Assembly (NCBI RefSeq): GCF_019059575.1
Contig: NW_024883104.1
Span: 1-64,000 of the forward strand
DNA: 64,000 nt
From: Amphibalanus amphitrite
Taxonomy: Eukaryota; Arthropoda; Thecostraca; Balanomorpha; Balanidae
Reading direction: 5' to 3'
The position numbers were made by a program, and so were the translations under genes. Positions 1 to 64,000 of this stretch are shown here, in pieces; positions within the stretch are counted from its first letter, which is position 1, and every line of letters begins with the position of its first letter. The notes below the pieces were generated by a model that saw nothing but the letters and a program-made list of their open reading frames with translations, was not told the origin of the DNA and made no database searches.

Positions 1-622
1 AAAACGCAGGCAATTTGAGATTCCAAAACTCTCATGCAGGTAAAAAGATCAGAGAAACAACAGTGAATCAATTATATTCACGATGCATCTACAACGGATT
101 ACCTTGCATTAACTTAATTTTTTTTACAGCCCGTAGAAATGCATGCATATGTGGTGGGCGCAATTTGAATTCATTGCGGCCATGGGTGTGTTTCGCATTT
201 ATCGAACGTATTCGACACTGCTGCGCCGTTTGAGCCTTTAGAAAAATGGCCATATCTTGTGTATGGGTTTAAGTATGCAATAAAGCAATGACTAAAAATG
301 GCGTAAAAATGTCTCAAATATGTGAAGAAGACAGAACTGTGCTGTCTTTAATATCCAAGCTACAATCTCACTTAAGGTGGCGCAATATGGCCACTTTAAC
401 CCTATGCCAATATTTCTTGCTACCTGAAAAGGAGGGAGAACACGACACAAAGTACCCACCAAGCCCAGTTTAAGCTTTAATGGATTCCATCACACTACAT
501 TTGATGTCTTCTTCTGCCTTTTAACCCTGCGAGGTCTCGAGGTCCCAATCGAGACCCTGTCTCTTAGGCATCTGAAACAAGCAGGTACAGAATCATTATG
601 AAGTCACAATCCAATGAACATG
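1..622. other. No recognisable feature
   Basis: I see no exon, RNA gene, or repeat with visible ends here. Short open frames on both strands look like chance and resemble no protein family I recognise. Confidence 0.5.
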
Positions 623-960
623 TTAACCCGCCATTTGGCTGGGGGGGGGGGGCGTTAGACTCCCCCTTTTTTTGGCGTGCTATAACTCCGGTTTGGTGGG
701 GCGCAGCCGCACCAACCGACGTCAAGAGACGTCAAGAGCAAGAGCCGGACGTCAAGAGCAAGCTTACCAGAATTGCTTACCAGAGGCAAATATTTTGATG
801 TTTTTTTTTTAAATCAGAGGAATATTTGTGCGGGTTGCTCATTATTCTTGCGGACTAGCAGAGAAGTCCCAAGAGGACCCGCCTTCGGGGGGGCAATCGC
901 TCTTAACGACTTGCAGAGAAGCCACCACAAAGACCCGTCTTGAGGCATCATGTTGATGGT
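623..960 (+). mobile_element. Solo end of a TTAA-flanked, G-hairpin element
   Basis: TTAA at 623-626 is followed by CCCGCCATTTGGCTGG and an imperfect hairpin (about 641-666: long G run, CGTTAGAC, C run), then the 'GCTATAACTCCGG' segment typical of this family. The layout matches the complete TTAA elements at 52830-53752 and 53810-54989. I cannot find a matching right end, so this is probably a truncated copy and its right boundary is arbitrary. Confidence 0.5.
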
Positions 961-1259
961 TCAAATGGAAATGGTGTTTGTGAATATGTGATTAACCCAT
1001 TACCGCCCGGTTGCCAAGAAATGTACGGTCACTTTGAAGGCTCCACGGTTTACTGGTTTCTCGCAGGTGGCTGTTCTCCTCATGATGGATGAGGGGTTCA
1101 CAGAGTGTGACCATTGGTGGTTTGTGACCGGTCCGTTCCCACGACGCTGTTTGACAGGCGTTTTAATTGACGATTTTTAGTGTTGTGACTTGTGAACATG
1201 AAGCCACTGTATCTGGGCCATCATTCATATATCAGACAAACCTCTTTTGACCTCTACTG

Positions 1260-1680
1260 ACTTAGCACTCACCGCTGCTCCCTCTCAGGAGGTCACTGGA
1301 CTGGCCACTGTCACTGAGAGGGGCAGGTTTAAGTGTTTAGGTCAGTGGAGGTCCCATCCAGGTAATGGAAGGTCACCGGACCGGCCACTCTCACTGGGAG
1401 GGGGACAGGTGGTGAGTGCTAGGTCATTAGAGGTCACAGTCCAGGTCATTGGAGGTCACCAGACCGGCCACTGTCTCTAGAGGGATATGAAGTGACTACT
1501 AGGTAAGAGAAGGTCATAGTGTCATGTGAAGTCACCGTACCGCCACTGTTTCTAAAGGGGACATGCAGTGACTTCTATGTCATTGGAGGTCACAGGCAGG
1601 TCATGGGAGGTCACCAGCACTTCCACCGCTCCTACACGAGACAGGTGCTGAGCTGAATGCTAACAGTTACAGAGGTCACA
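1260..1680. repeat. Diverged AGGTCA-rich tandem repeat, left block
   Basis: Degenerate copies of a unit containing 'GTCACTGGGAGGGG', 'GCTAGGTCA' and 'GGAGGTCAC' recur about every 80-90 bases. It is related to the larger array at 2205-3490 but more diverged. The AGGTCA hexamer or its one-base variants appear in almost every unit. Confidence 0.65.
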
Positions 1681-2204
1681 GGTTTAGTCCGTTTTTTCTT
1701 ATCTTTGACCCTCACTCCAGATACAGATAACTAAGCACGAGACTTCCAGAGAAGCATACTAACACAAAATTAAAAACAAATCAGCAAAGGCTTGATTTTC
1801 CTAAAATGCTATTCCTTGTCACGACATGGCTCGTGCTTTATTTTCCGACACTCATGGAGTGAGGTCCAAAGATGAAAAACGGACTATATGCATGGTACCT
1901 ACATTACCAGATAGGTTCTGACCTATCATGTAATGTCATTGACTTAGAGACATTGTGGAGGAAAAGATACGCATCATTAATCATTCGCTTATTATATATC
2001 TTCGCTGTCTCGTTGTGACCTCCCACGCACCAATTATTATCATTCGCACCGATACGCACCATCGATAGAGATCCGACTCGAACGTTAAACGCCTTTTGAC
2101 CATTACTTCGCTGATGAAGATGTGTAATAAACATATCGAAAGCTCCGATATTACCCATCTCTTGTGAGTAAGCCAGTCGAAACTATTTTTAATGTAATGT
2201 CATG
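1681..2204. other. Unique-looking spacer splitting the minisatellite
   Basis: AT-richer sequence without the AGGTCA unit interrupts the two repeat blocks. No exon or terminal repeats are seen. It may be an insertion, but I could not identify a target duplication. Confidence 0.4.
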
Positions 2205-3490
2205 TAGGTCACCGCACTGGTAACTCTCTATTCTCTAGAGGGGACATGTGCTGACTGCTAGTCAGTAAAGGACACAGCCCAGGTCACGTGAGATCACTGG
2301 ACCCCCAGCCCTGTCACTGGGAGGGGACATGTGCTGACTGCTAGGTCAGTGCGGACACAGTCCAGTCACATGAGGTCCTGGACCACCAGCCTCTGTCATT
2401 GGGAGAGGGACAATGGTGACTGCTAGGTCAGTGGAGGACATAGTCCAGGTCTGTGAGGTCACTGGACCACCAGCCACTGTCACTGGGAGGGGGACATGTG
2501 CTGACCTGCTAGGTCAGTGCAGGACACAGTCCTGTCACATGAGTCCTGGACCACCACCACTGTCACTGGGAGGGGTACATGTGCTGACTGCTATTCAGTG
2601 GAGGACATAGTCCAGGTCAGTGAGGTCACTGGACCACCAGCCTCTGTCACTGGGAGAGGGAACATGGTGACGACTGCTAGGTCAGTGAGGTCACGGTCAG
2701 GTCACGTGAGGTCCTGGACCACCACCACTGTCACTGGGAGGGGGGACATGTGCTGACTGTGCTAGGTCAGTGGAGGACATAGTCCGTCCATGTGAGGTCA
2801 CTGGCCCCACCTCTGTCACTGGGAGAGGGAACATGTGACGACTGCTAGGTCAGTGGAGGTCACAGGTCAGGTCACGTGAGTCCTGGACCACCAGCCACTG
2901 TCACTGGGAGGGTGGACAGGTGGTGACTGCTAGGTTCAGTGCAGTCACAGGTCAGGTCACGTGAGGTCACTGCCACCAGCCTCTGTCACTGGGAGAGGGG
3001 ACCTGTTGCTGACTGGCTAGGTCAGTGGAGGACATAGTCCAGTCATGTGAGGTCACTGGACCACCAGCCTCTGTCACTGGGAGAGGGGACATGTGCTGAC
3101 TGCTAGGTCAGTGGAGGACATAGTCCGGTCATGTGAGGTCACTGGACCACCAGCCTCTGCACTGGGAGAGGGCATGTGCTGACTGCTAGGTCAGTGGAGG
3201 ACATAGTTCAGTCACGTGAGGTCACTGGACCACCAGCCACTGTCATGTGGGAGGGGGGACATGTGCTGACGGCTAGGTCGTGGAGGACATAGTCCAGGTC
3301 ATTTGAGGTCATGGACCACCAGCCCTCTGTCACTGGGAGAGGGGACATGTGCTGACTGCTAGGTCAGTGGAGGACATAGTTCAGTCACGTGAGGTCACTG
3401 GACCACCAGCCACTGTCACTGGGAGGGGGGACATGTCTGACTGCTAGGTCAGTGAGGTCACAGGTCAGGTCGTGAGTTCACCGGATAGAC
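2205..3490. repeat. ~88-bp minisatellite rich in AGGTCA/GGTCAC
   Basis: About 14-15 imperfect head-to-tail copies of an ~88-base unit. Its landmarks, in order, are GGGACATGTGCTGACTGCTA, GGTCAGTGGAGGACATAG, CATGTGAGGTCACTGGACC and ACCAGCCTCTGTCACTGGG. Units differ by small indels, so open frames through the array are not conserved and are not genes. Each unit holds several AGGTCA-type hexamers. Related, more diverged units continue to about 3620. Confidence 0.85.
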
Positions 3491-3654
3491 CACTGTCACT
3501 AGAGATGACAGGTGTGACTGCTAGGTCAGTACAGGTCACAGGTCATGGGAGGTCACCAGCACGTCCACCGCTCCTGCACGGGACAGGTGCTGAGCTGAAT
3601 GCTAACAAGTTCCAAGAGGTCAGAGTTTTTGGTACCTACCTACGTTAACCCGGC

Positions 3655-4030
3655 ATTTGCTGGGGTATTTTCATAACACCACTTGCTGGGGGGGGGGGGG
3701 AGGGGCGTCAGACGCCCCCAGCCCATAACTCGAGAACGGTTTGGTCGCAGCGGGATGGGCGAGGCGGCAATCGAAAGCTCTCAACAAGACGCATATGATG
3801 AGTACTTAAAATTGGTTCTCAGAGGTCAACTTGAGATCAGGTCAGGTCAAAGGTCAAAATAGGGGTTTTCATTTGGGCCCCAGAGACCGAACTACCGACG
3901 CAGCGAGCTCAAACTTTCTGGCTTGTGCCCAAAGATGTACGAATAGTCTCATTGCGTCTAAGCGAATCGGAGCACAGTCAAGGTCAGGTCAGGTCACCAA
4001 AGGTCACAAAAGTCATTTTTTTTCATAACA
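3655..4030 (+). mobile_element. Solo left end of a TTAA-flanked G-hairpin element with AGGTCA cluster
   Basis: TTAA at 3655-3658 is followed by CCCGGCATTTGCTGGGG and a hairpin at about 3688-3719 (G run, GGGGCGTCAGACGCCCC, then CAGC). Next come the 'CCATAACTCGAGAACGG' segment and clustered AGGTCA/GGTCAC motifs between 3835 and 4010. No matching right end was found, so the right boundary is approximate. Confidence 0.55.
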
Positions 4031-5125
4031 TTAGATACCACGTGACACATGTTTTGGGGGTAGTTTTTGGACGTAGAACAAGATGGTGGCAACATTTTGA
4101 GATTTGACCCCCGCAAAATGGTGAAAGTGAAAAAGGGAAAGAAATTCATTTCCCTGCCAGAATAACACAGCCAGAACATTCAAGATTATTAGTTTTCGAA
4201 GGAATCAGCGACTTCGACTCGACTTCACCTCTTCACGCCTCACGTTTTTTGTTTTTATACTTTTTTTCAGTTTTAGGGCCCTGGTGATATCCTTTTCGGT
4301 ATCCTTGCACAGGCTGTTGATGTGCGCCGCGCCTCTGGCAGCAGCACACTCACAGTCCTGTTAACAATTGCTCAACTACCCTTATCCTTTCCATCACATT
4401 CCCTTGTAATTTGCTCCATATCCTTCATAATCACCCGGCAGAATAGCCATAGCACCTACTGTGGAGTCGTTGTATGTCTAAAAATAAATAAATAAATAAA
4501 ATAGTGTAATCAGACTAGGTACCTCAAAAAAAAAAAAAAAACACTGAGCTCCTGTTCACTGATAAAATCAGTCAAAAGTAAACATTTCCATTTGCTGCCA
4601 CCCCATTCTACCACATGTAACTAAGTCTCTTATGTGCACTTAGCGGCAAGACAGGTTTCTTCCGAGTTCTGGTGCATTCTCTGCTAGTCTGTCCAGGGTG
4701 ATAAGCACCACACAACTATTTTTAAGCTAAAAGAATCACAAACATTTGTCTTGCTCTTGGATCTTGAAAGTCAGGTTAATAAAGACCTTCAGCTTGATTA
4801 CAATTTCACTTTACAAATAATTATCAATAGGCAATAATTCTTCAGATTCTAAGAGAATACAAGCAGCACAGTGGCCTCAGGGACGATACACATGTTAGAA
4901 TACAATAAAGAGCATTTTCCTCAGGCCTATCGCTTATAAATTAGGTATTTATCAATAGAAATAATGCAGATAACAAATAACAGAACGGAGCTGCACTTTG
5001 ACTTGCTGTGAATGCTGGCGCTGTGCAAGGGCGTTGTGGAACAGCCTTGGTCAAAATCCGCCAAGTTCCTTGGTTATTTGGGCTTTTTCGACAATCCCGT
5101 GGGCGACAACTAGCCGCCCCTGTCA
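4031..5125. other. Intergenic; short A-rich simple repeats only
   Basis: An (AAAT)n tract lies at about 4480-4501 and a short A run at about 4527-4541. No exon or structured element is recognised in the remainder. Confidence 0.5.
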
Positions 5126-5127
5126 TA

Positions 5128-6455
5128 CCGTAAAATGGGGTGTTAAGGGACAGTGGGGTGATAAGGGACAGTTGCGTGGGAAAAACTTTGAGTCATGCTA
5201 AGTTCCTAATTTGAGAAGTTAATAAAAACTTGAGTTTGGTAGTTGACACTGATTTGTTCTTGACTATAGGACAAAATGGCATGGTTTTTCATGCAGTGAT
5301 TGGTTCAAAAATTGTTTTGAAATCATGCTACATTTTCACCAAAATTGAGTCATCTCCAAAACTCTGTGTGTATCACATAAACTAGTAGGTGTACACTCGG
5401 GGCAGATTGATGTTTCACCACTTCCTACCCATCGAGCTCCCATGGATCAGTAGTGGCTGCTGCCAGTGTTTGCCCTCAGCACTGCTCAGCACTGCCTGCC
5501 AATGCCAGTGCTGCCAGTCCTGCCACTGACAGCAGCCAGTGCTGAGCCATGGGAGCCCGATGGGTAGGGAGTGGTGGAACATCAATCTGCCCCCGAGTGT
5601 ACAGGTGAAATGAATGCATAGGTGTATTGTCACATGTATTGCACATGTTTCCTGAAAAACTTATACAAATCCACCCATTCATTCATCATCCTCTTCCTCT
5701 TTTCTGGACACATGCATATTTTGAGGTGGATGTGGGGTGCTAAGGGACAGGGAAGAAAAAATAAAAAATAATATCTAAATATAATTTCATAAAGTTTTCT
5801 TTCAGTAGGCATGGAAAACAGCAAATTCCACATAAAATGCTGGCAAGTTCATGCTTTATCTCTAACACATCTTAAGCTATATAACAATACACCTCAAAAG
5901 CCCCGTACCTAACACTCTTTAACAATGATGGGTCAATGAAATGTGATGTCATCATAAAAAGGCCAAAACAAATAGGGCAACATAATGACAAGTGACTAGC
6001 TTCAAAATGGTTTTTTGTTGATGACAAAAGGGTACTTTTTGGTTCTGTTTACCTTATAATTAGCACATTTTCCAGAAGCGTAAACCGCATTACATGTAAT
6101 TGGCTAATAAGGCCATTAGTGGTGAATGAACCTGACTTGTTTTGTGACAGAATATGCAAAACATTTCAATAAATAATTGTGTAGCCTTTCACACCCAAAT
6201 TGTGAGCATTTGATGACCATTTCTTGGAATAATATAGGTGTCCCTTAACACCCCACATTGGGGTGCCAGGGGACAGTGATGAAAAATAATAAAAAATAAT
6301 ATGCATGTATATATTTAAAAAAAAATTTATGTAGCAGGCTTGTAAAGCACCAAATTCCACATAAAATGCTGCTAAGTTGATGCTTCTATCCCCAACCCTT
6401 CTTAAGTTATATAACAAAACGCCTCAAAACTGTCCCTTAACACCCCGTTTTACGG
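5128..6455. mobile_element. TA-flanked inverted-repeat transposon, non-autonomous (Tc1/mariner-like)
   Basis: The ends are inverted copies of a ~28-base sequence beginning CCGTAAAA and continuing GGGGTGTTAAGGGACAGT. Each abuts a TA dinucleotide (5126-5127 and 6456-6457), as expected for Tc1/mariner insertion. No transposase frame remains. A ~175-base segment ('AAATTCCACATAAAATGCTG' and flanks) occurs at about 5748-5925 and again at 6270-6440. The element hosts another foldback at 5394-5599. Family assignment rests on the TA duplication alone. Confidence 0.7.
5394..5599. mobile_element. Nested foldback MITE (TA duplication)
   Basis: A 206-base inverted repeat begins CACTCGGGGCAGATTGATG and ends with its complement, between TA dinucleotides at 5392-5393 and 5600-5601. 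Arms of about 55 bases also share CTACCCATCGAGCTCCCATGG-like sequence. The interior is a CAGTGCTGCC-type low-complexity stretch. It lies wholly inside the larger TA element and is therefore the younger insertion. Confidence 0.65.
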
Positions 6456-6457
6456 TA

Positions 6458-7090
6458 CTTCAAAAAGCCACTTTGTCATAACCCATGACGTCACGTGGCT
6501 GCCAAGTGCCATTTCTAGTTGGAATATAATTAGGCGGAAAATGTCCAAGGTATGCCAAAGAACTTGGTGCATTAAATGGTAATGACTGTATTTCATGGAA
6601 CTGTGGTACTTATACAAATTCCATCGATTTTTATTTAAAACAAATAATTTGGATAAATTATTAGTACCTACAACTCAACAAATGAGCTTCCATATGCTAT
6701 CTCTACACGCTATCTTGGTCTTTTCTGCCAAATTACATTGGACTTTCTAGGCGATTCCAATGCAGCCACAGGCGACTACTGGCCGCATGGCCTGAGAATA
6801 TTTGTGTGTAGTAAAAAATGGGAAGCGTGTGGTGGCGTGCGTGAAGCAGGTTCTGGTAAGTAACAAGCGCTCTTTCTATAGTGTCAGTGGCAATGGTAGC
6901 AACCGTTACAATAGGTCGAAATTTTTCAATAGTACCGAACATTTCCACTGTGGCTAGATTAGTTATATCTATTGATTAATGTTAACCAAAGGTGTTACCA
7001 TAAATAACCGCCTAAAATAGCCAGATAATTTACACCTAAACCAAATTATGAACACTGATAAGTATAGGCACCAATAGCTCGGACAAAACA
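6458..7090. other. No recognisable feature
   Basis: AT-rich intergenic sequence. No exon, RNA gene or bounded repeat was seen. Confidence 0.45.
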
Positions 7091-7091
7091 T

Positions 7092-7170
7092 AACCAAACC
7101 TAACCTAACCTAAATTAACAAAACCTAACCTAAACTTACCAAAAATGCACCTACCACCTACATCAACAAC
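7092..7170. repeat. Interstitial AACCT (TTAGG-type) tract
   Basis: Imperfect AACCT units (AACCTAACCTAACCTAAA and similar) run for about 50-80 bases. AACCT is the complement of the arthropod telomere motif TTAGG; short interstitial tracts like this are common in arthropod genomes. A second tract lies at 62605-62698. Confidence 0.7.
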
Positions 7171-9290
7171 CAAAACCTAATTGTGTTGTTATTGAAATTA
7201 GACTAAATTAACTAGTAACAGGAAAATCAGAATTTTATTAGCTTTTCGATGTTTGCAAATAATTAACAATATTTCACATCGAAAAACACCTATACTATAC
7301 ATTTTTACTAATGTTTGAACAGGTACCGTTGGAACTTTTCACCCAATAATGTGTTAGGTCGGGATTTATTGTGAAATGTCATTTACCAGACGTCCCATTT
7401 ATGGAAGGAGCGTCCCAATCTTTGGAAAATGCCCTTTGTTACGGCTGAAAGCCTCAAAACCCAAAATGATAACAAATAAAATAAATTAAATACTACGTGT
7501 ATTGGTAATGGGGTAGCAAGGGAAAAGGGGAAAGAAAATGATAAGACGACGAGACACTTCAAACTCCGAAGCCGACGAGATGCAGATCCGTCTGACGTTC
7601 AACCAAATAAATTGCAGCCAATAATGTAACCAAAGTAGTGCAACGAGAATCTTGAGTGCAACATATACATTTGCTTTGCAACCTGTTTGCAACGTTTTAA
7701 ACAGTAATCTTACCTTGTTCTTGCCCTATCTTTCTCTGATTTCGGCCGAGATCTAATCAAAAAGTCAAAAACCACGCCGACGCGTTTGTCTCAGACGCGC
7801 CGCAGACACATTGACCTCTATAGAGGTCAATGCGGCGACACTAAAACGCAGCAGAACATCGTTAAAGTGCTGCTCTACGAGTCGCGACTACTAAACCAAA
7901 GTATATCGGCCGTCACAACCCTTCTATTTTAAAAGAGCATTCCAAAAATGGAAGCTTCCAAAAATGAAACAGATAACCACAGTTTCCCCAACTCAGCGTA
8001 GATCCCTAAAATAAATTGTGAACTTGAACTGAGATAGGTATCTACCTACCAGTCTGCAAAATGTGGCAGGGAGCTAGACGAGATTTTCGGGGCAGACAAA
8101 GTCCTGCCCCAAATCAGAATGCTGAGACCGGGGCAGCTCAATTGCTGCCCCTAATAATGAGAATGATCTAACGTTATATTGATGTGGGAGGTGGTGTGCA
8201 TTCGAAATCATTGGGAGATCAGAGATGGACCCCTTTGGCTGACGGCAACACGCTACGAGACAAAAGATGGAAAGTGAGATATACTTGATCACACAAAAAC
8301 ATTTTCTATTAAAACAAATCTTACTTACCTCCGGCTCCCACAAGAATAAACGCGGCACAACGGCACAACAGACGATGCGAATTGCGAGCCACGCACGCCA
8401 CCTGAAAACCAAGGCCCTAAAATACAAGTGAGGGGGCCAGGCCAGACGGTCAGTCAAAGTAAATCCCACAAAAGCCCATAAAGCTCCTGATTTTACCCAC
8501 TATTTTGGGGGTGAGCACTAGATTTACATAAGAAATAGGTAATTTATTTTCATAGATAAGTACCAGTGCTCAAAGTGTGGGGTCCGACTGCTCTGGTTTC
8601 ATAAGAAATGCAGGGTCGCGACCCCTCCGAACACAACGTCGATGACGCCCCTGAGCTGGAAAGCACGGCCCGTTTCAAGCTGGAGAGGGCCCGTGTTCCA
8701 GTCTAAGAGGTCCCGTTTCAAGCCTGAGAAGGCCAGTGAAATGGAATCGGAGGCAGAATAAGTGGAAAAAAACGATGAATTTTCGTTTTCGGAAGGGGAT
8801 ATCACGATTCTTTTTCTAGGAAATTATAATTATATGCGTAGTAAAATATGTGGAATTTACAATAATGTACCTATCCATTATGATCTACAGGCCTGCATGC
8901 ATCGATACTGTGAAAGTGCTTCATATGGCAGCTTCGTTGGAAGGTAAAAGAAAATGGTATAGGTAAAAAAAAAGAAATATCCATTCAGGGCGTACTTGAT
9001 CCGAAATGAGTGCAGTGCGCTTAAAGAAACCGTATGTATAAACACACTGCGCTGTTACCTGAACCATCTTTTCCAGTTTAGGCGTAGTTTTGCGCAATTA
9101 GTACTGACAATTCCGGAAAAAAGCTTCCCGTGCCAAATAGGCTGCAGGCTGCCATTGACGTATTTTCCAGTCAAAATATACATATTCGTAATGCTTTTTC
9201 AATTCTCTGTCCATCGACGATTGAAATTATTTGCAATCGTTACGACACAAATAAATAGGCTCAAAAGTTAACGAACCTATAAGGGCACAC
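7171..9290. other. Intergenic, no supported gene
   Basis: Several short open frames on both strands (for example 8074-8469 minus) show no family resemblance and no exon-like signals. I see no terminal repeats with duplications. Confidence 0.45.
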
Positions 9291-9299
9291 CCCTTCCGC

Positions 9300-9945
9300 T
9301 TAGAGCGCACCGAGATATCGCAGGTCACGTGACTGCGCTTCAACCGGAATCCCCCGTCCAGGCAGTGGTCACGCTTTTGCGACGCTTATATCTCAGCAAC
9401 CACTTGACCGATTTACACGCGGTAATTTTTGTAGGGTAGCTTCATTCCTTCTACCAAGTATTGCACTATTCCCGATGCATGTGGGTGACCCCTTATGCAC
9501 GTGCCACGTGGAAAACGAAGAGGTGTCACTTTTGTAATTGTTGCAATATCTCGGTAACTACTAGGCCGATTGCGCTGAAAGTTGGCATGTAGGTAGGCAC
9601 CCACTAGGCAATGCATATCTATGTGCCAGAGTTGGGGTGCTGCTGCACGTGCGCACGTGCAGGGGTCGATTCCAGATCTCGAGAACGGCTGGACCGATTG
9701 CGCTCAAATTTGGTACATGGTTAGGGACCGGTTAGTAGGGTGCCGTGCACAAGTCAGTTGGGACCCATTTTGCACGTGCGCACGTGCAGGGTGCCGCTTC
9801 CAGATCTCGAGAGCGGCTGGGCCGATTGTGCTCAAATTTGGCACATCGCTAGAGACCGGTTAGTAGGGTGCCGTGCACAAGTCAGCTGGAGGTACCCCCT
9901 CGCGATTTCGCACGTGCGAGGCCCACCCTCTCGCTCGCTCCGTTA
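9300..9945. repeat. CACGTG-rich repeat with two 128-bp tandem units
   Basis: Two tandem units have starts 128 bases apart (CAGATCTCGAG at 9673 and 9801). Each carries GCACGTGCGCACGTGCAGG, a GGCTGGACCGATTGCGCTCA-type motif and GACCGGTTAGTAGGGTGCCG. A diverged related unit lies at 9535-9600. A relative of the same family occurs at 27935-28260. No gene is present; the open frames at 9621-9946 come from the repeat. Confidence 0.75.
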
Positions 9946-12900
9946 GTCGCCCCAAAAGGCGTTATACTGGTGGTTACAGACAAAAATGCGGCACTATAAC
10001 ACTGACCCATCCCGATGCCAGCCTTCAAGGGTATTGGATGAGTCTATTCTGATCGCTCGGATACTATGTAAACCGCCTGAAACTACAGGAATAGCCTAAC
10101 ATCAGTGACCTATTGTGCTTGCTCTCTGAAAGCTTCCTCCTCATCTAATCTCCATTACCACCACCTGCCGGGCACCGGCTGTGTTCATCCGGAGTCCCGC
10201 CGCCAAACTACACAAACCCAGCGCCTGTCCGCGGCGGGAACACTGACACCGGGGTCACAAAGAAGGCTCTGTTCACGGCTAGTGGCGCACGCACCAGACG
10301 ATCACGGTAGAGCCGCGCGGCGACCGCGTCACGGCGGCGAGACCGGTTGCCAGCCCCGCCGGCCGGCCCGCTAAAAAACACCGCCCGGGGGGGGGGGGGG
10401 GCAGGTGGGTGGGGGGTGAATGTTGCTGTCGGTGACTCGAGAAGTCGTATCGCCTCTGCGCCAGAACAAATGTCGACAGCAGGTCACGCTGTCGGAACAA
10501 ATTTCGACAGCCGACTCCGGTGCCGTTGCCAAAACAGAGGTGAATTAAGTGTTTTTGTGTGTGTGCCACGTCAGCTCTGACACAGTCAGACAAAATGAGA
10601 GCTAGCATGCTATGCTCCGACACTTAAATTTGACACAGAGTGAAAAGGAACCAGCAAACAGGAACATAGATTCGTCTGTTTGGTTTGACTGGATCACTTT
10701 TGATTCTTTTAATTAGGAGTGCATATAAGTATAAGCATTTAATAAGCCATTATCAAATCAGCGGGCTTTGTTCTAGGGAGCCGGATTGATTTTACTTACC
10801 AATAGTAGTTAGCACCGTCGAAGAGAAGAACAAGGAATGTATGTAGTTCCATTTATACTGATACCGGTCCTCGCCCGGAGTCAGGTCAACGCCTGACCGC
10901 ACCGCTCCGAGGAGATCGGCCTCATAGGCGGTCAGCAGCTCTCTGTCGGGTCAGACAGTGTCACAAGGTCAGCCACAGAGGTCACCGAGTCACTGGAACT
11001 ATCTAACTTCATGGATAAGCGGTAAACACGGCGGAAAGCTAGATGAGAAAGCCAGCACAACCTGGCCATAATCATAACAGGCCTCGTTCGGTGATTATTG
11101 GAGAAGGTGCGAGAAACCCAAATAACAACAAACCTAATTCTCAGCTCGGCACTTGGTGAGAGGAGAAGGCAGACGCTGACGGGAAAACGAGGTTTACAAC
11201 AGGTGACGAAAATAACATTTGCGAAGTAATGCGTAGACCGAGCTACAATATAGTGGCAACGGCAAAAGGCAGCACTTCGAGGCAGACATTATGGAACGCA
11301 GTAGCGTGAAACATGTTTTTGTGAGTAGGGTCCCGTGGGTTTCAGCGTATCAGCTAGCTTCTCCTCCAACAACTAACTTGAACGCCCTGAAGAAGTGTCT
11401 TCGGTCCCTTCTGACCGCCCGGGTCCAGCCCGGAAGCAACAACACGAACAAGTTTGGCCACGCTGCACATTACCTTACCAATAATTTCTGAGGCATAGTT
11501 GGGGTCAAACCACCTATAAAAAGGATGAAGTATTCGTTTTTGGTACGAAAAGCTCAGTAGCTCTAATGATAGAAATGGCAGCAAAGCAAAGGAGACAAGG
11601 TTCCCGCAAGATATTATGCATAACTACTTCCATCCTTGCTTCCATCCTGGTATGGGGGACTGAATTGAAGGATAGCGAAAAATGGTAGGTACCTGGGTAC
11701 CTAACAATATTCACACCGTTCTTAGCGCAGAACACTTCTCTTAGCAGGCAAAATGGCGTATTCAACGTGCTCCGATGTGGTCGATATGAGAATGGCCCTA
11801 TCACCGATGGTTGATTAGTGTAATCCGTTTCCCAACTCATGTTTGCCGCCAATGAATCAATAATGATCATGGACACAATCACTGCCCTTGGGATTTAGAT
11901 AAAGTTAGCCACACGGTATCATGTAATGCACTTTTATACACCATAGTATAATCAAGAGAGAAAGTTGACATAACTCACTGCGGAAGTTGGCCGATTTTAA
12001 TCTCCTAACAACACGTCGCACCCTGAAGCTGTCATCCAGCGTCCCTACTAAAGTTTCTAATCAGCCTAATTAGTTATCCAGCCCACTCAGCCGCGCCGGG
12101 AGCGCGCCACAACTGTCGACGTAAGCGGAGCGCGGCGCAGTCCGCGGCTGAGATAAGACCCAGTTCCGTCTCCAGCTGTAGCCGCCAGCGGCGCTCGGAG
12201 ACTGGGGAGACTCGTCGCACCCGAGGCGCCAACTTTCCATTGTATCGACCAGGCGGACGGTTAACGAGTAACGACACCACAACGTGGTGGCTCGCCGATC
12301 CAGCTGTGGTCTCCAAGCCGCGTCTCTGCACCAAGTCACGTCTCAGGTCGGTCAACGACGACGCGACGGTGACCTCGCTATTACGTCAGACCATCCGCCG
12401 ACCTCGCCGACGCGACATGGCGGTCGGGAAAAGGCGTCTGTTCCACGGTCGGGCTGAGTAACGGAAAACCCGGTAGAATGGCGAGCCTGGTGTCTGCTAG
12501 TGGCAGTGGGCGGAAACAGACGAAAGAAGAGTCGCCCAGTCGAGCGGCTGATCTGAGCTGTGCTGCTCTCCAGTCTACAGCCACGGCTCAGAGCGGGCTG
12601 TCCAACGGTCGGCCACGGCCAGTGGTGCGCCAATAAAGCGGGACCATGCGGCGCGACACGCGACTGCAATGGAAAACACATGACCGCGTGACCGAGCCCA
12701 TCTGTGGCCACGGCGAGGAAGAGCGGGAGAAAGAGAGGGAGAGGGAGAGAGTTTCGCGGCCGGGGCCACGCCCTGACACCGGTGGAACGGACCAAACTTA
12801 AAATGGTACTGGGGGAAGGGGATTAGACTTTGCGATTAAATTAACTGGGCAGACAAAATTGAATGTTCGGGCGTGCGCTATGGGAACAATATTAACTCTC

Positions 12901-13959
12901 CCCAAGGGGATATAAAAGTATACCCATGAATATAGAAGCCAATGAAGCCAGTCGGTAAAATGGATGGCCAATAAAATGTTTCTAGTGAAAAATAAGAAAG
13001 ATTCTAAATCGTTATAATATTTCCAAGTGCTGCAGGATTGCTTTAGCCACCACGACCTAAGGAAGTAACTGGTTGTATCATGTATGGCCGCATGGTTTTG
13101 ATTGTCTCTTAGATGGACTACATTTAAGAAAATATTCAGACGACAGACAGTAATTGGCAATGAGGCAATCGCCTCCCTCCCATTCGTCGACACCCATTGA
13201 CTCGTCAAATTATCTCCTGACTACCGTCCGGGTCCATCTGTCGACTGAACAATCCGCGGCACCCGGCTCCCACCAGCTCAGAGTCCGCGTTAGCACCCTC
13301 ATTAGCTAGTAGTCATCTAATTCTGCCGCCGGCGCCAGGTCCGCTCGGGCCGGAGCTCGGCCGGTCGGTCCGTCACGGTTGGACCGGTGAGACCGACCGG
13401 CGACCGTAAAACCGCCGTAAAGCCGACCGGCCCCCGACGCTAGCCAATCACAGGGGCATCCCTGTGCGACCCGAGGGGTCCGAGGGGAGGGGTGGGGGTC
13501 GGTCACAGCCGGAACCGCCGCAAACCGGCCGGAAACGACCAACTGTGCTCGCGGAGAACGGAAGATGGGAGCTGACCGCCAGCGGAGGATTAGGCGGGAT
13601 AGAACGGGAGGTGATATTAGCTCGTGAAGTCGACCAAAAGGGAAACGTGAGCTGGGTTTTGCAGCCACACAAAGAAAAAGTAGTCATCTCTTTCGGACAT
13701 AGTCTGGTAGAAGAGTTAAAGCGAACCGAAGAATTCCATATTCTTTGAACATCAGCAGGGATATTGAAAATAAATTGGGTTATGTATTCATGTACCTACT
13801 TACACGTTTATTCGTTCAATCAAAATCATAATTAGTTTCCTCAAACCTATATATGAAGTCTACTTGACCAGGTGCTGGTGGATGTGAACAAAAACATTAT
13901 TACGAGCATTTGAACAGCAAGGCTGCATTAGAAGAAACCTCTGTTGTTGGCAGACTGAC
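9946..13959. other. Presumed potassium-channel intron plus GC-rich segments
   Basis: This lies downstream, on the minus strand, of the two channel exons at 13960-14444. No pore exon (TTIGYG-type) was found. A G12-17 run occurs at about 10388. GC- and CpG-rich blocks at 12080-12790 and 13310-13640 contain many overlapping open frames on both strands, which is what GC-rich DNA yields by chance. None resembles a known protein. Confidence 0.4.
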
Positions 13960-14444
13960 CTGAGCATGGTTTCGGAGCTGGACACTTCACTGCTGTTTGC
14001 GATTGTGAAGAGGAGCCGACTCCGATGGGACATGACCCTGGTCACAGCCACGGCCACGTCCGCCTCCTCCCGAGGCAGTTCAATGTCCTGGAACACCTGC
14101 AGGTGGGCGTACAGCTCAGCGCGGGATGATATGACACTCACACGCTGATTATCTGTCAGCCAGTGATGGGTAGTGACGTTAGATGACGATCTAGCAATGG
14201 CAGCTGTGTGACGTTCAGCAACATATGAACACCAAATACCCGTAGCCTACGAACATCATGTGACCTTTGTCTGACCCCTGACCTTGGCTCCGCCGGCCGT
14301 GTAGACCATCAGCAGCAGGATGAGGCCCAGGTGGCCGCCGACTTTCCGCAGTCGCTGCTGGGCCTTCCGCCACGAGGAGGGCGCATTGATGAAGGTGACG
14401 CTGACGCGCGGCTGGCTCTCGCTGTTGACCTTCTCGCCCATCAT
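13960..14444 (-). CDS. Two-pore-domain potassium channel (K2P/KCNK family), first two coding exons
   Basis: Exon 1 runs 14444 to 14283 and codes for 54 residues. Its ATG follows an in-frame stop and it ends AAG|gtcagg. Exon 2 runs 14096 to 13960, with acceptor cctgcag|GTG and donor AG|gtcagt. The first transmembrane segment is GGHLGLILLLMVYTAGG (about residues 36-52). The splice joins it to VFQDIELPREE, which fits the K2P pattern 'YTxxGAxxFxxIExPxE' at the start of the extracellular cap; an NSS glycosylation sequon follows. K2P channels carry background K+ current in the plasma membrane. Pore loops and later helices are not in the window on this strand, so the gene should continue beyond the left edge through long introns. 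The subfamily cannot be assigned from this part. Identification is from pattern recognition of a short region. Confidence 0.6.
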
Positions 14445-14810
14445 GCAGCGTCATCATGTCACAAGGCGGCGCCGACGGCCCTGCGGCGGCGGCGGCGGGG
14501 GCGGGGGCGGGGGCGGCAGTTAGCGCGACGGACAGACCACCGCCGAGAGCTGCCACCGCTGATGTACGGCCGGCCAGCACAGTCGAGCTGCAGAATTAAT
14601 TGTCTAATGGGGAGCGGCTACCGGTGCGGTCGCGCCGGCGGCGGTGGCAGCGCCGGCGCGGGGCTCTCGGGGTTCCCGACCCCCGCGGACTGTCCCCGCC
14701 CGGGGCTGTGCCGACGCCGGGGCTCAGCGGCAGCCAGACGCGGCCGGCCGGGACACTCACCGCCGCCGGCTCGGTCGGGCGGAAGACGGTAAATCTTGGC
14801 CGAGGCGGCC
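14445..14810 (-). promoter_or_regulatory. CpG-rich block upstream of the channel start codon
   Basis: A strongly CpG-rich stretch with GCGGCGGCGG and GGGGGCGGGGG runs sits directly 5' of the putative channel ATG on the minus strand. The position suits a promoter or 5' leader. No TATA box or initiator was identified. This is inferred from composition and position only. Confidence 0.35.
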
Positions 14811-16042
14811 AAATGGAGATATATGTCCATTGTCCAAATTAGGACAGCTCCAGTATGGAGCGTCTCTCATCCCCAGAAAAAGATCGCTCGGTATAGCGGA
14901 TTGACGCCGGGATAACTACGGCCCATTGTCAAAAATATTCGCGGATAGAATATGAGCGACGGACGCAAGAGCTCTGTACTTTGACGTAATCTACAATGAG
15001 TTGGTTTGGTTGGAATATTTACTGGGCATGTTGATGAAATGCAGCGCTGACATAAAGTGGCATTGAAAGGCTCACGCTGAAAGATGAATCGTTCTGCGGT
15101 ATTTCATGTCATAGCAAGGACAAAAAATATATGATTGGTTGGAAGTCGAAACACGGCTTCCGGTGGGTAACTGAGCGAGTGGTTTGGAATTAAATTGAAT
15201 GTCGGAAGTCACCAGTCGTAAAGTATGTCGTTGTGGAGCTCTTCAGTTCTGATAAATGCTAGCTACAAACAACACTCCAACCTAAATCAGAGTTGTGCTC
15301 TTTGGAAGTGGTTGTTTGTCATGTAACACAGCTCTCCAATGCTCTCAATGTTGTCATAACAACATCCAAACGTCCGAAAACTCGTAATCCTGTCGTTAGT
15401 GGTAAGATTGATATTGGAACAAATCGATGCATCATCCATTCAAATAATTATTAAATCAGAATTGGCTTGCTCTGCTATCAAGTTACTTTTGTGAAGTGTT
15501 TGTCAGTAATCTGGAAACGTGCCCTTTCTCTTCCGTCAGGCTCGGGCCATCGGCTCAGATATGGCTGATACAGGGTCATTAAATTAGCTTACATGCATAC
15601 ATAGCGACTATGCCTTCATCAAAACTCATCCTCTGGGCCATATTTGGGCTATTTACATTAATTTGACGGCTCCGAACTTTATGGCTAACTCAGATAACAA
15701 AGGTCGTTCGTGGTGCTAATGAAGGCCTGGAGAAGCCTTATTATCAAATTACGAGCTAAGAGCTAGTTGATCACTGATTATTAGCAATAATCGCAGCGTA
15801 GCTCGTTTTCCGCGCACAGTGCACACCTTACTATAATTGGAAGACGGATGCGTTTGAGACATCCTTAGAATAGCTAACGACTTTGGGGCTAGGCAAGCCC
15901 TCTTGCTTTGCAGAGGGGCCCCTGGATTTGCCCGTACCGCAAATGTTGCATCCGATCCCAAATGTCCGTATAGATCAAAGTCTCTTTGGTGTAGGTACTT
16001 TGGATTGCTATAAAAATGGAGAATTTATTGCAAAAATCAGTT
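14811..16042. other. No recognisable feature
   Basis: Intergenic sequence with no exon, RNA or bounded repeat that I can support. Confidence 0.45.
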
Positions 16043-16050
16043 ACGATAAC

Positions 16051-16191
16051 CAGAAGCGGCGGAACACCTTCAATTAAGCTGCCGACTTTTGGTCCCATTC
16101 TTTCCATGCAACCCCCATAGGGCTAATGTTAAAATGCCAAAATCAAAGGGGGGCACGGTGCCCCGGTGCCCTCCCGGTTCCGCCGCCTATG
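16051..16191 (-). mobile_element. 141-bp hAT-type MITE, copy 1
   Basis: Flanked by the 8-base duplication ACGATAAC (16043-16050 and 16192-16199). Ends are CAGAAGCGGCGGAAC and GGTTCCGCCGCCTATG, which are inverted. The interior holds 'TTTTGGTCCCATTCTTTCC' and 'GGGGGGCACGGTGCCCCGG', shared with copies at 36773-36913 and 38148-38300. An 8-base duplication with CA...TG ends is the hAT signature. No transposase is present. Confidence 0.85.
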
Positions 16192-16199
16192 ACGATAAC

Positions 16200-16499
16200 C
16201 CTTTTCGAGGTTCCTCTCGAATGCTACCAGTACCACCGATTAAAGTAAAATAGAAAACTCTCCTGACTGACGCTGAATCCGTCAGTCCCCGGAAGAATTC
16301 CGATCCGTATGAGTGAGCACTGTGGCCATTCAGCGCCCACAGCAGGCCCCTGTTTCCGACCACGCCCGAGCCGCCGTGCGCCACGGCCGTGGTCCCAACT
16401 GCGGCGACCCGTGAACGGTGGATGGTACCGCCAGCCAACGGCAGCGAACTACAGAGTCGGGACGACGGGCCACACCCAGCCGGGCGCCGGAGCCGTCTG
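16200..16499. other. No recognisable feature
   Basis: Moderately GC-rich sequence leading into the GACACTGATAC repeat. No exon was identified. Confidence 0.4.
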
Positions 16500-16735
16500 G
16501 CACAGCTGGGTCATTGATACCGTCAGCAATAATGGTACTGATACTGATACAAATAGTGGTATTGATACCGTTACCGATAGTGGGACTGATACTGACGTTG
16601 ATTTTGACACTGACAACGGAACCAACGGTGCTGCCAGCAACGACAGTGCTGTGATTGACACTGATACGATCACCGACACGGACACTAATGCAGACACAGA
16701 AACTGATGTCGGCACTGACGTGATATTGACACACA
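16500..16735 (+). repeat. Degenerate ACTGAT/GACACT hexamer-like minisatellite
   Basis: Imperfect ACTGAT, ACTGAC and GATACC units recur in multiples of three or six. The plus strand stays open from 16309 to 16815 (168 codons) and would encode a Thr/Asp-rich stretch such as TDTDTNSGIDTVTDSG. An AATAAA lies immediately after, at about 16811. I treat it as a repeat that happens to be open; an Asp/Thr-rich protein segment is possible but unsupported. Confidence 0.6.
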
Positions 16736-16815
16736 CACGAAGCAGACACGAACACATACACCGGCAACCACAAAAGACGGCCGTATGTCTCTCTTGTACT
16801 TCTCGCAAACAATAA

Positions 16816-17690
16816 AAAACGTGTTTATTTACCAAGCAGACTTGAAAGCGTTTGAGGTAAGTGCATTCATTTCTCCCCAGACGACCGCAGTGTAGAATTG
16901 TCAACAGAGAAGGTACCGGCATAATAGAACCCTAAAGGAGCACCATCCTGAATGTTCCCGACGGCCAACGGGCAAATGATGTCACGCTTCTATAAAATTT
17001 GTGCACAGCGTTCGTTGTCAGGACTTCCAACTTTTCCAGCATCCTTAAATATACTTACGAGCACTCACCTTCATGCGATCGACATGCACAATATGTAAGT
17101 GTGCTAACCCTAATAAGTGCGATATTTAACATGGCGCTAACAGAGACGTGTCGACTGAGACAGCTGTGAGTGGCGTTGAAGGTCTAAAAAAGAGCAGAAT
17201 ATACTCAGCAAAACTTTATAAAGACATTTAGATAGAACACTTTTTCTATAAAAATACATAAGGTCAACGCGACTTACATGAGACATTAGTCTTTGTAATT
17301 ATCAAGCCTTACCAGTGGCGCGGGAACTTCTTTCGGGCTGGGGGGGGGGGCAGACCTGATGCTTTCCTAAGACACCTAAGAACAGTTTGTTTCCTCCAAC
17401 TTTTTCTTTGGAGCATTTCTAAAGCTGATGCTTAAGTGCGTGCATACCTTCATAAATCCTTTCCGATTTTTGCCTGTGAAACTGCGTGAATTCTGACAAC
17501 TTGGAGCAGTAGAATTCAAATAAGTCTGTTGGCTGTGACAGCCTAGTGCGAAAATGAAAAACGCTTCAACAGCAGCTCCAATATTGTGTCTAATCCACCA
17601 GGACTATTTCATCTGTCTGTCAGTACGGCTTGGTAGAACACCGAACCCTAAAGGTCACCGTCACACAGACACATGAACACACGATAGACA
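16816..17690. other. Intergenic with a solo hAT-like end at 17318
   Basis: CAGTGGCGCGGGAACTTC followed by CGGGCTGGGGGGGGGG at 17318-17355 matches the terminal sequence of the element at 26687-26940. No partner end or duplication was found. The remainder shows nothing recognisable. Confidence 0.4.
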
Positions 17691-18080
<390 letters not shown>

Positions 18081-21000
18081 GGAGACAGATTTAGTCGTTT
18101 CCGGCCCACGAAGGACCGAGATCTGTTGGACCGATCCGCGGATCAGGGCGGTGGGCACGAGCCGCAGAGTAGGTACTGGTACTGCTCATAAACCTCCCGG
18201 AAACGGTCTGTCCTGCCGTAAGACGGAATTTCTGAGCCACTCTTGATTTTAGCGGGCTCACACGCTCCCAAATGTCCTTTCAGCACAGAGACGGCTCACA
18301 GCTACACTTCCTGCGCCTCCTGGCGTTCTCGAGACGACCCACTCACCCCTGCCCTCCCTGGCACCACCTTCCCCGAGATGAGTCAGTGCGGGTGTCGTAT
18401 CCGACGACTCGTCATCCCCGCCGCGACACGGGTCCGACTCCGGCCCGACTAACGAGAGGGGCCGGCCGGCGGCGGCCCGTCGCTGACGTGACGGGATCAG
18501 CGTCGCCGCCGACGGACCCTCAGCGTCACCGTCGACGGGACCACCCAGAGATCCACCACGTGACGTCCTCCTCTCTCTGGAGGTCGGATAAATCACGGCG
18601 AGATGGAGACAGGCGGACTGGGGAGTGGCGTCCTTGTTGGTTGAGTTGGGTTATCACGGAGTGATATAGCCTATGTCGGTGCTATGCATTCCAAACAGTG
18701 CGGATTTACATTTTCTTTCAGCGTCGGTGAGTACAGTAATTTTTGTGTCTTCTTTTCGTTGGATAGGGAAACAGACAAAAATAAGCTGTCATCCTTCTCT
18801 TGTGTTTTTAATTCCCGCTCATATTAAAGCAGCATTATTAAATCTCTAGAAATTATCAGCATGACTAGTCCACCTGTCTGATTTGCTTTTATATCAGGTT
18901 AATCTCATAAGGTTGCGCGATATTGGCAGCATCCTATTCGCACTGTTTTCGCTTTCCAGCAAATTCCAGCCTTAAGACGAAGAGATGGAAAGACAAATTA
19001 AAAAGAGATGAAGTCATATTGTGTTTGATGTCCATCAAAGCAATGAATAAAAAAAAAACTTGAAAAGAGCCATCACGTATTATAGCTCAGTCTTAGTATA
19101 AATTCCTGACCTCAAACGGCAGAAGAAGAAGAAGAAAAAAACGAACAGAAATGTTTATGCTTGACAAAACAGAAATTTCATCAGGATTTGATATCATTGA
19201 GACCTATAAGGATTCGTTAGTATGTGCGAAATAAACTTGCACGAAATATCTGACGCACCAGATAAAGCGTTACCCACCTAACCATTTAAAGCTTATTTCT
19301 TTAAAACTGCACTGATACGCCATATCATGTTTGCTACAAGACTTATATAATGTAATAAGTCCTTCCAAGACTTAGACAATTGCAGTTCGCATTTCCAACT
19401 TCTTTATGAGTCGGTGGTCGAAATGGCCAGCCCAACGACATGCGGTGGACATCGTACAAATGGCGGCTCAGCGAGGTGTCGGTGGCCGAGCTCATGTTGA
19501 TAGTGCGAACAAAGACGACGTCCAGTCACGCTAGCTCACAATCACACTGCGGGCTGAAAAGTTGGAACTAATGGGACAGGTGGACATTATGCCTAAATTA
19601 GGCAGCCCCGCAGAGCCAGTGATTAGAGTTACCATCAAACTCCACAGGTGGCCACTGGCCACTTTTAACTTAGCGAAGAAAGACGCAGTGCAAAGACGTG
19701 ATCATTGTGTAAATGGCTCTTAGAGTCGCTTTTTGACGATAGTCATAAGTGACATTGTTGAATTGTACCAGATCTACTTTCGGAAAACAAGTAATAGTTC
19801 CGTTTGCATTACAAGCACCCGCCATAGGTATACATCAGCAAACAATTTTAATCATGACTCCGTTACCGTCTGTTTATTACAAGCACCCGCCATATACATC
19901 AGCAAACAATTTTAATCAGAATCCGTCACCGTCTGTTTAATCTATGAGTAATTCAAGATGTTCGATGGGTAGTGCTTACCATTGATTTCGATTTTTACAT
20001 TTCAACTGCAGATTTGGTTGCCTGGTAATGCCCTCGAATTAGAAAAAAAAATTATAATATTAAATACCAAAACACTGTCTGAATAATTTTGGCGTGAAGC
20101 CTTTGATTTAGGAAAGAGTAGGAGTGAGTGATTATTTTTGTGTATTTTGACAATAATAAGTGCCTTTACCTTGCCCTAAAAAGTGATATAAGAAAGGACG
20201 ACGACCTTAGCACAGCTTGTCAAAGAGACTCAAACGCCGTATCTGTAACCATTGCTGCCTAATCCAGCTCGCTCACCACCAACAGTACGAGTACATTGGC
20301 ATTGTTTGAGGGCTAAGAGCCCTTTCATAGTGTAACCGTTGGAATTAGGCACACCAGATTACTTAAAAATATAAAGCAAATGTAAAAGCATAAAGACGAG
20401 ATCTTTCAATTCATTGTGATGTCATTAGCTAAGGCTCAAGAGTTTACCGTTTACCGGCAGTTCATCGTTTCATCAAGAACGTCATCGATGAAAGAGGGCA
20501 TTACTATGTATAACGACAAAAAATTCACCACAATGCTTGTTCTCACCTCCAGAGTTCCATGTCGCAGCGTAAAGTCCAACGGCACCCGTTTATGACCTCC
20601 CCGGCTACAGCGATTTCTTGGTGCCGGTAGCAGCAGTGTTTTAGCACTGCTATCGCTACCAAAAGATAGTGTTTATACACTGCACCGATAGATCGACACC
20701 CCTCCAACACTGACACAGACACCGACTGCAGCGCGCGGCTGGAGCACGTGCTGCTGCGAGCGGCGTGCACCGTCTGGCCGTCGAACGTCCGCGCAGCGCC
20801 AGCCCCAGCTGACCTTTGAGAGCCTCTCGGCGTCGCCGCCGCCGGTGCCCCGGGCGTCACAGTACGCGCCTGCTCCGTTCGGCTGGCCGTTTGATTCGAG
20901 GAATGTGGCTAGCTGGATATTGGAACTTGTGATGTCACGAGCGCGGCTAAGATTGGTAATACCTGGAACGTAGAATGTGCCGCCTCACAGATGTGTAATG

Positions 21001-21396
21001 CGGGACAGTCTACCGATTCGGGACGATGCAGGCCGACTGGCTGCATCCTCCTGGCCATGTGTGACGCATCTCAACGAATCGTCCATTGGATCTCTCCGCC
21101 GGTAAGGCAGGGCGAACACTAGTTTCTACTTTCGGAATTTGCATGCTTTGAATTCATGTGTAAAACTATATGTTAATCATCTTGACCTTCAAGCCTTCAA
21201 CGATCTGGCATATCGATGCACATAAAAACCCTCGTTTCTGTTGTTTGCTCTCTGGGGGGAAAGCGTCCGAGAAAATGAATAACAAAGTCCCCATGCGCTT
21301 ATTAGTGCTGCAGTAACCCGACTGAACTGACTGCATCCGAATCCGGTGCAATCATTTTAGTATTCGGAATGTGCGTTTAACTCTAAATTCGTTTTA
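18081..21396. other. Intergenic; short duplication only
   Basis: A GC-rich stretch at 18290-18560 has overlapping chance open frames. At 19799-19938 a ~65-base segment containing ACAAGCACCCGCCATA and CAGCAAACAATTTTAATCA is tandemly duplicated. One weak exon-like frame near 20535-20600 (minus) is listed among rejected items. No gene is supported. Confidence 0.4.
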
Positions 21397-21442
21397 TATA
21401 ATCCACAGATAACAGAAGTACTTGTTATCTGTGGATAACAAT

Positions 21443-21798
21443 CAGTGGCGGATCCAGGATTTTCACTGGGGAGGGGCTGCAGGTCATAATTGGGCGCCAC
21501 GCCCCGGATGGGCGCCATAGTCGCATCGTATTGGCGCTGAAATATTGGCGCCCAGTGGCCCTGACAAGAGGCGCCCAGGATCAGTATGTACAGTGACACC
21601 ACACGATTGGAAATATCGGTGCGGAGCGTACTGAAACGACGTTATTCGACTGATTTTTGCATCCTAGTCCTAGTATGCGGCACTCCGATGAGTTGCGAAT
21701 TGAAAATTGGCGCCACTGCGCCTTCGGCGCAGTGGCGCCAGTTTTCCTTGGGTGGGGGCTGCCAGCCCCCGCAGCCCCCCCCCCTGGATCCGCCACTG
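21443..21798. mobile_element. 356-bp hAT-type MITE nested in the 7-bp-TSD element
   Basis: The 8-base duplication ATAACAAT lies at 21435-21442 and 21799-21806. Ends are CAGTGGCGGATCCAGG and CCTGGATCCGCCACTG, perfect inverted repeats of 16 bases. The interior has GGCGCC-rich segments in both orientations (TTGGCGCCACTGCGCC). There is no coding capacity for a transposase. Confidence 0.9.
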
Positions 21799-21809
21799 AT
21801 AACAATGTA

Positions 21810-22020
21810 CAGTCTGTCTTAAAAGTACCGCGCAAAGTGACGGTGGATCCATCAAGCCTGACCGAGAAAGGGCCTGCTTTAATTTGAAAGTCACCGACCA
21901 ATTGACCTAGGGAATGGACGAGGATGCCAATTGCTTCGGTGACCAAAATTTAGCAGGCCCTTCCTCAGTGAGGCTCGATGGATCCACCGTCACTTTGCGC
22001 GGTACTTTTAAGACAGACTG
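21810..22020. mobile_element. 211-bp Tc1-like foldback MITE
   Basis: TA lies at 21808-21809 and 22021-22022. Ends begin CAGTCTGTCTTAAAAGTACC and are inverted over about 85 bases, including CAAAGTGACGGTGGATCCAT. The end pattern CAGT...AAAAGT with TA duplication is typical of Tc1-type elements. The centre between the arms is about 35 bases. Confidence 0.85.
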
Positions 22021-22050
22021 TACATGTACTACTGTTATCTGTGTATAATC

Positions 22051-23853
22051 CTATAGCAGTCAAGGCATAGACTTAAAATGTATCCAAATTTAGCCAGGCC
22101 AAGGAGACCGGAAAGGAATTGACATCACTCCCGAGTCCCGACTCGAGGGACTCGAGGAGCAAATGTTAACTTTTCCGACGTCGTGGTCTGACATGCAATG
22201 CAGCCACATTGGGGAAGTATCATGGGACGGGTCACTGTGGCCGGTCGAGAGGGTATGATGTAAAAAGCTTAAAAGTCATGCAAACAATGAAAACGTCAAC
22301 ATTTGCTTGAAATTGCTTAAAATTGAACTTGTGTACATTTCAGATCCAAAACATTAGGCATAGAGCCTTGGGATCGAGCATAGGTGCAGGGCGGGAGCCG
22401 GGAGGTCCGGTTCATGAGCCAAACACCAATCAGATGGTGAACAGAACTCGAATACCAGACCCTTCAGAAGGTCCTGGGTACCGTGTCTGCACTGTTCAAA
22501 TTCCAGCTCCAGCGGAACACTGGGTCTCGGCAGGTCGGTTCGCCGGCGGGCGTGGTCCGAAACAATCACCCACTTTACAGCCGTGTTGACAGGCGCGGTC
22601 GGGGCCGCTGATGCGGCTACCACGCAACGTCGGCTCCCCTCCCCGCCGATGGCAGCGCGGCTATATAGCCATCCGCGTGCCTCGCGTGATCCACCTTCCC
22701 CAACACGAGGATATGTACGAGTATACGGCGCGGTTTATAAAACGCCGCTGATTTCCCGCACTGTTACGACGGAGCTGGCTGTATGGATCGGTGTAATTGA
22801 TGATGCTGCCACAATGTAGTCCTGTTAGACTGGCTTTACAATTATGTGACCAAGTGCTTAATGCTTGAACCCACCTACGCAAATTTTGATTACAAGCTTG
22901 AACGACGTACGTTATTAACAAATAACGCATGGTATTGTTTAGTCGATCTCCTGCTTTCTCATTCTTTTTTAGGCTGCATCATAGACCTTTGCATACTGAG
23001 TTTGCTGAACAGGGCTTTGATTTCGCAGTAAATTCGAGACGTTAAAAAGTCAACCTGTGAATAGAAGCAAAGCGTCCCAAAGCCTTGGTGATGTCAAAAC
23101 CATTGATTGAAAAGGCTTTTTCCGGCTTATACAGTCTGCGCCGATGCATTTTCTTAGCATCGTGTCCGAGTGCCAATATCTGATAGCTGCAAGGTGGTCA
23201 GCTAAAATTCACAATGAATGGGTCATATGAAAATTAAATGTCCACAAAAATATCAAGTAAAATGCATGTAAAATGATTCAGAGTCGCTAGCGAGCCCCTT
23301 TTTGGTAACATTGACATGAGACGCAAAAAGTTTAATGTTATTGATTTAGCAAGGCAATGTTCTCGACTTTTGGCGAGTGGCCGGTCGCAGCTTTGGGCCA
23401 GTATCGATGGAACATGTGGTGTCGGTACCGACCGCCGCGCCGTCTGCGACCTTTTACTGCAGCCTGGCAGTCTCGTCAGATGTCGCTGACGCTGCAAACG
23501 CCCTCCAGCACCTCAACAACCATATGCCGTCGTTGTGCATTGTTACGCGTAACTAACCCAAGCAGGACTAAATATACTCCACTCTACGGTAACGATGCAG
23601 TTACAGGGTCCTTTGTCTGTTGGCACCTCATATTTCGCTTGGGTCTGCCTCAGGGCAGTGTTCTTGCACCACTCCTCACTTATGTTACGCGACAGACACC
23701 ACTAACGGCAGCCCTTAAGCAGATTTCTTACTCTTGCAGGGCCCGTGTAGGTATGGATGCGAATGACAGGAGACGCTGTGTATTGTGTGTACTTGTAGTG
23801 AGGTGTGGTGTTTAGATCAACAAGCGGTCTTTTGCATCAGATAGAGCCCTTTC
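22051..23853. other. Intergenic, no supported gene
   Basis: Open frames such as 23357-23815 (plus) show no family resemblance that I can support. No terminal repeats were recognised. Confidence 0.4.
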
Positions 23854-25127
23854 TTAACCCGCGCCGGGCCGGGGGGTGTTTGAACACCCCCTGCGGTTTT
23901 TCGCAGATATCTCAAAACAGTTGCGTTGGCACACCTGTTTGTGCATCTTTTCCGCACATGTTGTGAAAATTTCAGACCCAGGTCGCCTTAGGTCAGGTCA
24001 CCAGGTCACGCCAAGTGACCTCACCTCAGAAAAAATAAGAATGCTCGTCATAGCTTCACCGACTGATCGATTGCTTTGAAACTTTCAGCGATGGATTAGA
24101 GCAAAATTATCCATAAAATTAACATCTCGGAATTTTGATATCGGTGACCTAAGGTCAGGTCAATTTTGCGGACTCTCCAATCTCCGTTATACTGTCGTAC
24201 TGCGCTGTGGGTAGCGCGTGGCTGGACGGACGGTCCGTGACAATCTATTGATCTGTGGCTGATCTATTAGAGTGTCCGTCCGAGAGCCGTACGACGGCTG
24301 ACAGAGCCTGGGGGTCGCGAACTGGTGTGGTAACCGTTACGCCCACCTGGGACGCCCGAGTCGGTACGGCACTTGCGGTGTCGTAACCGGATCGGCGGGA
24401 ACCAGCAGAACGCTGTTGGACCGGCGGTGAAAGTCGGAACCGAGCACTCGCCCACCAGTGGGGCGTCTGGTCGAGCAGGTCTACCCGCTAAGGCAGCCTG
24501 AGCACGAACCAGTGGCAGGGTCCGATCAATGACCGTGGTCCGACCAGGGTGTCAGCGCAATGGCCAGTCAGAGGCGTCTTTAAGGGCGCAGAAGCCCACC
24601 TCGGTCGACTGTGGCCGGTGCAACCTAGTCAGGTCGTTTGTGTGAATCTCCGTGTTCTTCCTTCGCCTCAGAGTAGCCGCTCTTCTCCAAATGCCCGAGC
24701 CGTTTTCTATGTGTATTTGTCTTGTAGCGAACAGCAGAGTCGAGAAACGAATTGACAATGTCGCCGAAAGCCGCGGTCACATGCTGGCCGTCCCTAGTAC
24801 TACCAATATGCCCGCAGGCGCGGCGAGAGACAAGCTCAACGTATGAGTCACCGTCCGGCTGCCGGGAGAGCCCCTACCGCGACCTTTGTCCACAGTCATG
24901 ACGTCACGACAATGGGCTCCTAAACGTACGGGCAGCGGCCGCCTCAGGGGTGCCGCCGTGACCTTTGCACGACACGTTCTATAGCGTATGGCACAGCGGT
25001 TACTAGGAAGGCTGAGGCCAGCGGCAGGCCGGTTTACAAATAACAAACAAACTTGACGCGCAATTGACAACAGGTAACAGATTGATTAATAAGGCGGTGA
25101 CAATATAAATAAAAATGACAACATGAA

Positions 25128-25178
25128 ATGACAAATCGCATAGATGACAAATCGCATAGATGACAAATCGCATAGATG
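25128..25178. repeat. Three tandem 16-bp units
   Basis: GACAAATCGCATAGAT is repeated three times head to tail. Confidence 0.9.
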
Positions 25179-25814
25179 ATCCCTACAATACCTAAGTCAA
25201 TGGGAGAAAATTGAAAAGCGTCTTTTTTGCACAAACGCTATTCTAGACACTCTCAAACATCGAAATGTAGGTAACATTGACACACTGAACCGGAAAATGG
25301 CAATTGTGACCCCTCGTTATGTCCCCGAGGTCATCTCAGGTCACGAGCAGAATCTAACAGTTTTTCGCTAATAACTTCTGATAAAGGCGTGCTAGAGCGC
25401 TGAAAACGCCTTAGATGTGTTTGGCTCGACGTTGCGGATCGACTGATATGCAACATGACCTTTTCCGGTCAGGTCATGACCTGGACCTGAGGTCAAATTT
25501 TCAAGTTGACCTTTCAAGGTCAAATTATAATTCATTCGACGTGTCTCGACGAGAGGAACACGATGCTGGCAAAAGTAATGCCATAGCTCTTTTTTTAGTC
25601 AAAAGTTATTGCCGAATAAACGTGTTTCGTAAAAACGGCTATTTTTGGAATTTTTGCCATCCAGAGGCTAAACCGTTGACCTGAGGTCAAATCTGAGGAC
25701 ATTAATCAGAAAGGCCTGTAAAAGGGCTATCGAATGCGCTTTTCCGCGGCGCTGTAGATCTATCGGTTCCCGAGATAGCCGTCGGCAGTTCCCAAAATGT
25801 TGAAATAGTCAACC

Positions 25815-27690
25815 GGGGCGTTCCACGACAAATCGACAAATAAAAAATTAAATTTGCACCCTCATATTTTATTCTTCGTTGAAAACTTGTGTAAGGGGTT
25901 GTGATGGGCGGGGAAGCCAGCTGTGGCAAGGATTTTTTTTCTTCGAACAACGGTTTCCGAGATATAGCCTCGGGCAATTCTTGGAGTTCGGGCTGCAGCC
26001 CTATGTTTGGCGGCCTATAACTCAGAAACTATTGGTTTTTTACGATAAAAACTTTATATGGTTCAACTCACAATCAACCAACAAACATTTTGGCTATCTC
26101 GGATTTTCAATTTTTGAAAATTTTGATCACGTGACCTTTTGTCCTATTTTTCGAAGAGTGACCTCGATATTTTCCCCACTGAAAGTTGCAATTTTGTCTG
26201 ATGACGATTAAAGCCTTATCGATTGTCATTCATATGCGATAATAAAAAAAGTGGTTATCGCCCTGCGTTGACCTCAGGTCAGGTCATTTTTATGACCTGT
26301 CCATTATTACGAGCGGGAGCGACAGCGAGATCTCGAGAATAAAGCAAGATAGCGACAAGCGGTAAACGGTAAAGGGTACACACGGATAAGGTCTATAAAT
26401 TTTACTGAGGTCATTTTCAGGTCAGGTCAAAGATGACGTCACAGGAGCTAAAAGGAAGTCAAAATAGCGGCACTATACATATATATGAAGTTTTTCTCGA
26501 ATAAGTTTCAAGGTATCCCAGCTAGGAACAAACTAATAGCACCATCGTGATCCTCTCGTCGATCCGCATCGAAACATATGTATGTTGACCTCGAAAGGTC
26601 GAAAGGTCAAAAGTTGACCTTAGATCACGTGACCTAAGGTCAACTTTTGACCTTTCGACCTTTCGAGGTCAACATACATATGTTTCCATAGGCGCGGGAG
26701 CCGGGGGGGCAGTGGGGTCAGCTTGCCCCCCCCAACTCTGGGGCCGTGGGGGCGGTGCCCCCACAGCTTTGAGACGGAATACCACACTTTTTTGCAAATG
26801 TTTTCTTTTTTTTGTTGAAAAAGCCGAGGGGTGAAAAATAAGTGGCCTAAAACCGGTGAGAAAACTAGATTTGGGGGTACCCTAGGTTAATCTCTATTAT
26901 GGTGTGCCCCCCCAGTCGGAAAGTAGTTCCCGCGCCCCTGTATGTTTCGATGCGGATCGACGAGAGGATCACGATGGTGCTATTAGTTTGTTCCTAGCTG
27001 GGATACCTTGAAAGTTATTCGAGAAAAACTTCATATATATGTAAAGTGCCGCTATTTTGACTTCCTTTTAGCTCCTGTGACGTCATCTTTGACCTGACCT
27101 GAAAATGACCTCAGTAAAAATTATAGACCTTATCCGTGTGTACCCTTTACCGTTTACAGCTTGTCGCTATCTTGCTTTATTCTCGAGATCTCGCTGTCGC
27201 TCCCGCTCGTAATAATGGACAGGTCATAAAAATGACCTGACCTGAGGTCAACGCAGGGCGATAACCACTTTTTTATTATCGCATATGAATGAAAATTGAT
27301 AAGGCTTTAATTGTCATCAGACAAAATTGCAACTTTCAGTGGGGAAAATATCAAGGTCACTCTTCGAAAAATAGGACAAAAGGTCACGTGATCAAAATTT
27401 TCAAAAATTGAAAATCCGAGATAGCCAAAATTTTTGTTGGTTGATTGTGAGTTGAACCATATGAAGTTTTTATCGTAAAAAACCAATAGTTTCTGAGTTA
27501 TAGGCCGCCAAACATAGGGCTGCAGCGCGAACTCCAAGAATTGCCCGAGGCTATATCTCGGAAACCGTTGTTCGAAGAAAAAAATCCTTGCCACAGCTGG
27601 CTTCCCCGCCCATCACAACCCATTAGACCAATTTTAAGCACAAAATAAAATATGAGGGTGCAGGGCACTTGTCGATTTGTCGTGGAACGC
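25815..27690. repeat. Large palindrome centred on CACGTG at 26626-26631
   Basis: The left arm (about 25815-26628) is repeated in inverted form to about 27690, interrupted on the right by a 254-base hAT insertion plus its duplication. The arms meet with essentially no spacer at ACCTTAGATCACGTGACC. Identity is high but not perfect: for example ACAAACATTTTGG at left against CAAAAATTTTTGT at right. The similar open frames at 25879-26211 (plus) and 27307-27594 (minus) are mirror images of each other and are not independent genes. Confidence 0.9.
26687..26940. mobile_element. 254-bp hAT-type MITE inserted beside the palindrome centre
   Basis: The 8-base duplication TATGTTTC lies at 26679-26686 and 26941-26948. 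Ends are CATAGGCGCGGGAGC and GTAGTTCCCGCGCCCCTG. The internal sequence 'GGGGTGAAAAATAAGTGGCC' and 'GGTGAGAAAACTAGATTTGG' is shared with about 61022-61080, and the right end with 17318-17340. Removing it restores an uninterrupted palindrome. Confidence 0.88.
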
Positions 27691-27897
27691 CCCAACCTTT
27701 GGTGACCTCTGGTGACCTGACCTTTGACCTGACCCAAAAAAAGACCGAAGTATTTTCGTCCTTATTTTTGACGTTCTTTCGATTGCCGCTTGCCGCGTGT
27801 CGCTACGTGGCCCAGGAGCCAAGTTATAAGGGGGGGGGGTGTTCAGACACCCCCGGCCCGGCGCGGAATCTCGGAGCACCGGGCCGGCGCGGCTTAA

Positions 27898-28500
27898 AGA
27901 AGTCAATTTATGATGTTGAGTTCTTGCATATTGGTTACCTTCACTGCGCGTGACACGTGCAAAATGAAAAGGTGTCAAATTTTCAGCAATTACAACTCTG
28001 CAATCACTGGCCCGATCACGCTAAAGCTTGGTTTGGATGAAAGCGCTCATCATGGCCATGTGCCTTGGTTTGGGTGATATTGCACGTGCGAACGTGCAGA
28101 GGCTACTTCCAGATCTCGAAAACGACTAGACCGATGGAGCTCTCAAACTTGGGTACATACACCATGGGACCAGCCACACTGCATGCACATTGCACACGTC
28201 AGTTGGGATGTCCTTCGCACTTCTGCACGTGCAGGGCTTACCCTCGCGCTCGCTCGCGTGACTCAGCCGAGCGCAAGTTAAAGGGGCATGGGGCATGGGA
28301 CATGTTCCTCCATGTCTTTGCCGCCACTGCAGTGTGAATGCTGCTTGCGACCTTCCCTGAATATCTTGCATGGCATTGATAGTTATATACTAGTTATATA
28401 CGTTTTCATATATACGGTTTCTAGTTGTATACGCCACTCGTTGTAGGAACATCGTGTAAGTATTCCGTGGTACTTGGCTCCTCATGTCTTCCATTCTTAA
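27898..28500. repeat. CACGTGC-rich repeat related to 9300-9945
   Basis: It contains GACACGTGCAAAATGAAAAGG, then 'GCACGTGCGAACGTGCAGAGG', 'CAGATCTCGAAAACGACTAG' and 'TGCACGTGCAGGGCTTACCC' in the same order as the repeat near 9.6 kb. From 28300 to 28500 I recognise nothing. Confidence 0.6.
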
Positions 28501-28539
28501 CTACTTATTAGGTTTATCAATCTCGCAGGGAGGTACTAT

Positions 28540-28895
28540 GGAGTTCCACAATAGACGAGCACGATTGAAGATTGCTGGGAATTCAGCCTATCCGATCCTT
28601 CCATGGTTAACGAGGGATACACCGGCGTGCTTACCGACCGACAAGCCTTCAACGAGCGCCTTAGTCACGCTCGCGTAACGGTAGAGCACGCGTTCGGCCG
28701 CTACAAGGCTAGGTGACGCCGCCCACTGAAACGTTCCGAGGTCAGCTACAAGGTGGTGCCAAGGCTGGCGTTCGCGTGTGCGATGCTGCACAATATTGTG
28801 GAGGAGCGTGGGGAAAGGTTCCGCCATCAGTGGCTGGGGGCAGCCGGCGCAGATGCCGCCGCCGAGCAGCCTCGGGGAATATCACCCTAATATCG
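28540..28895 (+). pseudogene. PIF/Harbinger (HARBI1-like) transposase fragment, copy A
   Basis: Translated pieces fit the C-terminal part of Harbinger DDE transposases: KIAGNSAYPILPWL, then after a frame change ERLSHARVTVEHAFGRYKAR, a stop, and YKVVPRLAFACAMLHNIVEE. In the family the last catalytic acid lies in the 'VEHAFGR' region and 'LHNI' closes the domain. At least one frameshift and one in-frame stop make it non-functional, and the N-terminal two thirds are missing. A near-identical copy lies at 29405-29740. Confidence 0.75.
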
Positions 28896-29345
28896 GGGAA
28901 TATCCTCAAGTATAAGCCTACATAGCAGCAGTTGCTGATCGTGATTCATGCTCATTGCTCAACTATCCATTGAGGCGCCAATCATCAAAACTTGAAAGCG
29001 AATGCTTAGCATTTCAAAAGAGACAATCAAGGAAACCCAATGTCACCGCTGATAACGAAGCTAACTCCTGGTGAACAAATCGCGTCCCGCCACAGCCTGC
29101 TACACGGTGAACCATGTCATTTGGAGAGAACAGAATGACAGCGAATAAACTAGCCAAGCCACGTCGTAATGTCGAAAATGATGGAACAAATGTTGAGTAC
29201 CAGGAAAGAGATGCTTCCAGCATAGCTCGAATATCAGGAGGGAAAACGTGATTAAACTCTTAACCGTTCATGGGACAACCAGACTAGCTGACTCCTAACC
29301 TGCTTTCAACCTTCATTGGCCGCAGAGCGAGATAACTAAAACCGT
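28896..29345. repeat. 3' portion of the Harbinger-derived repeat, copy A
   Basis: About 450 bases beginning TCGGGGAATATCCTCAAG are repeated at 35950-36400. Shared landmarks are 'TAGCAGCAGTTGCTGATCGTG' and 'CATTGGCCGCAGAGCGAGAT'. It is continuous with the transposase fragment before it, so it shows what the locus at copy B looked like before the LINE arrived. Confidence 0.8.
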
Positions 29346-29404
29346 ATACCTAAAGAAACATTTGGAGACATAAGCAATCGCAGGTTGTTTCTTCATTATA
29401 TTAC

Positions 29405-29740
29405 GATAGACGCGCACGACTGAAGATTGCTGGGGATCCGGCCTAACCGCTTCTTAAATGGTTAACAAGGGATACACCGGCGCGCTGAGCGACCGACAAG
29501 CCTTCTTCAACGAGCGCCTTAGTCACGCTCGCGTAACGGTAGAGCACGCGTTCGGCCGCTATAGGCTAGGTGACGCCGCCCACTGAAACGTTCCGAGGTC
29601 AGTTACAAGGCGGTGCCAACTGCCAAGGCTGGCGTTCGCGTGTGCAATGCTGCACAACATTGTGGAGGAGCGTGGGGAATGGTTCCGCCATCAGTGACTG
29701 GAGGCAGCCGGCGCAGATGCCGCCGAGCAGCCTCGGGGAA
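29405..29740 (+). pseudogene. PIF/Harbinger transposase fragment, copy B (split from its 3' part by a LINE)
   Basis: The same region as copy A: LKIAGDPA, ERLSHARVTVEHAFGRYR and FACAMLHNIVEER-type segments in broken frames, with a short extra duplication (GCCAACTGCCAAGG). It stops at the LINE junction, and its 3' continuation resumes at 35954 on the other side of the LINE. Confidence 0.72.
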
Positions 29741-30505
29741 TATCCCCTAATAGCGGTTTTTTTTTTTTTTTTTTTTTTTGAATTTTGCATCCCCGCTAGC
29801 TCAAGGCTATAGCAGGGGAAGGGAAGTTACTTGCTGGCAATTAGCCAGATCTTTTGTTTTACGTTAAGTTAATTGCCGGCTATTTGATTCCGGCCCAAGA
29901 ATCAAAGCAAAGACAAACTTTACGTTAGACCGGCTCATGTGGCGTCCGGTGGGTTGCAAAACAAAGGGAAGGCCAAAAAGGTGCCAGATAGGCGAGACCG
30001 ATAAATTTGGTTACTTACATAGAGCTTGCTGCTGAGACTTGCTGCTGATTTGTGTGCTGTTGTTTGGTGTGTGTTGTTGTGGGGTGAACTTTACCAGGAA
30101 AAGTCCTAACTAGAAAAAACCTGGTGCCTAACCAAGAGGGCAAAAACCTGTGCTTTCAGCCAAAGTACACAGTAAAAAAGCCCTTTCTTTAATTACGTTA
30201 TATTACGTTACGTTATATCGCTAATGTGTATGTGTGTTTGTGGAGCTATCACCTTCATCCACTCCCGGGGGGCCATGGATGCAAGCCACATAGGCCGCGC
30301 CCGGGGTGTCCGGCGATAGCTTCTGTGTCTCGAGTGGGCCTCAACCTTTAAGAGGGATCCCTGTCGAGAACCGCGAGCTTACACACATATATATATACAC
30401 TTGGAAAAGGCGGCGAGAACGAAAACGAATGGAAGCAAAACGAAGCGGATGGAGACGACGATGGGAGATCATAGGAACATCTATATACTGTGTGCAGGGT
30501 TTCGA

Positions 30506-33500
30506 TCATATGCTATTGATGAGATTCGAATCACTGAGGAAGGTAAAGAGAAGATCAATTAGATCTGGATGATCATCACCCAGGAGAGTTGGGAGGTCCA
30601 GGCTGAGGTTGTGTGTGTTTGTGTAGTGAATGATGGGTTGACGGTATTGGTCGTAGTGTGGGCAGTTGATAAGAAGATGGGCAATGTTGAGTCGGGTGTG
30701 TGCGGCGCAGTGTGGACAGCTCGGGGGTGGCTCATTTTTTATGATAAAATTATGTGTTATCTTTGTGTGTCCCAGCCTCAATCTGGCTAGAACTATTTCC
30801 TTGAGTCGATTATCTTGATTAGAGGATGTGAAGTTACCAATTTGCGGGTGGATTTCAAAGAGGTGATCGTAGGGAAGAGCCTGCCAATCATACTGGCGCA
30901 GGTCTCGGAATGCGTGATTGAGGTGCGAAAGGACGTCTTGATGTGTGCAGCGATCTTCTTTACGATTAGAGAGATTAAGGCTTTGTTTGGCAAGCTCGTC
31001 GGCTTTTATGTTTCCCGGGATGCCACTATGTCCCGGGATCCATAGAAGTCTGATGTTGTATCCTATCTTGTTTAGGTGAATTATGTTCTTCTTAATCAGG
31101 TATACAATGTGGTGATCGGTTTGATTCTGTGATTTGATTGCTGAAAGTGATGATGCAGAATCAGTGCAGATCACGCTGTTCTTAACTTTTTTCTTTTTGA
31201 TGTGATTGATAGCATGAAGTATAGCCGCAAGCTCGGCTGAAAAGATAGAGAAAATATCCGGAAGACGACTTGATTTTCTATAATGGGTAGAGAAGACTCC
31301 TGCTCCCGATTTGCCGTTCATGACGGATCCGTCAGTGAAGTAGAATGTTGTTTGTTGATGTGTGTGGCAATATTCGAGAAAGAGTTGATTTACTTCTGCT
31401 ACTGTTACTCTATCTTTTTTCTCATTGAAGAGGTATTCTATATTATCTATGCGATCAAGGTAAGCTGATGTTATAGGGGGAATTGGCAATATCGTTGGAA
31501 TGGTTATTTGAAAGTGATCAATTACTTTCTGGAGGCGACGAGAGATCAGTGGATAGCGACGCTGATTTGTGAGTGACGAGTTCGATTGGGTGTTTGTGAG
31601 AATTTGGTAGGCGATATCATCTGGGCGGGAGGCACATCGTATATAATAGCGCAGCAATAGGAATTTGCGGCGCCTGTCAAGTGTGGGTATGTTTGTGTCT
31701 ATGTGTAGGGCTGTTATTCTCGTAGTGCGCAGGGCACCAGTGATGATTCTGAGTGCATGATTCTGTATTGTTTGCAATTTGTCAATACGGCTCGAAGCTA
31801 TATCATCGTATAAGAAACTGTTATAATCCAAGATTGGACGAATTAGGGTTACGTAGAGTTGCGTGAGTGTGCGTCGGTCCGCACCCCACTCTCTGCCTGC
31901 GATGCATTTCATAATGTTGATTCTTCTGGTACACCTTTGTACCAGATCCTCAATGTGAGCGTTGAAGTTAAGTGTGTAATCAAGAGTTATTCCTAGAAAT
32001 TTGTGTTTTTGTACGTATTTGATTGGTTTGTTATCTAGTGTGAGGTTTCGCCATTTGTCACGTAGCAAACGATGGGAGAATATCACTGCGACAGTTTTGC
32101 TAGGTGAGATCGTAAGACCCCACTTCTTGCACCATTTTCCTATGTTATTAAGTGAGTGTTGTATTTGTTCGATTCCAATGTTAGGGTTGTGATGAGTATA
32201 CCAGAGTGCTATATCATCAGCGAAGAGAGAGTGCTTAATATAAGATGGTTCATTATCGAAAATATCATTTATCATTATTGTAAAAAGTGTAGGCGATATG
32301 ACGCTGCCCTGTGGTAGGCCATGTTCTAGAATGTAATCTGGTGAGTATGTGTTCCCACACCTAACCTGGAAGGTGCGATTAGAAAGAAAGTTACTGATGA
32401 AATGGGCCATATGACCCCGTATGCCTGTTTTGTGTAGTTTAATAAGTAGAGCTTTCCTATTTACTTTGTCGAATGCATTCTTGAAATCAATGAATACTGC
32501 TACTGTGTACTCTTTACGTTGGTATCCAATCTGTATCGAGTTAATAAGATGTGTTATGTTACTGGATACTGACTTCCTAGGTCTGAAACCTGTTTGATAT
32601 GGAGAAAGTAGATTATTGGACTCCAGATAAGCCCTAATTCGTCCATTAACCATTCTTTCCATTAGTTTTGATGCACAGCTTGTGAGGGATATTGGGCGAT
32701 AGTTTGCAGGATCAGAGTGTTGTTTGCCATTTTTAAGGATTGGGATAATAATGCTTCTGCGCCAGGATGGAGGATATGAATTGCTTTCCCAGAGTTGATT
32801 TATATTAGCCAGGAGAGTTGCAAGTCCAGATTCAGGGAGATTTTTGAAGAATTGGTATGCGACCTGATCTGGACCGACCGATGTGTTTCCACATTTGGCA
32901 AGTGATGAGTGAAGCTCATGTTCTCTGAATGGTGCATTGTATTGTTCGTTGTTGAGTGAGTCGAATGAGAGTGTACTGAGGTGTGTATCAAGTGTTGTGG
33001 TGAATTGTGGTGGGTGTTGCTGTTCAGAAGAGATATTGGCGTAGTGGATAGCAAATTGAATAGTTACTTCTGAGGGGATGATGTAATGTATGTTGTTAAT
33101 GTAAAGGTGGGGTACCTTGTAATAGGTGCGATTTTTAGTGAAACATTTAATCAGGGACCATATTTTCGAAAGAGGGGTAAATCTATTAAAAGTGTTAGCA
33201 AATTGCTGCCAGCTTGAGCTTTTGGCTTTCAAAATAATTTCACGTGATTCTCGTCGAGCCTTACGAGCTGCCTCCGCGTGTGCGTCGCAGATGCATCGTC
33301 TAAAGACACGCATTGCTCGCCTTCGAAGTGCTACTGCTCTTTGACAATCAGAGTTCCACCAGGGAGAATTTTTGTCGGGGATGGGGGGTCGAGTGAGAGG
33401 AATCGTCTGTTTTGCTACGTTAAGTATCATGTCAAGGAAAGTGTTAATATCTTTAGGGGGATCTCTACATTCTACGTTAATGTGTTTTTGAAAGTTAGCC

Positions 33501-34255
33501 CAGTCGGCTTTCCGAAAATTCCATCTTGGGAGAAAGTTAAAATTTGTTTGTTCTGAAGGAACATCAATGGAGTAGTGCAAAGGGAAGTGATCACTAAATA
33601 GGGTATCATCTGCAGTGTATTGGGTGAAAAGTGTCGCGGTGTTTGTGTCCGTGATAGCGAAGTCGATGACGCTATGTGAGGCTTCGCCATTAGAAATGCG
33701 TGTGTGTGTTGGTACTCTGTTTGTGAGTGGTATCAAATCAAGTGCTTCTATTACGTTAAGTATTTGTCTGCCTCTTGTGTCGTTGCGTGTGCATCCCCAT
33801 GTTAGATTTTGGGCGTTAAAGTCTCCCATTATGATAAAAGGAGGGGAGAGCTGGGAAATCAATTCGGAGAGGTGTTTAGGATTCAATGGGTAGGTAGGAG
33901 AGAGGTAGATAGAGAGGACAGTTAGATCACGCTGTGCTATTTTTACTTTAGCTCCTACAACGTTAAGCGTTGTATTGAGATGAATTTGGTGGTGCAAGAT
34001 ATTATTTGAGATATAAAGCGCCGAGCCGCCCCGGCGAGGTGTTTCATTTACGTTATCTGTATACAAAGAATAGTCACGAATGTTGAAATTATAATTAGTC
34101 GAGTCAGAGTCTATGAATCTGGTTTCTTGGATGGCGGCAAGTAACGGTTTATTATGCAAGATATAGTTCTTGAATTCCCCCCAATGAGATACCAGCGAGC
34201 TGGTATTCCATTGGAGAAAGAATTCAGGCCGTGATTGTTCAGTGTGGTTACTCAT
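30506..34255 (-). CDS. LINE ORF2: endonuclease-reverse transcriptase-RNase H polyprotein, 1249 aa
   Basis: The replication enzyme of the element, acting by target-primed reverse transcription. Domains in order: APE-type endonuclease ~15-230 (QWN 15-17, QET 43-45, GDFNA 144-148, SVIDF 195-199, SDHFPL 221-226); reverse transcriptase ~490-770 (YRPISLTS 519-526, FIDFKNAFD, GLPQGS, catalytic FADD 678-681, FLGITLD); RNase H ~970-1095 with all four acidic residues visible (D975 in FTDGS, E1008, D1032 in TDSASS, D1086 in ADELA); and a terminal CCHC finger (C1180, C1183, H1193, C1198). No stop or frameshift interrupts it. The ATG lies six bases after the ORF1 stop and in the same frame, so translation by reinitiation or readthrough are both possible. 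Confidence 0.96.
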   Translation of the reverse strand: MSNHTEQSRPEFFLQWNTSSLVSHWGEFKNYILHNKPLLAAIQETRFIDSDSTNYNFNIRDYSLYTDNVNETPRRGGSALYISNNILHHQIHLNTTLNVVGAKVKIAQRDLTVLSIYLSPTYPLNPKHLSELISQLSPPFIIMGDFNAQNLTWGCTRNDTRGRQILNVIEALDLIPLTNRVPTHTRISNGEASHSVIDFAITDTNTATLFTQYTADDTLFSDHFPLHYSIDVPSEQTNFNFLPRWNFRKADWANFQKHINVECRDPPKDINTFLDMILNVAKQTIPLTRPPIPDKNSPWWNSDCQRAVALRRRAMRVFRRCICDAHAEAARKARRESREIILKAKSSSWQQFANTFNRFTPLSKIWSLIKCFTKNRTYYKVPHLYINNIHYIIPSEVTIQFAIHYANISSEQQHPPQFTTTLDTHLSTLSFDSLNNEQYNAPFREHELHSSLAKCGNTSVGPDQVAYQFFKNLPESGLATLLANINQLWESNSYPPSWRRSIIIPILKNGKQHSDPANYRPISLTSCASKLMERMVNGRIRAYLESNNLLSPYQTGFRPRKSVSSNITHLINSIQIGYQRKEYTVAVFIDFKNAFDKVNRKALLIKLHKTGIRGHMAHFISNFLSNRTFQVRCGNTYSPDYILEHGLPQGSVISPTLFTIMINDIFDNEPSYIKHSLFADDIALWYTHHNPNIGIEQIQHSLNNIGKWCKKWGLTISPSKTVAVIFSHRLLRDKWRNLTLDNKPIKYVQKHKFLGITLDYTLNFNAHIEDLVQRCTRRINIMKCIAGREWGADRRTLTQLYVTLIRPILDYNSFLYDDIASSRIDKLQTIQNHALRIITGALRTTRITALHIDTNIPTLDRRRKFLLLRYYIRCASRPDDIAYQILTNTQSNSSLTNQRRYPLISRRLQKVIDHFQITIPTILPIPPITSAYLDRIDNIEYLFNEKKDRVTVAEVNQLFLEYCHTHQQTTFYFTDGSVMNGKSGAGVFSTHYRKSSRLPDIFSIFSAELAAILHAINHIKKKKVKNSVICTDSASSLSAIKSQNQTDHHIVYLIKKNIIHLNKIGYNIRLLWIPGHSGIPGNIKADELAKQSLNLSNRKEDRCTHQDVLSHLNHAFRDLRQYDWQALPYDHLFEIHPQIGNFTSSNQDNRLKEIVLARLRLGHTKITHNFIIKNEPPPSCPHCAAHTRLNIAHLLINCPHYDQYRQPIIHYTNTHNLSLDLPTLLGDDHPDLIDLLFTFLSDSNLINSI

Positions 34256-34261
34256 GTTTGC

Positions 34262-35539
34262 TTATTTATGTTTTACTGAGAGACGGGTCATGGGTCGGGC
34301 CCGGCTGACCGTCTCCGACTCTGTGTCAGTGGCGGGTTCAGATGGTGGGATGGAGTGTGTGGGTGAGGTGGCAGCGCTGGTCCCCGTCCGCTCGGACAGA
34401 GGCGAGTCCGGCTCCAGTGTCGTGGTTGGTGACGCGTCCGGTGTCTGTGAGGGTGTGGTCTGTGGTCGTGGTGGTGTTCGTGGTGGGGTCGGAGGGCGCT
34501 GGGCACTCCGCACCGGTGGAGGGGGACGCGGCGGTGTCTGTGTGGGTGTGGTCTGTGGTCGTGGTGGTGTTCGTGGTGGGGTCGGAGGGCGCTGGGCGCT
34601 CCGCACCGGTGGAGGGGGAGGTGGCGGCCTCGCCGGCGGAGGCGTGTCCTCGCTTGTTTGTGTTGGGCGCGGAGGGCGTGGGCGCGGCGGCGGGACCTTT
34701 TCGCGGACTGCCGGGAGCGGGGGCCACTCAGCTGGATCCAGTGTGACTGTTGCGTTCGTTGTGCGGCTGTTCTGTTTCATGTGGTGCTCCCTGGCTGCCT
34801 GTCTTGTGGCCTCCCGGTGCCAACGGCTTGCATCTTGGACAACGGGGCACCCCTTATCCCAAGACGGATGAGGCCCTCCGCAACTGAAGCAAAGAGGGGG
34901 AGCCTTACACCCTTCCGTCGGGTGCTCCTCGGAACAGCGTCCGCACCGCGGTTTGCGGCGACGACACGCCCGCGCACTGTGGCCATACATGAGACAGTTT
35001 TTGCAGGGGCGAGGGGCGTAGACCCACGGCGTGATCGGGACTCTCAAGTAGCCGCAATACACGACTTGCGGGAGGTCCCGCCCGGCGAACCATAGTCTTA
35101 TTGTGGGGTTAGGACCCATCTTTTCGATGTTGTTGGACCTGAGCCTTTCGACTTTGATGACGCCTTGCTCCTTGAGTTCGTCGAGGAGCTCAGCGTTGCT
35201 GAGCTCCGTCAGCGCCTCGCTCCTGAGAGCACCTTCCACTGAGTTCAGTCGGTGGGCGAGTTGGGTTGTCACGGGTTGGTCGGTGAACGTCGTCATGTTG
35301 AGGAGGATCTCTGTCTGCTCTTTGTTTTTCGTTTGGATCAGAAGGGACCCGGACTGTACGGCCTTAGCCGAGGTGACGGGGCCGCACAGGCGATCCAAGG
35401 ACCGCTTGATGGTAAACGGGTTGCTGTTTTTGAACGTTAGGTTGTTGGTGGTTTTTTTTACCAGCACGAAAGCTGGGCCGTCAGGGATGGTTTCGGAGGG
35501 GGGCAGTGAGGCCGCCCCCTCATCCTGGTAGAAAGGCAT
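34262..35539 (-). CDS. LINE ORF1: gag-like nucleic-acid-binding protein, 425 aa
   Basis: Structural protein expected to coat the element's RNA. An RRM-like region may span residues ~20-170. It is followed by three closely spaced zinc knuckles: C179-C182-H187-C192, C199-C202-H206-C211 and C217-C220-H224-C231 (CKNCLMYGHSARAC is the first). The C-terminal ~150 residues are proline-rich and contain a ~31-residue unit repeated twice (RSAQRPPTPPRTPPRPQTT), a duplication also visible in DNA at about 34440-34620. The frame ends TAA at 34262-34264. ORF2 begins nine bases downstream of the first stop base, in the same frame. The start is the first ATG of the open frame; the short upstream leader supports it. 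Knuckle-type ORF1 is usual for Jockey, I and R1 elements. Confidence 0.92.
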   Translation of the reverse strand: MPFYQDEGAASLPPSETIPDGPAFVLVKKTTNNLTFKNSNPFTIKRSLDRLCGPVTSAKAVQSGSLLIQTKNKEQTEILLNMTTFTDQPVTTQLAHRLNSVEGALRSEALTELSNAELLDELKEQGVIKVERLRSNNIEKMGPNPTIRLWFAGRDLPQVVYCGYLRVPITPWVYAPRPCKNCLMYGHSARACRRRKPRCGRCSEEHPTEGCKAPPLCFSCGGPHPSWDKGCPVVQDASRWHREATRQAAREHHMKQNSRTTNATVTLDPAEWPPLPAVREKVPPPRPRPPRPTQTSEDTPPPARPPPPPPPVRSAQRPPTPPRTPPRPQTTPTQTPPRPPPPVRSAQRPPTPPRTPPRPQTTPSQTPDASPTTTLEPDSPLSERTGTSAATSPTHSIPPSEPATDTESETVSRARPMTRLSVKHK

Positions 35540-35953
35540 GTTACTCTGGTTAATTTGTGTTTATATCTGGTTATTATTAATAGAAGAATCAATAGCGGGC
35601 AGAACCGCAAATAGCAAAATTAGTCCGATCCGGATGAAAAAATTGGGCAAGAGGGCCGGCGCTGCCGGTAACCTCGGAGGCCCCCAGACAACGACGAAAG
35701 ATCAGAGAGAAAGAGGTGGGGGGTTGTGGGACAGAATGTCCCTAGAAGAGAGGGAGTGGAAGAAAACGAAAACGATCCTAAATTACCTGCCTACTACGAG
35801 CACTTCTATGCGGGGCTTTAGCGCCGCCGGTGTGTCACCCGTCTTAATAAAGACGGGTGCACACAGCCGGGGATCTAAAAGCTGAAAGCAGCCGCTCAAA
35901 ATGCCGTAGCCTATCACCTAGTTGCCGCAGTGGCACGCCCTGCCTAATAGCGG

Positions 35954-36400
35954 GGAATATCCTAAAGTAGAAGCCTACATAGCAGCAGTTGCTGATCGTG
36001 ATTCATGCTCATTGCTCAACTATCCATTGAGGCGCTTATTATCAAAACTTGAAAGCGAATGCCAAGCATTTCAAAGGAGACAATTAAGGAAATCCGATGT
36101 CGCCGCTGATAACGGAGCTACCTCATGGTGAACAAATCGCGTCCCGCCACATGGCCCGCTGCACGGTGAACCATGTCATTTGGAGAGAACAGAATGACAG
36201 CGGATAAACTAGCCAAGCCATGTCGTAATGTCGAAAATGATGGAACAAATGTTGAGTACCAGGAAAGAGATGCTTCCAGCATAGCTCGAAGGTCAGGAAG
36301 GAAAACGTGATTAAAATCTTAACCGTTCATGGGACAACCAGACTAGGTGACTTCTAACCTGCTTTCAGCCTCCATTGGCCGCAGAGCGAGATGATTAAAG
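35954..36400. repeat. 3' portion of the Harbinger-derived repeat, copy B
   Basis: Continues copy B on the far side of the LINE: GGAATATCCTAAAGTAGAAGCC, then the same landmarks as 28896-29345 (TCATTTGGAGAGAACAGAATG, GGCCGCAGAGCGAGAT). It differs from copy A by scattered substitutions. Confidence 0.85.
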
Positions 36401-36764
36401 CCATGGGGAGAAGCAATTGGAAACCTGACTAAATGATGTCTCAGTGCGAGCTCCCGCCCGCCCTAACCGCTACCGGAGGTGGAACGGGACTGCCGGGACT
36501 GCACGCTGCCGGTGCGGCCCGCGCCGGGATCATGTCACAATCACGTGACCGGCAGCCACCAATGGGAGGGCTCCCTGCGTCCGCGCCCCTGGGATAGCGA
36601 CTGTGCCGCAACGCAGCACGCCGCGCCGGCCGGTCGGCTCGAGCGTAATGTGGCCGTCTACCGGAACCCTAAAACAGAACCGAGCAGTGCAGCCCTTCTG
36701 CTCGATATTCGGTTGAGGTTTCAATTGCAAGAATTGATTTCATTGCGTAATGTGTTTTATCTCA
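36401..36764. other. No recognisable feature
   Basis: GC-rich stretch with a chance open frame at 36479-36778. No family resemblance. Confidence 0.4.
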
Positions 36765-36772
36765 AACGCAAC

Positions 36773-36913
36773 CAGTAGCGGTAAGGGGGGGGGGGGGGCA
36801 CTGCCGAATTTTGGTCCCATTCTTTCCATGCAACGCCCATAGGACTAATGTTAGAATGCTAAATTCAAAGGGGGGCACGGTGCCCCGGTGCCCTCCCCGT
36901 TCCGCTGCCTATG
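36773..36913 (+). mobile_element. 141-bp hAT-type MITE, copy 2
   Basis: The 8-base duplication AACGCAAC lies at 36765-36772 and 36914-36921. It starts CAGTAGCGGTAAGGGGG and ends GTTCCGCTGCCTATG. It shares TTTTGGTCCCATTCTTTCC and GGGGCACGGTGCCCCGG with copies 1 and 3. Confidence 0.88.
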
Positions 36914-36921
36914 AACGCAAC

Positions 36922-37748
36922 TGTTATAGGAAGAGACAGGTGTTCCGCCGTTTAATGAAAATTGGTAGATATTGCACAAGTTATCGGTCCAGTTTAACAG
37001 CCCCCCTAAGATCTCAGCTCCCAGTGGAGCTAGAAAGACAAAATTTGGAGGGTATGTGGGGGCCCTGGGGAACTCTATTGTGTGGGAATTTCATGACCCT
37101 AGGTCAATATCCTCAAGGTCAAATGAGGTCAAATGTGGTCAAATCTGTCATATGAGCGACTTTTTTGCGTTTACACGCCGATAACTCAAAAAGCTACCAG
37201 CCGATTTTCTTTTTTTATTCACTATACGAAAGAACATACATTTGTGAGTATGTAGGGTGAATTTCTAGTTAATCAAACAATAAATATGGCAGTTAGAACT
37301 CATAGAAACCTGCTAAGGGTAAGATGTCGCCGGCTGAAGCGGGATCGGCGGACGCGGGAAAAGCGGCAATCACAATTTTGTGTTTACACACTCATAACTC
37401 AAGTTTTTACCGGCTGATTTTCAAAATTTTTTTGACCATAAGATTGCCTGTACATTTCTTAGTCTTCTCACTAAATTTGACGCGAATCGAATATAATCAG
37501 CGGTAAGGAGCGCGATGTAAAGACGGAACCGTCCCGCCCCGGCACAGTCTACAATTCAAGCGGCGCGTAACGGCTAGCGCCGGCCGTCGCGCCGCCGCGC
37601 CGCCGCGGCGGCAGGATGTTTGACTTTACACCGCTATTACTAGAAAAGTTGCGAACCGATTTTCTTATTTCTTGCACGAGAAGATTCGCAATTCAATTCT
37701 GGACAGGTAGCCAAAATTTCACATTAATATTATGTTCGCGGCGCGAGT
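36922..37748. repeat. Repeat-derived sequence with AACTC..CCGATTTTC motifs and a GGTCAAA cluster
   Basis: GGTCAATATCCTCAAGGTCAA and GGTCAAATGAGGTCAAATG occur at 37093-37135. Three copies of a 'GATAACTCAAAAAGCTACCAGCCGATTTTC'-like motif (shown here in part: CTACCAGCCGATTTTC) lie near 37170, 37387 and 37630. GCC-rich CGCCGCGCCGCCGCGGCGG is at about 37589-37610. No gene. Confidence 0.5.
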
Positions 37749-37812
37749 TATTGGCGAAAAACAAGAGGGGTGGGCGAAATCCGCCCCCCCCCCCTTCCAC
37801 TGCGCGTGTTAA
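37749..37812 (+). mobile_element. Solo right end of a TTAA-flanked G-hairpin element
   Basis: GTTATTGGCGAAAAAC, then GAGGGGTGGGCGAAATCCGC, a C run, CCACTGCGCGTG and TTAA (37809-37812). The arrangement matches the right ends at 39248-39310 and 54925-54993. The left end was not found. Confidence 0.5.
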
Positions 37813-38139
37813 ATCGTTGAAATCCTTCTAAAGAATGGATTATTTCTCCAGGTAATGGCGAAATAAGGATCAACATATGTAACCGAACTTTGATTCGCTG
37901 ACCTTCAGTTATCTCTTCGGGGAAAAATGTTTGTTTTGGATCAACCAACATTGACAGACATATTTTTTTCGTCAAACTAACTATAGCTAAACCCGATCGA
38001 GGCCACATAATGTCAACGACCTTGAACCTGACTTTCCAGCAGCCTTGACACCCACCACCATCCACGGGAAATAGGTGCATCATTTCACATGTTGGCACGT
38101 TTCTAGTCACAAAAAGTTTGGAAACGTACGGATAATGTG
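37813..38139. other. No recognisable feature
   Basis: Intergenic; a minus-strand open frame spanning 37748-38461 runs through the MITE copy 3 and is chance. Confidence 0.4.
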
Positions 38140-38147
38140 CGCTGACA

Positions 38148-38300
38148 CATAGGCGGCGGAACGGGGAGGGCACCGGGGCACCGTGCTCCCTTTTATTTTG
38201 GCATTTTAACATTAGCCCTATGGGCGTTGCATGGAAAGAATGGGACCAAAAGTCGGCAGTGCCCCCCCCCCCCTTAGTTGAGGGTGTTCCGCCACTACTG
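38148..38300 (-). mobile_element. 153-bp hAT-type MITE, copy 3
   Basis: The 8-base duplication CGCTGACA lies at 38140-38147 and 38301-38308. Ends are CATAGGCGGCGGAACGGGG and GGTGTTCCGCCACTACTG. It is in opposite orientation to copies 1 and 2 relative to the plus strand: GGAAAGAATGGGACCAAAAG is the complement of their internal segment. Confidence 0.9.
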
Positions 38301-38308
38301 CGCTGACA

Positions 38309-39310
38309 TAGGTACACTGTATCGCCATTCTGGACTGATATGGTCTCGAGGAACAGGCCAGAGGTAAGACCCGAGGTACACGCCGAATGGACTGAGACTG
38401 ATTGCCCAAAACGTGTTCTTAGGCTACCAAGACAATATTCGTTGCATACAATATAATTCAATGGTTAAGGTCAAGGTCAGGTCAGGTCAGGTCACCAACA
38501 ACAAAATATAGAAAAGGGCATGTGCGACACATGATTTATGAGTCATTTTATTCATATAATTCAATAGGCACACTCAATTAGTGATATGGACCACCTCTGG
38601 ATGAATTTCAGGTCGAGGTCAGGTCAAGGTCAGGCCAAGTGAGGTCAATTTTTGAAGTTGGTTGTTAAGGCTTAAAAAGGTGTCTATCTTATGCAGTTTT
38701 TCACAGCAATCGAATGATGCTATTTTTGTTTCCGTATACGAGGTCTAGTACTTCCAAAAAAATCATTTTTCGAAAAATTTGTGTGTCGTGACGTTATAAC
38801 TTTTTGAATAACTTCCACATTTTGAACCGATTCTTCTCAAAATTGGTATGTCGGCGCACATAGACCACTTCTCTGCCAAAAATACTGTTTTTTTCGATAC
38901 ACTTAAAGTTTTGGATTTTATAATTATTTTCCCCCAAAAGTCGTTTTTTTTAAATTTGGGGCCAAAACCCAAAAATTTCAAAAAACAGAGATTGTCATTT
39001 GATAGACAAAGTAGAATGACGTACAACTTTTTTGTTACGTCTTGATTCCTTTAGAAATGAAGATGTTAGCGGCGTTTGAAATTTTGCGATTTTTGAGGCG
39101 AAAATGGCGAACATGACGTCACTAAAACGTCATTTTCTCAAAAATTTCCGACGGATTTGCTCAAATTTTCACGGAACGCGTCAAATTGATGTATGATAAG
39201 GTACTGAAAGTTTGACGTTGCTGGCGTAGCGCGTTTAGAAGTTATTGGCGAAAAACGGGAGGGGGGGGGGGCAGATTCTCCCCCCCCCCCCAGCGGGGCG
39301 CGGGCTAACC
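38309..39310. repeat. AGGTCA clusters and right end of a TTAA-type element
   Basis: AGGTC pentamers run at 38467-38495 and 38612-38645. At 39240-39310 the sequence GTTATTGGCGAAAAACGGG, a long G run, a C run and AGCGGGGCGCGGGC followed by TAA repeats the right-end layout of 54925-54993, with TTAA mutated to CTAA. The matching left end was not found. Confidence 0.5.
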
Positions 39311-39561
39311 TACATATACCAAATTTAGCAAGCCATTGTGCAATTTCCACCTCCAAACCTTTACTTTGAGTGGTATCTCTAGTTGCTAGAATATTTTAAC
39401 GTTTCCTTAGCACGGCGAAAACGAATATAAAGCCCAACCAACAACGACTGTCCCGCCGAACATCCCGACGAGGGGCTGAGGCGACGACCCCGCCCAGGAG
39501 GGCGTCGATGGGATCCGGTATGAACGTCAAACTGTAGTTAGTCCACATCAAACCAAAAATA

Positions 39562-39567
39562 TTTATT
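39562..39567 (-). terminator. CLUAP1: Possible poly(A) signal for CLUAP1
   Basis: An AATAAA on the minus strand lies about 435 bases after the CLUAP1 stop codon. The distance is reasonable for a 3' untranslated region, but no other evidence supports its use. Confidence 0.35.
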
Positions 39568-39999
39568 ATATCCACGACAGATGCGACAGGCGGCGAAAGC
39601 ATAAAAACGAATGCAGCGGTATTACGACGACCCAGACGAAAATCTCATTGCTGATCCGTTGCACTACCTCTTAGCTAACGTGGTACATAAATGTTGCAGA
39701 GGTCTCGCGGAAGCTGATGGATCACAAGCGAGCTACAGTAATTAGGGACATCATATTACGGATGACGGATCGTGCGTCATGTCCCACATGTGCCGCAACA
39801 AGATCAGCCTCTGAGGCCGGTGCCATGGACGGATTTCCACAGGTGACCTTGCATTCGCTCTGCAAGGGAAAACACAGGATATGTGCACACAGACAAGCAC
39901 TGCTGCCACGCGGAACGGTCCCTGGGCAAGTGCATTAGTGACCAATAACACGGGCACCCCTTCTCTTCCACAAGACTGCCGACCGCAGTCTGCGGCCGT

Positions 40000-42900
40000 C
40001 TAGAAGTCGTCATCCTCGGCCTGCTTGGGCGGCTCCTCAGCACCGGCTTCGACGCCCTCCCCGGCGTCGGGCGGCGGCTCGGCCCCGTCATCGGGAGGCG
40101 GTGGCGGCGGCTGGTCCGCGGCAGCGTCCTCCGGCGGGGCGGCGTCCGCCGGTGGCGGCTCCTCACCCCCGTCACCTTCCGGCGGCGGCTCGGCCTGCTC
40201 GGCCAGCGGCCCCTCGCTGGGCGCGGCGGCCGGCTCCCGCACCAGGTTCACCTCCTCGTCACTGAACATGGCCGCCTGGGCCAGGTCGTCTGTCGGACAC
40301 AGGCCGGAGGGATATCGATCATTCGAAGTGCTGTTGTAACCTACACCGAAACTTGAACGTGTTGGGATTTGGAAACAACTGGAGTTGACATAAGCAAAAA
40401 CGACTTCCATTCTAGCTGAAGGAGCCAGCATTAGCGACAAGAATATCAAGCTGAAATCATCAAACGAACACACTACGATAGTTACCCTCTCTGAGACCAC
40501 CCAACAATTCCGTTCACTCACCATCGTTGAGATCGAGGCTGGTGTCCGATCCGAGCTCATCGAAGTCGGCCTGCATGGAGCCGAAGACGCGCGCGCCCGG
40601 CCGGCCCTTGGGCTTCTCGCCCTCCTCCGTTGGGGCCGTGAACATCATGTCCTCAGAGGTCTTGGCGATACGACCCAGGCCGATGTCGAGCTCCGAGTTG
40701 TCGGCCTTCTGGATCTCCTCCAGTTGCTGCTTCATCGCCGCCTGTGGAGAAGAGGTAAGAGGTGTTACAAAAGATGCGGATGCATGACTAGGAATGTTTT
40801 CCTTAGCGTAACAGGGGCTAGAAGAAATGTTGCAAAGTAACCGTCAAGTGTTTTGTCGAAAGTCCAACAGTGATATCAAACTAAAACAATCATTGCAGCT
40901 ACGAGTTCCCACCAGGGGCCATTGCCAATTTAGGAGGGTAGTAGCGCCACGCACCTGCCGCTCCTTCATGCGCGTCTCCTCGGTGCGTTCGTAGTCGTCC
41001 ATCTCGGCCTCGAGGAAGGCCAGGCAGCGGAACTTGTCGATGTAGTCGGTGTACAGCTTCTTCAGCTCCTCCTCCAAGCGTTCAAACTCGTCCATGAACG
41101 CAGGCCTGGCAGAGATAACCAGACATTCACTCAGTGCTGAGCATTAGGATGTTACCAGAAGCACCCGCAATGATCGATAATTTCTACAATACCATCACTT
41201 TCAAAGAAAATCACTCCTTTTCCACTGGTTCCCCCCTACAATGTGTCTAAACTCTAACATATATTATATGAGGCCGTACCTGACTTTCTTCAGCGTTGCC
41301 AGCCGTTTCTGGCTTCGGTCCAGATCAGTCTTTTTCTTTTCGATCTTCGCATCCAAATTGGCCTCATCGGTGGCGACGTTGGAGATGAGCTTCTTGTTCT
41401 TCTCGATCTCCTCCTTGATGAAGACGCTCGCCTTCGCCACGCTGGACTCCACGTCATTCAGCTCGATGTTCTTCGAGAGCACTTGCTGTCGCACTTCCTG
41501 CAAAGAGCGGTCACCCACATGACACAAAGCCACCCACCTCTGACCGGGCGGGAGCACGCGCAGCGTCATCTATCGGTAAGTTGCAAGAGCTTCCGTATTT
41601 CAGGTTGGTCCAGCCTGGGTCCAGCTACCGACGAGTAACGGCTAAATCAAAGAAATCCAGGACAAAACACAGCCAGCTTTTCATAAAACCAAGTGTGGAG
41701 CCACAGATAACAGTAGTACTGGATTGGAAACAGAATATTGGCAGTTGCAGTAAGAGGCCGAATGTTTTTATGCGACGGCGCCAAAATGGGATTCTCGCGT
41801 GCTGCTGGGTGGATCATTTGTGTGTTGTGTATTGCAAGAAATCGTCATTTTTGTGTTTTGTCGTTTACATTTAAAATCGAAGCTACCAATGTTACTTTCA
41901 TTTGCTTAAAAATTAAAGTATTTCACTTTTAATTTGATTATTTAGAGGGCACAATGCGTGGTGTTTTCTTTTGAAAACAAAGTGTGGTGCAAAGCCTTAC
42001 ATACATACGTATAGTATAGGTACATCAACAATGGAGGAGGAGAATGAACGGTAAAAAACTGCCGTTCTGGCTACAACCCAACGAATCAAGAGGAACAAAA
42101 GATTAAAACAGGTGATGTCTCACATGCCACCTATTCGCTTTTTTCACCGAAACATCTCTACGGGCTCAGTGGGTTGGCGCCATGGGTCACCGTGACCGGG
42201 CTGAGTGGGATCAGGACTATTCCGCTGTGTGTGAGCTGCATTTCAGAAAGGAAGATTTCGAAGATGATCGGTCATTTCGCACCGGCATGCAGAGACAGCG
42301 CCGTCGGCTCAAGAGCGGCGCAGTCCTGTCAGTATTGACCAGCGTGGATGGATTACGCGATGCCCCCTGTGCACGAGCGGCCAGCGAAACTAGCCATGGC
42401 ATCCGCACGCCACTCACACCAGAAGCAGGTTATGAAGGGCCAGACCGATGCGTTCTTCACGAATGACAATGTCAGCTATCAGGTGGCAACTACAACTGGT
42501 CGAGTGTCCGGCAGTTCCTGGAGAATGAGGCGGTACTCCGAAGTCGAACTAAGGGCCTCAGATGGTGGTCACTGGTCACGTTTCAGCCCCGCCGACGCCT
42601 CCGCCCGAATGGCACCATCACGGCAGGAGTGACAGCAGGATGGTGCTCTTGTCATCCAGGAGCTAGTGGCCGCGGTGGCGAAATCCACTGAAATGGAGGA
42701 CCTGGATGACAGCGCCAAGGCCTCCCTGGGACACAGCTCCGGCGCCTTGGCACGCTCGGCTCTGCGCTCGGCCACCAGGCGTAACAAGTACGGTGCCTCC
42801 GCCCTGCCTCCGCCAGCCTGCTGATCTATCATGGGGCTACGCCGCTGGAGGTACGACTGGAGAAAGACGAGGAAGACATCGACCTCACCGTGAGGATCTG

Positions 42901-45861
42901 CCAGATTTGGAGGCAACTGCCGAAGACGGAAGCTAACAGGAACCAGCTGCTGGTCTGCGATCAACCAAGAAGTGACGCAGAAGTGACGAAGATAGTCGTA
43001 AACCGAGATGTCGAACTGACCGGAAGTCGTTTGCAATGATAGCCAGCCACGACGTCCTTAGGAGCCTCCTTCCAGAGATGTATGCGACGGTTTTCAATCT
43101 ATTTGCTGGAAAGTGTGGAAACATGGTAACTGATAAGTGAGACAGACACTCAAGACAGTGCTGTCCATCGGAAGTCAGGAAGCAGACACCCCAGCCACTG
43201 GTGCAACCCGATCGAGGAGCGACAAGAGGCCAAAGCTCAGCAGGGTCAAGAAGATGTAAGGCGGGGAAGTAAGGTCGCTGATGAAATTGTGAGGGCAGGC
43301 GAAGCGAAGTGACACTTGAAGGGGTGTTTTTTTTTTGACGTTGGTTTGAATCGTGACGTTTGGATGGTTCGTTGTGACAGGACTGGTATCGATTAGCATG
43401 TAAATAAAGAGATCAAACTCCCATGTATGTACAAGTACTTTTTGTGGATGAGAGTGAGAAATCATTATAATCAAATCAGTGGCATACGTTCCCTCACAAC
43501 GGTGAGGAAAGTGTAACCAGCAGCGTTTAGTAAATAAGTTGCCATTATGCAAAAATGCAGCAATAAACACGAGCACGGCTAGTCGATTGCTTCTTTATAA
43601 GTTTCATTCACATAAACCAATATTTTTTGTTGCCTGTGAGAGGAGATATCGAAATATGGGCACGAAATATTCGGTTCTGTTTTCGGCCTCTTACTGCAGC
43701 CACCGGAATCCTGTTTCCAATCCAGTACTACTGTTATCTGTGGTGGAGCTCAATTTCAATCAAATCCAAACGCACACATGGTATAAAACTATGATGGCAT
43801 TTAGGTTGAACGTGACTTTGCACATATGGTTGAGTCACCTGCAAGTCGCCATTTGCTACACGATACAAAGCGTCAAGACTGTGTGAAAAACAGACGCGTG
43901 TAAAACGCATGGTGAGTCGAGAAGGACGGGTCGTACGGTGAAAAAGGGCCAACAAGTAAAAGAGAAACGTGGCCCGTCAACGAAAGCAGAGTGGTAAGTG
44001 GTGTCAGAGCGGAAAAGAACGATACGATAGATACGATAGTAAAGCATCCGAGCACTCAGCAGTATCCTACCCGCAGGTCCACCTCGCGGCGCAGCAGGTC
44101 GAACAGCGTGGCGCCCTTCAGCGTGATGTCGGTGGCCAGTGTGCGCGTCTGCTTTAGCTCCTGGATCTGAAGTGAGTGAAACCATGGCGAGGTGAGTCAG
44201 GACTGCGTGGGTTAGGCAAGAGTTACGGGCGACAGATACTTGAACGGTCAGTTTGATCGATTACTCTGATAAATACTGGATAGACTGTCGACTTTTGAAA
44301 AAAAACGGAAGTTCAATGATTCGATCACACAATAAATTAACCTTCAGTATTTTCACATACCTATGTCATGGGCGTGGAATGAACAAAAACCAGTGAATTT
44401 AATCTTGAGTATAGTCATTTCTCGGTTGAACATTTGCAATCATGGATCAATATAAGCAATCGAGTATCTTCTACAGGTATGGAAATTTCATCGGTCTAGA
44501 GTGTACACTGTACATACACGGACCAGCCAGCAACCTGTTTGGATCCGTCACAGCGTCACGGCCTACGCAGTCCGTGTAGCGCGGTAGGTATGTATTGATT
44601 GCCCGTCGCCAGGCTACGTCACAGAGGCGTACCACTGGCCGTTGGGCGCTATACCGTGCATCGTGAACACAGGGCAAGTTCGTGGAAAGCTTTACTAAGT
44701 GAGGATCGCTTTCAAGTGACTGGAGAATGAAACGGAACAAAACTGGACAGCAATTTTTCCGTGACTTTTGACGGTGGCAGGTCGAAGGCTCATTCGAGAT
44801 CTTTGTTTTACAAATTATTGTAATTATTTATAATTATTCATGAGCTCGTTTCTGTTTTAACTCTAACCCGAAGAAACACGCCAGCTTTTAATTTGTAATT
44901 TTGAAACGAATTTTGGTCGATTTTTGATTTATCGTACTTACAACAAGCTTCATAAGCTTAGATGCTGTCAGCCCAGCAGAGAAGTTCTGCAATGTTGGGC
45001 AACATAAAAATAGCCTATCAAGAGAAGTGATGTGTTAATCGCAGGCAAATAAATCTATACCTTCTTTTACCGCCTCAGTCGTAGTTTGGACCTACCCGGC
45101 TGCCAATGTCGAATGTGACGGGCAGTGCGGTCTCGTCGGGCCGGTAGTCGCCGGCGCCAGAGTTGGACTTCATCGCCGAGTATAGCAGCGTAGTAATCTT
45201 GAGCAGCTCCTTCACAGCGTGGCCGTCCGCCTGGTAGATCTTCTTCGTGTTCAGCTTGATGTTGGCCGTAGTCGCCTGGGTACAGTAGGGATATGTCATG
45301 TTACTGGGAAAATACAATCGGGTCGCAAACTCATCTGTATATGGAAGAAAAGTAATCTGTACGGAAAGTGTATTTTTTTTTTGGAACGATACAGCACAGA
45401 AAACAGCACGCCCTTAGAGCTTGTTTCATAGCCTGAGTTTTACAAACACTTGCAAAAGCTACCAAAAATTTGAGCCTTTGAGACCTGGAACATCATGACT
45501 TAATGTACGTTTTTTAGAGGTAGCTGACCAATTGCTAATAATTCATGAAAAATGTGGCGCCGCCCAGCTTAGAGTGCAGCTAAATGCGATATAACCAGGT
45601 ATACGAAACACCATTCCAGCCCTCCGTCCCGACCCGGACTCGTCCTCCGTCCCGTCTGCCTCACCATGAACTGGGCCATGCTGCGGACGAACATGACGCG
45701 CTCCTGTTCGGTCTCGATCTCCGTGGGTGGGTCGGCCGACGGCTCGTAGCGCTTGGCCAGCCAGACGAGCACCTCGGCCACCAGCGGGAAGTTGGGGTTG
45801 CGGAAGTTCTCCAGCGAGATGAGGCGCGGGTAGCCGAGCGCGCGCATCATCTCGGCGAAAT
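40000..45861 (-). CDS. CLUAP1: CLUAP1 / IFT38 (clusterin-associated protein 1), seven exons, first coding exon missing
   Basis: IFT-B subunit needed for cilium assembly. Exons, in transcript order: 45861-45665, 45275-45096, 44166-44071, 41497-41280, 41105-40955, 40741-40522, 40289-40000 (stop TAG at 40000-40002). All have AG acceptors and GT donors, and the phases agree (2+195, 180, 96, 218, 151, 220, 290 bases). Recognisable segments are [17 protein letters not shown] at the start of the N-terminal calponin-homology-like domain, [29 protein letters not shown] in the coiled coil, and an acidic terminus ending DDDF, as the family does. The C-terminal exon is unusually Pro/Glu/Ala-rich ([19 protein letters not shown]). 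The visible part is ~450 residues against ~410 in vertebrates. The small first exon (the residues before FAEMM) was not found. The intron at 41498-44070 holds a THAP element. Confidence 0.93.
41702..43742 (+). mobile_element. 2-kb THAP-containing inverted-repeat element (P-like) in a CLUAP1 intron
   Basis: The 7-base duplication GTGGAGC lies at 41695-41701 and 43743-43749. Both ends begin CACAGATAACAGTAGTACTG and continue GATTGGAAACAG; a further GCAGTAAGAGGCCGAA is also shared in inverted form, giving ~60-base terminal repeats. Inside is a degraded THAP domain (42112-42345). THAP DNA-binding domains are the hallmark of P-type transposases, though P elements normally make 8-base duplications. 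I saw no catalytic domain, so the copy is probably dead. It is antisense to CLUAP1. Confidence 0.8.
42112..42345 (+). pseudogene. Degraded THAP zinc-finger domain
   Basis: Frame pieces read [12 protein letters not shown] and then, after a one-base frame change, [30 protein letters not shown] and [13 protein letters not shown]. These match the THAP layout: FHRFP-like segment, 'LRxxWV', 'CxxHF', and the closing 'LKxxAVPxxF' segment in which the usual Pro is Leu. The N-terminal cysteine pair is not visible. THAP domains bind DNA and occur in P-type transposases and host factors derived from them. Downstream sequence to 43260 is not recognisable. Confidence 0.65.
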
Positions 45862-46486
45862 CTGCGGACGCGGCGCCGCAGCGGACGGTCGGCGAGCGCG
45901 GGGAAACAGCCGACTGATCTCGTATCAATCTTAACTTCTCCCCGGACTAACTCGTTCGCATTCATGTTCACGCTATACCTTGTCCGGACTGACGGCCACC
46001 CTCACCAGATAGCGGGCGGTGAGGTCAACCTTATCCCCGGTACAACCTCTCCGGGATGACCCTTTGGTGACATGTCAATTGTCAGGTTGTCCTAACGGGA
46101 CACTTCCGTCCCACCACCACTAAAGCGCGCTAGCTGGTGGCCCGTAGAATCCTATGCCTAAATCCTACCATCCCACAGCTCTGGTGAATGATGAGACCGA
46201 AAGCATGTGCTATCTAAAAAAACTTGACTCGCAAATATCACGCAAACGTTACTAAAAAGCTGCTAGTACTTCGGTCATTTGAGTTAAGGTTAAAGGTCAG
46301 GTCACCAAGTCATTGGAAGTCAAATTTTCCGGATTTCGACTTTTCTCGTCAATCTGTTCATAACTCGTGAGCTGGAAGAAATGCAGGCATAGGATCGCCG
46401 AAAATAAAACATTCGATGGCTGCCTAAATATATTTTGCTACTTCTATAACGTATAAAATTATTTCGCCCACCAGTCGATGCAATAG
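45862..46486. other. CLUAP1 upstream/intron 1 region
   Basis: Should contain the CLUAP1 first exon and promoter or part of intron 1, but I could not identify an ATG exon ending with the required phase. An AGGTCA-like cluster (GGTTAAAGGTCAGGTCACC) lies at 46290-46310. Confidence 0.35.
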
Positions 46487-46657
46487 GTGGAGAATTGTAG
46501 GGAGCTGTGGGTGTTCGGGCAATGCAAATTTACCGCCCCAGGGCGCCGCCTTGGCTTTGGGGCCGCAGCAGACGGCGGAGGTCAAGCTCACCGCGCTGGG
46601 GCGGCGGATTTGCGGTGCCAGTCGCCAGAACACCCACAGTTCCTCACAGTTCTCCAC
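46487..46657. repeat. 171-bp foldback element between CLUAP1 and WDR35
   Basis: Inverted ends GTGGAGAATTGTAGGGAGC and its approximate complement (GTTCCTCACAGTTCTCCAC) share about 34 bases including CTGTGGGTGTTC. The symmetry continues inward through GCAAATTTACCGCCCCAG / CTGGGGCGGCGGATTTGC. The open frames on both strands here are mirror images. No clear duplication was found. Confidence 0.7.
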
Positions 46658-47567
46658 GCATGGTCGATGCCTAATATTGATATGGACATCGCACAATGCA
46701 ATTGTTCTGTTGGCATCGTGGTCTAATGCTCTATGGCTTATCTGCGTCTCTTTCATGTTATTGCCGACAAACATGTGACTTTGAACCTGGCCGCGGGACT
46801 GTAAAATTACACGCAACATGACTGATCTTAATGTAGCATTGATTGGTACCTGCTTATTTTCCAATCACTTCTCAATGTCCACCTGAATTATGTATTGCTT
46901 ACAAAAATGCCTTTCGTCAAAGAATTTGATAAATCTTTTTCATTACCTCAAAATGGGACAGAATGCCCGACAATTTAGAAAACACAATCTGTTGCCCCAA
47001 AACCGAATCTACCCATCGTGGGTTACAATACAATATTAACGGTTTGAGCGTCAGCTTCGTTTGCTCTATAACTCATTTTAATTGCCAATTGTGCCTACCT
47101 ACAAAATCCCTTCTCGAGACGCCTTTGGAATCATCGATGGCTGCGAGTCGTATGCATGAACTTAATCAAACAGAAAACGATTCATATACACTCAGTGTAT
47201 TGCTCCTCGAAAAACTTCATCGAGATAGATAATGCTACATCGTACTGACTTGAAATAGAATGAATAAATGCACATTCCGTTGCACACTATAAGCTGCGTT
47301 AAATCAGACCATCCCGTGCTCTCGTTCAGTTTCGTTCAGTTCTAGCTACCGTAGCGTCGGTTTCATCCCTGGAGTGCTCCTTTCACTTTCCATGATATAA
47401 CGTAAAGAACAAAGGGAGCAAAACATTTCTACATAAGCGGTTGACTACTTGCCAGTAGCTGAAAGTCCCCACGAAACACAACCTGAGACACTGCTGCCAC
47501 CAACAACCTGTCACAGCTATCATCCTGACTGCCATGACTGCCATGCCATATCACGTCAGGATCGATC
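46658..47567. other. Intergenic between the two IFT genes
   Basis: Should hold the WDR35 3' untranslated region and CLUAP1 upstream DNA. I found no clear minus-strand poly(A) signal, exon or bounded repeat. Confidence 0.4.
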
Positions 47568-50500
47568 TCACTCGGCAGCATACACTGGCGCGTGGCAGAG
47601 CGGACAGGTCTGACGCACCGTGATCTCACTCTCGAACGCCTGGTGCTTGCACGTGGGACACTCCCAGGCCTGGTTCGGGTCCATGATGGGCCGGCCGGAT
47701 GCGATGCAGGACGGGAACCGTGTGCCACATGATGGGCAGATCGTTACCCAGTCGGGAATCATCGTCTCGCAGTGAATGCACTCGGCACGGTTGCTCTTGG
47801 AGTCTTTGGGACTGTACTTCATGAATATCTCCATGGCGAGATCCTCATAAGCCTGACGCTCCTCCGGTGTGGCGTCAGGCAGGCTTTCTAGCCGGATGAA
47901 AGCCTTCGAGGTCGTCGAGAACGCACTGTTGGCGCAGCTGGATAGAGCTAGCAGACTGTAGACGTCAGCCAGTGGCAGGATCGTCTCGTAGTCACGCAGA
48001 TGAAGGGCTGTCTTCATAGCAGCATCACGGGCGCCCTCGTACAGCTGTCTCTGAGCCAACAGGAAGAAGTGGTACGCTTCAGCACCTTTCCATGCGTTGT
48101 CTAGCACGCGCAAGTCTCCAAGCGCAGACTGATTTTCTGCCTCCATCAGACCCAGCATCACCGAACTCTTTTGTCCCAGTCCTTTGCCCTTTGCGTTCAT
48201 CATCTTTTCGTTGTGTTGTTGGACCATCAGGGCGGCGAGGACATACATCTTCTTGATCCTCATCGGTTTGGAACCTTTCTTCACCTCGAGGTCAGTGAGC
48301 TGGAAGAGCAGTTTGGCTGCCTCTAGGAAGTAACCAGCCTTCCTGAACAGTTCGATTGCTTGGATCCGCTTGTTCTTCGACAAGAGGTACTGTGCGTACT
48401 TGGCTAGGTACGAGCCCGTGTCCTGGATGTTTGTGGTGCGCGCCAGTTCTACAGCGTAGCGCCAGTTGTTGAGATACATGCACACTTCGACGGCTTCCTT
48501 ATCCTTGTGGCATTTCTGATAGGCCTTGACCGCCGGCTCGCAAAGGCCCACCGACGCAAACATCTTGGCGATTTCGGGCAGGGCCTTGTGATTCTCTGCG
48601 ATGTTCTCCACCAGTTCCTCCAGCTTTTGGTAGTCTTCCATCAGGTAGTAGCACTTGCAGAGCCGTTCTTCGTTCTGGTTTACCTGTTCGTAGTACTTCG
48701 CTGCCTGGTCCCATTTGAGGTTATCGGCGTAGAAGTCTCCGATCTTGTTGAGCGCAATATGCATCAGCATATCATCGCCTCCAACACCCGTTTTCAGGAG
48801 CTGGACCACACGGAACCAGTTGCCCATCTTGCGGTGGAGATCGATGGCGAGGTCGCGTCGATCAGCATCAAGAAACGCTTTCTCGCTGTCCTCAAACTCA
48901 CCGAAGTAGGCTAGTACCTCAGCCTGCTTGATATTCTCTGAGGAGATGTTGTTGAGTCGTTTCGCAAACTGAATGGCAGGATAGTCCTTGCAGCGCACAA
49001 AAGCTGTTTCCGCGACCTCAGTTTCAAGCATTTCCAGTGCTGCCTCGCCGATGAGCCGCCACAGACGAGGATGCGGATTTTCCTCGACGAACTCTTGTGC
49101 CTCTTTCAACCCGGTGTTCTCCAGGATCTCCTTGGTGTCTCTCATGGCCTTGCTTTCGAGCTGCGCCACCAGCTTAGGATGAGGACGATCAGGTCTGATC
49201 AGCACCTCATCAAGCTGAACAGTGGTCACCTCCAGGTCCTTGAACCTACACAGGTATCCAGAGCTGGCCACGGGCTCCTCCGGGTCCAGGTTTCGGAACA
49301 CAAGCATGCGCGTCTTCTCCATCAGTGCGCACATGTCTGCATTATCCTCAGCCCAGATCAAGTCCCACACGTCTTTTCGCTCGAACTTCACCAGCTCACC
49401 AGCACGTTTTCCCTTCTCAGGATCATTTCTTTCGAGATCGAAGAAGTACAGGATGCCAGTCACGTCGATGAGCGAAATGCGCGTCGCATCACAGTTGACC
49501 GCGATTTTCTGTGGACGACACTCAACCGTGTAGCGGTTGCTGAAGATGAGTTGCGGCAGCATGTACACTTGCACAACACCCGACTCCCGTGCGATGAGCA
49601 GCATCGTCTCATGACTTGCGAGACAGGTGATCGGGTCGTTGGTGTGCTTACGGGCGGCTTGACGCTCATAGTGTCGCGAAGTTTCCACTCCCGAGATCAT
49701 GTCGTCTACATGATAGACGCGTTCCTTGGTTTTCTGATCATCTGACTGTGTTGTGGCTATGTCTCTTGCCGAGATACCCTTGGGTGTGTGGTAATGCCAG
49801 ACGAAGAAAGACTCACGGGACGCTGCGAACACGTGAGTTTTGGTCATCGTGACATAGCGTAGCTCCACATCTGTGTAACGCGAGTCGACTGGCGTACCGA
49901 TGGCGTTGCATAGCATCATCCCGAACTTGAGGTCTTGGTCGTCCTTTCGCACCAGAATGCAGCAGTGCTCGTCAGAAGCAGCCATGGCCAGCACAATGGG
50001 CGACGGTTTGTGGTACTTCTCGTTGTTCTTGACGTCCCAGAAGATGACATTGTAGTCTGCTTTGCCAGGCGACAGGTAAGTGTAGACCACTGTGTTCAGG
50101 AAGTAGCACCACTTGTAGTCTGGCCGGATGTTTGCGAAGTAGATGAAAGAATCGACTGCGAGTGAGAGCCTCAGTGAACGGCCTTCCCACGCAACCGAGG
50201 CTAGCTGGCGGCCTGGAACCTTCAGCGTGCGCACATGATCACCGAACGGTGAGAAGAACATGACGGCGTTGCAGTCCTTCTCTCCCGACTGGGCTGCGTT
50301 GATGTTGCCGGCCACAGCTAGCATTGTGCCGTTGTGGTTCCACTGACAGTCGGAGACCGCCATGCCGGCGTCGATGATGACCGGTTTGTCGTCACTTTCG
50401 CTGCGCATGATCTGTACTTTGCCGTCTTCGTAGCAGACGAACAGAGAGGGGCATTCAGGCTCGATGTAGCCGAACCGGCCATTGTACCAGCGCAGGTTGA

Positions 50501-51122
50501 CGATACGCACATAGCCAGTCGAGTTTTGGCCGTGACACATGATAATCATCTTGTTGAGGAACTCGCCCTGGCTATCGTACAAGTGCACCTCACCCGTGCC
50601 GATCGAAAACAGAAGCACATTTCCATCTGGTGACCACTCGACTCCTGTAAAGGACTGGCCCTTCAGCTCCTTGCCCCATATACGGTTGCCATCTACGGAG
50701 CCGACAATGACTGCTCCGTCCTCATAAACGATGCAGATTTTCTCGCCTTCGGAGTTCCACGCCATACCAGTAACCACCGACTTGTTGCGGTTGTTGATCA
50801 TCTCCTCGTACCAAGAGCCTTTGTAGAGCATCCAGACGATAATGAGACCATCCTGGTCACTGGTGGTCAGCTTTTGGTGGATCTGGTTCCAGGTGATCAC
50901 TTGGATTCGACCCGAATGACCCTCCAACGTCTGGTTCATGGACAGGTTGGAGGCTGCAGCTAAGCCCTTGATCTTCTGGTCATCTGGTGCCTCCAGTTTC
51001 AAAACTTTCAACAGGCCATCGTCCCCACCACATGCTATGAAGCCCTCAGCTTTGTTCCATGATATCACGCTGAGCTGGATGTTGTTGGGGATGGCGATCT
51101 TTTTGCTCAAGTATATAAACAT
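47568..51122 (-). CDS. WDR35: WDR35 / IFT121, intraflagellar transport complex A subunit, 1184 aa, intronless CDS
   Basis: IFT-A component that works in retrograde ciliary transport and in moving membrane proteins into cilia. The protein starts MFIYLSKKIAIPNN and ends in a zinc-binding C-terminal region. Residues 1 to ~650 form the WD40 propellers (for example HSGRIQVITWN and VVTGMAWNSEGEKICIVYEDG, read here in part). A TPR-like alpha solenoid covers ~660-1100. The last ~75 residues hold four CxxC-type pairs around GRPIMDPNQAWECPTCKH. Length equals the vertebrate family (~1170-1181). The whole CDS is one exon without frameshift or stop, although animal WDR35 genes usually have many introns. 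A good acceptor (TTGCTTTCAG) ends at 51173 on this strand, 50 bases before the ATG, suggesting a 5'UTR intron. Its neighbour, CLUAP1, lies downstream on the same strand. Confidence 0.97.
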   Translation of the reverse strand: MFIYLSKKIAIPNNIQLSVISWNKAEGFIACGGDDGLLKVLKLEAPDDQKIKGLAAASNLSMNQTLEGHSGRIQVITWNQIHQKLTTSDQDGLIIVWMLYKGSWYEEMINNRNKSVVTGMAWNSEGEKICIVYEDGAVIVGSVDGNRIWGKELKGQSFTGVEWSPDGNVLLFSIGTGEVHLYDSQGEFLNKMIIMCHGQNSTGYVRIVNLRWYNGRFGYIEPECPSLFVCYEDGKVQIMRSESDDKPVIIDAGMAVSDCQWNHNGTMLAVAGNINAAQSGEKDCNAVMFFSPFGDHVRTLKVPGRQLASVAWEGRSLRLSLAVDSFIYFANIRPDYKWCYFLNTVVYTYLSPGKADYNVIFWDVKNNEKYHKPSPIVLAMAASDEHCCILVRKDDQDLKFGMMLCNAIGTPVDSRYTDVELRYVTMTKTHVFAASRESFFVWHYHTPKGISARDIATTQSDDQKTKERVYHVDDMISGVETSRHYERQAARKHTNDPITCLASHETMLLIARESGVVQVYMLPQLIFSNRYTVECRPQKIAVNCDATRISLIDVTGILYFFDLERNDPEKGKRAGELVKFERKDVWDLIWAEDNADMCALMEKTRMLVFRNLDPEEPVASSGYLCRFKDLEVTTVQLDEVLIRPDRPHPKLVAQLESKAMRDTKEILENTGLKEAQEFVEENPHPRLWRLIGEAALEMLETEVAETAFVRCKDYPAIQFAKRLNNISSENIKQAEVLAYFGEFEDSEKAFLDADRRDLAIDLHRKMGNWFRVVQLLKTGVGGDDMLMHIALNKIGDFYADNLKWDQAAKYYEQVNQNEERLCKCYYLMEDYQKLEELVENIAENHKALPEIAKMFASVGLCEPAVKAYQKCHKDKEAVEVCMYLNNWRYAVELARTTNIQDTGSYLAKYAQYLLSKNKRIQAIELFRKAGYFLEAAKLLFQLTDLEVKKGSKPMRIKKMYVLAALMVQQHNEKMMNAKGKGLGQKSSVMLGLMEAENQSALGDLRVLDNAWKGAEAYHFFLLAQRQLYEGARDAAMKTALHLRDYETILPLADVYSLLALSSCANSAFSTTSKAFIRLESLPDATPEERQAYEDLAMEIFMKYSPKDSKSNRAECIHCETMIPDWVTICPSCGTRFPSCIASGRPIMDPNQAWECPTCKHQAFESEITVRQTCPLCHAPVYAAE

Positions 51123-51172
51123 GTTGGCGTTTTAGTTGATCGAGTCAGCCAGACCAGGCAGCAAGAACTAGT
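51123..51172 (-). promoter_or_regulatory. WDR35: Putative WDR35 5'UTR segment with upstream splice acceptor
   Basis: CCTGTCTTGCTTTCAG ends at 51173 on the minus strand, giving a pyrimidine-rich acceptor immediately before a 50-base leader and the ATG. If used, the gene has a non-coding first exon further upstream. This is inferred from sequence only. Confidence 0.4.
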
Positions 51173-51468
51173 CTGAAAGCAAGACAGGCATCTATCAGTG
51201 GCAAAGAAAAGGAGCTTTAATCTGCATCGTATATACCCTTACATTACGAAAACCGCTGGGGACGAGACCAAACAAACTGAAAGCTCTCGGAGTTGGCTAT
51301 TTAGATAGATAAGCAGCGCATATATCTCCATATAAATTGCATCATACAGCTACTAATAACGCCTTTCAACCACGGCCATTCGTATTTCGTAATCGGCATC
51401 AGCGAGATATAAGTAGGTGCTATCGCTTATTTATAGTCTGGTCCACAATAACATCAGATATGCTTCTG

Positions 51469-51505
51469 CACAGATAACAGTAGTACTGTACTACTGTTAT
51501 CTGTG
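51469..51505. mobile_element. 37-bp element made of two abutting terminal repeats, 7-bp duplication
   Basis: CACAGATAACAGTAGTAC is followed directly by its inverted copy GTACTACTGTTATCTGTG, with one extra base pair of centre. It is flanked by GCTTCTG (51462-51468 and 51506-51512). Ends and duplication length match the elements at 21404-22043 and 41702-43742. It lies ~350 bases upstream of the WDR35 ATG. Confidence 0.85.
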
Positions 51506-51512
51506 GCTTCTG

Positions 51513-52825
51513 TTAAAATCACTTGCGCCGTGTCAAAAATGCAGATTCAAATGAATATAGGTATCGTTCGATATTAGGCATGCCTGTGATCTACCGGAGG
51601 CCATCAAAGCGTATTACTGAGTGTACAATGCGTACAGCAGTCACTTTCAGCCAGCTCTAGTCACTGGTCGTTCCAAATTGCTTTTGGGGCATACCCAAAG
51701 GGGGCATTTCGAGTCAACTTGGTCTGGCTGACTCGTAAATTGTGCACACTCAGTTGCAAAATCTCCTATAGCATTGATAGACACCGTGGTTATCAGTTGA
51801 CCTATGGCATTTGCCAATGCCTGGGAGGTATTCATTGAAATTCGAAACGGAAGTGGTGATGAAACTTTTCAACATACAAAATTATATCGTAAGTTTATTG
51901 TGGGGCGGGGGAGGAAGAAGGAAGGACAAACGCACTCTTATAAAACTGCTGACCGGGAGTAAAAACGAGGCTTGGTTGCGTCACATCCCTCACATCGCTT
52001 TTGGAGTGACAATCTGTTCCAAACTGGCCTATGAGAGTTGAGACTATTACCCTCAGTGCTTCTCAATTCCCAATCCACGTAGGATCTTCACCTCAATAGT
52101 CAATTACATGATTTAGCGGGCGCACAACATAACCATGGATGAAGTAATACCATGGATGAAGTAACCATGGAAGTAACCATGGATGAAGTAGGTAGATAAT
52201 CCATGACATAACCCCGCCGTGTTTTTTTTTATCTAAGAGGAATCTGGAATAATTATAATATATCACTTAATGCCTGTCTTGCTTTCAGAGTTTATTCGTC
52301 GTGACGAATATTATGTACATGCAACCTGATTCATGGGTTTCATGCTTTAATATCGAGATCGTATGTCAGATAAATATTTACATTTGTGATCCAACTTACC
52401 TATACGTCTATGGGTAAGATCATGCTAGGTCCTGAAAGGTAACCAGCATTTTTTTTTTGTCCCGAACCTTTTTAGAGACACTAGCGATTAAAACACCTTA
52501 GACGTGTTCACAGCTTATATCAACGCTCCGAATCCAGTGATAACACGATCTTTCCGCCTGAGTCTCAATACCTGAGTAGAATTTGTCAAACACTTGGTCA
52601 AATTTTCAAGTACAAATTTAAGATTAGATTGTAGTTCATTCGGCACATCTCAACGAGAAAACACGATGCTTGCAAAATCTGACAGATGCAGACTTCGTGT
52701 TGAAAGTTTTGCAGAAAAACATAACTCCACAAAACGTCCATTCCGACGGATTTTGCCCCGCCAATTTTGACGGGGTGCCAAACCGCCCTAAGGTAAGATC
52801 CGATGACACGATAGGGGACGGCGCT
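51513..52825. other. Intergenic; small ACCATGGATGAAGTA repeat
   Basis: About four copies of ATGGATGAAGTAACC occur at 52133-52190. The segment 52440-52820 resembles repeat flanks elsewhere (for example 'CGAGAAAACACGATGCTTGC' is close to 25546-25566). No gene is supported. Confidence 0.45.
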
Positions 52826-52829
52826 TTAA

Positions 52830-53752
52830 CCCGCGAGTTGCTGGGGGGGGGCGTTAAACGCCCCCACTTTTTTCGCCGGGCCATAGCATAAAAACGGCGC
52901 GCCGCAGGCGCGCCAAATTTTATGTACCTGTAGGGAATTGCTTGAAGTTTATTGTGACAAAGTTTCAAAAAAATCGGTCGAAAAATTTTTGAGATATCGA
53001 GGTTTTAGTGACGTCATGATTTCTGAGTTTTCGACCAAAAACGGCATATGTTCAAAAAATCATATAAAATCACAGAATAGACATACAGACATGCCGTAAA
53101 CGCCATTAGACTGCCAATACCATGATCAATCAAATGGTTATCTTCGATTATTGATTATCGTTCCGCATTTTGCATAATCTTGAACTGAATCTTTGGCAAT
53201 TTTTCGTGACTACTTCACGACCATGATACATGAATTTATTAAATTGAACTTTTTGAGCCAAACACGTACACATATGATTAAATTAATGTCACCATCGTGT
53301 TCTACGCCCCAAATTACCTATGAAACATGTGTCACAGGCTGCGAATATCAGTTTTGATTTTCGGGGATATGTGCCTACCCGGTTGACCTGACCTTGACCC
53401 TGACCTATGCTTGACTGACCCCTACATGGAGCTGACACTCTTGTAGGCCTTATAAGATGGATTGTGCACCGTTTTGACAGAGTTTATGGCGATAGGCGCC
53501 CATTGCGAAGTCCTGAAGTCCATGCTACTGAAAGCCCGATTTCAGGTGTTTGACCTGACCTTGACCCGACCTGTGACCTCAAAATTCAACTTTAAAGTAC
53601 TCATCTGAAGCGTCTCGTCGCGCTCTTTTGTTTGCCGCCTCGTGCGTTTCGCTGCGCCCATTGGTTCTCGAGTTATCGGCTGGGGGCGTTAAACGCCCCC
53701 CCCCCCCCCCCCAGCAAACGGTGGGTGGCGAAATACCCCAGCAACTGCCGGG
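52830..53752. mobile_element. 923-bp TTAA-flanked G-hairpin element
   Basis: TTAA at 52826-52829 and 53753-53756. Ends CCCGCGAGTTGCTGGGG and CCCCAGCAACTGCCGGG are inverted. Hairpins lie inside both ends: a G run, CGTTAAACG, then C5 at 52843-52865; G5, CGTTAAACG, then a C run at 53682-53716. The interior has 'TTGACCTGACCTTGACCC' clusters (53383-53410, 53550-53580). No transposase. TTAA plus CCC ends suggest piggyBac-type mobilisation. Confidence 0.8.
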
Positions 53753-53809
53753 TTAACTTATAGAGTTAGAATATCCCCGCAAAAAAAAAATATTAGATGG
53801 CTGTGTTAA

Positions 53810-54989
53810 CCCGCGCCCCACTGGGGTCTGCGTATAACACGCCCTACTGGGGGGGGGGGGGGCTATTCATAGCCCCCCCCCTCCTAACTCCGAAACTACT
53901 GGGCCGATCGTCAAAATTCAAACGGCGTCTGATAGCCCCGGAAAAACTGTCGAGTGAAACCTAATTTCATTGACCTCGAGGTCACCGATGACGTCACAGG
54001 TCAGGTCAAAGTAAAAATTATTAGCATTTTGGCTTCTTCACGTTTTGGGCTCTGGCCGCCGTCTTACAAGTCAGATCAGGCTCATTTTTGGTTCACACAC
54101 TCGTGAACAGATGCTCTAGATACTCTGAGGGTACCAAACTTGTACTTTGATTTTCAGGTCAAGGTCAGGTCATCACAGGTCACGAAAATATATCATCCGT
54201 CGGTCACGTGACACATGTTTTATGGTCCATTTAGGCCAAACATTTCGAATTTGATGTCGTCTGTGTCATTCGAGGTCATTTTGAGTCAAATTTAGCTTAG
54301 GTCAGGTCACTTTCAGGTCAAAAAAGGTCAAATTTGGAAGTTAAAATTTTTCAACAAAAAAGGTGTCTATTCGATGCAGTTTGAGCTCAGGAACACGATG
54401 GTGCTATTTATATTGGCGTACGATGTCAAATTCGTGCTGAAAAATTGATTTGAAAAATTAATAATTGTTAATTTTTTGCAATAATGCGTATAACTTGGCC
54501 ATTTTTGAAGATATTTAGCTAAAACTTGCTAGAGGTAGTCATAATGATGCGTTCTATCACATATATTCCGGTTTTTGCGAAAAGTCAAAAACTTTTTGAA
54601 AAAAATATAAAAGTATAAATTTTGAATTTTATTATATAAAATTTTCGAAATTTTCAAAATTTCGAAAATCCGAGATAGCAGTTTGATAGCGCAGTCTATT
54701 CTGAGTCCTCTCATGCAAAGAAATTGGATCTAGCTTAAAAACTGAGCTCTTGGGAGCGATTGCCGTGGTTCAATGTTTTGCGTCGAAATCGGCCGAACAT
54801 GACGTCACTCTGACGTCATTTCCGGCCGACCTATGGTAGGTACGAAGTTCAAATTTTGACACAAGGTGTCAAATTGATGCAGCCGAAGGTACTGAAAGTT
54901 TGGCGTCGATACGTCAAGCGGTTTGGAAGTTATTGCAGAAAAACGGGAGGGGGGGCTATAAATAGCCCCCCCCCCCAGTGGGGCGCGGG
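53810..54989. mobile_element. 1180-bp TTAA-flanked G-hairpin element
   Basis: TTAA at 53806-53809 and 54990-54993. A perfect 17-base inverted end, CCCGCGCCCCACTGGGG. Hairpins: G run, CTATTCATAG, C run (53849-53880) and G run, CTATAAATAG, C run (54947-54976). AGGTCA clusters run from 53975 to 54330. The motif AACTCCGAAACTACTGGGCC at 53886 is nearly the same as the satellite motif that begins only 100 bases to the right of the element. Confidence 0.85.
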
Positions 54990-54994
54990 TTAAA

Positions 54995-56250
54995 ACTTAA
55001 GTGGTCCAAATCGGTCCAAAACCCCTAAAATCTGTTGCAGACGAGCCCATGCTCCGAAACTACTGGACCGATTTCGATGAAACCTTCACCATTAGACGCG
55101 CCGTGGTCTGAAACGGTGCCGTTTTTGATAATTTTTTGATTGGTCCACCCTAAGTGGTCCAAATCGGTCCAAAACCGCTCAAATCTGTTGCAGACGAGCC
55201 CATACTCCGAAACTACTGGACCGATTTCAATGAAACCTTCACCATTAGACGCGCCGTGGTCTGAAACGGTGCCGTTTTTGATAATTTTTTGATTGGTCCA
55301 CCCTATGTGGTCCAAATCGGTTCAAAACCCCTAAAATTTGTTGCAGACGAGCCCATGCTCCGAAACTACTGGACCGATTTCGATGAAACCTTCACCATTA
55401 GACGCGCCGTGGTCTGAAACGGTGCCGTTTTTGATAATTTTTTGATTGGTCCACCCTAAGTGGTCCAAATCGGTCCAAAACCGCTCAAATCTGTTGCAGA
55501 CGAGCCCATACTCCGAAACTACTGGACCGATTTCAATGAAACCTTCACCATTAGACGCGCCGTGGTCTGAAACGGTGCCGTTTTTGATAATTTTTTGATT
55601 GGTCCACCCTAAGTGGTCCAAATCGGTCCGAAACCCCTAAAATCTGTTGCAGACGAGCCCATGCTCCGAAACTACTCGACCGATTTCAATGAAACCTTCA
55701 CCATTAGACGCGCCGTGGTCTGAAACGGTGCCGTTTTTGATAATTTTTTGATTGGTCCACCCTAAATGGTCCAAATCGGTCCAAAACCGCTAAAATCTGT
55801 TGCAGACGAGCCCATGCTCCGAAACTACTGGACCGATTTCGATGAAACCTTCACCATTAGACGCGCCGTTGTCTTAAACGGTGCCTTTTTTGATAGTTTT
55901 TTTTATTGGTTCACCCTAAGTGGTCCAAATCGGTCCAAAACCCCTAAAATCTGTTGCAGACGAGCCCATGCTCCGAAACTACTGGACCGATTTCGATGAA
56001 ACCTTCACCATTAGACGCGCCGTGGTCTGAAACGGTGCCGTTTTTGATAATTTTTTTATTGGTCCACCCTAAGTGGTCCAAATCGGTCCAAAACCGCTAA
56101 AATCTGTTGCAGACGAGCCCATGCTCCGAAACTACTGGACCGATTTCGATGAAACCTTCACCATTAGACGCGCCGTGGTCTGAAACGGTGCCGTTTTGGA
56201 TAATTTTTTGATTGGTCCACCCTAAGTGGTCCAAATCGGCCCAAAATGCC
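54995..56250 (+). repeat. 153-bp satellite, left arm (8 units)
   Basis: Eight head-to-tail units; GTTGCAGACGAGCCCA starts at 55034, 55187, 55340, 55493, 55646, 55799, 55953 and 56106, a period of 153 (once 154). Each unit contains CTCCGAAACTACTGGACC, GAAACCTTCACCATTAGACG and TTGATTGGTCCACCC. Units alternate slightly (CCCCTAAAAT against CCGCTCAAAT), hinting at a two-unit higher order. The period of 51 codons keeps a minus-strand frame open across units; I do not regard it as coding. Confidence 0.95.
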
Positions 56251-56440
56251 TAAAACCCGTTTGTACTTTGTCAGAGTCCGGATAGATTTCTGCAGCACAG
56301 AGGTGCCCCAAACCCATTGTCATGCATTTTGCTTCCCAAACTAGAGCAAAAATGCATGCTAATTGGGCCTGGGGCACCTCCGCGCTGCGGAAACCAGCTC
56401 ATCGGTTGACTGCATGAAAACGTATTTTTGGGCTGTACTT
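56251..56440. repeat. Hairpin spacer between the two satellite arms
   Basis: The ~190-base centre is not satellite sequence and is itself an imperfect inverted repeat (GAGGTGCCCCAAACCCA against GGGCCTGGGGCACCTCC; AATGCATTTTGC-like against GCAAAAATGCATG). Confidence 0.75.
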
Positions 56441-57961
56441 GAACCGATTTGGACCACTTAGGGTGGACCAATCAAAAAATTATCCAAAAGCGGCACCGGT
56501 ACAGACCACAGCGCGTCGAATGGTGAAGGTTTCATCCAAATCGGTCCAGTAGTTTCGGAGCATGGGCTCGTCTGCAACAGTTTTTAGGGGTTTTGGACCG
56601 ATTTGGACCACTTAGGGTGAACCAATAAAAAATTATCGAAAACGGCACCGTTTTACACCACGTTGCGTCGAATGGTGAAGGTTTCATCGAAATCGGCCCA
56701 GTAGTTTCGGAGCATGGGCTCGTCTGCAACAGATCTTAGCGGTTTTGGACCGATTTGGACCACTTAGGGTGGACCAATCAAAAAATTATCAAAAACGGCA
56801 CCGTTTCAGACCACAGCGCGTCTAATGGTGAAGGTTTCATCGAATTCGGTCGAGTAGTTTCGGAGCATGGGCTCGTCTGCAACAGATTTTAGGGTTTTTG
56901 GACCGATTTGGACCACTTAGGGTGGACCAATAAAAAATTATAAAAAACGGCACCGTTTCAGACCACGGCACGTCTAATGGTGAGGGTTTCATCGAAATCG
57001 GTCCAGTAGTTTCGGAGCATGGGCTTGTCTGCAACAGATTTTAGCGGTTTTGGACCGATTTGGACCACTTAGGGTGGACCAATCAAAAAATTATCAAAAA
57101 CGGCACCATTTCAGACCACGGCGCGTCTAATGGTGAAGGTTTCATCGAAATCGGTCCAGTAGTTTCGGAGCATGGGCTCGTCTGCAAAAGATTTTAGGGG
57201 TTTTAGACCGATTTGGACCACTTAGGGTGGACCAATCAAAAAATTATCAAAAACGGCACCGGTACAGACCACGGCGCGTCTAATGGTGAAGGTTTCATCG
57301 AAATCGGTCGAGTAGTTTCGGAGCATGGGCTCGTCTGCAACAGTTTTTAGGGGTTTTGGACCGATTTGGACCACTTAGGGTAGACCAATCAAAAAATTAT
57401 CAAAAACGGCACCGTTTCAGACCACGGCGCGTCTAATGGTGAAGGTTTCATCGAAATCGGTCCAGTAGTTTCGGAGCATGGGCTCGTCTGCAACAGATTT
57501 GAGCGATTTTGGACCGATTTGGACCACTTAGGGTGGACCAATCAAAAAATTATCAAAAACGGCACCGTTTCAGACCACGGCGCGTCTAATGGTGAAGGTT
57601 TCATTGAAATCGGTCCAGTAGTTTCGGAGCATGGGCTCGTCTGCAACAGATTTTAGGGGTATTGGACCGATTTGGACCACTTAGGGTAGACCAATCAAAA
57701 TATTATTGAAAACGGCACCGTTTCAGACCACGGCGCATCTAATGGTGAAGGTTTTATCGAAATCGGTTCAGTAGTTTTGGAGCATGGGCTCGTCTGCTTT
57801 TAAGGGGGTGTATGGTTCTGGACCATTTTGGTCCGATTGGTCCAGTCAGAGTGAACCAATCGCCAAAAAACGATAAACGGCACCTATATGAGTTCCCTGC
57901 TATTGAATGGTGAAAGAATTATCAAAATCGGTCCAGTAGTTACTGAGCATGGGCTCGTCTG
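56441..57961 (-). repeat. 153-bp satellite, right arm (inverted, 8 units plus diverged edge)
   Basis: The same unit in opposite orientation: GGGCTCGTCTGCAACAG recurs about every 153 bases from 56567 to 57640. The two units from 57787 to 57961 are much more diverged, as expected at an array edge. Together with the left arm this forms a 3-kb inverted structure. Confidence 0.95.
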
Positions 57962-58242
57962 CTAATCTCGTCTGCTTTTTAGACACTCCCTCCCGAAGTC
58001 TCCGGGGGCATCATCCCGAAGTCTGTCTTTCTCTCTGGGGGCACCATTCTGAGGTCTCCGGGGGCACCATTCCGAAATCCGAGGTCTGAAGGAGCACTCT
58101 CCTCGGGTCAGAGAAGGCACCATTCCGAAAATTAAGTGGCCGAAATCCGTGGATTTTTTTAGGGGGGGGGGACACCAGATGCCAGGGGGCACCACAATAC
58201 CGTATGCCCCCCCCCCCCTTCCCCTTGACGAAATCCTAGATC
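57962..58242 (-). mobile_element. Part of an outer hAT-like element, interrupted
   Basis: After removing the insertion at 58243-59658, the sequence reads into CGCCACTG at 59667-59674. On the minus strand the outer element therefore begins CAGTGGCGGATCTAGGATTT, a hAT-type end. Its other end and duplication were not found. Repeated CTCCGGGGGCACCATTC-like units lie at 58000-58080. Confidence 0.5.
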
Positions 58243-59658
58243 CAGGGGCGGCGCCACGGGTTTTCGATAGGGGGGGACGGGGACCTGCCTGACCGAAAAT
58301 TCCAAAAGTAGGTAGATACTGATCGTGTATGCAAAAAAAAACGAGGCACGTAACGCCGCGAAACTTGGTAAAGCCCAAAACACATCGAATGGTGCATCCC
58401 GTTTCCAAACTTATCCTAGGACACCTAAGATCGATCACCTTTTCAAGCATCCTTGCCTCTAAATCAAAATTTGCAGTCTTGCCAACTCAAAGCTGGTTTC
58501 CTACAAGCTGCGAATTACTTAGGTATGATGAGTAGCAGTGCCAACCATTCTTACGTTTCGTACTTTCAAATTTTCAATCTTACGTCTGGTCAGCTTCATG
58601 GCTTCACCATCATATAGTCATGGAGGAAAAGTGGGAATGTCTTCTGCTCTGACAAGTGCGCCAAAACTGCAATATAATTTCAGAATCATGACATCACCAC
58701 CACCACCTGATCCATATGCAACGGGCAGGGTGCAGCTAATGGCTAGCCGTCAGTGGTCATGTCATCGGTGGTCACTCAAAAGGTCATGCTAGGTCATGGA
58801 AGGTCACCAGCCATTATTTGATCACACTTTCTGATGGATTTTACTTACCAAGAGCTTCGCGGGAAAAACGAGCGCATGCATCGTTGAAAAAAAAAATGAG
58901 TGAAAGGGTCTCAGGTCCGGCGACCTCTGCAGGTGAAATGCCCCAGGGTAGGATTCCGATTTTCACAGCCGCTGACGTAAGAAGGGGAGTGGGGGGTTGG
59001 CTCGATTAGACTCCCAGCCGTTCGGCCGCCGACCGAACTTAGTTTTGCAGAAAAAAAACGAGTGCTATCGAACCCCTTGACGAGAGGGAGCCGATGCTAC
59101 CCAATTATAAGGTCTTGGGCTACTGCGTGCTTTTTTTGGTCCTGCCTGTGATCTATCCGAACACTTCTCCCCACAAGTGCTGGGGTTAAATGGCATAGAT
59201 TTCAAATGGTTCCTGTGGTAGAACTGCCATGCTTGAATTCGACTAATTAGGAATGGAAAATATCCATATAGTAGCGGAAATCTATGGAATTTCAGTAAAC
59301 TTGGTTTTGTCGGCAATGGGGTCTGGCAGTGGGATGGGGAGGTAATAACCCTGCCTGGCGCCCCAAAAAGGGGGGGGGGGCACGATCCCCGAGGCCCTGC
59401 CGATCACCTTATAACTACAGGCATCACAGCTCCACACCTTTTGCAGATGGCCAGGACCTCCTGCGATACATCACAACAGCAATCTTTATTCAGAACCTGC
59501 CTTGATTAACCAACGATGCATTAAATGCGACGGATAACTCTACAATGCATTATTATCAATTATTGAACGGGCCTCGCCGATAGGGGGGTACTGTACCCCC
59601 CTAACTTTCGATAGCGGGGGACCTGTCCCCCCCGTCCCCCCCGGTGGCGCCGCCCATG
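58243..59658. mobile_element. 1416-bp hAT-type element nested in another hAT-like element
   Basis: The 8-base duplication CCTAGATC lies at 58235-58242 and 59659-59666. Ends are CAGGGGCGGCGCCACGGG and CCGGTGGCGCCGCCCATG, inverted. A further GATAGGGGGGGACGGGG / CCCCCCCGTCCCCCCC symmetry lies inside. No transposase frame was recognised. Confidence 0.82.
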
Positions 59659-59682
59659 CCTAGATCCGCCACTGTCTATGAG

Positions 59683-61295
59683 ATGATTGATGTAGCCGTT
59701 GACCGTTATTTAAAGCCATGCAGTTCCCGGTGCCTATATTTGGGGCCGGACGGATGCCAGCTCCTCTTGCGCCTACAACACGGCTAAGTTCAACATAACG
59801 ATAACTAATAGGTACTCACTTCTCAGATCGCGGTAAGACATGGCTCGGAATCCTTGTCACTGGGCGTCTTGCAATCGACTATGGTAGGTATATCGTAGAA
59901 TCGACACTCGTGTTGTCTATTTACCTAAACTTTCTAAACCATTTCTAAATGCATACAAATTAACTATGAAGTTAATCAGTAACAGCACGGCGCATCAATC
60001 GTCTGCTTAGCTCCCGCTGAGTGCTAGTGACATCTATCGTAAAACTCGTAAACTAATTTCATCAATAACTATTGGAGGAGGCCTGAATTATTGCCGATAA
60101 AAATGATTCAATATTAAACATACTTAAAAAATGACCTTACGTTTTCCACGCGCTCGTTTTACTTTTCAAAATTATTTCAAAGCAACTTAGACTTTTTATG
60201 AGATGAATAGCAATAATTCATATATAAACTGCACTAGGGCGCTTGTGGCGCTGGTAAAGAATGGCGCAAACATTGTTTATCCTTGGTTTATCCCCAACTC
60301 CCCCCCCCCCCCCAGTTCCTTTTGTGGGTTTGCAAGGGCTTTTCTGTGAGTTGTGTTTCGAGGTGGATGGTAGGATGTTTTTCGTTAATGTCTGGTAACA
60401 CTCCATATTTTTTTGTGTGGTATTATTTAATTTAAATGTGTCGATTTGATTCCAAGTTAAGTCAAGCATCATTTGACTGCATACATACCGTAATGAGTCG
60501 TGAGTGTGCTGTAAGGTTTTTTAAAATTTTGTTTCAGTCTTGTTTGAATGTATTTATTGTATTTAATTTGCCCACATTCTATTTTATTATTTGTCATTTC
60601 ACTTTTTTTGCTACAATTGTATCATTTTTTTCCTTCTACTTCAACCTATTTTTTGGCTTCTTTTTCGAAAGTCAAAGTGTGTGCTTCTTCGTTGTGATTC
60701 ATTACCCTTGTTAATGATTGGGGAATGAGGATGAGACTTGAGGCCAATTTTATCAGCTAAAATGACTGGTTGTGGCTATTTTTTGCCTCATTCAAAATAC
60801 ATTTTCCAACGGATGGCTATTTTTGTATTTGCTGAATCCAGATCAAGGCTGCAAAGTAGGGGATTCTTGATAAGATTTTGTGGGTGCAGGGGCGTGCTGC
60901 TGGTGTAAATAGGTACAGGGGCAGTGGGGGCAGCCTTCCCCACAACTTTTCCTCGACTCAGTTGAGACAGATTACATGTTTTTTTTGCAAATGTTCTCAT
61001 TTTGTTTGTTTTGTTGATAAGGCCAAGGGGTGAAAAATAAGTGGCCTAAAACTGGTGAGAAAATTAGATTTGGGGATACTCTAGGTTCCGGGAACTGGGA
61101 AGTATCAGATATGTGACATCTGATAATTCCGTCCCTTCTCTCTCCCCCCCCCCCCCGCCCCAGCCTGAAAGTAGTTCCTTTGCCACTACTGGTCTGTGGT
61201 TAGTGAGGATTTACCATAATTATAGTGCAGTGCAGAATTTTTGTTGAATGATGCAGGCCCTTAGTGGACTGGGAATGCTGGATGAAAAATGCTAC
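59683..61295. other. Intergenic with a partial relative of the 26687-26940 MITE
   Basis: At about 60889-61192, CAGGGGCGTGCTGC through GAAAGTAGTTCCTTTGCC shares AGGGGTGAAAAATAAGTGGC with the MITE at 26687-26940, but I could not identify an 8-base duplication. T-rich sequence at 60510-60700 has a chance open frame. No gene. Confidence 0.45.
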
Positions 61296-61806
61296 AATTC
61301 AGTCGGGGAAACTATGGTAAAATCTGCTATTTTTAGCAGTCTGCTATTTTTAGCAGAAATCTGCTAAAAATGGGTACGCATGTGACGTCATCGTACCCAA
61401 ATATAGCAGATTTGTGTACGGCCCCATACAAAAGCAGATCTGCACCCTAATTGAAGCAAATGCGCATCAAATGCCTGGCAGATTCATGATGAGAATAGTG
61501 CTGAGAGTGTTCTCTGCTATTTTTGTTCAGATCCGACTATTTTCAAATTCATTATTTGAAAATAGTCGGATCTGAACAAAAATATCAGAGGACATACTCA
61601 GCACTATTCTAATCATGAATCTGCCAGGCATTTGATGCGCATTTGCTTCAGTTAGGGTGCAGATCTGCTTTTGTATGGGGCCGTACCCAAATCTGCTATA
61701 TTTGGGTACGATGACGTCACATGCGTACCCATTTTTAGCAGATTTCTGCTAAAAATAGCAGACTGCTAAAAATAGCAGATTTTACCATAGTTTCCCCGAC
61801 TGAATT
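61296..61806. repeat. 511-bp near-perfect foldback (two 253-bp arms, 5-bp loop)
   Basis: Arms 61296-61548 and 61554-61806 are inverted copies meeting at TTCAAAT-TCATT-ATTTGAA. Outer ends are AATTCAGTCGGGGAAAC / GTTTCCCCGACTGAATT. Arms contain CTGCTATTTTTAGCAG units and a TGACGTCA site each. Flanks (GCTAC / GCAAC) do not give a clear duplication. The few mismatches (for example GAGTGTTCTCTGC against the other arm) show it is not a pure assembly artefact. Confidence 0.9.
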
Positions 61807-61978
61807 GCAACATGCATTTGTAGCAATGCTAGCTGCATCACCATATGCTCAGAAATCATAAAGTAACCATGGAAAACCATCACAAACACACTGCTGCTCA
61901 TGCTTCTCTAAGGGATGATCCCTCATCCCTCTCCCATCCCTCTCCCAATGTTTAAATGAAATAAAACAACCAAAACTA

Positions 61979-62602
61979 CTATGGGCGTCAAACCCCTTGA
62001 GACCCCACTTTTTTGCGATAATTTTTAAATGCGTGAACTCTGGTTGACGATATTCTGGCAATGTGTGTTTCAGAACCTGCCGAAACTTTTATTACTGAGG
62101 TATTTTGACGCCAAACGATTATGAAAGGTACTTCTCATTCACTCGTAATGCTAAGGTCAATTCAGGCCCGGGCAGAGGCTTGCGTTCGGCCATACTCGAG
62201 CCCCGCCACCAGCGCCATCTGCTCTTAATGTCATCTACCAGCGCCCGCTACCGCTACCAGCTACCGCCCAACATCAAGCCCATGGATGGAGCGCAAGACG
62301 CGAGTGACCGGACGCCGGGCAAGGAGCGCCGGAGGGGTAGGGTGGAGCTTAGCACTGACGTCATTACGTGGCTCCGCCCCATGAGCGCGTAGCCTCTACC
62401 CAAACAGCAGATTCGTTCCGTGAAATTTAACATTACGAGTGAATGAGAAGTACCTTTCATACTCGTTTGGCGTCAAAATACCCTAGTAATAAAAGTTTTG
62501 GCAGGTTCTGAAACACACATTGCCAGAATATCGACAACGATAGCTAACGCATTTAAAAATTATCGCAAAAAAGTGGGGTCTCAAGGGGTTTGACGTCCAT
62601 AG
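61979..62602. mobile_element. 624-bp TA-flanked MITE with ~165-bp inverted ends
   Basis: TA at 61977-61978 and 62603-62604. Inverted ends start CTATGGGCGTCAAACCCC and include CCCCACTTTTTTGCGATAAT and TCTCATTCACTCGTAATG. The ~270-base centre is GC-rich and unrelated to the arms. No transposase. A TA duplication fits a Tc1/mariner relative. Confidence 0.8.
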
Positions 62603-62604
62603 TA

Positions 62605-62698
62605 ACCTAACCTGACCTAACCTAAGCTAACCCAACCTTGCTTAGCTAAATTTAATCAAACCAAACCTAATCAAACTTATCAAAACCTAATCTCACCT
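62605..62698. repeat. Interstitial AACCT (TTAGG-type) tract
   Basis: CCTAACCTGACCTAACCTAA followed by decaying AACCT-like units, directly abutting the MITE end. Same type as 7092-7170. Confidence 0.7.
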
Positions 62699-63155
62699 AC
62701 TGTGCTGTTACAGTTACCAGTGATGTCATCAAATAGATGGACCAGATACCTCTGCACTCATTACCTTATGATTCAAAGCTCTGATTGCATGAGAGTGTAA
62801 ACTACTTAATGAAAGGCAGCAGTGCTACTGGCAAAGCTTGATGTGTAGTCAATTAATGTAAGTTATATTGTAAATAATGATGGTATATTGTGCTTCACTG
62901 ACTAAAAGAAGAGTGCTCCTTCATTATATGACTTTTCTAATTGTTGCAAGATTTGTAGGGCAATTAATATAGCTCCTGTGCTGAACTGCTGCGCAGGGTG
63001 TTGCATTGCCTGGCCAATGATTCATCTCAGCAGGGCTGGCCAGGGAAGATTTGAACTTTATTCACTGTTTTGTCCTCTCACTAGTGTAGATATATAGTTT
63101 TTGTAGTGATTTGATGATAGATGAGCATTGACATAAATTATTCATGTCATTGCAG
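62699..63155. other. TMEM104 upstream or first-intron sequence
   Basis: No exon or repeat recognised. The splice acceptor TTGCAG at 63150-63155 marks its end. Confidence 0.4.
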
Positions 63156-63202
63156 AATATTTCACTCAAGCAGCTGACAAAAGAGGCAAAAGATAATCAG
63201 TC

Positions 63203-63879
63203 ATGCCTGCACCTGTGGTGGATGATGAAAATGGCTATTCTCCTTTGGTGAGTGTCTTTTTGAAGCATTACTTGCATAACATAAACTGTTTCAATTACAA
63301 TAATTGTAATTTTTGCAAGCATTCATTATGAGCAGGGTGTTATTTCTGCTAGTGTAAAATGATAAGCAATTAGCAAGGTACAAATTAACTTCATGCCAGT
63401 GAATATAAGAAGACATTTAGTTTTGGCTCTAGTACATTAACCTAACTCCTAAGATGCCACTTACCATACCATGCTTGTGTCATATCATAGAGATTTCACA
63501 TATATTGATTTTGATTTTGTTTCTAGATGAACTGTGATAAAATTAAAAAAAGTGTGTTAACATTAGGATATTGGACAATGCATGCCTGTAGGTAATTAAG
63601 TAAGTGTAATATTTCAAGCTCACTGGAATATGTGAAGTCTGAAAAGTAAGCTCATATGCTTGTAGGTAATATGTAGGACCTCTTCTTATTCCTTTATGGA
63701 TACAAATACTATGTATTGGATCTAAGGACCTTGTTGATCTTTTTTCTTCGTCTCCAGATGGGCTTGGTGTATGTGTTCAATCTGATAGTGGGCACTGGTG
63801 CCCTGACTCTGCCTGCTGCCTTCCTGGAGGCTGGATGGGCACTCAGCCTCTGCCTGATCATCATGCTGTCCTTCATGAG
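63203..63879 (+). CDS. TMEM104: TMEM104 homologue, first two coding exons (continues past the window)
   Basis: Exon 1 coding part 63203-63247 (MPAPVVDDENGYSPL) ends at donor TTG|gtgagt. Exon 2, 63758-63879, follows acceptor TCTCCAG and ends AG|gtatgt. The joined reading gives a short polar N-terminus and then a first transmembrane segment, GLVYVFNLIVGTGALTLPAA, closely matching TMEM104 (GLVYxFNLIVGTGALTxPxAF), followed by GWALSLCLIIMLSFMR. TMEM104 is a multi-pass membrane protein related to the amino-acid/auxin permease superfamily; its substrate is not established. An acceptor at 63150-63155 means the ATG exon has a 47-base leader and an upstream non-coding exon probably exists. About 55 residues of an expected ~500 are visible. 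Confidence 0.88.
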
Positions 63880-64000
63880 GTATGTCTGATGAATTCATAA
63901 AATATTACCTGTCACATATCATCGAACCATGCTATTTGACTCATCATATTCTCAAATATTCTCAATGAGTGTGTAAACCTGTTGTTTCATGGCTGTTTGA

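Follow-up and report, generated by a model that had tools for sequence, protein, structure and literature searches.

The window analyzed here, the first 64,000 nucleotides of contig NW_024883104.1 (C1607) of Amphibalanus amphitrite, belongs to an assembly of 807.6 Mb in 2644 contigs. On its reverse strand lie an animal-like WDR35/IFT121 gene (47568–51122), whose best match among solved structures is a WDR35 chain and which forms a single open frame of 1184 aa with no introns, and a non-LTR retrotransposon with reverse transcriptase and RNase H (30506–34255). In total, 69 stop-to-stop frames of at least 110 aa were recognized, 49 of which entered a domain scan; the other 20 comprised the retrotransposon and WDR35 frames, which were scanned separately, together with AG-repeat frames and overlapping frames. 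The 49 frames yielded one THAP domain match (2.4e-9) and a Cluap1 match (4.6e-16). The THAP frame probably lies at 42116–42463 on the forward strand, outside the elements described below, a placement guessed from a C2CH motif at 42.1 kb; a first THAP regular expression gave no match. None of the scanned window frames gave a transposase match inside the window elements, and none of the 116 scored PF13843 matches in the genome falls on this contig. Rfam scans at the gathering threshold and tRNA scans returned nothing, and a viral-contig scan for one tip pattern gave 0 matches.

TTAA-flanked elements and solo ends

The initial annotation named ten TTAA-type ends, each carrying a G-run, a short palindrome, and a C-run, and all ten are present. 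Their exact tips, taken as the first base after TTAA, lie at 627, 3649, 23858, 52830, and 53810 on the forward strand and at 27893, 37808, 39304, 53752, and 54989 on the reverse strand. Read inward from TTAA, every one of them shows the same order of tip unit, G-run, short loop, and C-run. The TTAA flank is found at nine of the ten ends, while 39304 reads TTAG. Eight tips begin with CCC, that at 27893 with GCC, and that at 37808 with CAC; the fourth tip base in the window is G (CCCG).

Six of the ends delimit three complete elements. Element E1 (52830..53752, forward strand, 923 bp) has TTAA on both sides, at 52826–52829 and 53753–53756. Its short end (52830..52865, forward) consists of a 13-bp tip unit, a G-run at bp 14, the palindrome CGTTAAACG, and a C-run. 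Its long end (53682..53752, reverse) comprises a tip unit, GGGG, a spacer, a second tip unit (53713–53725, 9/13 identical), a G-run at bp 41, the palindrome CGTTTAACG (read inward), and a C-run. Element E2 (53810..54989, forward strand, 1180 bp), with TTAA at 53806–53809 and 54990–54993, begins with its long end (53810..53881, forward), in which the G-run starts at bp 40, the palindrome is CTATTCATAG, and the second tip unit lies at 53836–53848 (9/13 identical); its short end (54949..54989, reverse) has the G-run at bp 14 and the palindrome CTATTTATAG, again read inward. Element B (23858..27893, forward strand, 4036 bp) also has TTAA on both sides and is overlapped by only two frames of at least 110 aa. 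The short end of B (23858..23891, forward) carries a G-run at bp 14 and the palindrome TGTTTGAACA, centered at bp 24.5, and its long end (27830..27893, reverse) a G-run at bp 40, the palindrome TGTCTGAACA, and a second tip unit at 27855–27867 (11/13 identical).

The remaining four are solo ends, for none of which a partner end was found. Two are of the E1 type, namely a short end at 627..666 (forward), in which the palindrome is partly decayed (CGTTAGACT), and a long end at 3649..3719 (forward; CGTCAGACG), whose second tip unit at 3675–3687 is 8/13 identical and in which the innermost palindrome pair is altered on both sides relative to the E1 long end. The other two are short ends on the reverse strand, one at 37767..37808 with the tip CACGCG and the loop CGGATTTCG, and one of the E2 type at 39261..39304 with the loop AGAATCTG.

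Several further features accompany these elements. In 8/10 ends (627, 3649, 27893, 37808, 39304, 53752, 53810, and 54989), the first ~25 bp inside the C-run contain TAACTC or TAACTT, and stretches resembling AATAACTC follow the C-run at some ends of other families. The interior of element B contains a 404-bp inverted repeat (25815–26218 and 27300–27693, 93% identical). A 153-bp satellite forms two arrays, at 54998–56255 and 56439–57797, apparently in opposite orientation; the start of the first lies only a few bases from the TTAA on the right of E2, and the satellite sequence at 56692–56712 recurs exactly as 21 bp immediately interior to the E2 long end (53888–53908). An 86-bp minisatellite (2237–3541) lies between the solo ends 627 and 3649.

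A scan for tips with at most one mismatch to TTAACCCG and a hairpin of at least five G and at least four C within 60 bp recovered 11 of 25 tips in the window, i.e., the ten named ends and a tip at 35549, just outside the frame 34262–35539, which was taken as a chance occurrence. When the sequence was reversed, none of its 35 tips qualified in the same scan, and fifth-order Markov sequences yielded 0.017 each on average (60 runs, maximum 1). Allowing two mismatches added four places, none of which starts with TTAACCC.

E1 belongs to a large family of ~920-bp elements. Genome-wide, an E1-type end pattern has 1557 exact matches and the reversed pattern 0; as a count of E1-type ends this is a lower bound, because short ends fit the pattern only if their G-run reaches 13 or more, and the window E1 itself, with a G-run of 9 at its short end, is not matched there. 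Eight distinct full-length relatives are 92.7–96.8% identical to the window copy, and G-run length varies among the E1-type copies within the matches listed. On contig C18 (88691–111882), E1-type ends recur every ~7.42 kb among the matches listed (88691, 96109, 103531, and 110951), and the MITE there seems to lie within a tandem array of ~7.4-kb units.

End classes and concerted variation

The ten ends fall into two spacing classes, on which the initial annotation was silent. The G-run starts at bp 14–15 in six window ends (short) and at bp 40–41 in four (long), and each of the three complete elements has one end of either class. For each of the four long ends, the internal sequence most similar to the first 13 bp sits 26 or 27 bp inward, beside the G-run of the palindrome (8, 9, 9, and 11 of 13 positions identical). 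Thus, with its second tip unit beside the G-run, the long end looks like a short end plus an added unit. The G-run varies from 5 to 17 bp over the window ends, and the palindrome center from bp 24.5 to 31 on short ends. In 198 kb around the transposases described below, 38 of 375 tips with at most one mismatch to TTAACCC carried a hairpin, compared with 3/448 in the reversed control; the G-run was positioned at bp 14–16 in 17 of these tips, at bp 41–43 in 15, and elsewhere in 6, placing 32/38 in the two classes. The offset between short and long ends was 26–28 bp in 11/11 families.

Of 44 possible loop pairs in the window, 33 are formed, compared with a mean of 13.0 after shuffling, and 0 of 200,000 shuffles reach this number. 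With each type represented by a single end (five ends), 16/22 loop pairs are formed (5 of 200,000 shuffles), and the four solo ends alone form 10/16 (1,043 of 200,000). Pairing is complete at 52830, 53752, and 3649, lacks only the central pair at 23858, 53810, and 54989, and is worse at 627 (2/4), 37808 (3/4), 27893 (3/5), and 39304 (1/4 as centered). The claim that the palindrome differs between copies while staying paired was confirmed in a set of 17 distinct 9-nt loops, with the 10-nt loops (E2, B, L020, and L027) and those of odd length set aside: 47/68 cells are paired, against a column-shuffle mean of 25.8 (0 of 20,000). Extra Watson–Crick pair types were not significant in this set (3,539 of 20,000), and the covariation claim therefore rests on the paired cells, the concerted changes, and the end-to-end agreement.

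The concerted changes were quantified in 11 families set apart by motif and palindrome, each represented by one complete element from the window or from the transposase loci L009–L028. Elements were picked by tip, G-run, and C-run, with loop pairing not a criterion; five second copies (at L018 and L021, the E1 copy in L024, and the two elements of L028) and all solo ends were left out. Each element offers three instances of a 6-bp motif before the G-run and four of a 3-bp half-site. Motif identity within elements is 0.783, compared with 0.346 for shuffled labels, and half-site identity is 0.894, compared with 0.442, both with 0 of 20,000 shuffles; as the families are related, these counts and that for the paired cells overstate the independence of the evidence. 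The two direct-repeat units within a single long end agree in their motif as well, and the half-sites agree between both ends of an element. By contrast, the 90 bp inside the palindrome show no significant within-element agreement (mean local score 14.9 vs. 14.1; 670 of 5,000 shuffles). E2 is related to the element at L015 (67.7% over E2 490–1180 and 77.4% over 44–202), yet its motif differs at 3/3 places (CACT or TACT vs. CGTA) and its half-site at 4/4 (CTA vs. CCG). This comparison and the flank control lean less on the independence of the families.

The initial annotation attributed the paired changes to either the fold or a symmetric protein site. In the former case, the DNA fold itself would be selected, the G-run, palindrome, and C-run extruding as a hairpin or cruciform for excision or synapsis. 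At every one of the ten window ends, the loop is indeed bounded by the two runs, and the outer loop pairs covary, pairs 1 to 3 being formed in 15, 14, and 13 of the 17 loops. However, the innermost pair is formed in only 5/17, the G-run and C-run are of unequal length (e.g., 17 and 5), and a fold does not require half-sites to agree from end to end. Moreover, the tip-side motif lies outside the hairpin and changes in step with the half-sites; thus, the covariation is best read as that of a symmetric protein site, and selection on the fold is unlikely. Less probable again is an origin of the symmetry in mutation or conversion without selection, by template switching in quasi-palindromes or by conversion between inverted ends. 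Quasi-palindrome correction is a known mutational process, and G-run length does vary between copies, but the agreement is confined to motif and half-sites. Because the sequences just inside the palindrome are not significantly more alike within elements than between them, general homogenization of both ends is an unlikely cause, and such processes sit poorly with a motif that agrees also between direct-repeat units of one long end. That the sites differ between families and match within elements suggests that the enzymes mobilizing them form a correspondingly matched set.

Transposases in the same genome

A PF13843 profile search of the genome returned 116 scored matches (best 8.9e-88), of which 20 places from the upper part of the list, with differing scores, were examined over 9.9 kb each (L009–L028). 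Two contain complete coding elements with hairpin-bearing short and long ends: the element at L026 (3447–7413) has a transposase frame of 667 aa and that at L028 (2519–6481) one of 674 aa, in a total length of 3.96–3.97 kb. The transposase of L024 probably belongs to a 6.57-kb element with hairpin-type ends, an assignment made because its tips match as one family; an E1 copy is nested inside this element. In all three cases, the transposase reads from the short end to the long end, and the tips start with CCCT. At L028, a 940-bp MITE with the same ends adjoins the coding element, the two sharing one TTAA, and they are a non-coding/coding pair of one family. At L020 (3407–7312), a hairpin-ended element encloses a coding piggyBac element of 2673 bp whose tips are of a different type.

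In local BLAST comparisons, these three transposases form a group, with L024 61–62% identical to the other two and L026 99% identical to L028, compared with 20–26% identity to the other 17. Among solved structures, T. ni piggyBac is nearest to both L028 and L024: the L028 protein scores 267.5 bits against T. ni piggyBac 6x67, including the zinc-binding, cysteine-rich C-terminal domain (CRD), and 108.2 bits against piggyBat, without the CRD, and the L024 protein scores 250.1 vs. 96.8 bits. The CRD of L028 aligns with that of 6x67 through C-C-C-C-C-H-C-C, and L024 has the same spacing; the C-terminus of L026 is unlike that of L028 and looks out of frame. Conversely, L009 (111.1 vs. 77.3 bits) and L025 (89 vs. 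50.5 bits) are nearer to piggyBat, and the Cys/His spacing of their C-termini differs from that of L024 and L028.

At the other 17 loci, own ends or tips were assigned at 11, none of which has a G-run, and no own end pair was assignable at six (L012, L016, L018, L021, L022, and L027). Both ends were found for seven families without G-runs. Three of these, L009, L023, and L025, have a strong left-end palindrome centered at bp 24.5, reached by 0, 1, and 2 of 300 shuffles, respectively, and on their right ends no palindrome or a weaker one elsewhere. The pattern of a palindrome on the left end only is not clean for L009, because its right end has a weaker palindrome at bp 41 (10 of 300 shuffles). 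In the other four families, no significant palindrome was found near bp 25; in one of them (L013/14/15/19), the best palindrome, reached by 1 to 5 of 300 shuffles, lies at bp 61.5.

These findings bear out the suggestion of piggyBac-type mobilization, as transposase-coding elements with the same end layout occur in the same genome. As for an autonomous copy with the same ends, its counterpart exists at the level of layout (L026, L028, and, by inference, L024), whereas no gene for a transposase between tips of the E1, E2, or B type was found at the 20 of 116 scored places covered. The initial annotation had also considered a Kolobok transposase. Membership in Kolobok or another TTAA-targeting superfamily would fit the TTAA target duplications, and no transposase of the window families themselves was found in these places; nevertheless, it is quite improbable, since Kolobok elements are described as ending in RR/AG (PMC6004289, available text), compared with CCC at 8/10 window tips, and the like-ended elements code for DDE_Tnp_1_7, with L026 and L028 as direct cases and L024 by assignment. 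Finally, the idea that TTAACCC and low-complexity G/C runs coincide by chance can be dismissed: the window does hold 26 G-run/loop/C-run places, most of them off TTAA tips (3 to 19 in 20 third-order Markov sequences), but the reversed and Markov controls reject it as the cause of the hairpin ends (0/35 reversed tips and 0.017 per Markov run vs. 11/25; reversed 3/448 vs. 38/375 in 198 kb; reversed pattern 0 vs. 1557 genome-wide).

Proposed piggyBac-type ends and known systems

The window elements are most probably, with a probability of roughly 80%, non-autonomous (MITE-like) members of the piggyBac superfamily whose unequal ends carry piggyBac-style transposase sites. The short end consists of one tip unit of 13–15 bp, which ends in a family-specific motif, and the palindrome behind it; in the long end, a spacer separates the tip unit from its second copy, 26–28 bp further in, and the same palindrome follows. 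By analogy with T. ni piggyBac, a transposase dimer may read the tip unit with its core domains, while the paired CRDs would sit on the palindrome; a further dimer could occupy the second unit of the long end, as has been suggested for T. ni piggyBac. The window copies would have spread by trans-mobilization, and each family presumably has or had its own transposase.

Several observations weigh against the piggyBac reading, among them the negative search of the 20 places for coding elements with E1-, E2-, or B-type tips, the relatedness of the families, and the nonsignificant count of extra pair types. The distance from tip to palindrome varies with G-run length, which is a poor fit to a rigid complex unless run length drifts after insertion, and such drift is a guess. 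The window tips read CCCG, whereas the superfamily has been defined by a 12–19-bp TIR with a CC[C/T]T tip (PMC2872659, available text). In addition, the 4/7 other piggyBac families mentioned above lack a significant palindrome near bp 25.

A broader proposal is more tentative and, on present evidence, somewhat doubtful. It holds that at least 11 piggyBac-type families reside together with one end geometry, each marked by its own two-part "address" of three motif copies and four half-sites, framed by G/C runs, and that CRD class predicts end layout, elements whose transposase has a T. ni-type CRD carrying palindromes on both ends and those with a Pgm/piggyBat-type CRD carrying one on the left end or lacking it altogether. 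In this genome, the two end plans do go with two CRD classes, in small numbers (two hairpin families with transposases and seven others). If the proposal is true, inspection of the ends could reveal the specificity of a transposase and perhaps permit its prediction, and the families would constitute natural, mutually orthogonal piggyBac systems. Within one genome, related families differ in step in motif and palindrome, with as many as seven places changed in an element, and the spacing stays fixed; thus, they offer a natural mutational series for determining which transposase residues read which bases. Orthogonal gene-delivery systems might also be derived from these families.

T. ni piggyBac has CCC tips. 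Like the window elements, its LE35/RE63 ends combine a TTAA target with one short and one long end and a palindromic internal repeat on both, and one palindrome is displaced by ~28 bp, compared with an offset of 26–27 bp in the window. According to the available text of PMC7351741, a CRD dimer binds the palindrome at LE bp 17–33, and the RE has undergone an insertion and a duplication, so that RE bp 34–63 are almost identical to LE bp 7–35. The distance between a repeat and the inner end of its TIR is 3 nt on one side and 31 nt on the other, and subterminal or inner inverted repeats have been described for piggyBac-like elements more widely (PMC12324416, available text). The initial remark that such hairpins are unusual for piggyBac is therefore not supported, as palindromes are known in T. 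ni piggyBac (PMC7351741), piggyBat (PMC11707139), and piggyBac-like elements (PMC12324416). The window elements differ from T. ni piggyBac in their G/C-run arms, in having G as the fourth tip base, in the co-residence of at least 11 families with different palindromes and motifs, and in a palindrome center that in most copies lies further from the tip than the ~bp 25 of T. ni piggyBac in the text available.

piggyBat from Myotis lucifugus shares the superfamily and the order of motif and palindrome, which are read by core and CRD; unlike the window elements, it is described as having imperfect palindromes on its left end and none on its right, and a different CRD fold (PMC11707139, available text). 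It is nearer to other families in this genome, i.e., to L009 and L025 by protein and to L009, L023, and L025 by left-end palindrome. The coral CMITEs, which are piggyBac-related MITEs, likewise have a TTAA target and occur as non-autonomous copies beside coding piggyBac-like elements; in the available text, they are described with a conserved internal region and tandem arrays and with no palindromic end sites of this design (PMC2872659).

In the available text of PMC7351741, the asymmetric end organization of piggyBac is termed enigmatic, and that of PMC8086355 states that no straightforward correlation is known between CRD fold and end organization, citing PLE-wu against one. No description of piggyBac ends with G/C-run arms was found in the titles, abstract openings, and passages searched, in which subscription papers are thinly covered. 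Although piggyBac already shows the overall layout of the ends, three features look new: arms made of G and C runs, the large number of co-resident site codes, and an association between end plan and CRD class.
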